DNA of 42,840 nt from NCBI GenBank assembly GCA_020721965.1, contig DYLS01000027.1:3932-46771 (forward strand). Direction: 5' to 3'. This document shows positions 1 to 42,840 of the stretch, in pieces; the first letter of the stretch is position 1, and each line of letters opens with the position of its first letter. A program made the position numbers and the translations under genes. The DNA comes from Blastopirellula marina (lineage in GTDB: Bacteria; Planctomycetota; Planctomycetia; Pirellulales; Thermoguttaceae). The notes under the pieces are model-generated. The model saw only the letters and a list, made by a program, of their open reading frames with translations. It ran no database searches and was not told the origin of the DNA.

Positions 1-45
1 GTAGAGAGCAGTATTGTAGAGAGCAGTATCGTAGAGAGTAGTACG
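1..45. repeat. Three tandem copies of a 15-bp word
   Basis: Three consecutive 15-bp units begin GTAGAGAGCAGTAT, GTAGAGAGCAGTAT and GTAGAGAGTAGTAC. An inverted copy of the first 12 bases lies at 116-127, so the stretch 1-128 can fold back on itself. The unit is too short and spacer-less to be CRISPR. It may extend beyond the left edge of the window. It resembles the short tandemly repeated sequences known from cyanobacteria and other bacteria. Confidence 0.8.
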
Positions 46-115
46 TGTTGTGTAGGTAGCGCCGCGTAGGTTGTTCTGCGTAGTCGTTAGAGAACGACAA
101 TTACGCGCTTGCGCG

Positions 116-128
116 ACTGCTCTCTACT
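116..128. repeat. Inverted copy of the 15-bp word, overlapping the LOG stop codon
   Basis: ACTGCTCTCTAC at 116-127 is the exact reverse complement of GTAGAGAGCAGT, the start of the tandem units at 1-30. It contains the stop codon of the LOG gene (124-126 on the minus strand). The last residues of that protein (EKRE) are encoded by the same GA-rich word. The same ACTGCTCTCT core occurs once more at 966-975, in the ribosome-binding region of the MazG-like gene. Confidence 0.7.
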
Positions 129-660
129 CTCTTTTCTCTATTAATTTCACAGCAGTTTCCACATCCGCCGCGAATTGTAGCAGGTCGCGCTGGGATTCGG
201 GCGTGTATTTTCCCAATTTCTCGAAAACCTGGGCGAAGACGGACTGCCAGCCGTCCCCGACCAGGATGAGCGGGCTTCGGTGACGGGACTCCACGATCAT
301 CAAATTCCATGTCAGCATGATCTCGGTCAACGTGCCAGGGCCGCCAGGCAGGGCGATTGCCGCGTCACATTCTTCGATGAGCGTTTGTAGCCGCTCGATC
401 AGCGTCTTCCTTCTAATTTCTTCCTTCACCCACTGGTTCGCACCAACCCCTCTCCAATTCTCGATCTCCTCACATGTCACACCGATGACGTGTCCGCCCG
501 CCTCGGCCGCGCCGCGCGAGACCGCTTCCATCGTGCCGATGTAGCCGCCGTTGAGGACAACATGTCCACGCTCGGCGAGGAGTCTGCCGAGTGTGTAGGC
601 TTCCGCGTAGGCCGCGTCGCCTTCCCTGGGTTGGGAACCGCCAAATACGCTTACTTTCAT
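124..660 (-). CDS. LOG-family protein (Rossmann-like nucleotide-binding, PGGxGTxxE)
   Basis: A 178-residue protein of the LOG / 'lysine decarboxylase-like' family, whose characterised members are cytosolic nucleoside 5'-monophosphate phosphoribohydrolases. It has an N-terminal beta-strand and glycine turn (VSVFGGSQP), the GGYIGTMEAVSRGA segment, and the diagnostic PGGPGTLTE motif. An upstream ATG at 669 would overlap the MazG gene by 8 bp; I prefer the ATG at 660, which starts the first beta-strand directly two bases after the MazG stop codon. The tight spacing suggests co-transcription with the MazG-like nucleotide hydrolase, which fits a nucleotide clean-up theme. The exact substrate cannot be read from the sequence. 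Confidence 0.85.
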   Translation of the reverse strand: MKVSVFGGSQPREGDAAYAEAYTLGRLLAERGHVVLNGGYIGTMEAVSRGAAEAGGHVIGVTCEEIENWRGVGANQWVKEEIRRKTLIERLQTLIEECDAAIALPGGPGTLTEIMLTWNLMIVESRHRSPLILVGDGWQSVFAQVFEKLGKYTPESQRDLLQFAADVETAVKLIEKRE

Positions 661-661
661 T

Positions 662-964
662 CTAATCATTCCATGTGCGAGTATGATTGATCGCGATCTT
701 GTCCAGAACCGCTTTTTCCAGGTCTATGCCTGTGACAGAGGCCAATTGAAGAAGATATAAAGCAACATCCGCCAGTTCGCCCGCGAGTTCGTCTTTGTCT
801 TTCACGTCCTCACGGAATTGGAAATGCTCCAGCACTTCCGCGGCCTCCAGCGCCAGTGAAATGGACAGGTTGCGCGGCGTTTGCGGACGCTTGCTTTCCG
901 CCGCGTACCATCCCTTCGACTCGACCAGTTCGTGCATTCTCTTCGTGAGTTCGCTAATATCCAT
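662..964 (-). CDS. MazG-like nucleotide pyrophosphohydrolase
   Basis: A 100-residue all-helical protein of the MazG/iMazG-like superfamily, which hydrolyses (d)NTPs to monophosphates and pyrophosphate using magnesium. The paired metal-binding motifs are visible: ExxE in LALEAAEVLEHF (about residues 36-47) and ExxD in ELAGELADVALY. The length is typical of a single-domain house-cleaning MazG-like protein. The open frame continues far upstream without homology, so the ATG at 964 is taken as start. It is first gene of a two-gene unit with the LOG protein. A terminator-like hairpin lies only about 40 bp upstream of the start, between a predicted promoter and the gene, so expression may be attenuated. 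Confidence 0.85.
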   Translation of the reverse strand: MDISELTKRMHELVESKGWYAAESKRPQTPRNLSISLALEAAEVLEHFQFREDVKDKDELAGELADVALYLLQLASVTGIDLEKAVLDKIAINHTRTWND

Positions 965-1005
965 TGACTGCTCTCTGTTCCTGCTCTCTTCGCTCTGCAT
1001 TTTCA

Positions 1006-1039
1006 AATAAAAACGGCTCGCCAGGTCTGGGGAGCCGTT
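1006..1039 (-). terminator. Intrinsic terminator between promoter and MazG-like gene
   Basis: Read on the minus strand: an 8-bp perfect stem AACGGCTC/GAGCCGTT (1032-1039 with 1012-1019), a 12-nt loop, then a T-rich tail TTTTTATTT. The loop contains CCAGACCTGG, which can pair with CCTGGTCTGG about 25 nt upstream (one mismatch), so a competing or pseudoknotted fold is possible. No other minus-strand gene ends here, so the hairpin most likely acts on the leader of the MazG-like gene. Confidence 0.65.
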
Positions 1040-1116
1040 GGGGCACGACGAAACGAACCTATCCAGACCAGGTAGATTGAAAATCAGGGGACGGGTTCGG
1101 GCGGAAAAATTGCATG
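1006..1116 (-). other. Candidate leader RNA / small RNA with an 18-codon frame
   Basis: The interval from the predicted start site (about 1115-1116) to the terminator gives an RNA of roughly 105-110 nt. An ATG lies at 1115-1113, practically at the predicted transcript start, and opens an 18-residue frame (begins MQFFRPNPSP, ends TWSG) with a TAG stop at 1061-1059. The segment CGAACC can pair with GGTTCG further down, and CCTGGTCTGG with the terminator loop. Alternatives are a free-standing small RNA or a chance open frame. I did not recognise it as 6S, SRP or a known riboswitch. Confidence 0.3.
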
Positions 1117-1121
1117 CGCTA

Positions 1122-1150
1122 ATTATAGACGAGAGTTGGAAAGCGGACAA
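1122..1150 (-). promoter_or_regulatory. Predicted sigma-70-type promoter for the MazG/LOG unit
   Basis: On the minus strand: -35 TTGTCC (1150-1145), a 17-bp spacer, and a perfect -10 TATAAT (1127-1122). The expected start is about 1115, just upstream of an ATG at 1115. It reads toward the leader, terminator and MazG-like gene. Confidence 0.55.
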
Positions 1151-1249
1151 GGTCTTCCATAAAACGGTTCTCGGGTATGCTGTATTCTGACTGGTAGTTC
1201 GGGTAAAATAAATCATTCAACCGCCAAGGAACCTTTTTTAAGAAACTCC

Positions 1250-1489
1250 ATGCCTCCCTTCCCGCAATTCCTGATCCGACGCATCTTTGCCGTGTTTGCA
1301 TCGTTGGTGGTCATCACCATGATATTGTATGCGGGGGTCATGTTGACACCGCCCGAAGCGCGGGCGCGTCTCTATGTTCCGCCTGGCAAGAGGCGTGCGA
1401 ATGGCTGGAATTTGCCTGGCGACGGTCTGACCGAAGCCCTCGACCCGACCGCCACACATCACAAGTGGACTCGGTCCGATGCCTCCTGA
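1250..1489 (+). pseudogene. Probable 5' remnant of a DppB/OppB-type ABC transporter permease
   Basis: The 79-residue frame starts like the N-terminus of an oligopeptide/dipeptide-type ABC permease: QFLIRRI, then one hydrophobic helix (AVFASLVVITMILYAGVM), then LTPPEARARLYVPPGK. After about residue 44 the resemblance ends and the remainder (GWNLPGDGLTEAL...) looks like out-of-frame filler. It runs 11 bp into the next gene. A real permease of this family has about 300 or more residues and six helices, so this cannot be functional as such. It could instead be a short single-span membrane peptide. The recognition of the permease N-terminus is from memory of the family, not from an alignment. Confidence 0.45.
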
Positions 1490-2723
1490 CCGATTGGACA
1501 TCTCCCGCTTCATCCCGACCCCGCGCCGGTCGCTGCTTCGACAGGTGGCCGCCCTTTCGGCGGAACTCGGCTCCCCCGCCTGCCTCGTGGGCGGATTCGT
1601 CCGCGATGCCCTGCTCAACCGTCCCGTCAATGACTTCGACATCGTCATCGAAGGAGACGCGACCAAACTCGGACGCGCCCTCGTCCAAAAACACGGCGGA
1701 CGCGTCACTGTCCATGCGCCGTTTAAGACGGCCACATGGTTTCCGCCCGATGCGGATGATTTTATTGATTTAATTTCCGCGCGCTCAGAAACGTACGCGC
1801 ATCCCGCCGCGTTGCCCACCGTGAAACCTGGCTCATTGGAAGACGATCTCCGCCGCCGCGACTTTACCGTCAACGCCATGGCGGTCCGCGTGGACGGCGA
1901 CCGCTTTGGCGAGCTGACCGATCCTCTCGGCGGCCGTGCCGACCTCGAGCGTGGATTGATTCGCGTCCTGCACCCCAACTCCTTCGTGGACGACCCGACG
2001 CGCCTCTTTCGCGCCGTCCGTTATGCGGCTCGTTACCAATTTCAGATCGAATCGTCCACCGAAGCGCTCATCCCTGCCGCGTTGCCCTATGTGGACAAAC
2101 TCTCACCCGAACGCCTGCGCCATGAACTGGATTTGATCTTCGAAGAGGAAGGCGCCGTCCCGATGATGGAAAAACTGTGGGCGTTGGGAATCCTCGGGCA
2201 GGTGCAGCCCGCCCTCCCGTCGGATGAAGCGACGCGGGCGCGCGTTCGAGGCGCGGCCCTCGTCCCGTCTGCGGTTGAAAATCCCGTTCACTTTCGGTGG
2301 GCGGTCTGGCTGATGGGGTTGACGCCGAAGGAAATCCGCGCCCTGTCGAAGCGCCTGCATTTTTCCGCGGAACTTTTGAAGGCGGCCAGCGCGGCTTCGT
2401 CGGTGTTCGCAGACTTGCAGTCCATCGCGAGTTTGCGTCCAAGCGGATGCGTGCGGCGGCTGGACGGCCTGCCCGCGGACGCGCTCTGGGCGGTTTCGGT
2501 TTGTGCGGAGGGGGAAGCGCGCTCCAACCTGGAAACGTATTTGAAAACATGGAAGGGCATGAAACCTTTTGCCTCAGGCGAGACGCTGGTCGAAATGGGC
2601 GTGCCCTTCGGCCCGCGCGTCGGCGAGACGCTGTGGCGACTCCGCGCAGCCTGGCTGGATGGCGAAGTGACCAGTGCGGAGGGAGAGAAGAAACTGCTGG
2701 AAAAGTTGATTGGGCAAGGATAG
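1479..2723 (+). CDS. tRNA nucleotidyltransferase / poly(A) polymerase family protein
   Basis: A 414-residue class II nucleotidyltransferase. Members add CCA to tRNA 3' ends or poly(A) to RNA. The head domain is intact: LVGGFVRD (37-43), then DFDIVIEGD with metal ligands D52 and D54, the LEDDLRRRDFTVNAMA motif, DPLGG, and the neck-domain motif DDPTRLFRAVRYAARY. The C-terminal half is a divergent helical body. The ATG at 1479 is the first possible start after an in-frame stop at 1428. CCA-adding enzymes, A-adding enzymes and poly(A) polymerases cannot be separated by eye, and no HD domain is obvious, so no symbol is assigned. Confidence 0.85.
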   Translation: MPPDRLDISRFIPTPRRSLLRQVAALSAELGSPACLVGGFVRDALLNRPVNDFDIVIEGDATKLGRALVQKHGGRVTVHAPFKTATWFPPDADDFIDLISARSETYAHPAALPTVKPGSLEDDLRRRDFTVNAMAVRVDGDRFGELTDPLGGRADLERGLIRVLHPNSFVDDPTRLFRAVRYAARYQFQIESSTEALIPAALPYVDKLSPERLRHELDLIFEEEGAVPMMEKLWALGILGQVQPALPSDEATRARVRGAALVPSAVENPVHFRWAVWLMGLTPKEIRALSKRLHFSAELLKAASAASSVFADLQSIASLRPSGCVRRLDGLPADALWAVSVCAEGEARSNLETYLKTWKGMKPFASGETLVEMGVPFGPRVGETLWRLRAAWLDGEVTSAEGEKKLLEKLIGQG

Positions 2724-2825
2724 CGTTCCTGCCGCCGCCAAACATTTTTGTAAATGAGAGTGCGCTGGGGAGGCGATAAAATTTAAACAAAAAATCTGGA
2801 CACACCGATAAACATTGGTAACCTC

Positions 2826-3437
2826 ATGACGCAAACGACACATTATCTGGCATTGGGCGATTCCTATACCATCGGGGAAAGTGTTCCCGAACACGAACGC
2901 TGGCCGAATCAACTCGCGGACCGTCTGCGGGGCCGCGGCTACGAATTGGATGTCGCCATCCTTGCGCGCACAGGCTGGACGACGGGCGAATTGACTGATG
3001 CGATGCGCGCCGCGTCTCTCGCGGGCGGATACGCTCTTGTCTCCCTGCTGATTGGCGTCAACAACCAGTATCGCGGCCTGAGTTTGGACGCGTACCGCGT
3101 TGAATTTTCCAGTCTGTTGGAACAATCGCTTCACCTTGCAGACGGGAGGAGAAAACGCGTCCTCGTATTGTCCATTCCCGATTGGGGCGTCACCCCGTTT
3201 GCCGCGGGACGAGACCGCGTCCGTCTCTCGCTCCAGATCGACGCGTTCAACGCTGTCAACCGCGAGATTTCCCATCAGGCAGGCGTCCGCTACGTGGATG
3301 TGACTCCCGCCTCCCGTCTGGCTTCGAGCGATTGGTCCCTGCTCGCGTCGGACCAGTTGCATCCCTCAGGCAGGATGTATTCCCACTGGGCCGACTTGGT
3401 CCTGCCTGAAGCGCTCGCGGCCCTGAACGGGATATAA
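2826..3437 (+). CDS. SGNH/GDSL-family hydrolase
   Basis: A 203-residue single-domain esterase/lipase-type hydrolase. Block I is LALGDSYTIGES with the nucleophile S13, block III is LIGVNNQYRG, and block V is the C-terminal SDQLHPSG carrying the catalytic Asp and His. There is no signal peptide, so it is probably cytoplasmic. The family acts on ester, thioester or carbohydrate-acetyl bonds, and the substrate cannot be inferred. It starts at the first good ATG. It ends 26 bp before the next gene, whose own TATAAT-like sequence (3433-3438) overlaps the end of this frame. Confidence 0.88.
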   Translation: MTQTTHYLALGDSYTIGESVPEHERWPNQLADRLRGRGYELDVAILARTGWTTGELTDAMRAASLAGGYALVSLLIGVNNQYRGLSLDAYRVEFSSLLEQSLHLADGRRKRVLVLSIPDWGVTPFAAGRDRVRLSLQIDAFNAVNREISHQAGVRYVDVTPASRLASSDWSLLASDQLHPSGRMYSHWADLVLPEALAALNGI

Positions 3438-3463
3438 TCGGGAAAAGAATCAGGAGCATGCCC

Positions 3464-3997
3464 ATGTACACTCTTGGCCCCGAAGAGAAAGCCACCCTTG
3501 TGATGGCCTATACCCAAACTGGATTGCTGCGCGGTGAAGTGGTGACCCGTGACAGCGTGCGCATCAACACCTGGCTTCGCACCGACGGCGCGCCTGATTA
3601 CATCCATTTCTTCAAAGTGCAATGGCTTCATGCGTCTGCAGGGACGATCAAATCATTGGCGTACAACGAATTGCTCCTGCCCGTATCGCAAATGATCGGT
3701 TTTCATGCCGTCCCTCCCTCCGATGAACCGCTCGATTACAACCCGCGCGAAGACAACCGAATCAACAAACCCGTTGAAGTTGTCATGGGATTATTTGTAG
3801 TAAAGGGTTCTGTGCGCACGTCCGCACAGACCGATCTGGTCACCAGTTTGCAAATTACCCATTCACCGTGGTTATCCGTTTACGAGGCGGAGATCAGTTC
3901 GATATACCTTCCGCAAATGCCCCCGCTTCAAATCTCGATGATGCTTGTCCGCCCAATGCAGGTGGCATTCATCCCCCAAAGTGACATCGCTGGATGA
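3464..3997 (+). CDS. Unrecognised protein, 177 residues
   Basis: I do not recognise a characterised family with certainty. The protein is soluble, without signal peptide or membrane helix, and rich in beta-strand-like segments (GLLRGEVVT, VRINTWLRT, PVEVVMGLFVVKGSVRT). It looks like a small all-beta fold of the kind Chloroflexota genomes often annotate as a DUF. The ATG at 3464 is preferred to the one at 3458, because AGGAG at 3452-3456 is 7 bp from the former and only 1 bp from the latter. Single gene, followed by a strong hairpin at 4003-4027. Normal codon use and clean strand bias argue that it is a real gene. Confidence 0.75.
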   Translation: MYTLGPEEKATLVMAYTQTGLLRGEVVTRDSVRINTWLRTDGAPDYIHFFKVQWLHASAGTIKSLAYNELLLPVSQMIGFHAVPPSDEPLDYNPREDNRINKPVEVVMGLFVVKGSVRTSAQTDLVTSLQITHSPWLSVYEAEISSIYLPQMPPLQISMMLVRPMQVAFIPQSDIAG

Positions 3998-4002
3998 AAA
4001 AA

Positions 4003-4027
4003 GACGGATGGGAGCGACCCATCCGTC
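4003..4027. terminator. Strong hairpin terminator
   Basis: A perfect 10-bp stem GACGGATGGG / CCCATCCGTC (4003-4012 and 4018-4027) encloses a 5-nt loop. The T-run lies on the minus-strand side (six A's precede the stem on the plus strand), while the plus-strand tail is only weakly T-rich. It nevertheless sits right behind the plus-strand gene ending at 3997, and no minus-strand gene is nearby, so it probably serves that gene. Confidence 0.6.
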
Positions 4028-4109
4028 AACCTTTCATTCAGGGAAGGATTGGGGAACGCCTTTTGCGCTTTCGCCGCTCGAATAGGGCGCAAATTGCGAA
4101 TGACTGAGG

Positions 4110-4134
4110 TATAATACAAGTTGTCAGACAACTT
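4110..4134 (+). promoter_or_regulatory. -10 box overlapped by a perfect palindromic operator
   Basis: TATAAT lies at 4110-4115. Immediately after it is AAGTTGTC-A-GACAACTT (4118-4134), a perfect 8+8 palindrome around a single base, covering the expected transcription start. The position is that of a repressor operator. The TTGTC-N-GACAA core is similar in style to sites of FadR-subfamily GntR regulators, but that attribution is a guess and no regulator gene is adjacent. The -35 region is poor. Confidence 0.5.
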
Positions 4135-4148
4135 TCCAGGAGAAGCCC

Positions 4149-5618
4149 ATGTCCACAATTGACCTCACTGTTGATAAAGAACGCCGCGCTCGCGCCGTTA
4201 AGCGCGCTCGTGAGCGCAATATCATCATTCCTACTTATGCCCAGATGAAGGACCCTTCGAAGATTCCTGCCAAAATCAAGGAGGAATTGAAGGGGATCGG
4301 GTTGTGGGACATCCATCCCCGTAACCTGTTCCGCATCACCTGGAAGAATCAACCTGTCGCTTCGGGCGGGACGTTTGGCGGGGTCAACTACCTCGAGCTT
4401 CCCTCCTCGCTGACGGGAGTCCGCGCCCGCATTGTCGTTCTTGTGGGGAAGTGGTTCCCGACCGGCGCGCACAAGGTGGGAGCGGCGTTTGGCTGTCTGG
4501 TGCCGCGGCTGGTGACAGGTCAGTTCGACCCGACCACGCAGAAGGCGGTCTGGCCGTCCACGGGAAATTATTGCCGCGGCGGTGCATACGATTCCACCCT
4601 CCTGGCATGTGACTCGATTGCCATTCTCCCCGAGGGCATGTCGAAGGAACGCTTTGACTGGTTGGCGAGTGTTGCTGGCGAAACCATCAAGACCCCTGGC
4701 TCCGAATCGAACGTGAAGGAAATCTTCGACAAGTGCTGGGAACTCCGCAAGTCGGGGCAGGATCTGATGATCTTCAACCAGTTTGACGAATTCGGCAATT
4801 ATCTCTGGCACTACGAAGTGACCGGCCACGCCATGGAAGAGGTATTCAAAGCCGCAGCCCGTCCTGGTGACCGTTACCGCGGCATGGCCTCCGCCACAGG
4901 TTCGGCTGGGACAATCGCCAGCGGCGATTACATGAAGAAACTCTTCCCCGATAGCAAAATCGCGGCCAGTGAAGCCCTGCAATGTCCGACCCTGCTCGAA
5001 AACGGATTCGGCGCCCATCGCATCGAAGGCATCGGCGACAAACACGTCCCGTGGATTCACAATTCCAAGAACACCGACCTCGTGATCGCGATTGACGACA
5101 ACGCGGTGGTGAACCTCTCGCGCTTGTTCAATGAAGAGACGGGGCGCGCCTACCTTGTCGAGCGCGGCGTTCCCGAAAAACTGGTTTCACAGTTGGACCT
5201 GCTCGGCTTCTCTGGTATCTCCAACGTGCTGACGGCCATCAAGATGGCGAAGTACTATGAGATGGATGAGAATGACATCCTCATCACCGTCCTGACCGAC
5301 TCGATGGAACTCTACCGCTCGCGCATCCACGAGATGCACGAGGAATACGGTCCATACACCGAGCGCGATGCCGCCGCCGACTTTGCCCGCTACCTGCAAG
5401 GTCAGTCCACCGACAACATGCTCGAACTCCGTTACACCGACCGCCGCCGCGTCCACAATTTGAAATACTACACCTGGGTCGAGCAACAGGGCAAAACCTA
5501 CGATGAGATCCAAAGGCAGTGGTACCAGCCCGATTATTGGGACGGCGTCCGAAAGCAGGCGGACGAGATCGACGAGTTGATCGTCGCGTTCAACAAGGAT
5601 GTTGGGTTGGTGAAATAA
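4149..5618 (+). CDS. Fold-type II PLP-dependent enzyme (cysteine synthase / tryptophan synthase beta superfamily)
   Basis: A 489-residue PLP enzyme of fold type II. The Schiff-base lysine is probably K109 in GAHKVGAAFG, the substrate/carboxylate loop is STGNYCRGGA, and the phosphate-binding loop is the glycine/serine-rich ATGSAGTIASGDYM. It is longer than ordinary cysteine synthase (about 310 residues), with an N-terminal extension of about 60 residues and a C-terminal tail of about 90. I do not know the substrate; lyase or beta-replacement chemistry on an amino acid is expected. A ribosome-binding AGGAG lies 7-8 bp upstream of the ATG. The promoter carries a palindromic operator, so it is probably specifically regulated. 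Confidence 0.82.
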   Translation: MSTIDLTVDKERRARAVKRARERNIIIPTYAQMKDPSKIPAKIKEELKGIGLWDIHPRNLFRITWKNQPVASGGTFGGVNYLELPSSLTGVRARIVVLVGKWFPTGAHKVGAAFGCLVPRLVTGQFDPTTQKAVWPSTGNYCRGGAYDSTLLACDSIAILPEGMSKERFDWLASVAGETIKTPGSESNVKEIFDKCWELRKSGQDLMIFNQFDEFGNYLWHYEVTGHAMEEVFKAAARPGDRYRGMASATGSAGTIASGDYMKKLFPDSKIAASEALQCPTLLENGFGAHRIEGIGDKHVPWIHNSKNTDLVIAIDDNAVVNLSRLFNEETGRAYLVERGVPEKLVSQLDLLGFSGISNVLTAIKMAKYYEMDENDILITVLTDSMELYRSRIHEMHEEYGPYTERDAAADFARYLQGQSTDNMLELRYTDRRRVHNLKYYTWVEQQGKTYDEIQRQWYQPDYWDGVRKQADEIDELIVAFNKDVGLVK

Positions 5619-5646
5619 TGAGGGCGCGACACATTTTTTAAAATTC

Positions 5647-5675
5647 TTGCCAGTCCGCCCGTTTCCGTCTATACT
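5647..5675 (+). promoter_or_regulatory. Sigma-70-type promoter for the CBS/amidase unit
   Basis: TTGCCA (5647-5652), a 17-bp spacer, and TATACT (5670-5675). A strong ribosome-binding site AAAGGAGG follows just before the ATG at 5702. It should drive the CBS protein and the overlapping amidase gene. Confidence 0.6.
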
Positions 5676-5701
5676 TCTGCCATCCCACCAAAGGAGGCAG
5701 T

Positions 5702-6139
5702 ATGATCACTCTTCGAGAAATGATCCGCAAGAAGGGCGGGGAGGTCTGGTCGGTCCGTTCGGACGCGGCCGTGTTCGAAGCCCTCAAACTCATGGCCGAT
5801 AAGAACGCGGGCGCGGTGCTGGTAATGGACGATGGCAAAGTGGTCGGCATTCTCTCGGAGCGCGACTGCATCCGCAGGCTGGACTTGCAGGGACGCTTCT
5901 CCCGCGATACAAAAGTTGCCGACATCATGACCACCAAGGTCTTCTACGCGGAGGCCAGCCAGTCGTTGGATGAATGTATCGCCATCATGATTGACAAAAA
6001 CATCCGCCACCTGCCCGTCTACGAGGAAGGCAGACTCATCGGCATCATCTCCGTCCGCGACGCGCTCAGGGAAATGGTGGATTACCAGAAATTCATGATC
6101 TCGGAACTCGAACGCTATATCACGGGCGGCGGACGTTGA
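5702..6139 (+). CDS. Two-CBS-domain protein
   Basis: A 145-residue stand-alone Bateman module: CBS 1 covers about residues 5-65 (DAAVFEALKLMADKNAGAVL...VGILSERD) and CBS 2 about 75-130 (QSLDECIAIMIDKNIRHLPV...LIGIISVRD). Such modules bind adenosine-type ligands such as AMP, ATP or SAM, and often regulate a partner by contact. The TGA stop overlaps the ATG of the amidase by one base, so the two are translationally coupled. A regulatory interaction with the amidase is possible but only suggested by this arrangement. Its own promoter (TTGCCA-17-TATACT) and AAAGGAGG lie upstream. Confidence 0.88.
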   Translation: MITLREMIRKKGGEVWSVRSDAAVFEALKLMADKNAGAVLVMDDGKVVGILSERDCIRRLDLQGRFSRDTKVADIMTTKVFYAEASQSLDECIAIMIDKNIRHLPVYEEGRLIGIISVRDALREMVDYQKFMISELERYITGGGR

Positions 6140-7632
6140 TGCAAGAGTACACCATCCCCGAACTTCAGCAAAAAATGAATTCTGGCGAGTTGACCGCGCG
6201 TCGACTCGCCGAATTATTTCTGGAGCGGATCGCTTCGCTCGACGGGAAGATCAATTCCATCCTCGAGACGAATCCCGACGCGCTGACCCTCGCCTCCTCT
6301 CTCGACGAGGAGCGGGCCGCGGGCTCGACGCGCGGACCTCTCCACGGCATCCCCATCCTCCTCAAAGACAACATTGACACCGCCGACAAAATGCAGACTA
6401 CGGCAGGCTCCCTCGCACTGGAGGGACATCACGCCGCGCAGGATGCGGGGCTCGTGGAAAAACTTCGCAAGGCGGGTGCGGTCATCCTCGGCAAGACGAA
6501 CCTGAGCGAGTGGGCCAATTTCCGCGGCAAGAATTCCACCAGCGGATGGTCCTCGCGCGGCGGGTTGACGCGCAATCCCTACGCGCTGGACCGTTCGGCG
6601 TGCGGCTCCTCGTCGGGTTCGGGCGCGGCGGTGGCGTCCAACTTCGCGTCGGTCGCGGTCGGCACGGAGACGGACGGCTCGATCATCTGTCCCGCGCAGA
6701 CGAATGGGGTCGTTGGCATCAAGCCCACGCTCGGACTCGTCAGCCGCGCGGGCATCATCCCGATTGCCCACAGCCAGGATACGGCTGGGCCGATGGCGCG
6801 CACCGTCACCGACGCGGCGATTTTGCTCGGGGCGATGACGGGAGTCGATGGACGGGACCCCGCGACCCGTCGAAGTGCGAAGCGAGGGCTGGCAGATTAC
6901 ACTCCGTTCCTCGACGCGAACGGACTCAACGGCGCGCGCGTCGGCGTCGCACGGACGTTGTTCGGAAGTGATTTACGCGTAGCCAAAATCATAGAGCAAG
7001 CGCTGGACGCGATGAAGCAGGCGGGGGCGACTTTGATTGATGTGGAGATGAACTCGAGCGACGCGTTTGGCAAGACCGAGTTGGAAGTGTTGCTGTTCGA
7101 GTTCAAGGCGGACCTGGACGCGTATCTTGCCACTTGTTCCGATGTGCCCGTGCGTTCGATGGCGGATGTGGTGAAGTTCAACGAGGCCAATCGGTCGCGG
7201 GTGTTGCCGTATTTCGGGCAGGAGCGCATGGAAGCCGCGTTGAAAAAAGGTTCGTTGAAAAACAAGAAGTATCTCGCCGCGCTGGAAAAGAATCATCGCC
7301 TGGCGCGCACGGAGGGAATTTACGCCGTGATGACGAGACGCAAACTCGACGCGCTCGTCTGTCCCTCGGGCGGCCCCGCGTGGGTGATCGACCCTGTCAA
7401 CGGAGACGGCGTCCGCAACTGGGACATGGACAGCACCTCCTACGCGGCGGTGGCAGGGACTCCGCATATCACGGTGCCAGCGGGTTATATCTTTGGTTTG
7501 CCTGTGGGGATTTCGTTCTTCGCAAAGGCGTGGCAGGAACCGACGCTCATCAAACTGGCGTATGCGTTCGAGCAGGCGGCGAAGGTCCGCAAACCGCCAC
7601 AGTTTTTGCCGACGGCGGATTTGAGCGTGTAA
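6139..7632 (+). CDS. Amidase signature (AS) family hydrolase
   Basis: A 497-residue amidase-signature enzyme. The Ser-cisSer-Lys triad is visible: K76 in IPILLKDNIDT, the GSSSGSGAAVA loop (156-166) and the nucleophile S181 in TETDGSIICPA. The nucleophile loop has Asp-Gly where most relatives have Gly-Gly, a mild deviation. The family includes GatA, enantioselective amidases and peptide amidases. No gatB or gatC is adjacent, and the C-terminal region is closer to stand-alone amidases, so GatA is unlikely. The ATG at 6139 shares one base with the CBS stop codon; a TTG at 6136 is a less likely alternative start. Cytoplasmic; no signal peptide. Confidence 0.88.
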   Translation: MQEYTIPELQQKMNSGELTARRLAELFLERIASLDGKINSILETNPDALTLASSLDEERAAGSTRGPLHGIPILLKDNIDTADKMQTTAGSLALEGHHAAQDAGLVEKLRKAGAVILGKTNLSEWANFRGKNSTSGWSSRGGLTRNPYALDRSACGSSSGSGAAVASNFASVAVGTETDGSIICPAQTNGVVGIKPTLGLVSRAGIIPIAHSQDTAGPMARTVTDAAILLGAMTGVDGRDPATRRSAKRGLADYTPFLDANGLNGARVGVARTLFGSDLRVAKIIEQALDAMKQAGATLIDVEMNSSDAFGKTELEVLLFEFKADLDAYLATCSDVPVRSMADVVKFNEANRSRVLPYFGQERMEAALKKGSLKNKKYLAALEKNHRLARTEGIYAVMTRRKLDALVCPSGGPAWVIDPVNGDGVRNWDMDSTSYAAVAGTPHITVPAGYIFGLPVGISFFAKAWQEPTLIKLAYAFEQAAKVRKPPQFLPTADLSV

Positions 7633-7703
7633 ATGAAGACGGTTAATCCGATTTGTGCGCGCCTTTTCTTGCGCAGACTTATGCCAGAGGTCTGATAAAT
7701 AAC

Positions 7704-7716
7704 GGGTAAAATACCC
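7704..7716 (+). promoter_or_regulatory. Small palindrome at the start of the first kinase gene
   Basis: GGGTA-AAA-TACCC lies two bases upstream of the ATG at 7719. It overlaps the only TAAAAT-like element and occupies the place of the ribosome-binding site. It may be an operator or simply a weak hairpin restricting translation. No good -35 was seen. Low confidence. Confidence 0.25.
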
Positions 7717-7718
7717 TC

Positions 7719-10331
7719 ATGCCCGCCGAACTGGACTTCCTAAAAGAGACCTGTCAGATTACCAACGCCGAATGGGCCGCGCTCCTCGACCGTGAAACAG
7801 GACGCTGGCAGGTGCGGGCCGCGCACCAACTCAACAGGCCGTTACGCGAATCGATGCTCGAGCATCTCTCCCGTCCCGCGGTGGACGCGTGGCTCTGTGG
7901 CGCGGTCAATGCAGGCAGGCCGCGCTCGCGTCCCGTTCCCGAAATCCCCCTGCTCGAAAAATCCACCCTCTTTGTATACCCGGTCCGCAACACCAATTCC
8001 GTTATCATTGTGGCCGCCAGAAAGATGGATGCGCGCTCCCAGTCCGTCTGGAAACTCGTCTCCTCCATGCATTCCCGCGCCGAACGCGAAGACGGCGTTT
8101 CGCTCCTCCAATCCGAACTGCTCCTGCCCAACCTCCAATCCGAAGCCCCCTACGACCAGACCCGCGTCCTCAGCCGCGCCCTGCGTATGTTTACCGCCCG
8201 CGCCAAGGCCCAGGGCGGGTGGCTCTCCATTCGCCGCGCCGACATGCTGGACGTGCTCGCCCAGTGGAACAGCCCCCCATCGGCGGGCGCGGCCATCTCC
8301 ATCGAAGAAGACCCCCTCTGGCGGCGCGTCAACAAAACCCTGAAACCGCTTCTGCTCGATGCCAGCCAGGCCGATTGGGAGCGCGTCCCGCGCGAAGCCG
8401 TGCGCGGCGGCTCGAAAGCCTGGGCCTGCTTCCCGCTCCTCATTGGCCAGCGCATGATCGGCGCCGTGGCGCTTTGGCGGCAGAAACCCTTCACCGAAGA
8501 GCAAGCCCTCGCGCTCGATAACCTCTCCGCGCAGGTCGCCCCCGTCATCGAAATCATCATCACCTTCGCGGCCATGGCCGAACACCTGCGCCGTCTTGCC
8601 GTCCTCAACGACTTTGCCCTCACCGTCGCCTCCGCCCAAAACCTCGACCAGATTGCCCGCCGCATCTTTGCACTCGTGGCGCGCGTCTTCCGCACCGAGC
8701 GCATCGCCCTCAACCTGCTCTCGGTGGATGGCAGCATCCTGCGCGAGTACCGCAACCGCGACGGGAAGGTGGCCCTGCTCAACACCGAATCGAAGGGACA
8801 CCCTCTCGCACCCCTGCTCAAAAGCGGGAAGACGCTTCGCCTCGCCGACGCCCCCGCGGCGGGGTTCGCCCCCACGCAGGCGGATTCTGTCTCGGTCCTT
8901 TTCATGCCACTCCGTTACCGTGGACGTATCATCGGCGCCCTCACGCTCGAAAGCGCCCGCCACGAAGCCTTCAGCATCTACGACGAACACCTGCTGGGCG
9001 TCATCACCAGCCACCTCGCGGGGTTGGTGGAATACAGCCGCCTGCGCGAAGAAGCCGAATCCCGCGCCCGCAACCTCGGCCTTATCCACGAGGTGGTGCA
9101 GGAAGTGGTCGGCCTCACCGACAAACGCGAAATTGCCCAGATCACCGCCGACCTGCTGACGCAATACTTTTCATACGAACTCGCCACCGTCCTCCTGCTG
9201 GACGAGGCGCAGACCCCCAGCATCCGCGGCTTTGGCGGCAAGAGCGCCCCCAGTGTCGAGCGCTCCTTTGCGAAGAACGAGAACGCCATCCTTGAAGGCA
9301 TCCTCGGACGCGTCCTCCGCACGGGAGAAAGCGCGCTGGTCAACGACATCAGCGCCAGTTCCGACGTGCGTCCGTTCTCGGGCAGCGCGGCAGGCTCGCT
9401 CGTCTGCGTCTCCCTGCGCGATGGCAGTCAGGTGCTGGGCGCGGTCAGCGTGGAGCGGCGTGACAAGAACGCCTTTACCCAAAGTGACCTGCTCGACCTG
9501 GAGTCGCTGGCGGGCATTCTCGCCAGCGTAGTCTCCAGCGCGGACCAATACCAGCGCCTGCAGGAATCCATCCGCCAGTTGCGCGACGCCCAGGAGGAAC
9601 TGAAGAGCCGCATCGAAGCCCAGCGTTCCGCCGAAATGCGCCTCATCCAGGCCGCCAAACTGGCCGCCGTCGGCGAGATGGCCGCGGGCGTGGCACACGA
9701 ACTCAACAACCCGCTCACCACCGTCACGGGCTTTGCCGAACTGACCCTCGATGAACTCCCCCCCGATGCCGCCTCCCGCGCCGACATCGAACTGGTCCTG
9801 CGCGAGGCGCGCCGTGCGCGTGACGTTGTCCGCCGCCTGCTCGATTTTGCCCGCCAGACCGAATCCACCCGCGCTCTTGCCGACCTCAACGAGGTGCTTG
9901 CCGATGTCATCGAGTTGACGCGTCACCTCATGCACACCAGCGGCGTGGTCTTTACCAACGACCTTGCCCCCGACCTGCCCTGGGTGTTCATTGACCGCAA
10001 CCAGATGAAACAGGTCTTCCTCAACCTCTTCCACAACGCGTTGCAGGCCATGCCAACCGGTGGGGCTTTGAAACTGATGACGCGTAAAGCCGTCCGCGAG
10101 GGGCGCGCCTGGGTCATCGCCTCCGTCCGCGATAGCGGCCAGGGCATCCCGCCCGAATACCGCGAACGTGTCTTCGAACCGTTCTTCACCACCAAATCGG
10201 AGCAGGGCGGCACAGGACTCGGCCTCTCCGTTACCTACGGAATCGTCACCGACCATGGCGGCAGGATCGAAGTGGACAGCCAGCCTGGCGCCGGTTCCAC
10301 CTTCACCGTGTGGTTGCCCATTGATGAATAA
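7719..10331 (+). CDS. Soluble multi-GAF sensor histidine kinase
   Basis: An 870-residue protein without membrane helices. Degenerate GAF-like regions occupy about residues 1-140 and 150-280, clearer GAF domains about 285-440 and 455-600, then a coiled coil near 600-645. HisKA carries the phospho-acceptor H660 in GVAHELNNPLTTV, and the HATPase domain has NLFHNALQ, DSGQGIPPEYRERVFEP and GGTGLGLS. The NtrB/PilS-like HELNNP form of the H-box is shared with the next gene. First gene of a three-gene plus-strand operon; the next gene starts 8 bp before its stop codon. It probably phosphorylates the REC domains of the two following proteins. Confidence 0.92.
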   Translation: MPAELDFLKETCQITNAEWAALLDRETGRWQVRAAHQLNRPLRESMLEHLSRPAVDAWLCGAVNAGRPRSRPVPEIPLLEKSTLFVYPVRNTNSVIIVAARKMDARSQSVWKLVSSMHSRAEREDGVSLLQSELLLPNLQSEAPYDQTRVLSRALRMFTARAKAQGGWLSIRRADMLDVLAQWNSPPSAGAAISIEEDPLWRRVNKTLKPLLLDASQADWERVPREAVRGGSKAWACFPLLIGQRMIGAVALWRQKPFTEEQALALDNLSAQVAPVIEIIITFAAMAEHLRRLAVLNDFALTVASAQNLDQIARRIFALVARVFRTERIALNLLSVDGSILREYRNRDGKVALLNTESKGHPLAPLLKSGKTLRLADAPAAGFAPTQADSVSVLFMPLRYRGRIIGALTLESARHEAFSIYDEHLLGVITSHLAGLVEYSRLREEAESRARNLGLIHEVVQEVVGLTDKREIAQITADLLTQYFSYELATVLLLDEAQTPSIRGFGGKSAPSVERSFAKNENAILEGILGRVLRTGESALVNDISASSDVRPFSGSAAGSLVCVSLRDGSQVLGAVSVERRDKNAFTQSDLLDLESLAGILASVVSSADQYQRLQESIRQLRDAQEELKSRIEAQRSAEMRLIQAAKLAAVGEMAAGVAHELNNPLTTVTGFAELTLDELPPDAASRADIELVLREARRARDVVRRLLDFARQTESTRALADLNEVLADVIELTRHLMHTSGVVFTNDLAPDLPWVFIDRNQMKQVFLNLFHNALQAMPTGGALKLMTRKAVREGRAWVIASVRDSGQGIPPEYRERVFEPFFTTKSEQGGTGLGLSVTYGIVTDHGGRIEVDSQPGAGSTFTVWLPIDE

Positions 10332-11916
10332 TCCTCTCGTTCTTGTTCTCGACGATGAGCCTGGCATCACGCTCCTCTGCAAGCGCCTGCTGACGCGCGC
10401 TGGCTTCGACGTGGTCACGTTCACCGAGCCGCGCAAAGCCATGGACGAACTGACGCGCCGCCGCTTCGACCTCCTGCTGGTGGACATCCGCATGCCCGAT
10501 GTGGACGGTTTCGGAGTCATCGCACACGCCCAGCAGTCCCAGCCCGATATTGCCGTGCTCGTCATGACGGGCTTCGGCACGGTCGAAACGGCCATTCGCG
10601 CTCTCCGTCAAGGTGTGGACGGGTTGCTGCTCAAACCCTTCGAAAAATCCGAAGAACTCCTCTCCGCTGTGCGGTTGGCGCTGGCCGATAAACAGAAAAA
10701 ACTGGACGCAGCCCGCATCCAGACCCTGCGTCCGCTCTTTTCGGTCACCGAATCGTTACTGACGGAAACGGACCCGCGTCACCTCCTGAACTTGATCCTG
10801 TCCGCCGTTTCTGGACACTTATCCTGCGCCCAGGCCGCGTACTACCAGATCGACCCCGCGCCAGATCACCTGAACCTGCTGGCTGGGCGCGGCATCCTCC
10901 CCTTCGATGTGGACGCCGACCCGTCATCGCCGCTGGGTGTCATGGCCGCGCGGCTGGAAAGCCCGCTGATGGTCAACGCGCAGGGACCGGGCGAACCCGC
11001 CCTCCAGTCCGAACTGACGCGGCGCGGGCTGGCCGCGGCCATGTTCGTGCCGATCAACCGTCCGAGCGCGCACAGCCTGCTCTACGCGGGACGTGAGGCG
11101 GGCCAGCCGCCGTTCCGCGAAGCCGACCTGGAGATGTTCCAGATTCTTGCGCGGCAGGCGGCGATTGCCATGGAGAACGCGCGGCTCTACGCCGAGTTAC
11201 GTGACTATGTGCGCCGCGTGGAGGATTCCCAGCAGGCGCTTTTGCAAGCCGAAAAAATGGCCGCCGCTGGCAGGCTCACGGCCTCCATCGCCCACGAGAT
11301 CAACAATCCGCTTCAGGCCGTGCAGAACTGCATCCACCTCGCGGGACGCGGAGACCTGCCGCCCGAAAAACGCGCCGAGTATTTCGAACTGGCGCGCTCG
11401 GAATTGGATCGTTTGCAGGTCACCGTCCAGCGCATGTTGGATTTCTACCGTCCGAACGCGGTCTCTCCGCAGGAAGTAAACCTGTCCGATTTGTTGACGC
11501 ACGTATTGGGGTTGATGGCGAAGCAGTTGGAGGAACGCTCGATCCGCGTCCACAAGGAAGTGCCCGACAGCCTGCCGCCCATCCACGCGGTCAACAGCCA
11601 GATCCAGCAGGTGTTCATCAACCTGATACTGAACGCCTACGACGCCATGCCCAACGGCGGGGAATTGCACATCACCGCCCGCGCCGCGCGGGACGGGGTG
11701 GAGATCCTGTTTCGAGATAGCGGACCCGGCGTCCCGTCGAGCGAGAGCCGAAATATCTTCGAGCCGTTCGTCAGCACGAAGGAGGGCGGCACGGGGCTGG
11801 GGTTGACGGTCAGTTACAATATTGTCACCGCCCATGGCGGCACATTGGAATTGTTTCCCACGCGCGAACCCGGCGCCTGTTTTCGAGTGTTCATTCCTTT
11901 TGGAGGTACCCCTTGA
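10324..11916 (+). CDS. REC-GAF-histidine kinase (response regulator fused in front of a kinase)
   Basis: A 530-residue protein. An N-terminal REC domain (about 1-120; acid pair in LDDEPG, phospho-acceptor D54 in LLVDIRMPD, TGFGTVETA switch, LKPF lysine) is followed by a GAF domain (about 140-290), HisKA with H324 in SIAHEINNPL, and HATPase (NLILNAYDAM, DSGPGVPS, GGTGLGLTVS). Kinases with REC at the N-terminus often take phosphate from an upstream kinase, here presumably the H660 kinase. The start at 10324 overlaps that gene by 8 bp. The frame is open further upstream, but REC homology begins at this ATG. Confidence 0.92.
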   Translation: MNNPLVLVLDDEPGITLLCKRLLTRAGFDVVTFTEPRKAMDELTRRRFDLLLVDIRMPDVDGFGVIAHAQQSQPDIAVLVMTGFGTVETAIRALRQGVDGLLLKPFEKSEELLSAVRLALADKQKKLDAARIQTLRPLFSVTESLLTETDPRHLLNLILSAVSGHLSCAQAAYYQIDPAPDHLNLLAGRGILPFDVDADPSSPLGVMAARLESPLMVNAQGPGEPALQSELTRRGLAAAMFVPINRPSAHSLLYAGREAGQPPFREADLEMFQILARQAAIAMENARLYAELRDYVRRVEDSQQALLQAEKMAAAGRLTASIAHEINNPLQAVQNCIHLAGRGDLPPEKRAEYFELARSELDRLQVTVQRMLDFYRPNAVSPQEVNLSDLLTHVLGLMAKQLEERSIRVHKEVPDSLPPIHAVNSQIQQVFINLILNAYDAMPNGGELHITARAARDGVEILFRDSGPGVPSSESRNIFEPFVSTKEGGTGLGLTVSYNIVTAHGGTLELFPTREPGACFRVFIPFGGTP

Positions 11917-12650
11917 AACCCGTCATTCTGGTGGTGGACGATGAGCCTGTAGCCCGCCAGTCGCTTTCGGATATTCTGCGCCTGGAAGGGTATGGGGTGA
12001 CCGCCGTGCCAAACGGCCAGGCCGCCGTAGAGTTTGTCCGCACACATGCGGTGGACTTGATGGTGGTGGATTTGCGCATGCCCGGCATGGACGGGCTGGA
12101 GGTCGTTCAGGTGGTGAACCAGACTTCCCCCGACACCGAAATCATTTTGTTGACGGCCTACGGCTCCATAGAAACGGCCATTCAGGCGTTACGCCTGCGC
12201 ATCCACGATTATTTGCTCAAACCTGCGCTTCCCCCCCAGATCGTGGCGAGTGTGAAGAAAGGATTGGCCCGCCGTGACGCGCGCCTGAAAGGGCGAGGCG
12301 GCCCCAGCCTGACAGCGAGCGATGACTCCGTTTCGGAATTTCACCTGAATGATGGCATCGTTGCCGACCTTTCGCGGCGGTTGATCCGCAAGGGAAGGAA
12401 AGTCACGCATCTGACCCCCGCCGAGGGACGGTTGTTGCGCGTTCTGCTGGAGAATCCCGGCAAGGTGTTCTCGCACCGCGACCTTGTCCTGTTCGTGCAG
12501 GGATACGATACCTCGCCACAGGAAGCGCCCGAGGTCTTGCGTCCGCTGGTCAGCCGCCTGCGGCACAAACTGGAGGAGTTCCCGAACTTGATGAAGCGGA
12601 TCTCCTCGGTGCGCGGGACGGGCTATGTTTATGAGGCGGAAGAAAATTAA
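11913..12650 (+). CDS. DNA-binding response regulator, OmpR-type winged helix, TTG start
   Basis: A 245-residue regulator. The REC domain occupies residues 1-120 (VVDDEP, phospho-acceptor D53 in VVDLRMPG, TAYGSIETA, LLKP), followed by a linker and a C-terminal winged-helix domain (about 150-242; LTPAEGRLLRVLLENPGKV, VSRLRHKLEE, RGTGYVYE). The start is TTG at 11913, overlapping the previous stop by three bases, with GGAGG at 11902-11906. No in-frame ATG lies near the REC start. It is the likely transcriptional output of this operon. Its 3' end overlaps by 4 bp the end of the convergent EamA gene, so opposing transcripts collide here. Confidence 0.92.
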   Translation: MKPVILVVDDEPVARQSLSDILRLEGYGVTAVPNGQAAVEFVRTHAVDLMVVDLRMPGMDGLEVVQVVNQTSPDTEIILLTAYGSIETAIQALRLRIHDYLLKPALPPQIVASVKKGLARRDARLKGRGGPSLTASDDSVSEFHLNDGIVADLSRRLIRKGRKVTHLTPAEGRLLRVLLENPGKVFSHRDLVLFVQGYDTSPQEAPEVLRPLVSRLRHKLEEFPNLMKRISSVRGTGYVYEAEEN

Positions 12651-13594
12651 TCGTGCGGTCCCCAAATATCGGGCGGGATATTGGGCGGGCGAATCCAGCT
12701 AAGCCATCCACCTTTGTGGCTTTTCGGGGAAGGCGGCGTGACATCGTTACGCGCCAGCAGGAGACTTATGACCAATCCCGCCGCACCCATCCATTGAACG
12801 GGGGTGAGGCTTTCGCCCAGCCAGATGTGGCTGAAGATGATCGCCACCAGCAATTCACTTAAACCGAGCAGGGCGGTCTGCATCCCGCCGATGTGTTTGA
12901 CTCCCAGGAAGAGCGTCAGCCGCGCGAAGAAGGTGACGAACGTCAGCCCGATGACGGGCCACCAGGAGACGTTCCCCGCGGGCAGTTGTGGATCGAAGAG
13001 GAAGAACGCAGGGATGACAACCGCGCTCATGGCGAGAAGCGTGTACAAGGTCACGGTGGGCGCGGGGACTTCGTAAAGGACGCGTTGGTTGATGGGCAGG
13101 TGGAGGGCGTAGAAGAGCGAGCCGGTCAGCATCATCCCCACTCCGAGCCAATCCACTTCCGTGGCCGTGCCGCCTGTCAAGAGCGCCACGGCCAACGTCG
13201 CAAGCGAGAGGCGGAAGATGGTCAGGCGGCTGATGGGATGGCGGTCGAGCATCATCCACAGCGCCAAAAAAAACGGATAGAGCGAGTAGAGCAGTTGGCC
13301 GAGGGAGGCGGGCAGGCGTTCGAGCGACATGTAATAGAAGATCGAGCCAAAGCCGTTGACGACTCCCGCCAATATGCAACCAGCAAACCCCACAGGATAA
13401 ATGAAAAGAAATTGGCGCCTGAACAGGGTCACGATCAGAACGAGCAGCGCGGCCGCGCTGCCGGTGCGCAGGGCCACCACGGCCAATGGCGAAAAACCAA
13501 GCAGGATGGCCTGCCTTCCCAACACGGGTGCCAATCCGAGCAGGAAGGCCGACGCCAGCGCGGCCCGAATTCCTTTACTGCGCTCCGTTTTCAT
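12647..13594 (-). CDS. EamA-family (drug/metabolite transporter superfamily) permease
   Basis: A 315-residue polytopic membrane protein with ten predicted helices in two EamA halves (about 10-140 and 155-290). The first half starts SAFLLGLAPVLGRQAILLGFS; the second half contains TFVTFFARLTLFLGVKHIGG and a typical VQWMGAAGLVISLLLAR last helix. EamA proteins export or import amino acids, cofactors and small metabolites; the substrate is not readable. It is the last gene of the large minus-strand block, 13 bp behind the PLP-enzyme/REC fusion. This makes export of that enzyme's product an attractive but unproven idea. Confidence 0.88.
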   Translation of the reverse strand: MKTERSKGIRAALASAFLLGLAPVLGRQAILLGFSPLAVVALRTGSAAALLVLIVTLFRRQFLFIYPVGFAGCILAGVVNGFGSIFYYMSLERLPASLGQLLYSLYPFFLALWMMLDRHPISRLTIFRLSLATLAVALLTGGTATEVDWLGVGMMLTGSLFYALHLPINQRVLYEVPAPTVTLYTLLAMSAVVIPAFFLFDPQLPAGNVSWWPVIGLTFVTFFARLTLFLGVKHIGGMQTALLGLSELLVAIIFSHIWLGESLTPVQWMGAAGLVISLLLARNDVTPPSPKSHKGGWLSWIRPPNIPPDIWGPHD

Positions 13595-13607
13595 GACACC
13601 GCCATCC

Positions 13608-15269
13608 CTAGTGGATCAGCGAACGGACCTCGTCAAGGAATTCGTCGTTCAAGAAATCTCCTTTTTGCATGAGGGATTGGATCTGTCCCTCGAGGCGGCT
13701 CTTTTCTTCCGGTGTCAATTCCTTGGCGGACGCGACAATGACTGGAATTTCAGCGGTCTCGGGCTTGGCCTTCAACGCGTCGAGCACGGCGAATCCGTCC
13801 ATTTCGGGCATCATCAGGTCGAGGATGATGAGGTCGGGCAATTCGCGCTGGATCGTTTCGAGTCCCGACTTCCCGTCGGCGGCCTCGATGATCTGGAAAT
13901 TTCCCTGCGACTGGAGGATGCGGCGGATCAGCCTTCGGGACTCGGGGCTGTCGTCCACGATGACGACGCGGTGGAAGCGGTCTGGCGCCACGCTGGTCAG
14001 CGCGGCCAGCAGGCCTTCCTGTGGTTTGTCCTCCGCGCGGGATGGAAGCACCACGTTGCGCGACCAGTTATCGCCGAGGATATATGGCTCGGCGGGCATG
14101 GTGTGGCCGGTGCAGTTGACGACCACGACATCCGTAGGCTTGATGGTTCCTGCGCGCACCAATTTGAACAGGCCCGCGAATGCGACTGCCGCCGCGGGTT
14201 CGGCGGAGAGACCCTCCATTTTTGCCAGGACGTGCATGGCGCGATAGGTCTCCTCGTCTGTGGCGCTTTCGAAGACGCCGTGAGTCTCGTTGACGTACTT
14301 GCGGAGCAGGGTGTAGGCGCGGCCCGGGTCTCCAGTGGCAAGTGTTTCGATGTGCGTGCGCGGCGAAAGGACCGGTTCGGCTTCCTCCAATCCCTTTTTC
14401 CAGGAGGTCACCATCGGGGCACAGCCGTCTGCCTGAATGGGCGCGATGGCTGGGATGCGGTCGACCAATCCCATCTGGCGCAGTTCGCGGAATCCCTTGT
14501 AGACGCCGATCGGTCCCATGCCGCCGCTGATGGCCTGAATATACCAATCGGGGGTGCGCCACTGGTGCGCGGCATTGGCAGGCGGCCCCAGCAGGGACGT
14601 CACCTGTTCGCTGATCTCGAAGGCAATCGTCTTCATGGCTTCGATGGAGGTGATGGTGCGCGCTCCCATGTCGAGGTACAGGTTGCGCTGTCGCGCGAAT
14701 TCCGCGGCCAGCTTCTTTGCCTGGTCATAGGAAGCGGTCACTTTGACGACTTGACTGCCATACAGCGCGATCTCACGCATCTTGACTGCGGGGACGAGGC
14801 TGGTGACGAACGCCCAGAGTTTGATCCCTGCTCGTGCCGCGTAGGCCGAATAGGAGATGGCGACATTTCCTGTGGAGGCGGCCACCATCTCGGTGATGCC
14901 CGCCTCTTTGAGCGCGGCAATCGTGACCGCGGCCTGCCGGTCCTTGAAGGAGGCGGTCGGTCCCTGACGCTCGTCCTTGATGAACAGGTTGGGGAGTCCC
15001 AGCATCATCCCAAGGTTGACGGCGCGTATCAGGGGCGATCCGCCCTCTCCAAGGCTCAGGGAAGGGTTGGGGTTGCGGATCGGCAGCAGTTCGCGATACC
15101 GCCACAGGTCGAAGGGACGACCCGCGATCTGGCGGAGAAAAGAATCCGCCAGCGAGTCGTACTCATATTCTGCTTCGCGCCACTGACTGTTACAACGAGG
15201 GCAATTGATGGAAGAAGGGAAATAAGGAGCGGCATGACCACAGTCCATGCACCGAACGACAAAAGACAT
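13608..15269 (-). CDS. Threonine synthase-like PLP enzyme fused to a C-terminal response-regulator receiver domain
   Basis: A 553-residue single open frame. Residues 1-30 form a zinc ribbon (C7, C10, C23, C26). Residues about 60-420 form a fold-type II PLP domain with the threonine-synthase signature KDERQGPTASFKDR (Schiff-base K109), STGN and the glycine loop SGGMGPIGVYKG. Residues about 430-550 form a REC domain with acid pair D439/D440, phospho-acceptor D484 in ILDLMMPEMDG and a SAKELTPEE switch region. Ordinary threonine synthase (O-phosphohomoserine to threonine) has no REC. The ATG at 15269 has AGGA about 10 bp upstream; the longer open frame overlaps the kinase gene and is not used. 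It lies 16 bp behind the hybrid kinase, which is its probable phosphodonor. The true substrate is unknown. Confidence 0.9.
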   Translation of the reverse strand: MSFVVRCMDCGHAAPYFPSSINCPRCNSQWREAEYEYDSLADSFLRQIAGRPFDLWRYRELLPIRNPNPSLSLGEGGSPLIRAVNLGMMLGLPNLFIKDERQGPTASFKDRQAAVTIAALKEAGITEMVAASTGNVAISYSAYAARAGIKLWAFVTSLVPAVKMREIALYGSQVVKVTASYDQAKKLAAEFARQRNLYLDMGARTITSIEAMKTIAFEISEQVTSLLGPPANAAHQWRTPDWYIQAISGGMGPIGVYKGFRELRQMGLVDRIPAIAPIQADGCAPMVTSWKKGLEEAEPVLSPRTHIETLATGDPGRAYTLLRKYVNETHGVFESATDEETYRAMHVLAKMEGLSAEPAAAVAFAGLFKLVRAGTIKPTDVVVVNCTGHTMPAEPYILGDNWSRNVVLPSRAEDKPQEGLLAALTSVAPDRFHRVVIVDDSPESRRLIRRILQSQGNFQIIEAADGKSGLETIQRELPDLIILDLMMPEMDGFAVLDALKAKPETAEIPVIVASAKELTPEEKSRLEGQIQSLMQKGDFLNDEFLDEVRSLIH

Positions 15270-15285
15270 GTATTTGAATCCTGCT

Positions 15286-18200
15286 TTATTTTTTCGCGCG
15301 TTCCAACGCGCGTTCCAGCGCGGCCACGAGCTCTGTTTTTGTGAGCGCATGTTTAAGTATCATGCGTTTACCAAATTCCTGCAACTGTTTTTGCTGGTCT
15401 GGCGTCAGGTCGCCGCCGCTGACGACAATGACGGGAATGTCACGTAGTTTATCATCGGAACGCATTTTTTCGAGCAGGGAGAACCCATCCATTTCGGGCA
15501 TGAACAGGTCGAGGATGACCGCGTGAGGGGCGCGCGCCTGGATGGTTTCCCAGCCGCGGCGTCCACCTTCGGCCAGGATGGGCTGGTAATGTCCGTGCCC
15601 GAAAAGCATTTGACCGATCAACCGCAGGTCGTTGGGATCGTCATCCACGATGAGAATCTCCCGCAGGTTGCCGTCGTTGTTCAGGCGGTCGAGGGCGTTC
15701 AACAGGTCGTCCTCAAGGATGGGCTTGACGAGGTAATCTGCCGCACCCAGGTTGAATCCTTTCTCCTGTTCCTCGACGATGGAACACACAATGACGGGGA
15801 CGTTGCGCGTTTCTGCATTGGATTTAAGATCGTTGAGCACATGCCATCCGTCATATCCCGGCATCATAATGTCCAGTGTGACGGCAAACGGCTTCAATTG
15901 GCGGACGCGCTCGACCGCCCGCGAGGGGTCGCTGAGCGGGACAACCTGATAGCCCTGCGGCTGGAGATAGCGTTCGTAGAGACTGATAACCTGCGGGTCA
16001 TCGTCAATGGCAAGAATGACACGCACACTTTGCGGGGTGGCGGTTTCGGGCTTGCCGCGGAAGGCGGGCAGAGTGAAATAGAACGTGCTTCCCTTCCCGG
16101 GCTCGCTCTCCACGCCGATGCGTCCGCCGTGCATTTGGACCAGGTGATTGGAAATCGACAACCCCAATCCCGAACCGCCGCTCTTGCGGGTGGGCGAGGC
16201 GTCCACCTGCGAGAAGGGTTGAAAGAGTTTTTTCTGGTCTTCCTGCGAAATGCCCGGACCGGTATCTGTAACGCTGACAGTGATCTCGGGGTGGCCTTTG
16301 GCATTGTCCGTGACGCTGGCATGCACGGTGATGGCGCCTTCGTCGGTGAACTTTGCCGCGTTCGAAAGCAGGTTGAGCAGCACCTGACGGATGCGCATCG
16401 CATCCGCGCGAACGGTGGGCAGGTCGGCGGGCAGATCGCGCTTCAGGGTGATGGTTTTATCCTTGACGAGCCCCGCCGCGGTGGACATGACGCTGGTGAT
16501 GAGTTCCGAAAGGTTGACCTCGTCGAAGGTCAGTTCCATCTTGCCCGCCTCGATGCGGGAAAGATCGAGGATATCGTTGATCAGGCCGAGCAGGTGTTGC
16601 CCGGAGTTATGGATGGCGAGCAGGTCCTGTTGTTGCAAATCTGTGATGGGGCCGTCGATGCCTTTCAGGATGACGCGTGAGAAGCCAATGATGGAGTTGA
16701 GAGGCGTGCGCAGTTCATGGCTCATGTTGGCCAGGAACTGGCTCTTGAGTTTATCGGCCTCGCGCATCTCTTTGACGGCCTGCATGGACAGTTCGTACGA
16801 GCGGGCGTTGTCAATAGCGATCGCCACCTGGTCGGCGAGTGTCTGGAGCACGGCAATATCGTCTTCACTGAAGGCGTTCGGCACGGTGGATTGAATGTCG
16901 AGCGCGCCGATGACGCGCGCCCCCACGCGCAGGGGGATGGCCGCTTCGGCGCGTGTCTCTGGCAGGAGCGGGTTGAACTTGTGCTTTTGACTTTCGACCG
17001 TATCGTTGACTACCACCGCGCGGCCGCTTTCCGTCACCTCGCCAACGATGGATTTGGAACCGACTTGCAGGCCGTGTTTCTGTCGCAGCATTTCGGCGCC
17101 CGCCTCGCCTGTAGCGGCCTGCAGGACGGCACGGAAACCTGTCTCCTCGGTGACGAAGATACCAGCGTGGTAAAAGCCAAATCGGTCGCGCACCAGGTTG
17201 ACGGTCCGCGAGAGAAGCGTGGGCATGTCCAGCGTGGAGGTGACGAGTTGTCCGATTTCTGCTGTCGCAGAAAGATATTCGTTGCGGCGAACGAGAGCCT
17301 GCTCCTGGCGCTTGCGCTCGGTGATGTCCAGCCAGATGCTGGCAAAGTTGGTGATCTCGCCCTGCGCGTTTTGCACAGGCGTGATGGTCTGTTCCACGAT
17401 GAAGAGGTTGCCGTTTTTATGGCGATTGGTAACCTCGCCATGCCAGGCCCGGCCGCTGAGGATGGTGTCCCACAGGTTTTTGTAAAATGGCTGATCGTGC
17501 ACTCCAGACTTGAACAAGCGCGGGGTCTGACCAACGGCCTCCTCGAAGGAGTAGCCGGTCTCTTTGGTGAACGCGGGGTTTACCCAGGTGATCTTGCCGT
17601 TCGTATCCGCCAAGACCACCGCGTTCGCCGCGGTATCGAGGGCGGTGCTTTGCAGGCGCAGCACGCTTTCTGCCTGTTTACGGCTGGTGATGTCGCGCGC
17701 CACCCAGAAGACCTCGCGGTCATTGAGGCGGGTGATACTTGCCAGGAACCAGTACTCCTGATTATCAATATCCAGTTTGTATTCGATCTGGACGGCTTCG
17801 CCTCCCTCCAGCGCCTGTTGGATGGCTTTGCGGAACGGCTCATGGGTTTCGGCAGGCAGGATCTCGTCTATGCGCTGGCCGAGCAATTCCTGCGGCGGAC
17901 GGAACAGGCGCGACGGGTTGGTGGGCGCGATGCGGACGTAACGCGTGTCCTTGTCGATGACCACGACCACGTCCTGCATGGACGCGAACAACGCGCGCAG
18001 GTCTGCCTCGGACCGTTGGGTGGCCTCGAACAATCGGGCGTTTTCGATGGCGAAACCGGTCTGGATGCCGATGGAACGCGCCAGTTCCAGGATGCGCGGT
18101 TCGATCACGCGAGGCTCGTGGTTGAACATGCACATGGTGCCGATCACGCGGCCTTTTGTCTCCAGCGGAACCCCAAAATAAGAAAGTATATTATTCTCGA

Positions 18201-19959
18201 TCAGCCCGTCGACGTTTACAGGAGCGCCATCTCGGATGTCGGGCAGGAAAATAACATTTTTATCGTTGTAGACATATTCACACAACGTGTTTTTGAATCC
18301 GTTTGTTTCAAGTGATTTTTGGATGGGCTGGGGCAAGTTGTGGTGCGTGATAAGTTTGAGTTCCCCAGCCGCTTCATCGAACAGGGACACCAATCCACCC
18401 GCAAATCCGCTGACTTCCATGGTCTGGCGCAGGATGCCGTTGAGTATGGATTCCAGTTCGAGCACCTGGCTTGCCGAGGAGACAATCTGGTTAAGCACGC
18501 CGAGTTCCTCGGTGCGGCGGCGGGTCTCCTCGAACAGGCGCGCGTTCTGGATGGAGATGGCCGCCTGTCCTGCCACTGCCATCAAAAGATCGCGGTCGTG
18601 TTCATCGTAGGCCCTGGCTTCGGTATAGGACTGCGCTGCCATGACGCCAATCGCCTGTTCGCCCAGAAGGAGGGGGACGCCGAGCCAGCACTTGGCAGGT
18701 TCGCCGATGACTTCGATGCCCAGTTTGTGCATGACTTCGGTCACATTTTCGGGGATGAAGATCGGTCTCCGCTCGCGAAGGACATACCCCGTCAGCCCTT
18801 TATCTGCAGGGAGGGTGGCAATGCTTTTATCGATGACGGATTCTGAAACGTTGAGCGGGAACGACATCTCGTGCCGCTCAGGCGAGTACAGGCCAATGTA
18901 AAAATTTTTTGCATCGATGAGTTGTTTCACACCTTTATAGATTTCCAGCAAAACCTCAGACACATTCAATTGGGACGACAGCCTTTGATTCAATTGGTTG
19001 AGCGTATCCAGTTCCCTCGTGCGGCGCTGGGTCTCTTCGAACAGACGCGCATTCTGGATCGCGATGGCGGCCTGGCTGGAGATGGCCGTCAGCAAGTCGC
19101 GGTGACGCTCGGTGAAGATATTCGGTGAATCAAGGTTTTGCACGCCCACCACGCCCAGCACGGTATCTCCCACCAGCAGGGGGGCGCCCATCCAGCATTG
19201 GGCGATGCGATTATTTCCAAATTCGACTACGTCGATCCCCAATTCCTTGACGCGTGTCGGCAAGTCCTCGGGGATGAAGAGCGGACGCCGCGTGCGTAAA
19301 ACGAAGTCGGTCAGGCTGTTCCCCAGACGGCGAGGGGACGCTTCGATACGTTCGCGATTCGAGATGACGTAGAACGGCGTAAGTTCCTGCTTCGTTTCGT
19401 CGAATGACGTGACAAACAGGTTGGTGGTGTCCATCAGGCGGCTGGCGTATTTATGGATCGTCTTTGCAATGGCTTCCACGCTGAAAAGGGACGTCAACTC
19501 GCGTCCCATTTCGTTCAGCACGGACAGTTCCTCCGCGCGTGAGCGCGTTTCCTGGAAGAGACGGGCGCTCTCCAGCGCCTGTGAGAGTTGGTCCACCACC
19601 TGCTTGACGAGCAGCTTCTCGTCGGTGTCCCACTCGCGCGCGGTGGCCTCGTCCACGACCTGGAGCGTGGCCCAGTTGCGATTGTCCATTTGGAACGCCA
19701 GCGAAAGGGACGAAGGCGTTCCCGTTCCGCCGCGCTGGGTGATGGCGGTATTTTCCAACGGAGGCAGACCCCTCGTCTGTGGAAGGGAGGCGTGCGGTGC
19801 GGGCCTCGTCGCGGCAGGATGCGCGGCGCTTACGGCAGGCTTTTTCTCGGCAGGACGCGGCGTCAACTTTCGCTTCGCCTTATCCTGCGGCTTGGCCTGC
19901 TCATCCTGCATGCCATCGAAGAGTTTGTCAAGCCGTTTGTTGGTTGGTTTCTTTGGCAT
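15286..19959 (-). CDS. Giant soluble hybrid histidine kinase: GAF x4, PAS x2, HisKA, HATPase, REC x2
   Basis: A 1557-residue protein without membrane helices. A Pro/Ala/Lys-rich tail (1-75) is followed by a short GAF-like segment, then GAF domains at about 150-300, 315-475 and 490-650, and PAS domains at about 655-775 and 780-900. GAF 4 lies at about 915-1060 and is of the RFGFYHAGIF type shared with the membrane sensors. HisKA has H1081 (NMSHELRTPLNS); HATPase has NLLSNAAKF, DTGPGIS and GGSGLGLS; REC 1 has D1363 and REC 2 has D1484. It is the only kinase in the minus-strand block. The ATG at 19959 overlaps the parA end by 32 bp; a TTG six bases upstream is possible. It probably phosphorylates its own RECs, the stand-alone RECs and the PLP-REC fusion. 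Confidence 0.92.
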   Translation of the reverse strand: MPKKPTNKRLDKLFDGMQDEQAKPQDKAKRKLTPRPAEKKPAVSAAHPAATRPAPHASLPQTRGLPPLENTAITQRGGTGTPSSLSLAFQMDNRNWATLQVVDEATAREWDTDEKLLVKQVVDQLSQALESARLFQETRSRAEELSVLNEMGRELTSLFSVEAIAKTIHKYASRLMDTTNLFVTSFDETKQELTPFYVISNRERIEASPRRLGNSLTDFVLRTRRPLFIPEDLPTRVKELGIDVVEFGNNRIAQCWMGAPLLVGDTVLGVVGVQNLDSPNIFTERHRDLLTAISSQAAIAIQNARLFEETQRRTRELDTLNQLNQRLSSQLNVSEVLLEIYKGVKQLIDAKNFYIGLYSPERHEMSFPLNVSESVIDKSIATLPADKGLTGYVLRERRPIFIPENVTEVMHKLGIEVIGEPAKCWLGVPLLLGEQAIGVMAAQSYTEARAYDEHDRDLLMAVAGQAAISIQNARLFEETRRRTEELGVLNQIVSSASQVLELESILNGILRQTMEVSGFAGGLVSLFDEAAGELKLITHHNLPQPIQKSLETNGFKNTLCEYVYNDKNVIFLPDIRDGAPVNVDGLIENNILSYFGVPLETKGRVIGTMCMFNHEPRVIEPRILELARSIGIQTGFAIENARLFEATQRSEADLRALFASMQDVVVVIDKDTRYVRIAPTNPSRLFRPPQELLGQRIDEILPAETHEPFRKAIQQALEGGEAVQIEYKLDIDNQEYWFLASITRLNDREVFWVARDITSRKQAESVLRLQSTALDTAANAVVLADTNGKITWVNPAFTKETGYSFEEAVGQTPRLFKSGVHDQPFYKNLWDTILSGRAWHGEVTNRHKNGNLFIVEQTITPVQNAQGEITNFASIWLDITERKRQEQALVRRNEYLSATAEIGQLVTSTLDMPTLLSRTVNLVRDRFGFYHAGIFVTEETGFRAVLQAATGEAGAEMLRQKHGLQVGSKSIVGEVTESGRAVVVNDTVESQKHKFNPLLPETRAEAAIPLRVGARVIGALDIQSTVPNAFSEDDIAVLQTLADQVAIAIDNARSYELSMQAVKEMREADKLKSQFLANMSHELRTPLNSIIGFSRVILKGIDGPITDLQQQDLLAIHNSGQHLLGLINDILDLSRIEAGKMELTFDEVNLSELITSVMSTAAGLVKDKTITLKRDLPADLPTVRADAMRIRQVLLNLLSNAAKFTDEGAITVHASVTDNAKGHPEITVSVTDTGPGISQEDQKKLFQPFSQVDASPTRKSGGSGLGLSISNHLVQMHGGRIGVESEPGKGSTFYFTLPAFRGKPETATPQSVRVILAIDDDPQVISLYERYLQPQGYQVVPLSDPSRAVERVRQLKPFAVTLDIMMPGYDGWHVLNDLKSNAETRNVPVIVCSIVEEQEKGFNLGAADYLVKPILEDDLLNALDRLNNDGNLREILIVDDDPNDLRLIGQMLFGHGHYQPILAEGGRRGWETIQARAPHAVILDLFMPEMDGFSLLEKMRSDDKLRDIPVIVVSGGDLTPDQQKQLQEFGKRMILKHALTKTELVAALERALERAKK

Positions 19960-20713
19960 ATTCAACTAACTCCTCGGCCAGGACGCGGTATTGAAGAGAA
20001 CCGCGGCTGTTGGGCATGTAACGTGTGATGGGTTGTCCAGCGATGGGGCTTTCGCGCAGTTTGGTATCCATTTCGATGACGGTCTCGAACATGCCGTCGC
20101 CAAATGTGGCGGCCAACTGCTCATAAATACTGCGATGGGTGCGGTTGCGGCGGTCCAGCAGGGTGACAAGGATGCGGTACGCCAGATTCGGGTTGGCTTC
20201 CTTGCGGATGCGGCGGATGACTGTCATCATATTGCGCAACGCATACGCCGAGAAATATTCCGCCTGCGTTGGAATCAGCAACAGGTCGGAGGCGGCCATG
20301 GCATTGAGCGTAATGGCGCCCAGCGAGGGAGGGCAATCGAGCAGGATGTAGTTGTAGTTCAGGTTGGGCGCCTCTTCCAATGCGGCGCGAAGGGTGGTCA
20401 GGTAATTCGAGCGCACGGGTAAATATTGTTCCGCGCTTTCGATGCGCGCGTTGCATGGCACCAGGTCCAGGCCTTCAAAATCCGTTTTGTGAATCGCACT
20501 CTGCAATGGCGCCGATTCGATCAATACATTGGCGGAGGTCTTCGCGGCCTCGGCGGGTTCAAATCCAAGGGCGAGCGTAAGATTGGCCTGCGGATCCATA
20601 TCGATGACAAGAACCCGGTTCCCAAGTTCGGCCAGCGCGGCGCCAAGCGAGAGTGTTGTGGTGGTCTTCGCGACGCCACCTTTTTCGTTCGAGACGGCAA
20701 TTGTATATTTCAT
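19928..20713 (-). CDS. ParA/Soj-family ATPase (orphan)
   Basis: A 261-residue deviant-Walker-A ATPase. KGGVAKTT (signature K11 and K16) lies near the N-terminus, switch I-like DMDPQANLT at about 39-47, and the Walker B-like LLDCPPSLG at about 125-133. ParA proteins form ATP-dependent dimers on nucleoid DNA and position plasmids, chromosomes, carboxysomes or chemosensory clusters. No parB gene and no parS-like cluster is seen nearby. The gene lies between the last membrane sensor (15 bp gap) and the hybrid kinase (32 bp overlap), with GGAGG before the ATG. The context points to positioning of a signalling assembly rather than chromosome partition; that is inference. Confidence 0.9.
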   Translation of the reverse strand: MKYTIAVSNEKGGVAKTTTTLSLGAALAELGNRVLVIDMDPQANLTLALGFEPAEAAKTSANVLIESAPLQSAIHKTDFEGLDLVPCNARIESAEQYLPVRSNYLTTLRAALEEAPNLNYNYILLDCPPSLGAITLNAMAASDLLLIPTQAEYFSAYALRNMMTVIRRIRKEANPNLAYRILVTLLDRRNRTHRSIYEQLAATFGDGMFETVIEMDTKLRESPIAGQPITRYMPNSRGSLQYRVLAEELVEYAKETNQQTA

Positions 20714-20728
20714 AAGACAAGCCTCCGT

Positions 20729-23257
20729 TTACTTCGCCTCGCGCCCTTCGCGCTCGCGGCCAGGAAGATGTGCCGAAACCACCTGCGGGATGATCTCGAC
20801 GCGGCTGACATTCAGGACGCGTTGCAGTTCCTCGACGGCGGTTCGGATCATGACCTGCGGGTCGTTGGTCTCCCGAATCCGAGACGTGATCTCAGCGACA
20901 GCGTGTTCGCGTGCCGCGCGGCTGGATGTCTCTTCGAACAAGCGCGCGTTTTCCAGCGCCAGCGCCAGACGGTCGGCAACCGCCTCGATCACCGCGACCT
21001 CGTCGCGGGTCCAGATCCGATTCGTGTCTGCCGAGCGGACGTTCAAAACGCCAATTACCTGATTTTGCAGTCGAATGGGGACCGCGACCGCAGAAATCTT
21101 TTCGTTCGACACGGCGGCCCTGCCCGTATCGAGCGCGGTCTTGATCTCGTCCCATTCGACGGGTTCTTCGAGCGAACTGCCCGTCCCCGCCGAATATTGA
21201 TATCCGACGATGGATTGTGCGGTCTTCTTCTCCCACGTCCGACTGACGTAGTCGCCGTATAGAGCCCGCGATTCCGCCAGGGCCTCGCGGGTCTCGGCGA
21301 GCAGTCGCGCATTCTCGATGGCGATGGCAACCTGGTCTGCAAGAATGCTCAAGGTTTCCACATCTGCGGAAGTGAACGCGCCAGACTTGGTGCTTTGCAC
21401 ATCCAGCACGCCGATGATCCGTCCGCGCACGGTGAGGGGGAGCGCCATCTCGGAACGCGTTTCGGGGAGGTCTGGGTTGTTGAAGAAGGTCGCGTCCTCT
21501 CCAACGTCGAGGGCGATGCGAGGGGTTCCGCTGGCGGCCACGTGTCCGACGATGCCAACCTGTCCGACGGGAAGGCTATGTTTGCGGGTGATCATCCGTT
21601 TGCCCCCCGGGCTATTGGAGGCGCGTAATACGGCGGTTTTGCTCACCTGGTCGATCAGGAATACGCCCACATGGTAAAAACCGAACCGATTGCTGACCAC
21701 GTTAGTGACGAGTTCCAGCAGTTTTTCAAGATCGATTTCCGTGGAGACGGCGCGTGCCACTTCACTGACCACCTGAAGTTCTTCAGCGCGCTTTGTACTT
21801 TGGGCGGTCGCCTGTTGCAAGTCGAGGGTGCGTTCCTCGACGCGTTCCTCCAGCGATTCGATCATATCGCGCAGGCGGGTGGTCATCACGTTGAAGGCGT
21901 TGGCCAGCACGCCCACCTCGTCACGCGTCTGGGTATGCGCTTCTGCGCTCAGGTCTCCTTCGGCGAGGCGTGTGGCCGTTTCTGTAAGTTGCATGATCGG
22001 TTTTGCCAGCGTATTCCCTGTCCAGCGCGAGACGAGCAAGGCGCCTGCCAGCAGCGCCAGCATACTCACGATCACGTTGGTCAGCGTTCGCTGTGACTCG
22101 TTCGCCAATCGCTCCTGGGTGGCCGCCAGCGTTGCCTGCGTTTCGCTGACAGGCACTATGATTCCCAGGCTGTAGCCGGTCGATGGAATGGGTTGATAGG
22201 CTACGTATTTTTCCGCGCCGTTCATGACCAATTTATGCACCCCGTTCTGGCCGGTGGTCATTCGTATCACAATGTCGAAGATGTCCAGTGGGACTTTGTC
22301 GAGAATGGTTTCCAACGCCAGTTCGCCCTGAAAATCGCTTTTCGAAAGGCCGAGGTCGGTAAAACCCGCATCGGGCATGGCAATGATGCGGCCGTCCTTA
22401 TCCAGCAAAAAGGCGTAACCGCTCTGGGCGAATCGAATGGCGCCAATTTGGTTGGAGATCTTCGCGAGTTGAAGGTCGGCCGCGGTCACGCCGCGGAAGC
22501 GATTGAAGTCATCATAGATGGGGAAACTGGTGGTGACGACCAGTCCATTCTGGGCGGCATCCTGATAGGGAACCGCCCAAACCACCTTCCTGTCCGGGTT
22601 TTGACTCGGACTGGCAAACTGGAACCAGATCCGCTTGGTGATGTCGAAGTCGGGCGGCAGGATGGCGGCCAGGTCCACATTGGGATAGTATAGCGTTTCC
22701 CCTTCCATGCTTCCAAAGTAGACGGCGATCATATCGGGGTTTTCTTTGAGCATGGAAGGCACAATAAAATCGAGTTGTTTAAGAATATTAAGTTCGGCAA
22801 CCAGCGAATCGGACAATTGATCATGTGGCGGCACGAATATCGAGCCGGCCTCCATATTTTGGTTATCCCAATTGCCATTTGGCAGGCGGGAAAGTTTATT
22901 CCTCGCATCCCAGGAACCACTGGCATTTACCGTTGCGTATGGTTTCAGGAGCAGTTGAATGGATGTTCCCAACGTTTCCATGCTGTTAGCGGCCGATGTG
23001 AAGAAATTGTCCAGGTCTCTGGCGTGACGCGCGGCCGCGAAGGTCAATTCCTTTTCGGTTTGATTTTCCACGCTTTCGGTGATCTGGCCGGTCAGGTAGG
23101 TGTTTGTCAGGCCAGTTCGATAAAAGGTATAGATGGTCGTCGCTGCCACGGCGATGGCCACAATCAGAACGGTGCTCCAACTGAGACGCGAGCGAAATGA
23201 CATGCCCGAGAACCAGCCGTTTCGGGCGGGGTTCGGACGGTCGGCAGAACTATTCAT
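20729..23257 (-). CDS. Membrane sensor dCache-HAMP-GAF-GAF without output domain
   Basis: An 842-residue protein. TM1 is at about 28-46, followed by an extracytoplasmic double-Cache domain (about 50-385) with RIWFQFA and a WAVPYQD segment typical of dCache ligand pockets. TM2 (391-412), HAMP (412-465) and an EERT-type coiled coil come next. The first GAF (about 505-655) is of the RFGFYHVGVFL...NNPDLPETRSEMALPL type. A divergent GAF with a YVSRTW entry motif spans about 680-790, and a 45-residue helical tail begins VAEITSRI. There is no HisKA, HATPase, GGDEF or methyl-accepting domain. The Arg-Trp-aromatic residues resemble amino-acid-binding dCache domains, but the full motif is not proven. 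It must signal through a partner. Confidence 0.88.
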   Translation of the reverse strand: MNSSADRPNPARNGWFSGMSFRSRLSWSTVLIVAIAVAATTIYTFYRTGLTNTYLTGQITESVENQTEKELTFAAARHARDLDNFFTSAANSMETLGTSIQLLLKPYATVNASGSWDARNKLSRLPNGNWDNQNMEAGSIFVPPHDQLSDSLVAELNILKQLDFIVPSMLKENPDMIAVYFGSMEGETLYYPNVDLAAILPPDFDITKRIWFQFASPSQNPDRKVVWAVPYQDAAQNGLVVTTSFPIYDDFNRFRGVTAADLQLAKISNQIGAIRFAQSGYAFLLDKDGRIIAMPDAGFTDLGLSKSDFQGELALETILDKVPLDIFDIVIRMTTGQNGVHKLVMNGAEKYVAYQPIPSTGYSLGIIVPVSETQATLAATQERLANESQRTLTNVIVSMLALLAGALLVSRWTGNTLAKPIMQLTETATRLAEGDLSAEAHTQTRDEVGVLANAFNVMTTRLRDMIESLEERVEERTLDLQQATAQSTKRAEELQVVSEVARAVSTEIDLEKLLELVTNVVSNRFGFYHVGVFLIDQVSKTAVLRASNSPGGKRMITRKHSLPVGQVGIVGHVAASGTPRIALDVGEDATFFNNPDLPETRSEMALPLTVRGRIIGVLDVQSTKSGAFTSADVETLSILADQVAIAIENARLLAETREALAESRALYGDYVSRTWEKKTAQSIVGYQYSAGTGSSLEEPVEWDEIKTALDTGRAAVSNEKISAVAVPIRLQNQVIGVLNVRSADTNRIWTRDEVAVIEAVADRLALALENARLFEETSSRAAREHAVAEITSRIRETNDPQVMIRTAVEELQRVLNVSRVEIIPQVVSAHLPGREREGREAK

Positions 23258-23284
23258 GGACCTGCTCCTGTCGTTGGTTTCGCA

Positions 23285-25039
23285 TCATGCCTCGACCTCG
23301 CTGGTTTGTTTCGGCGGCTGGATCTGGATCAACACATCCGAGCCGTTGAGCGCCTGGCTGAGTTCCTGCGCGGCGACCTGCAGGATGTTCTTCATGTGGA
23401 TGTTTCCGCTGATCTTTGAAGAAATGTCTGAAACGATCCGTTCCCGTGCGGCGCGATTGGCGCTTGTCATGAACAGGCGTGCGTTTTCGATTGCCAGCCC
23501 AAGGTGTTCCGCCACGGACTCGGCGATGTCGATATCGTCATCTGTCCAACGATCTTTCTGGTGTGTGGTTACGTGAAGGACGCCGATTACCTGGTCGCGC
23601 AATTTCACCGGGATGGCCAACTGGGCGGGTCTCCCGCTCTCGTCTGCGTCGGATTGATGGATGTTGCCCGCCTCGGCGACGCGTCCCGCCTCCCCAAGGT
23701 CCAGCGGCGATTCGAGCGGGGCGCTCGTCCCTCCGCTGTAGCGGAATCCCGACAGTCTTTCCTCACGGGCGAGATGGAACCATTCGTTTTGGACATACTG
23801 ACGATACGCGGCCTCCGTCTGCTCGAGGGAGCGGCGGGTGGTCTCGTAGAGACGGGCATTCTCGATGGCAATACTTACCTGGCCTGCGAGGATGGAGAGG
23901 GTGGCGATATCTTCATTCGAGATCGCGGCAGACTCGGTGCTTTGCACATCCAGCGCGCCGATGACCTTTCCAGCGACCTTGAGGGGGAGCGCCATCTCGG
24001 AACGCGTTTCAGGCAGGTCTGGGTTGTTGAAGTAGACAGCGTCCGCACCCACATCGCTGGCGAACCGCGGGGTGCCTGTCCCTGTTACATACCCGACGAT
24101 GCCTTCCGCACCGATTCTTAACTGGTGCTGACGACGCAGCATTTTTTGACCGCCTGCGCTGTTTGCCGCCGCAAGGACTGCATATTGGCCGCTTGGGTCA
24201 TTAAGGAAAATGCCCACATGGTAAAACCCGAAACGTTCGCTGACCACATTTGTGATGAGCGGCAACAACCTTTCCAGGTTCCGTTCGGCGGAGATGGCCT
24301 GTGAGATTTCGTTAATGGTCTGCAGGTCGCGTGCCCGTTTTTCGTTCTGCCGTGAGGTGGCCGTGAGTTCGGCGGTGCGTTCTTCGACGCGTCTTTCCAG
24401 CGCATCGCGCAGTTCGGTAAGTTCCTGGTTGCTTTTCCGCGCTTCCTGTGCGGATGTGCGCGCTTGTGTCAGGGCGCGATACAGGCTCTGAGAGGAGAGG
24501 ATCAGTCCAACGCCGGTCAGGACATAGACGATGGTGGTGGATACCCATTCGGCGATCGCATCTGCCGATTGGGTGAATATGGGGGTGATCCAACCGTTGA
24601 CGCGTCCGATGGCGATGATCAGTGTAAACAGGATGATCACAATGATCAGGCGGGCAACGGCACGGGCATCCAGCAGGAGGGTGGTAAATGCAATCAGGAT
24701 CAGGAAGCCAATCGCGGAACCGATGCTTTCCTGGGGACTCACCGCGTAGGCCGCGAAAATGGCGATACCGTTGATGATGATAAAAATATACGATGCCAGT
24801 TGGACGCGTCCGTTCCGCATCAGGGCGTAGGCGACGATGTTTACGACCAGGTAGGGTACGATCAGGTACACGAGGGGCAGCACATTCTCGGCGGTGGTGC
24901 TGAAGGCGAGAATGGGTAGCGCCACGAACATTGCACCAATGACGAAGCGCAACACCAAATATAACAACCCGGCTACCCGGTTCTTTTCTTCGTCTTCAAA
25001 CGTTGGCGCAGACAGGATCTGGCGCAATTGTTTCAACAT
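23285..25039 (-). CDS. Membrane sensor: 6 TM helices, coiled coil, GAF, divergent GAF, no output domain
   Basis: A 584-residue protein. The N-terminal 195 residues carry about six hydrophobic helices with only short loops, i.e. a membrane-embedded sensor rather than a Cache domain. A long coiled coil (ARTSAQEARKSNQEL to the ERRVEERTAEL element) leads into GAF 1 (RFGFYHVGIFL, NNPDLPETRSEMALPL), then the divergent second GAF (entry YVQNEW, core LAIPVKLRDQVIGVLHV) and the helical tail (IVSDISSKI). No kinase or other catalytic domain follows. Start ATG with GAGGAA upstream; gap to the next gene 27 bp. Paralogue of the neighbouring sensors, especially the 538-residue one. Confidence 0.87.
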   Translation of the reverse strand: MLKQLRQILSAPTFEDEEKNRVAGLLYLVLRFVIGAMFVALPILAFSTTAENVLPLVYLIVPYLVVNIVAYALMRNGRVQLASYIFIIINGIAIFAAYAVSPQESIGSAIGFLILIAFTTLLLDARAVARLIIVIILFTLIIAIGRVNGWITPIFTQSADAIAEWVSTTIVYVLTGVGLILSSQSLYRALTQARTSAQEARKSNQELTELRDALERRVEERTAELTATSRQNEKRARDLQTINEISQAISAERNLERLLPLITNVVSERFGFYHVGIFLNDPSGQYAVLAAANSAGGQKMLRRQHQLRIGAEGIVGYVTGTGTPRFASDVGADAVYFNNPDLPETRSEMALPLKVAGKVIGALDVQSTESAAISNEDIATLSILAGQVSIAIENARLYETTRRSLEQTEAAYRQYVQNEWFHLAREERLSGFRYSGGTSAPLESPLDLGEAGRVAEAGNIHQSDADESGRPAQLAIPVKLRDQVIGVLHVTTHQKDRWTDDDIDIAESVAEHLGLAIENARLFMTSANRAARERIVSDISSKISGNIHMKNILQVAAQELSQALNGSDVLIQIQPPKQTSEVEA

Positions 25040-25073
25040 GTTGCTTCCTCGTTATGCTCCATAAGGCGGGCGG

Positions 25074-26690
25074 TCATTTGTTTTCCAGGTTGAATTGAAC
25101 GGTTACTTCCGAGCCAGAGAGGGCGTGTCCGATCTCTTCGACGGCGGTCTGCATGATCTCTCGCAAATCCACGGATGAACCGATGCGCGCTGTGATCTCG
25201 CTGACGGTACGTTCTTTGGCCGCGCGGCGTTGGGACTCGATAAGCAGTCGGTAATTTTCCATGGCCAGCCCGGCGCGTTCGGCGGCGGCCTGTGCCAGAT
25301 TGACCTCGCCCTGCGACCATGCGCGTAGCGGGTTGCTGGAGCGGATGGTGATGTTGCCGATGGGTAATCCTCGGATGCGGATCGGGATTTGGATCGCGTT
25401 GGATTGGTCGGATGGTGTGGCGTCAGCGATGGGTGTGGTTTTCACGCCATCGTAAACGTAACCAGTGTGTTTGACGGTTTGCGCAAAACGCGCCCAGTCT
25501 TGTTCAACAAATTGCTGGTAGATGGCCTGTGAAGCCTCCAGCGATTGTTTGGTCTGGCTGAAGAGGCGGGCATTTCCAATGGCGATGGAGACCTGGTTGG
25601 CGAGAATTTCCAGGACGGCGATATCTTCCTCGCGAAACGCGTTGACCTCTTTGCTTTGGACGTCCAGCACGCCTGCCAACTGGCTTCCCACTTTGAGAGG
25701 CAGGGCCATTTCGGAGCGGGTATCGGGGAGGTCTGGGTTGTTGAAGTAGGCAGAGTCCGCTCCAACGTCCAGGGCGATGCGGGATTTTCCCTGTCCCGCC
25801 ACGGTGCCGACGATGCCAGTGGCTCCCACGCGCAGGCGGTGTCCACGTTTGAGCATTTCCTGTCCGCCTTTGCTGTTGGCGGCTTGAAGGACGGCGTATT
25901 CACTCCGCTCGTCCAGCAGGAAGATGCCGGTGTGGTAGAAGCCAAATTGCTTACTGATTACCTGGCAAATGGACGGGAGAAGTTCCTCCAGTTCCTGCAC
26001 GGCGGTGATGGAACGCGCCACCAATGCGACGGCTTCCATCTGCGATGCGCGGCGCTCCAGTTCGGCAGTACGCTCGTTGATGCGTGTTTCGAGCGAGTTT
26101 TTTAGTTGCAGAAGTTCCTCGTTTGCAACGATGCGCGACGCTTCGTTCGCGCGGGCTTCGGCGGCGATCTGCCTGAGGCGGTTGATCAAGGTGTTCAGGG
26201 CAACGATGATGGCGACAAAGATGAGCGGCCCTATAGCCAGTTCCTCCGGGGTGGTAATGGCGGGCACGGGGGGGATGAAGAGCCCCGTCACTTCTGCGAT
26301 GCCCATGCCGAGCAGGATGGCGATAGCAAGGACGCCAAACAGGATGAGGCCTTGTGTGCCGAGGAGCAATCCTGCCACCATCACACTGCCGAGCAGGCCG
26401 AGCAGACCGGTGTCGTGCGTTCCGCTTCCTTCCAGCATGAAGATCATGCTGACGAAGGCAATTGCCAGCGGTGTGAAGATCTGGCCTGGCCGTGTTTCTC
26501 CTCTCAGGGACAGGAAGATGGTGACGGCGACCACTGCCGCGAGTCCCAAAATGATGGCCGGGTTGCTGGCGAAGAATGTGATCAGCAATGCTCCAATCAG
26601 CACGATCGCCTGAATGGTGATCGCCAGCCTGCGGAAGGTAGCGGGATTTTCCTGGTATGGGTTGAAGAATCCTTGGACAGATTTGTTCAT
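25074..26690 (-). CDS. Membrane sensor: about 6 TM helices, coiled coil, GAF, divergent GAF, no output domain
   Basis: A 538-residue protein with about six hydrophobic segments in the first 170 residues (VLIGALLITFFA, IILGLAAVVAVTIFLSL, LLGSVMVAGLLLGT and others). A coiled coil with the INERTAEL element follows. GAF 1 contains FGFYHTGIFLLDERSEYAVL and NNPDLPDTRSEMALPL; the divergent GAF has the entry FVEQDW and core IQIPIRIRGLPIG; the tail contains VSEITARI. Its ATG overlaps the stop of the upstream sensor gene (ATGA), indicating translational coupling. It ends without a kinase. The 34-bp gap to the next gene holds a ribosome-binding site and nothing else visible. Confidence 0.87.
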   Translation of the reverse strand: MNKSVQGFFNPYQENPATFRRLAITIQAIVLIGALLITFFASNPAIILGLAAVVAVTIFLSLRGETRPGQIFTPLAIAFVSMIFMLEGSGTHDTGLLGLLGSVMVAGLLLGTQGLILFGVLAIAILLGMGIAEVTGLFIPPVPAITTPEELAIGPLIFVAIIVALNTLINRLRQIAAEARANEASRIVANEELLQLKNSLETRINERTAELERRASQMEAVALVARSITAVQELEELLPSICQVISKQFGFYHTGIFLLDERSEYAVLQAANSKGGQEMLKRGHRLRVGATGIVGTVAGQGKSRIALDVGADSAYFNNPDLPDTRSEMALPLKVGSQLAGVLDVQSKEVNAFREEDIAVLEILANQVSIAIGNARLFSQTKQSLEASQAIYQQFVEQDWARFAQTVKHTGYVYDGVKTTPIADATPSDQSNAIQIPIRIRGLPIGNITIRSSNPLRAWSQGEVNLAQAAAERAGLAMENYRLLIESQRRAAKERTVSEITARIGSSVDLREIMQTAVEEIGHALSGSEVTVQFNLENK

Positions 26691-28531
26691 GCTGTCTTCC
26701 GTTCTGTCGGGTTAATTTGCACCATGATCTCAGAATCTCCGATGGCCTTGCCGATCTCCTGGGCGGTGATGCGCAGGATGGCATCCACGTCGTGGGCGGA
26801 ATCGATGCGGGCGGCAATCTCGCCGAGGGAGCGTTCGTACGCCGCGCGCTGTTGCGCCTCTTCGAGCAGGCGGGCATTTTCAAGCGCAAGCGCCACCTGT
26901 GTGGCAATTTCTTTCAACATGGCTTGTTCGCGCGAATCGAGGGTCCCTGCTTCTTCTTTTCGTTTGACTTTGATCTCGCCGATCTTGTGGTTGTGGAGCA
27001 GGATGGGGATCTGAAGTCGTCCTGTCTCATCGGTCGGTGAATATTCTTTTGTTGCAGGCTGGATGCCGAGCGGGGTGTAGCGATAGGCATATCCCTGCGC
27101 CTGGGCGATCTCTTTCCAAGCCTCGCCAGCGCGTTCGGATGCAACCTGCTGGAGCTGTTGGACCGCATTGTTCATATCCTGGAGCAACCTGGCGTTTTCG
27201 ATGGCCAGCGCGAGTTGATCGGCAAGGGTTTGGAAGGTTTCAATGTCTTCGGAAGAGAAAGCCTGGGGCTGTTTGGATTGGATGTCCAGAACGCCGATGA
27301 CGCGGTCGCGAACGATGAGGGGCAGGGCGGCCTCGGAGCGGGTTTCGGGGAGGTCGGGGTTGTTGAAGTAAACCGCGTCCGCTCCGGTATCCAGCGCGAT
27401 GCGGGAGCGTTTCTGGGCGGCTACAAATCCCACGATGCCCTGTTTGCCGACTTGCAGGCGATGTCCGCGTGCGAGCATTTGCTGTCCGCCAACGGAAGAG
27501 GCGGCTTGCAGAATCGCATTATCGCCGTTCTCATCGAGCAGGAAGATGCCCGCGTGATAAAAACCGAATTGGTCTGATATCAGGCGAACCGCATCGTTCA
27601 ACAAGGTGGCTGTGTCTTTGATGGCCGCCGCCTGGCGGGCAACCTGGGTCGCGGCCTGGAGTTGCGAAGTCTTGCGGGAGAGGGCGAGGGTGCGTTCCTC
27701 CACGCGCTGCTCGAGACTCGTAACCAGGTCTTGTATTTTCCCGGCAGTGGCATTGAGGACGTTACCCAGAATCCCAACCTCGTCGTTCGTCCGTGTGTTG
27801 ACGCGATGGGTGAAATCGCCGGAGGAAAGCCTGTCTGCGCCGGCTCTCAGTTTCGAGAGGGGGACCGTCAGTGCAGTGCCGAATATCAAACCAAGGCCGA
27901 GGCCTCCCAGCATGGAAACGAGGAAGATCAACAAAGACCGCCTGAGCAGGGCGTTATCCTGGTCTATAATGATCTGGGCCGAGATGTCCATTCCGAGCAG
28001 GCCTTCCCGTTTCCCATTTGGCAGGTAGAAGGGGGCATAGCCGGTCAACCAGGTGCCCCACTTGTCGGTGTACATTTGATCCTCCACCGCCGGCGATTGG
28101 ATGGTGGAGAAATTTGCTTTCAGCCAGGGGCTGGCATCATCGTAGACGTCGCCCAAATGCGAGACATCCTCTTCGGTCTCTTCCGCATCCACCACGAAGA
28201 TGATGTTGCCTTGCGCGTCCTGTTGCATGGTGTAGACAAAGCGAACGTTCGTCCCCGCGTCGCGGATGTTTTGCAGGGTCTTCTTCAGCCGCATGTAGGT
28301 TGGGCCGCCTTCCTGCGAAGGATCGGTCAATTGCGAATGCGCTTCAGCGTCCACCTGCAATGCGCCAATTGCCACAGCATCCCGCAGGCGGGCGCGGATA
28401 TCGGACATTAATTGCGCACGGCCGTTTTGATAATAGATATAAGTGGTCAGTCCCGATGCTAACGTGAAGGCCAGCGCAAATCCGATTGCCAGTTTTATGC
28501 GCAGGGAGATAAAACGCGGGTTGCTATTCAC
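26687..28531 (-). CDS. Membrane sensor: extracytoplasmic domain, HAMP, GAF, divergent GAF, GTG start
   Basis: A 614-residue protein. TM1 lies at about 13-31, an extracytoplasmic domain of about 165 residues follows (contains VRFVYTMQQDAQGNIIFVVD, Cache-like), then TM2 (about 200-220), HAMP, and a coiled coil with VEERTLALS. GAF 1 has FGFYHAGIFLLDENGDNAIL and NNPDLPETRSEAALPL; the divergent GAF has an AWKEIAQ entry and LQIPILLHNHKIGEIKV core; the tail has LGEIAARI. No output domain. The start codon is GTG at 28531, overlapping the previous stop in the 8-bp element GTGAATAG. The stop overlaps the next start by four bases. Confidence 0.87.
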   Translation of the reverse strand: MNSNPRFISLRIKLAIGFALAFTLASGLTTYIYYQNGRAQLMSDIRARLRDAVAIGALQVDAEAHSQLTDPSQEGGPTYMRLKKTLQNIRDAGTNVRFVYTMQQDAQGNIIFVVDAEETEEDVSHLGDVYDDASPWLKANFSTIQSPAVEDQMYTDKWGTWLTGYAPFYLPNGKREGLLGMDISAQIIIDQDNALLRRSLLIFLVSMLGGLGLGLIFGTALTVPLSKLRAGADRLSSGDFTHRVNTRTNDEVGILGNVLNATAGKIQDLVTSLEQRVEERTLALSRKTSQLQAATQVARQAAAIKDTATLLNDAVRLISDQFGFYHAGIFLLDENGDNAILQAASSVGGQQMLARGHRLQVGKQGIVGFVAAQKRSRIALDTGADAVYFNNPDLPETRSEAALPLIVRDRVIGVLDIQSKQPQAFSSEDIETFQTLADQLALAIENARLLQDMNNAVQQLQQVASERAGEAWKEIAQAQGYAYRYTPLGIQPATKEYSPTDETGRLQIPILLHNHKIGEIKVKRKEEAGTLDSREQAMLKEIATQVALALENARLLEEAQQRAAYERSLGEIAARIDSAHDVDAILRITAQEIGKAIGDSEIMVQINPTERKTA

Positions 28532-30452
28532 GGCCGGTCTCCTCCTGCCCTTCGACGTTCAATTCGATGGTCGCCTCAGACAGATTGAGTGCGCGGCCGA
28601 TTTCCTTGACGGCGGTCTGCAGGATGCTGTCAATGCTGCTCGCCGACCAGACGCGCGTCGTGATATCGGCCACGGTGCGTTCGATGCTTGCCTGCTTGCG
28701 ACTCTCTTCCATCAGGCGGGCGTTTTCCAGTGCGACGGCGGCCTGTGTCGCCACGGCCTCCACCCAGGCCTGGTCCTCAGGCGACCACTCCCGCTCGCCC
28801 GTCAGGCTGATTTGCCCGATGACCTCGTCACGCAACGCGATCGGGACGTTGATGGCGGTCTCTGTTTCGAAAGGCGTTTCATCCCCGACCTTGTATTCGA
28901 GCGGTTTGTCTGCCGTGAGGGAGCGCCATGCCTCCCGCACGTACTGACGTTGTGTCGCCTGCAATTCCTGAATGCGCTGATTGGTCTCCTGGAAGAGGCG
29001 GGCATTTTCGAGCGCGACCGCCACCTGATTCGCCATGTTCTGGAGCGTTTGGATATCCTCCTGCCCGAAGGCGGCCTCGCGTGTGGATTGCACGTCCAGC
29101 GCGCCGAGGATTCGATCACCGATAATGAGCGGGAGGGCAATCTCGGAACGGGTGTACGGGAGCAGGGGATTGTTGAATCGGACGGGTTCCTGCCCAACGT
29201 CCAGGGCGATGCGCGCCTCTCTCTGACTGATGGCGGTCCCCACCATGCTTTTGCTGTCCACAGCCAGACGGTGACGCGATTCCCGCAGGACGCGCCCCAC
29301 TTCCCCTGTGGCGCTTTTCAACTCCGCCCATTTGCCTGTGCCATCCAGCAAGAAGATAGCGGAATAGTAATGGCCAAAACGATCGGTGATGAGGTTGACA
29401 ACCCTGTTGATCAGAAGATCGGGATCGAGGATGGCGCTGATGGATTGCCCGACCTCATTCACTGCGGACAACTGGGCGGTTCGTTCTGCAACTTGTTGTT
29501 CAAGGTTTTTGTTCAGACCTTCAATGCCTGAGATCATCTGATTAAAGAAGATGATCACTTTGCCTATCTCGTCTGTTGCAACGAGTTGGGCGCGTTCTGA
29601 GAAATCACCCTGCTCTGCTTTTTTTGACACCTCGATCAACATTTTGGCGGGGTCAGAGATTAAGGCGGCGAGGAAATATGTAAAGCCAAATCCAAGGACC
29701 AGGATGATCACGCTGATGGCAATGGATTGGAGTTGGAAAGTTCTGAGAACTTGCTCAAGATTTGCACCAACGATGATTGCCTTGGTGATTTGATGATATC
29801 CGATGGAGCCGAGGCTAAGTATCGCGGCCACGATCAAGGTTAAGAATGCCGATAGAATCTTGAATCGAATGGGCGTCCCGTACATTCCTTTGTGCTGGAT
29901 TTCGCTATCGGAGGGTGTTAGAGCGATTTGTGCTGGCAGGAGGACACGGCCTAAAACGAAATGTATAAATAAGGCAGCGATACTTACCGTGATCCACAAA
30001 CTCATGATCAAAAAGATGGTTTGATCCAAATTTGTAATGCCACTCGTGAACGTATACGTTAGTATGGGGATGATGTTCAGTGCAATCGTGACGAGTCCAA
30101 GAAGGCCGCTGTAGCGCCAAGGGAGGCTGGTGATTTCACGCCAACTAGCGAGTTGATCTGATGGATCGATGGTTGTTTTCCCTGATTTAATCGCATCCAG
30201 TACCTTGCGGCTGGAGGAGGTCATAAACCAGCCGATGATCAATACCAATAAATTTACGGCCACAATCAGGGGAATTCCCACACGAGCCCCTTGTTTCAGG
30301 CTTTCCCAGGGAAGCTCGGAGTTCCAACTCATCAGAAGAAAACCCAACGCCAGAATTGGCAGGGCAAGAAATTGTGTGGCGGCAATCACGATAATAATGT
30401 AGTAGCCCCCGGTGGCCTCCAGTAACCGTGATAGCGAGAATCGGTTGCTCAT
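28524..30452 (-). CDS. Membrane sensor: about 6 TM helices, HAMP, GAF, divergent GAF
   Basis: A 642-residue protein. Six hydrophobic segments (about 16-38, 58-77, 115-140, 145-170, 199-220, 242-265) precede a HAMP-like region (AEQGDFSERAQLVATDEIG). A coiled coil follows, then GAF 1 (RFGHYYSAIFLLD, NNPLLPYTRSEIALPL, a variant of the family motif), the divergent GAF (entry YVREAW, core INVPIALRDEVIGQI) and the tail (VADITTRV). No kinase domain. The ATG at 30452 overlaps the upstream stop by 4 bp. The membrane segment is more A+T-rich than its neighbours, which may reflect hydrophobic codons or a different origin of that module. Confidence 0.86.
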   Translation of the reverse strand: MSNRFSLSRLLEATGGYYIIIVIAATQFLALPILALGFLLMSWNSELPWESLKQGARVGIPLIVAVNLLVLIIGWFMTSSSRKVLDAIKSGKTTIDPSDQLASWREITSLPWRYSGLLGLVTIALNIIPILTYTFTSGITNLDQTIFLIMSLWITVSIAALFIHFVLGRVLLPAQIALTPSDSEIQHKGMYGTPIRFKILSAFLTLIVAAILSLGSIGYHQITKAIIVGANLEQVLRTFQLQSIAISVIILVLGFGFTYFLAALISDPAKMLIEVSKKAEQGDFSERAQLVATDEIGKVIIFFNQMISGIEGLNKNLEQQVAERTAQLSAVNEVGQSISAILDPDLLINRVVNLITDRFGHYYSAIFLLDGTGKWAELKSATGEVGRVLRESRHRLAVDSKSMVGTAISQREARIALDVGQEPVRFNNPLLPYTRSEIALPLIIGDRILGALDVQSTREAAFGQEDIQTLQNMANQVAVALENARLFQETNQRIQELQATQRQYVREAWRSLTADKPLEYKVGDETPFETETAINVPIALRDEVIGQISLTGEREWSPEDQAWVEAVATQAAVALENARLMEESRKQASIERTVADITTRVWSASSIDSILQTAVKEIGRALNLSEATIELNVEGQEETGRE

Positions 30453-33400
30453 GATGTTTCCTCGTTAACTTCACTCGAGGGATTTGGTTGTATCTTGATT
30501 TGGGCATAACGAGCGCCAATGGTACGGGTCAGTTCACCCGCTGTTGTTGCAAGCACGGTTTGCATGTCTGTAGAGCGGCGAATCTTGCTGGTTACCTCGT
30601 AAAGCAGGCGTTCGCGTTCGGCCTGGCGGCGGATCTGGGCCAGCAATCGCGCGTTGGCGATGACGGCCGCGAGGCTGCCTGCAAGCGTGCCGAGCATTTC
30701 TTCATCGTTTTCGGTGTAGGCTGCCACCTGTTCGCTTTCCACATTGAGGATGCCGAGGAGTTCGTTGCGATAGATAAGGGGCAGGGCCAGTTCGGAACGT
30801 GTGTTTTCACTGACCGTGATGTAGCGCGGGTCCTTCGTCACATCATCGACGCGCAGGAGTTTGCGATGTGCGGCCGCCCAACCCGTGATGCCTGTCCCGA
30901 CAGGGATGCGGATGGCGGCAGCATCTTCCGAATATCCGATGGAAGCCCGCACTTCCAGCGTTTTGCGATCTTTATCGAGGAGCAGGATCGAGACGCGGTC
31001 GCCGCCCAACGTCACTTGCAGACCTTTGACGGTGGTCTCCAACGCGTCCTCCAGCGTGGACCCCGAAGCGGCAGACGTGGTGATGTGGTGGAGCAGACGA
31101 TGCTGTGACAGGTGTTCCTGCGTCTCGGCGAACAACTCGGTGTTCACCACGGCCACGGCCAGTTGGTCTGCCAAAATCTCCAGCGTGCGCAGGTTCTCTT
31201 CGTTGAAACCGTAGGGCTGCGTGCTTTGAACGTCCAATACGCCGAGGATGCGTTCGCCCACCTTGAGGGGGATGGCGGCCTCGGAACGCGTCTCTGGCAG
31301 GATGGGATTGGCAAAATACGTGGCGTCTTTGAGCGTGTCGTTCACCACCAGAGTCTCGCCGCGCCCGGCGACATAACCCACGATGGATTTCGATCCCACG
31401 CCCAATTTATGCCCCATGCGCTTTAATTGTGCGCCTGCCTCGCCTGTTGCCTCACGGATGACCGCGTATTCCCCGTGCAGGTCGAGGAGGAAGACGCTGG
31501 CGTGGTAGAAGTTGAAGCGGTCACGGATCAAGTTGACGCCGCGCAGGAGCAATTCGTCCAGGTTGAGCGAACCGCTGATGTCGCGCGCGATCTCCGCCGC
31601 GGTTTGCAGTTGCAGGGCCGACTGTCGGCTCTGGTCGAGCAGGCGGATGTTCTGGATCGCGCCGGCCATTTGTCTTCCCATTTCGTCCAGGAAGTGCAGG
31701 TCACGTTCGTCGAAACAGTGTTCCCGCTCGAGGTCCTGAATGATGAGCGCGCCGATGGGTTCGTCATTAATGAGAAGCGGGACGCCCATCCACGATTTGG
31801 CGGGTTTTCCGTGAATTTTGGCTCCCAGCGCCAGGGCCTGTTTTTCGGTGTCCTCCACCAGCAGAAGCGGACGGCGCGTGCCAATCAGAATGGAGGTCAA
31901 CCCTTCGCCCAACGGGAACGATTCGATGTTTTGAACCTTGCCTTCCTCGTACAAGTACGGAATGCTGATGGAGTTTGTTTTCTCATCGTAGAGCGCCACC
32001 ACAAAACTGTAATCTCCGATGACGCGCTGCACCTGCGCCCGCTGGGTTTCATAAAAGGTCTTGATGTCGCTTGTGGAAAGCGCTGTTTGATTGAACAACG
32101 CCAGCGCTTCCAATTCGGCCAGGCGGGCTTGCAAGTCGCGCAGGCTTTTGATCTTTTCGAGCGTGGCGCTCAACATGCGGATGACGCCCATGTAGGGACG
32201 GACCGACTGATTGGTGAGTGGCTGGCCGGGCTGTTCGCCGATCAGTAACACTGCTGAGGGCCGCTCCTGCACCAGAACGGGCAGGAACGCGCCGCTCTTG
32301 CATCCAATTTCGCGCAAGGGACGCGCCAGCCCTGCAGGGAGATTTTCCGCATGACTGAGATCGTTGACAAGCACAGGGGAGGGGAGTTGCCGCGCCACCT
32401 CGTCAATCTTGATGCTATACGTTTGTTTTGTGCCCACATCTGTTTGGCGGAGGGGGTTGCCAACTGCCACCACTTCGCCGCCCTGCGCATTCAAGCGGAG
32501 CACCACAGACGGGTGCGGCGATTCTTTCATCATTCGTCCAGCCGCTTCCAGCGCGGCCTCTTCCGTTTCGGCTTGGGCGATCTCGTGACTCACGCGGTAC
32601 AGGCGTTCCGCGTCCGACGCGTCCAGCCTGGCGGTATCGCTCAAGGTGGTATTCTGGATGGCGGTCGCGATCTGGTTGGCCAGGGTTTGCAACACGATGA
32701 CCATCTCGTCGTCGAAGACGTGCGGCTCGGTGCTTTGCACATCCAGCACACCCAGCGCGACTTCACCCACTGCGATGGGGAAGCCTGCCTCGGCGCGCGT
32801 GCCCGGGAGGAGCGGATTTTTCCTGTAGACGGGGTCCTGATCCACGTCCGCCGCGACGCGCGGCTTCAATTGGGACGACGCCCACCCGACGATCGAATCA
32901 GACCCGACTTCGAGCTGGTGGCCGCGTCGCAGCATTTCCTCGGCTGACGGTCCGTGCGCGGCGCGCAGGGAGGCGCGCGTCCCGCTCGAGTCGATCAGGA
33001 AGATCCCCGCGTGATAGAACCCAAACCGTTCCACGATCAAGCGGACGGTGTTCTGTAAAAGCTCGTCGAGATTGAAGGAGGTGGTGATGCCCTGCGCCAC
33101 TTCGGCCGCGGTGCGGATCTGACGCGTGCGTTCTGCCACCTGCTCCTGCAGGGACCGATACATGTCACTCAACTGTTCGGCCATGCGATTGAACGAAGAG
33201 GCCAGAACGCCTACCTCGTCATTGCTTTGCACGGAGGCGCGTTCCTGCCAGTATCCCTGTGCGAAACGACTGGTGGTATCGGCCAGCGAAAGGATCGGCT
33301 TGACGACCTGGTTGGTGCTCCAGATGATGATCGCCCCCATGGCAATGAATGCGCCGAAGAAGACTGCAATGGTGAAGGGAATCAAACTGTTGAGATGTCC

Positions 33401-34342
33401 AAAGACAGACTCGTCTGGCACTTCCAGTACCACACCTGTCTTCAGTTCGTCCAGCCAGATGGCCTGCGCAATGACGGAGACTCCGTTTTCATTCACATAT
33501 TTGACCGTGGTCGGTTTGAATTCCGCGTTGGGTTGCTTGATGAGGGCAAAGGCTTCATCGAGTTCATGCGTTTGCCCTTCGGCAGGGGCAAAGGATTGGA
33601 TGCCCCCCGTATAAGAGTCGAGTCCGAGGAAGCCGCCATAATCCGACTTGAAATAGGCGCGCGAGAATGGCGTCAGATCCACGATGGGTTTGAGAATGGA
33701 GACCGCGTATTGTTCCTCGGAGATGCCCCCAATGGCTGCGCTGACGGTCCCGTCGGCAGTTTGGAACTGGTTGATGGTTACCAGGCTGAATTGACCGGGG
33801 CGAAATGGAAGGAAGTCAAAGATGCCAAAGGATTGATCGTCCGCTGTGAGAATGTCCTGATAACGGGATAGGTCAACCAGTGTAGTTCCCTCCCATTTCC
33901 GTTCGCTTGAAGCCAGTATCAGACCGTCGGGATTGGCTACAAAATATACATTGAAGATCGGATTCCCTTCCTCGCGGTTGATCTGCTCAAAAATAGACAT
34001 GGCCTTGTTGCGCGCCTCGGTGAAGGCCGGCGTGCCGCGTTCCTCGCGCAGGATCACATCCATGGCCGCAATGAAGTCTGGCAGGCGCGCGATGCGGTCC
34101 AATCGGATTTGCTTGATCTTCATGGTGTTCTGAGCCGCGTCCATTTCGGTGGTCACCAGGTTCTGCATTTGGGTCACCACCTGATCTTCCAGCAGTTGAC
34201 GCGTCCGAAGATAGGCCGCGCCCGCCATCAGCAACAGAGGGACGAGAGTGGCAATTGCCAATCTCCAAATGATGCGACGCGCCAGACCACCCTGCTTGAA
34301 CGGTTGATTGAAGAAATTCGGAAGGGATTTGGCGATTCTCAT
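30449..34342 (-). CDS. Large membrane sensor: Cache-HAMP-multiple GAF, no kinase
   Basis: A 1297-residue protein. TM1 (about 27-45), a large extracytoplasmic Cache-type domain (about 50-315), TM2 (about 322-343) and HAMP (about 343-395) lead into a coiled coil. GAF-type domains follow: one of the RFGFYHAGIFL type (about 415-565), a divergent region (about 585-730), a GAF with GKPAKSWMGVPLLI, a second RFNFYHASVFLLD-type GAF, and a last GAF (GDRVSILLLD...RSELALPLIYRNELLG). The tail is the shared helical motif LYEVTSKI. No HisKA, HATPase or REC is present. It is the first sensor of the block, 6 bp after a stand-alone REC gene. At this length the absence of any output domain is striking. Confidence 0.88.
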   Translation of the reverse strand: MRIAKSLPNFFNQPFKQGGLARRIIWRLAIATLVPLLLMAGAAYLRTRQLLEDQVVTQMQNLVTTEMDAAQNTMKIKQIRLDRIARLPDFIAAMDVILREERGTPAFTEARNKAMSIFEQINREEGNPIFNVYFVANPDGLILASSERKWEGTTLVDLSRYQDILTADDQSFGIFDFLPFRPGQFSLVTINQFQTADGTVSAAIGGISEEQYAVSILKPIVDLTPFSRAYFKSDYGGFLGLDSYTGGIQSFAPAEGQTHELDEAFALIKQPNAEFKPTTVKYVNENGVSVIAQAIWLDELKTGVVLEVPDESVFGHLNSLIPFTIAVFFGAFIAMGAIIIWSTNQVVKPILSLADTTSRFAQGYWQERASVQSNDEVGVLASSFNRMAEQLSDMYRSLQEQVAERTRQIRTAAEVAQGITTSFNLDELLQNTVRLIVERFGFYHAGIFLIDSSGTRASLRAAHGPSAEEMLRRGHQLEVGSDSIVGWASSQLKPRVAADVDQDPVYRKNPLLPGTRAEAGFPIAVGEVALGVLDVQSTEPHVFDDEMVIVLQTLANQIATAIQNTTLSDTARLDASDAERLYRVSHEIAQAETEEAALEAAGRMMKESPHPSVVLRLNAQGGEVVAVGNPLRQTDVGTKQTYSIKIDEVARQLPSPVLVNDLSHAENLPAGLARPLREIGCKSGAFLPVLVQERPSAVLLIGEQPGQPLTNQSVRPYMGVIRMLSATLEKIKSLRDLQARLAELEALALFNQTALSTSDIKTFYETQRAQVQRVIGDYSFVVALYDEKTNSISIPYLYEEGKVQNIESFPLGEGLTSILIGTRRPLLLVEDTEKQALALGAKIHGKPAKSWMGVPLLINDEPIGALIIQDLEREHCFDERDLHFLDEMGRQMAGAIQNIRLLDQSRQSALQLQTAAEIARDISGSLNLDELLLRGVNLIRDRFNFYHASVFLLDLHGEYAVIREATGEAGAQLKRMGHKLGVGSKSIVGYVAGRGETLVVNDTLKDATYFANPILPETRSEAAIPLKVGERILGVLDVQSTQPYGFNEENLRTLEILADQLAVAVVNTELFAETQEHLSQHRLLHHITTSAASGSTLEDALETTVKGLQVTLGGDRVSILLLDKDRKTLEVRASIGYSEDAAAIRIPVGTGITGWAAAHRKLLRVDDVTKDPRYITVSENTRSELALPLIYRNELLGILNVESEQVAAYTENDEEMLGTLAGSLAAVIANARLLAQIRRQAERERLLYEVTSKIRRSTDMQTVLATTAGELTRTIGARYAQIKIQPNPSSEVNEETS

Positions 34343-34348
34343 CGTGGG

Positions 34349-34795
34349 TTATGTGTATTCCCAAACTGGCTCGTTATTTAAAATACGGCGGATCTGTTCG
34401 GGGAAGCGGTCTGGGTCGAGCGGCTTGCCGAGAAACCCATCGAAGCCCGATTCGCGCGCCTTTCGCATCTGTTCCTCGCTGGCCTCCGCTGTGACCGCCA
34501 CAATGGGGATGGATTTCAAATGTTCGGCTGAGCGGATCTTTTTGAGCGCGCCGTACCCGTCTTCATATGGCAGGCGGATGTCCATCAAAATCAGGTCGAG
34601 GTGGGGGAGCGTGTCGGCATATTCCACCACTTCGTAGCCTGAAGTTTTCCACTCGCAATGGATTCCCAGATAGCCCAACATGCGCGCGATCAGCACGAAA
34701 TTGGACACATTGTCCTCCACCACCAGGACGGTGGTGTCACTGGAGATATTTTTTTTGTGCGCGGGCTGGGCTTCGATATCGGTTGAATTAGTCAT
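34349..34795 (-). CDS. Stand-alone response-regulator receiver protein
   Basis: A 148-residue protein: about 20 polar residues, then a single REC domain (VVEDNVSN acid pair, phospho-acceptor D72 in LILMDIRLPYEDG, VAVTAEAS switch, GKPLDPD lysine). There is no DNA-binding or enzymatic domain, as in phosphorelay shuttles of the Spo0F/DivK/CheY kind. The ATG at 34795 is chosen because it overlaps the previous stop in the 8-bp element ATGACTAA. An upstream in-frame start at 34822 lies inside the preceding gene. Six bases separate it from the first sensor gene. Likely a phospho-acceptor for the hybrid kinase of this block. Confidence 0.88.
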   Translation of the reverse strand: MTNSTDIEAQPAHKKNISSDTTVLVVEDNVSNFVLIARMLGYLGIHCEWKTSGYEVVEYADTLPHLDLILMDIRLPYEDGYGALKKIRSAEHLKSIPIVAVTAEASEEQMRKARESGFDGFLGKPLDPDRFPEQIRRILNNEPVWEYT

Positions 34796-35174
34796 TGGAT
34801 TGCCTCGCCAGGAATCGGTCAATCTGCTGGGACAGGGTGTCGATGTCGATCGGCTTTTGGATATACCCGTCGCACCCAGCTTCGAGCGATTTCTCCCGGT
34901 CGCCGCGCATCACATTCGCGGTGACCGCCACGATCGGCACGTTGGCAAACCCCGGGGTGGCTTTGATGCGGGCGGTCAGGGCGTAGCCATCCATATCGGG
35001 CATGTTGATGTCCATCAGGATCAGGTTTGGACGTACCGAGTGAATTTTTCGCAGGGCATCCTCCGCGTTGGCGGCTTCGGCCATGATGTAACCTTCAGCC
35101 TCCAGCACGCGGCGGATGAGATTGCGGTTGTCGTGGTTGTCTTCCACGTACAGGATGATACTTTTTTCAGTCAT
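34788..35174 (-). CDS. Stand-alone response-regulator receiver protein (DivK-like)
   Basis: A 128-residue single REC domain: YVEDNHDNR acid pair, phospho-acceptor D55 in LILMDINMPDMDG, VAVTANVMRGD switch, IQKPID lysine. The MDINMPDMDGY and KPID forms are typical of DivK-like and polar-localisation regulators. The start at 35174 has GGAG about 8 bp upstream; the frame is open further but without homology. It is the first gene of the minus-strand block and lies downstream of the tRNA-Gly terminator, so a promoter should exist between 35175 and 35240, though I could not define one confidently. Confidence 0.88.
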   Translation of the reverse strand: MTEKSIILYVEDNHDNRNLIRRVLEAEGYIMAEAANAEDALRKIHSVRPNLILMDINMPDMDGYALTARIKATPGFANVPIVAVTANVMRGDREKSLEAGCDGYIQKPIDIDTLSQQIDRFLARQSND

Positions 35175-35232
35175 ATGCGCTCCGAGGGTGATTTTAACAG
35201 TCGGGAAAAAATCTTTCATAACAGCACCCTTG

Positions 35233-35269
35233 CAAAACAAAAACGCCAGGTCGGAAGGGCCTGGCGTTT
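35233..35269 (-). terminator. Intrinsic terminator after tRNA-Gly
   Basis: On the minus strand: a perfect 10-bp stem AAACGCCAGG / CCTGGCGTTT with a 9-nt loop, followed by TTGTTTTG. It directly follows the 3' end of the tRNA gene and separates it from the signalling block. Confidence 0.8.
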
Positions 35270-35270
35270 G

Positions 35271-35342
35271 AGCGGGTGATGGGACTCGAACCCACGATAT
35301 TTTGCTTGGGAAGCAAACGTTCTACCACTGAACTACACCCGC
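35271..35342 (-). tRNA. tRNA-Gly (anticodon CCC)
   Basis: Read on the minus strand, the 72-nt cloverleaf is complete. The acceptor stem is GCGGGTG/CACCCGC with discriminator T, and the D-arm contains AGTTCAGTGGTAGAAC. The anticodon stem TTTGC/GCAAA encloses the loop TTCCCAA (anticodon CCC, reading GGG), and the T-arm is GTGGG-TTCGAGT-CCCAT (five base pairs, with one G-T). CCA is not encoded. An intrinsic terminator follows immediately. Confidence 0.95.
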
Positions 35343-35379
35343 TTGCAGGCTGGGATTATAGTCAGCGAGAGGGGGTGTG

Positions 35380-36378
35380 TCAAGCGCCGCGTTGGAGCAG
35401 TTTATCGGCCAGTTGTTTTAGCGACTCGCCCGCCTCGCCCTGCGGATTGGCGACGCGCAGATTCTCCAGCGCGAGATCGGTCATCTGACGGGCCGCGTCC
35501 TGCGCGGACGTTCGAGCGGACTCTGTTTCGAGGAGCGCCGCCAACGCCCGAACCTCCTCGGCGTGGATCGGTCCCTGCCGCCAGCGTTTGGCGAACTCGC
35601 CATTCTTCTCCAGCCCGAACAGCACGGGCAGAGACTTCTTGCCGTCCACCAGGTCGCTCGCGGCGGATTTTCCCGTCAGCGCTTCGTCGCCCCAGATGCC
35701 GAGGATGTCGTCCTGCACCTGGAAGGCGAGGCCGAGGTAGTGACCGAACGCGCGGTACGCCTCCTGCCGCGTCTCGTCCGCGCCGCCGAGCAACGCGCCG
35801 AGCTGACAGCAGGCCGCGATCAGCGCGGCAGTCTTTCCGCTCACCATCGGCCAGTAATCCGCCACGCCCAGGTCGGTGCGCGCTTCGTAGGAGATGTCGA
35901 GGAATTGGCCGCGCGTCAGGTCGAGGCAGGTGGCGTGGAGAATCTTCGCGGCGCGGAGAACGATGGGGGCGGGGTAGTCCGCTTCAAGGTCGGTAAGAGC
36001 GAGGTTCGAGAGGACGAAGAGTCCGTCGCCCGCGTTGACTCCCTGGGCGAGTCCCCACTTCTTCCAGACGGTCGTCCGCCCGCGGCGCTTTTCGCCGTTG
36101 TCTTCGATGTCGTCGTGGACGAGCGAGAAGTTGTGAACGAGTTCCACCGCGGCCGCGGCGGGTAGCGCAAATTGCCAATTTGCGCCACAGGAAGCCGTGG
36201 TTAGTAAAACGATCAACGGGCGGATACGTTTGCCTGTGGCTTCGGGGCCAGCGCCCTCGCCCGTCCATCCCATGTGGTAGGTGAGCATCTCGTGGAAGTT
36301 TTTTGCGCGCGGCTCGTCGAGGCGGGCGACTTGCTTTTGGAGTTCGGTCTCGATGGCGGAGAGAAATTCGGAGAGCAT
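35380..36378 (-). CDS. Polyprenyl diphosphate synthase (all-trans, class I)
   Basis: A 332-residue isoprenyl diphosphate synthase. It chain-elongates allylic diphosphates with isopentenyl diphosphate. The first aspartate-rich motif region is LVHDDIEDNGEKRRG, a short DDxxD-type version, with GKRIRP upstream. The second is FQVQDDILGIWGD. The KS and KT residues (GKTAALIAACC, DLVDGKKSLPV) are in place. Product length (C15, C20 or longer) cannot be fixed by eye. The ATG at 36378 is preferred to a longer open frame that runs 31 residues further upstream without homology. It lies 112 bp downstream of fni in the same direction, a plausible isoprenoid operon supplying membrane lipids or quinone side chains. 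Confidence 0.9.
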   Translation of the reverse strand: MLSEFLSAIETELQKQVARLDEPRAKNFHEMLTYHMGWTGEGAGPEATGKRIRPLIVLLTTASCGANWQFALPAAAAVELVHNFSLVHDDIEDNGEKRRGRTTVWKKWGLAQGVNAGDGLFVLSNLALTDLEADYPAPIVLRAAKILHATCLDLTRGQFLDISYEARTDLGVADYWPMVSGKTAALIAACCQLGALLGGADETRQEAYRAFGHYLGLAFQVQDDILGIWGDEALTGKSAASDLVDGKKSLPVLFGLEKNGEFAKRWRQGPIHAEEVRALAALLETESARTSAQDAARQMTDLALENLRVANPQGEAGESLKQLADKLLQRGA

Positions 36379-36490
36379 GTTAGCTGAAGTACCTGGATTT
36401 ACTTTTATGATAGGGTAACGGTGAAGGATGTTATTCTTACACAGATCTTGTAATTGCTTACAACAGGACATTTTTTGTTCTACAAGTGGG

Positions 36491-37522
36491 CTATTGGAAT
36501 GCCAGAAGCCTGTCTGCTTTTAGGCCTTCCAGCGATCCGACTCCCGCGGCAAACATTGCGACCTCGATCTGCCTCTTCGTCAACTTCATCATCTCAATCG
36601 CTTTCTCCGTTGAGATTGCCGCGGCTTTCAGGAATTGACCTGCCATGCCGCCGAGCGTCGCGCCCAAAGCCACGCACTTGGCGATGTCGAGTCCGTCTTT
36701 GAGGCCGCCGCTGGCGAAGACGGTCATCTCGGGGACGGCCTTCTTGACATTGAGAATCGAGTCCGCGGTGGGGATGCCCCAACCCACAAACGTCGCCGCG
36801 AGTTGACGGGTGAACTCGTTGGGGGCGCGGTGCATCTCGACCTGCGACCAACTCGTCCCGCCCGCGCCTGCCACGTCAATCGCGGAGACGCCGCACTCGG
36901 CGAGCAGTTTCGCCGTCCGTTCGGAGATGCCCCAGCCGACTTCCTTGGCGATGACGGGGGTGTCCATCTTTTTGCAGATTTCTTCGATTCTTTTCGCCAG
37001 CCCCGCAAAGTTCACGTCTCCGCCAGATTGGACCGCCTCCTGGACGGGGTTGAGGTGCAGGATGAGCGCGTCGGCCTGGATCATGTCCACGGCGCGGCGG
37101 CAGTGGTCGAGCGTGTAGCCATAGTTGAGTTGGACCGCGCCGAGGTTGGCGAACAGCAAAATGTCGGGCGCGACGCGGCGGACCTGGAAGGTGGCGGCCT
37201 GCTCGGGATGTTCGAGCGCGGCGCGCTGGCTTCCGACGCCCATTGCCACGCCCACTTCCTGCGCGGCCTCGGCGAGGCGCAGGTTGATGGTCTCGGCCTC
37301 GGCTGTGCCGCCGGTCATGGAACTGATCAGGATGGGGGCGGCCAATCGTCGAGCGAACAGGCGGAGGGTCGTGTCGATGCGGTTCAAATCCAGTTCGGGT
37401 AACGCCTCATGGATAAACCGATAATTCTCGAGGCCAGTCGTCAACGCGGAGCGGACATCCTGTTCCAGATTTATCTTAATGTGGTCCAATTTTCGGTTGA
37501 CGAGTTCCGTATCTTTTTTCAT
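36491..37522 (-). CDS. fni: Isopentenyl-diphosphate delta-isomerase type 2 (FMN-dependent)
   Basis: A 343-residue TIM-barrel flavoprotein interconverting isopentenyl and dimethylallyl diphosphate using reduced FMN, Mg2+ and NADPH. Family motifs in order: RKLDHIKI near the N-terminus, ISSMTGG (about 66-72), [47 protein letters not shown] and the flavin-phosphate loop [10 protein letters not shown]. Full length for the family. It starts with ATG at 37522 and AGGA about 10 bp upstream, and is divergently transcribed from acpP with overlapping -10 regions. The polyprenyl synthase downstream fits the same pathway. Confidence 0.95.
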
Positions 37523-37551
37523 AAGGGGGTGTTTCCTGTCATTGAATTGGG

Positions 37552-37560
37552 CTGGTATAA
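37552..37560 (+). promoter_or_regulatory. Extended -10 promoter of acpP
   Basis: TGGTATAAT (37552-37560) is a perfect extended -10 (TGnTATAAT). No good -35 stands 17 bp upstream, as expected for extended -10 promoters. The acpP ATG is at 37604, after GGAGGAACC. Confidence 0.6.
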
Positions 37561-37583
37561 TCCAGGCCGCCTAAAATTGCCAA
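37554..37583 (-). promoter_or_regulatory. Predicted divergent promoter of fni
   Basis: On the minus strand TTGGCA (37583-37578) is followed after 17-18 bp by ATTATAC, the reverse complement of the acpP -10. The two promoters would therefore compete for the same DNA. Confidence 0.4.
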
Positions 37584-37603
37584 ATCATGCATTCGGAGGA
37601 ACC

Positions 37604-37843
37604 ATGTCTGCTAAATTCGAAGAAGTCAAAAAAGTGATCGTTGACCTGCTGGGCATTGACGACCCGTCGAAGGTGACGCCCGAAGCCCGCTTCCGCGAGG
37701 ACCTTGGGGCGGACTCGCTCGACCTGGTGGAACTCATCATGGAGTTCGAAGAGACCTTCAAGATGGAGATCTCGGATGAGGACGCCCAGAAGATCGCCAC
37801 GGTGGGCGACGCGGTCGCGTACATCGAAGCGCACGTCAAGTAG
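37604..37843 (+). CDS. acpP: Acyl carrier protein
   Basis: A 79-residue acidic four-helix protein carrying fatty-acyl intermediates on 4'-phosphopantetheine. The attachment serine is S38 in the canonical [13 protein letters not shown] helix start. The N-terminal part [12 protein letters not shown] and the C-terminal [14 protein letters not shown] are normal for the family. The ATG at 37604 has GGAGG 8 bp upstream; the frame is open further but not homologous. It is transcribed alone, ending at a strong terminator. Divergent from fni, so fatty-acid and isoprenoid supply share one control region. Confidence 0.96.
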
Positions 37844-37867
37844 TCATCGTCGAGTGGATTATAACGT

Positions 37868-37904
37868 AGAGCCGCCTGTCATTGCGACGGGCGGCTCTTT
37901 GTGT
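37868..37904 (+). terminator. Intrinsic terminator of acpP
   Basis: A 9-bp stem AGAGCCGCC / GGCGGCTCT (37868-37876 and 37890-37898), 13-nt loop, then TTGTGTTTT. It lies 25 bp after the acpP stop codon. Confidence 0.8.
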
Positions 37905-37932
37905 TTTGGAGGGGATGGTTACCCGAGGATTT

Positions 37933-37974
37933 CAATCCAATAGGCTCAAAACTCAATTCCAAAGGCTCAAACTT
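37933..37974. repeat. Two tandem copies of a 21-bp unit
   Basis: CAATCCAATAGGCTCAAAAC and CAATTCCAAAGGCTCAAACT stand back to back (units 37933-37953 and 37954-37974), followed by a partial third start TAATCC. The shared core is GGCTCAAA. No coding potential is seen. Confidence 0.6.
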
Positions 37975-38011
37975 TAATCCTAACTCGGACAAGCCGAAAC
38001 CAAGCAGGTCA

Positions 38012-38078
38012 AACCACTGAGACACAGAGACACTGAGGAAAACTTTTTAAATCTCCGTGACTCAGTGTCTCCGTGGTT
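38012..38078. repeat. Imperfect long inverted repeat built of GAGACAC words
   Basis: The left arm starts AACCACTGAGACACAGAGAC (from 38012) and the right arm ends TCAGTGTCTCCGTGGTT (to 38078). They pair over about 22 positions with few mismatches around a 15-nt A/T-rich centre. Words of this kind (ACGGAGACACAGAG) are widely dispersed in several bacterial phyla. It abuts the transposase remnant, so it could be part of an insertion-sequence end or an independent repeat. Confidence 0.65.
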
Positions 38079-38312
38079 CAAAAGATTTTGGCTCATTGGG
38101 AATTTGAGTATTCGCCTGACTTGAAAACAGCCTATGAGTTACAGGAACAACTGACCGACATTTTTGATGAACCGATTTCTAAAAGCATTGCCGAAACAAA
38201 CATCCGTGATTGGATGGAACGAGTTTCCGCCAGTGGGGTCAAGTGTTTTGAGGCTTTCATCAAGACTTTGAACCGTCTCTGGGAACCAATTACCAATTAC
38301 TTCATTATCTGA
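38079..38312 (+). pseudogene. ISL3-type transposase fragment
   Basis: The frame reads HWEFEYSPDLKTAYELQEQL ... IRDWMERVSASGVKCFEAFI ... LNRLWEPITNYF. This matches in style the C-terminal half of ISL3-family (DDE) transposases, where a Y-x-L-x-E helix, a WM...S helix and an ExITNYF segment precede the second catalytic part. Here the frame ends right after NYFII, where intact enzymes continue with a TNG..EG.N motif, and the N-terminal two thirds are missing. So this is a dead remnant. Family assignment is by pattern memory only. Confidence 0.55.
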
Positions 38313-38473
38313 AAGTCGTTTTGAGAGAAAATCGCGCTTTTGACCTGGTTTTGCGTACTGGGTCTCTCATCAGAAGGCAATGGAGTGCCAAATTTTGTTT
38401 TCAAGAGCCAAATCTACCTGATTTCGGGCAAGTTGGTTTTAGATTTGGAATTGCTGTTGGCGCGCCGAAACCA

Positions 38474-38501
38474 TTGACTCATTTCACTTTGGTAGTAAAA
38501 T
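38474..38501 (+). promoter_or_regulatory. Promoter of the argG leader
   Basis: TTGACT (38474-38479), a 16-bp spacer, and TAAAAT (38496-38501). The predicted start (about 38508) is only a few bases before the ATG at 38512, so the first open frame would be nearly leaderless. Confidence 0.5.
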
Positions 38502-38511
38502 CGCCCTCAAT

Positions 38512-38616
38512 ATGTTTACAGCGTTTGCTCTGCCGCGTACCCGTCGTCCGAAGCCCACTTCCCAGAGAAGGTTGGGATCTTTTCGTTTGGATGACGTGAA
38601 CGCAAACGTACGCTGA
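38512..38616 (+). CDS. Putative Arg-rich leader peptide upstream of argG
   Basis: A 34-codon frame, ATG at 38512 and TGA at 38614-38616. Seven of its 34 codons are arginine, including PRTRRP (residues 8-13) and QRRLGSFR (18-25), and the last sense codon is CGC. It begins about 10 nt after a promoter -10 box and is followed 20 nt later by a strong intrinsic terminator before argG. The same RNA can fold: CAGCGTTTGC pairs with GCAAA and CGCTG, CGTCGTCC with GGATGACG, and CCCACTTC with GAAG and TGGG. This is the classical layout of attenuation by ribosome stalling at arginine codons. No ribosome-binding site is visible, so translation would be leaderless. No clear antiterminator was found. It may alternatively be a non-coding structured RNA. 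Confidence 0.4.
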   Translation: MFTAFALPRTRRPKPTSQRRLGSFRLDDVNANVR

Positions 38617-38636
38617 CACACACGCATAAGTCAACC

Positions 38637-38668
38637 AAAACAGCCCTCCTTCTCGGAGGGCTGTTTTT
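38637..38668 (+). terminator. Strong intrinsic terminator in the argG leader
   Basis: Stem CAGCCCTCC / GGAGGGCTG (38641-38649 and 38655-38663) with loop TTCTC, T-run TTTTTATTTT after it and AAAA before it. It lies inside the argG leader, 106 bp before the argG start, so it either ends a small RNA or attenuates argG. Confidence 0.8.
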
Positions 38669-38674
38669 ATTTTG

Positions 38675-38747
38675 CCCTCACCCTAACCCTCTCCCTTCGG
38701 GAGAGGGGACTCCCTTCCCCTTTCGGGGGAAGGGTTGGGGATGAGGG
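38675..38747. repeat. REP-like nested palindrome in the argG 5' region
   Basis: The outer arms are CCCTCACCCTAACCC (38675-38689) and GGGTTGGGGATGAGGG (38732-38747). Inside are two small hairpins, CTCTCCC-TTC-GGGAGAG and TTCCCC-TTTC-GGGGGAA. It lies between the leader terminator and the argG ribosome-binding site (GGAG at 38766-38769). A shorter relative is inserted within argH. Confidence 0.8.
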
Positions 38748-38774
38748 AGAGAACATAACAAACAAGGAGTAGTG

Positions 38775-40049
<1,275 letters not shown>

Positions 40050-40116
40050 GTAAACACGTACACAAGTACACACGTAGATAAAGCATGTTTACCTGTGTAC
40101 TTGTATACCTGTGTAC
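40050..40116. repeat. Long hairpin of GTACAC words right after the argG stop
   Basis: The left arm 40050-40079 (TAAACACGTACACAAGTACA within it) and the right arm 40087-40116 (ACCTGTGTACTTGTATACCT within it) are inverted copies with about 23 of 30 positions pairing. The element begins at the base following the argG TAG and ends 15 bp before argH. There is no T-run, so it is not an ordinary terminator. Confidence 0.8.
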
Positions 40117-40130
40117 GAAAGGATTTTCAC

Positions 40131-41540
40131 ATGACTCTCTGGGGCGGAAGATTTACTCAATCACTAGACTCACTCGCGTGGGCGCTCAACGCGTCCCTGC
40201 CTGTTGACCAACGTTTGGCGATTCAGGATGTGGATGGAAGTCTCGCGTGGGCGGATGCGATTCATAAGGCAGGCATTCTTTCGGATGAAGAGCACGCTTC
40301 GATCTCCCTCGGGCTTGCCACCGTTAAAGAAGAGTTTTCTTCGGGTGAGTTTTCCTTCGTCCCCTCCGACGAGGACATTCACACGGCCGTCGAGCGCCGC
40401 CTCACCGAGTTGATCGGCGTGACCGCTGGCAAACTCCACACGGGGCGCAGCCGCAACGATCAGGTCGCCACTGACTTTCGTTTATGGATGTTGGGAACCA
40501 TTCCTTTGTTGGAGGCCGCGTTGAAGGATTTGCAGTCCGCGTTGGTTGAGCAAGCCGAAGCCGCTTTCCCTCACACCAACCCCTCTCCCTTAGGGAGAGG
40601 GGCAAGAGGTGAGGGAGAACCCATCCTCATGCCAGGCTATACCCACCTGCAAAGAGCCCAGCCGATTTTGCTCGCGCACTGGTGGCTGAGTCATTACTGG
40701 CCCTTGCAACGTGATCGCGCACGGCTCAACGACTTGACCGCCCGTGTTTCTATCCTGCCGTTGGGTTCTGGTGCATTGGCTGGCACGCCTATTCCCGTTG
40801 ACCGCGTCGCATTGGCTGAGTCACTTGGCTTTGCGGAGCCTTCGCCCAACAGCCTCGACTCTGTTTCAGACAGAGACTTCGCCGCCGAATATTTATTCTG
40901 CGCGACGATGACGGGAATCCACTTGAGCAAACTGGCAGAGCAGATTGTTTTGTTCACAAGTTCTGAATTCGATTTCTTTGAGTTGTCAGATGCCTTCTCA
41001 ACGGGCTCAAGCCTGATGCCGCAGAAAAAGAATCCCGATGTGTTCGAGTTGACACGCGGCAAGGCTGGCACGTTGCTCGGTTTGCTCACAGGGTTGCTGG
41101 CGACGCTCAAAGGATTGCCCTCGACCTACGATAAAGATTTGCAGGAAGATAAAGCGCCTGTTTTTGCGGCAACCGATACTTTGCTTGCGATTCTGCCTGT
41201 CATCGCTGGCGCATTGCGAACCATCACGGTCAAAGCGGAACGAATGCGGAGCGCCATTGATGCCACGATGATGGCAACAGATTTGGCAGATTATCTGGTC
41301 GAGAAAGATGTTCCATTTCGTAAGGCGCATGAGTTGGCGGGAAAAGCTGTCCGTGCGGCGGGGGAGAAGAAAGTTTCGTTGGAGAAAATGCCGCTCGAAG
41401 CGTATCAGGCAATCGGTCCGTTTGAAGCGGATGTGGTTCAGGTGTTCGACCCGCTGAGATCCGTCGAAAAGAGAAATGCGATTGGCGGCACGAGTCTCCA
41501 ATCTGTAAAAGATCAAATACAAAAAATCAAAGGAGTATAA
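40131..41540 (+). CDS. argH: Argininosuccinate lyase with an in-frame repeat insertion
   Basis: A 469-residue member of the fumarase/aspartase superfamily that splits argininosuccinate into arginine and fumarate. MTLWGGRFTQSLD is the usual start, followed by EDIHTAVERRLTE, the HTGRSRNDQVATDFRLW block, MPGYTHLQRAQPI and the signature loop GSSLMPQKKNPD. Residues about 149-166 (PHTNPSPLGRGARGEGEP) are not part of the family. They are encoded by a 51-bp palindrome (40566-40616) and lie between the helix ending VEQAEA and MPGYTHLQ, probably in a surface loop, so the enzyme may still work. AAGGA precedes the ATG by about 10 bp; an upstream frame extension is ignored. Confidence 0.96.
   Translation: MTLWGGRFTQSLDSLAWALNASLPVDQRLAIQDVDGSLAWADAIHKAGILSDEEHASISLGLATVKEEFSSGEFSFVPSDEDIHTAVERRLTELIGVTAGKLHTGRSRNDQVATDFRLWMLGTIPLLEAALKDLQSALVEQAEAAFPHTNPSPLGRGARGEGEPILMPGYTHLQRAQPILLAHWWLSHYWPLQRDRARLNDLTARVSILPLGSGALAGTPIPVDRVALAESLGFAEPSPNSLDSVSDRDFAAEYLFCATMTGIHLSKLAEQIVLFTSSEFDFFELSDAFSTGSSLMPQKKNPDVFELTRGKAGTLLGLLTGLLATLKGLPSTYDKDLQEDKAPVFAATDTLLAILPVIAGALRTITVKAERMRSAIDATMMATDLADYLVEKDVPFRKAHELAGKAVRAAGEKKVSLEKMPLEAYQAIGPFEADVVQVFDPLRSVEKRNAIGGTSLQSVKDQIQKIKGV
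40566..40616. repeat. REP-like palindrome inserted inside argH
   Basis: The inner stem CCCCTCTCCCT / AGGGAGAGGGG (40580-40590 with 40592-40602) and the outer stem CCCTCAC / GTGAGGG (40568-40574 with 40609-40615) give a 51-bp element, a multiple of three, so the reading frame is preserved. The sequence family is the same as the larger palindrome in front of argG (38675-38747). Confidence 0.85.
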
Positions 41541-41542
41541 AA

Positions 41543-41713
41543 ATGGCTACTGTAACTTGTCCCGAATGTGAGGCTCAGATCGAGTTGGCGGCTGGAACCG
41601 AAGTCGGTGAAATTATTGTCTGCTCGGATTGCGGCGTGGATTTGGAAGTGACCGCGCTCGACCCCGCGGCGATCCAGCTCGCGCCGATGGAACAGGAAGA
41701 TTGGGGAGAATAG
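41543..41713 (+). CDS. lysW: LysW amino-group carrier protein
   Basis: A 56-residue acidic zinc-ribbon protein: C6xxC9 and C27xxC30, ending in the diagnostic EDWGE. In LysW systems the gamma-carboxyl of the C-terminal Glu is joined to the amino group of alpha-aminoadipate (lysine route) or glutamate (ornithine/arginine route), protecting it during the later steps. Sequence: MATVTCPECEAQIELA at the start, VEVTALDPAA-type middle (LEVTALDPAAIQLAP), and the acidic tail. GGAG lies 8 bp upstream, only 2 bp separate it from argH, and lysX follows after a hairpin. Being next to argG and argH, it could serve arginine as well as lysine synthesis. Confidence 0.95.
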   Translation: MATVTCPECEAQIELAAGTEVGEIIVCSDCGVDLEVTALDPAAIQLAPMEQEDWGE

Positions 41714-41718
41714 TGTTA

Positions 41719-41758
41719 CGTGTTGCGTGTTTCGTTGAATGACGGAACACGCAACACG
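41719..41758. repeat. Near-perfect hairpin of CGTGTTG words after the lysW stop
   Basis: CGTGTTGCGTGTTTCGT (41719-41735) pairs with ACGGAACACGCAACACG (41742-41758) with a single mismatch across 17 positions. It begins within the bases following the lysW TAG and ends shortly before the lysX ribosome-binding site CGGAG (41764-41768). No T-run. Confidence 0.85.
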
Positions 41759-41774
41759 CTGCACGGAGATGATT

Positions 41775-42644
41775 ATGCAACGACGATTGAAACTTGGCGT
41801 TTTATTTTCGCGTGTGCGCGTGGAGGAGAAATGGATCTTCGGCGCGATGGAAAAGCGCGGCATTGACTATGACCGACTCGATGACCGCGCCATCCATTTT
41901 GATTTGGATAAACCCGAACAATGGAAACAATATGACGCGGTGCTGGAACGCAGCATCAGTTACAACAGCGGGTTGTATGCGCTGCGATTGCTGAACGCGT
42001 TCGGTGTGCCGACGGTGAACACGGCCTCCGTTGCTGAGATCTGCGGCGACAAGTTAATGACCAGCGCCGTGCTTGCGCGCGACGGAGTCCCGCAACCGCA
42101 TAACATGACGGCGTTCACACCCGAAGCCGCGCTCGAAGCGATCGAGGCGTTTGGCTATCCTGTGGTGCTCAAGCCTGTGGTTGGGTCATGGGGACGGCTG
42201 CTGGCGAAGGTCAATGACCGCGACGCGGCGGAGGCAGTACTTGAACATAAAGCCACGCTTGGGTCAGCGCAACATTCTGTTTTCTATATTCAAGAATTTA
42301 TAGAGAAACCAGGGCGTGATATTCGCGTGGTGGTTATCGGCGAGCGCGTGTTGACGGCCATGTATCGCAAGTCCGAGCATTGGATCACGAACACGGCGCG
42401 CGGCGGCGAAGGTGAGTTATGTCCCCTCACGCCTGAGATCGAAGAATTATCTTTACGCGCGGCGAAGTCTGTGGGCGGTGGCGTGCTGGCGATTGACCTG
42501 GTCGAACATCCTGGGCGTGGGTTGATCGTCAATGAGATCAATCACACGATGGAGTTCCATACCATGCAGCCGTTGAGCGGGATCGATATCGCGGGCGAGA
42601 TTGTGGAGTATGTGGTGAAAGTGGCGAAGAGCGGTGAGAAGTAA
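41775..42644 (+). CDS. lysX: LysW ligase, ATP-grasp (LysX / ArgX type, RimK superfamily)
   Basis: A 289-residue ATP-grasp ligase. It forms the bond between the C-terminal Glu of LysW and the amino group of alpha-aminoadipate (LysX) or glutamate (ArgX), using ATP. The ATP-grasp signatures are [47 protein letters not shown] and the metal-binding end [16 protein letters not shown] at 41764-41768 fits the ATG at 41775 (6 bp); the ATG at 41769 is too close, and a further upstream ATG at 41739 lies in the hairpin. Substrate specificity (aminoadipate or glutamate) is not decidable by eye; neighbours argG and argH make glutamate a serious possibility. Confidence 0.93.
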
Positions 42645-42722
42645 TCAGTGAACAGTAATCAGTAGATGAACTAGACGGCGCGTTGAGCAACTGATAACTG
42701 ATTACTGAAAACTGATTACTGG
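42641..42722. repeat. Hairpin of CAGTAATCAGT words overlapping the lysX stop
   Basis: The left arm GTAATCAGTGAACAGTAATC (from 42641, containing the lysX TAA) and the right arm ending TGAAAACTGATTACTGG (to 42722) are inverted copies made of repeated AATCAGT words, with an extra word in the right arm. It lies just before the AAGGAG site of the next gene. Such CAGTTATCAGTAATCAGT-type words are known as short tandem repeats in cyanobacterial genomes. Confidence 0.85.
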
Positions 42723-42728
42723 TTCTAA

Positions 42729-42840
<112 letters not shown>

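Follow-up and report, generated by a model that had tools for sequence, protein, structure and literature searches.

A threonine-synthase-like PLP protein with a C-terminal receiver domain, usually encoded beside a histidine kinase in Chloroflexota

CheB, a receiver (REC) domain joined to a methylesterase, is the best-known case of a response regulator whose output domain is an enzyme. The protein described here is like such regulators in that it combines an intact REC with an enzyme and is encoded together with a histidine kinase. According to the available excerpts of PMC5847659, both bacteria and archaea have RECs joined to standard metabolic enzymes. The archaeal fusions named in these excerpts carry a KaiC-family NTPase, a BcsA-like glycosyltransferase, a thioredoxin reductase or a pyruvate phosphate dikinase, and have narrow ranges. 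Unlike them, the present protein carries a fold-type-II PLP enzyme and is found across a phylum, in 42 of 400 sampled genomes. The ornithine, lysine and arginine decarboxylases of the extended AAT fold, as described in excerpts of PMC8503589, are PLP enzymes with an N-terminal receiver-like wing derived from a REC. In both cases a PLP-dependent amino-acid enzyme is combined with a receiver-type domain. However, the decarboxylases are of fold type I with the REC-like domain at the N-terminus, whereas the present fusion has a PALP domain of fold type II and a C-terminal REC, whose phosphorylation residues are intact and which usually has a kinase encoded next to it.

Two further relatives are threonine synthase itself and a protein resembling it. 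Like the threonine synthase (ThrC) structures 1UIM, 2D1F and 2ZSJ (E about 1e-39), the fusion has the PALP fold, the Schiff-base lysine and the STGN motif; unlike ThrC, it has an added REC and different pocket residues, which are constant or nearly constant within the fusion family. The second relative is the type C protein, a threonine-synthase-like protein (PRK08197 equivalog) of about 400 aa from the same bacteria, which is a zinc-ribbon PALP protein as well and adjoins some of the type B fusions described below. Unlike the fusion, it belongs to another branch, has SFKAR and TAGN in its active site and scores 585 bits, well above the PRK08197 cut-off. The joining of a REC to a metabolic enzyme is already known, and a published description of a ThrC-like PALP+REC fusion was not found in a literature search covering mostly titles and abstract openings.

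The window, which is the whole stretch of 42,840 nucleotides that was analysed, holds the fusion in a run of twelve closely spaced minus-strand genes, with two single-domain receivers first and an EamA gene last. From the first gene to the last these are, followed by two parts of the fusion:

34788..35240, minus strand: single-domain receiver, first gene of the run
34349..34822, minus strand: single-domain receiver, second gene of the run
30449..34342, minus strand: HAMP + four-GAF sensor protein, no kinase domain by Pfam
28524..30452, minus strand: GAF sensor protein, no kinase domain by Pfam
26687..28531, minus strand: HAMP-GAF sensor protein, no kinase domain by Pfam
25074..26690, minus strand: GAF sensor protein, no kinase domain by Pfam
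23285..25039, minus strand: GAF sensor protein, no kinase domain by Pfam
20729..23257, minus strand: dCache-HAMP-GAF-GAF sensor protein, no kinase domain by Pfam
19928..20713, minus strand: ParA/MinD-like ATPase (Pfam)
15286..19965, minus strand: hybrid histidine kinase with GAF, PAS, HisKA, HATPase_c and two REC domains (Pfam)
13608..15269, minus strand: ThrC-like PALP + receiver (REC) fusion, 553 aa
12647..13594, minus strand: EamA-family transporter, directly downstream of the fusion (Pfam)
Fusion residues 390-433 (approximate): linker from PALP to REC
Fusion residues 435-552: REC, with D439, D440, D484, S514 and K536

The fusion is a single open frame that encodes an intact protein, in the domain order zinc ribbon, PALP, linker and C-terminal REC. 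Pfam places PALP at residues 72-387 (E 6.7e-61) and Response_reg at residues 435-532 (E 4.9e-20). The zinc-ribbon cysteines are C7, C10, C23 and C26, and the Schiff-base lysine of the PALP domain is K109. Upstream the frame stays open as far as 15350, but homology begins at the ATG at 15269. A sequence-only reading of the window had described one frame with a zinc ribbon, a PLP domain with K109 and a REC with D439/D440 and D484, placed 16 bp behind a hybrid kinase; the residues and the distance are as it had given them.

We aligned 84 full-length fusions, namely 55 of type A (window-like) and 29 others, many of which are type B with about 50% identity. Three partial fusions (L050, L130 and L141) and L154, in which the domain order is reversed, were left out of this set. 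All four cysteines, the K109, STGN, K163, SGGxGP and GH of the PLP domain and the D/E439, D440, D484, S/T514 and K536 of the REC are kept in 84/84 proteins, and are therefore intact in 55/55 of type A as well as in 29/29 of the others. The PALP-REC linker is 39-48 residues long in every one of the 84, which speaks against the stop or frameshift between the domains that the earlier reading had named as a possible flaw. An AlphaFold2 model of the fusion, based on a 16-row alignment, reached a mean pLDDT of 57.8, too poor to judge contact between REC and PALP. At locus L250 (7675-10110), one PALP fusion protein carries two receiver domains.

The gene neighbourhood was counted for 85 distinct fusion genes, L050 included. 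Of the 82 genes whose upstream sequence extends for 600 bp or more, 77 have a kinase core directly before them. The five exceptions are L038, where the kinase is split between two frames, L052, where it is found downstream, and L150, L246 and L247. An EamA gene lies downstream in 54 of the 80 fusion rows with at least 900 bp on that side, the locus L037 included. Among type A fusions with enough sequence it follows in 52 of 53, and the one miss, L150, is also without a kinase; in the window the gap between the two genes is 13 bp. Type B differs in 18 rows, where the downstream gene is a stand-alone receiver rather than EamA. GAF relatives and a ParA relative are found upstream in 13 of 16 loci each, the ParA relative being upstream of the kinase. 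In the window the ParA-like ATPase stands between the sensor genes and the hybrid kinase, and we take it to be reminiscent of chemosensory-cluster positioning systems. For the six Cache/HAMP/GAF sensors (20729-34342) Pfam finds neither a kinase nor another output domain. A promoter and terminator scan found promoter-like sites at chance level (3 vs 2.4).

The hybrid kinase is presumed to be the cognate kinase of the fusion. An adjacent kinase is no proof of phosphotransfer to the fusion REC; other receivers in type A are the two on the kinase itself and, in the window, the two single-domain ones at the head of the run. Two type B kinases were scanned (L233 and L240); as neither has a receiver of its own, the REC joined to PALP is the obvious target there.

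Other genes near the fusion were recorded as well. Of 23 loci compared, 7 have a member of a GNAT-type protein family close to the fusion, and five of these 7 are near-identical genomes. The members of this family near type B fusions are about 290 aa long (L240, 1229-2092; L233, 5875-6741), the L240 copy being identified by Pfam and the L233 copy being a sub-threshold acetyltransferase match. It is possible that this protein modifies the product of type B fusions. At 7719-12650 the window has a convergent trio of a GAF kinase, a REC-kinase and a winged-helix response regulator, the last of which recurs next to the fusion in 8 of 16 loci. At 4149-5618 the window encodes a second PALP protein, 489 aa long and very divergent; it is cysteine-synthase-like in NCBIfam, below the cut-offs, and lies just above the Pfam cut-off.

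On balance we favour, with moderate confidence, the reading that the fusion is a response regulator with a fold-type-II PLP enzyme as output, a probable non-threonine substrate and control by the upstream kinase. Signals in type A would reach the hybrid kinase from the row of GAF sensors, which lack a kinase domain themselves. The upstream histidine kinase would then phosphorylate D484 of the fusion REC, and the phosphorylation state would alter the activity of the attached enzyme in a CheB-like manner. For the product in type A, an amino acid or a derivative of one, the neighbouring EamA carrier may provide the way out of the cell. The idea of an amino-acid-derived signal as the product, raised in the sequence-only reading, is a fair one because the EamA carrier adjoins the fusion.

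It is unlikely that the fusion is instead a genuine second threonine synthase under two-component control, although its annotation points that way. The best family models for the window fusion are threonine synthase, and the nearest solved structures are threonine synthases as well (best E 1.6e-39). The Schiff-base lysine and the STGN expected of a threonine synthase PALP domain are both there. RhtA, an EamA-family protein, exports threonine, which would suit the transporter gene. Nevertheless, the window fusion stays below both relevant cut-offs, with 150.3 bits against 167.1 for TIGR00260 (NCBI thrC) and 240.3 against 303 for PRK08197. It is also far from TIGR03844 (cysteate synthase), with 108.3 bits for a cut-off of 324.9. 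Several relatives pass the TIGR00260 cut-off narrowly, such as G130:C227 with 175.9 bits and G128:C110 with 168.4 bits, and the model would label these fusions ThrC because their scores exceed 167.1. The fusion of an apparent Herpetosiphon aurantiacus genome received scores of 166.9 and 168 in two separate scans.

The pocket argues against this assignment. In the numbering of T. thermophilus ThrC, the canonical residues N154, R160 and Q164 and each of the positions 187-191 (GNAGN) are changed in 84/84 fusions, and S155 in 83/84, with one fusion keeping it. The replacements are themselves conserved: G154 is constant, as are the SGG and the final G of the loop, 83 of 84 have M164, and 80 have S or A at position 160. 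The SGGxGP loop occurs in 84/84 fusions vs 0/69 ThrC-like rows without a REC, while the canonical NS...R...QK and GNAGN occur in the ThrC of T. thermophilus and M. tuberculosis and in 11 full-length ThrC rows from Chloroflexota. Several of the changed positions presumably hold the substrate phosphate in ThrC. The argument on the substrate leans on such roles of the pocket residues, on which the available parts of PMC3174156, PMC9081730, PMC12172450 and PMC4302243 offered nothing usable. Judged by these sequence features, the PALP domain is a separate subfamily of the threonine-synthase superfamily, with a substrate that is probably other than O-phosphohomoserine.

A canonical ThrC is also present as a separate TIGR00260 protein (285-325 bits) in 8/8 well-assembled carriers, which are genomes in a few large contigs. 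All eight of these proteins have GNAGN and six have the exact NS..R.EGQKT string. In draft carriers a canonical ThrC was found in 13 of 16, two of them as cut genes. The fusion is therefore probably not the cell's threonine synthase. Of the earlier proposal, that of a PLP enzyme under receiver control with a neighbouring kinase is borne out by the upstream kinases and the conserved REC residues, while a threonine synthase of primary metabolism does not fit with the separate ThrC and the different pocket.

We consider it improbable that the PALP half works as a ligand sensor, which binds PLP and an amino acid and tunes the drain of phosphate from the kinase into the REC, with any chemistry being incidental. 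A sensor or a phosphate sink would be in keeping with the kinase that usually accompanies the fusion, and also with a REC of the type found at the C-terminus of hybrid kinases. However, K109, STGN, K163 and SGGxGP are invariant in 84 proteins, as in a working enzyme, and the adjoining EamA gene suggests that there is a product.

A scan of named genomes found the fusion in 16 assemblies at 55-85% identity, all of them from Chloroflexota groups; in one of them (L050) it is cut by the contig end. The sequence-only reading would have fallen if the fusion were confined to one assembly, which is not the case. In the order of one carrier (G131, L042, an Anaerolineales genome), 241 of 400 genomes match the fusion at E<=1e-50, 27 of them with values like those of ordinary ThrC (1e-50 to 1e-58). 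Fusion-level matches (E<=1e-114) were found in 214 of the 400 genomes, with the matches listed covering part of these 214. In the phylum-wide sample, the 42 genomes match at E<=1e-90, and both domains are covered in every match listed. One carrier, G629, is apparently Herpetosiphon aurantiacus.

Sixteen genomes with weak rows in the order-wide search were searched again. In 12 the best match spans PALP and REC, the remaining ones are fragments lying at contig ends or a copy that carries an insertion, and no REC-less member of the fusion subfamily was found among the 16. Damaged copies exist, one frameshifted in G504 and one deleted in G158. At L310 (about 2406-4000) the first half of PALP runs in frame into EamA-like sequence, as judged by eye, which is apparently a deletion or a misassembly. 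No relative of the fusion was found among 26 pattern matches in a viral collection. The 182 plasmid records are all below 60% identity to the fusion, and SGGxGP was absent in the three that were inspected.

The assembly with the window is probably a mixed bin, and the window contig is probably mis-binned there. The argG of the window contig is only 52% identical to the other argG of the assembly, and argG copies of the same genus are 51% identical to it in two genomes, with no match in a third. For the 119 genomes of the assembly's family, the best matches listed show the fusion in one genome, the assembly itself; among 294 genomes of its phylum the assembly is again the one carrier. Five genes of the fusion neighbourhood match the Anaerolineales genome L037 with 73-85% identity and in the same order. 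GC content did not discriminate on this question. The assembly does have another ThrC gene, of the kind that the earlier reading had suggested looking for, but with a window contig that looks mis-binned this gene is uninformative about the true host. The argG mismatch, the distribution of the fusion and the L037 gene order led us to reject the assembly as a source for this question, which the well-assembled carriers answer instead.

That an assembly or frameshift artefact joined two genes is very nearly dismissed, since, although the window contig looks mis-binned, the gene is unaffected by this, the fusion is spread over many genomes with a near-constant linker in 84 full-length proteins, and it is also present in the apparent H. 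aurantiacus genome, a Sanger assembly.

In a PALP tree of 95 rows, all 41 fusions with a C-terminal REC lie on one side of a branch with support 100/100 and a stem of 1.6 changes per site, and there is no REC-less row among them. For this tree type A was thinned to every fifth protein (11) and the ThrC rows of the family to which the window's assembly belongs were thinned as well; midpoint rooting was used for drawing only. At L154 (2292-3911, strain Ch132) a REC precedes a threonine-synthase-like domain of type C, beside a second ParA; this is an independent fusion event.

The receivers of the fusions fall together with C-terminal RECs of hybrid kinases, among them the RECs of the kinases encoded next to the fusions (SH-aLRT 99 and 93). 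This was a quick tree of 123 columns with many unresolved forks, in which the fusion receivers are not one clade (3 changes), and they may be of single origin. A simple story, which is not proven, is that the last receiver of a hybrid kinase became attached to the neighbouring PALP gene.

The fusions define a subfamily of PLP enzymes whose members, as far as encountered here, all carry a receiver. If the favoured reading is true, a sensor kinase would control amino-acid chemistry through one phosphorylated protein, bypassing gene expression. The carriers belong to Chloroflexota, a group known mostly from metagenomes, and the apparent cultured carrier H. aurantiacus makes the fusion reading testable. 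More tentatively, the fusions could form a phylum-wide class in which kinases act directly on a neofunctionalised PLP enzyme family that serves solely as response-regulator output, with the exported type A product being a new extracellular or community signal. The findings suggest that many Chloroflexota cells switch an amino-acid reaction directly in response to signals, by means of a kinase-linked fusion protein.
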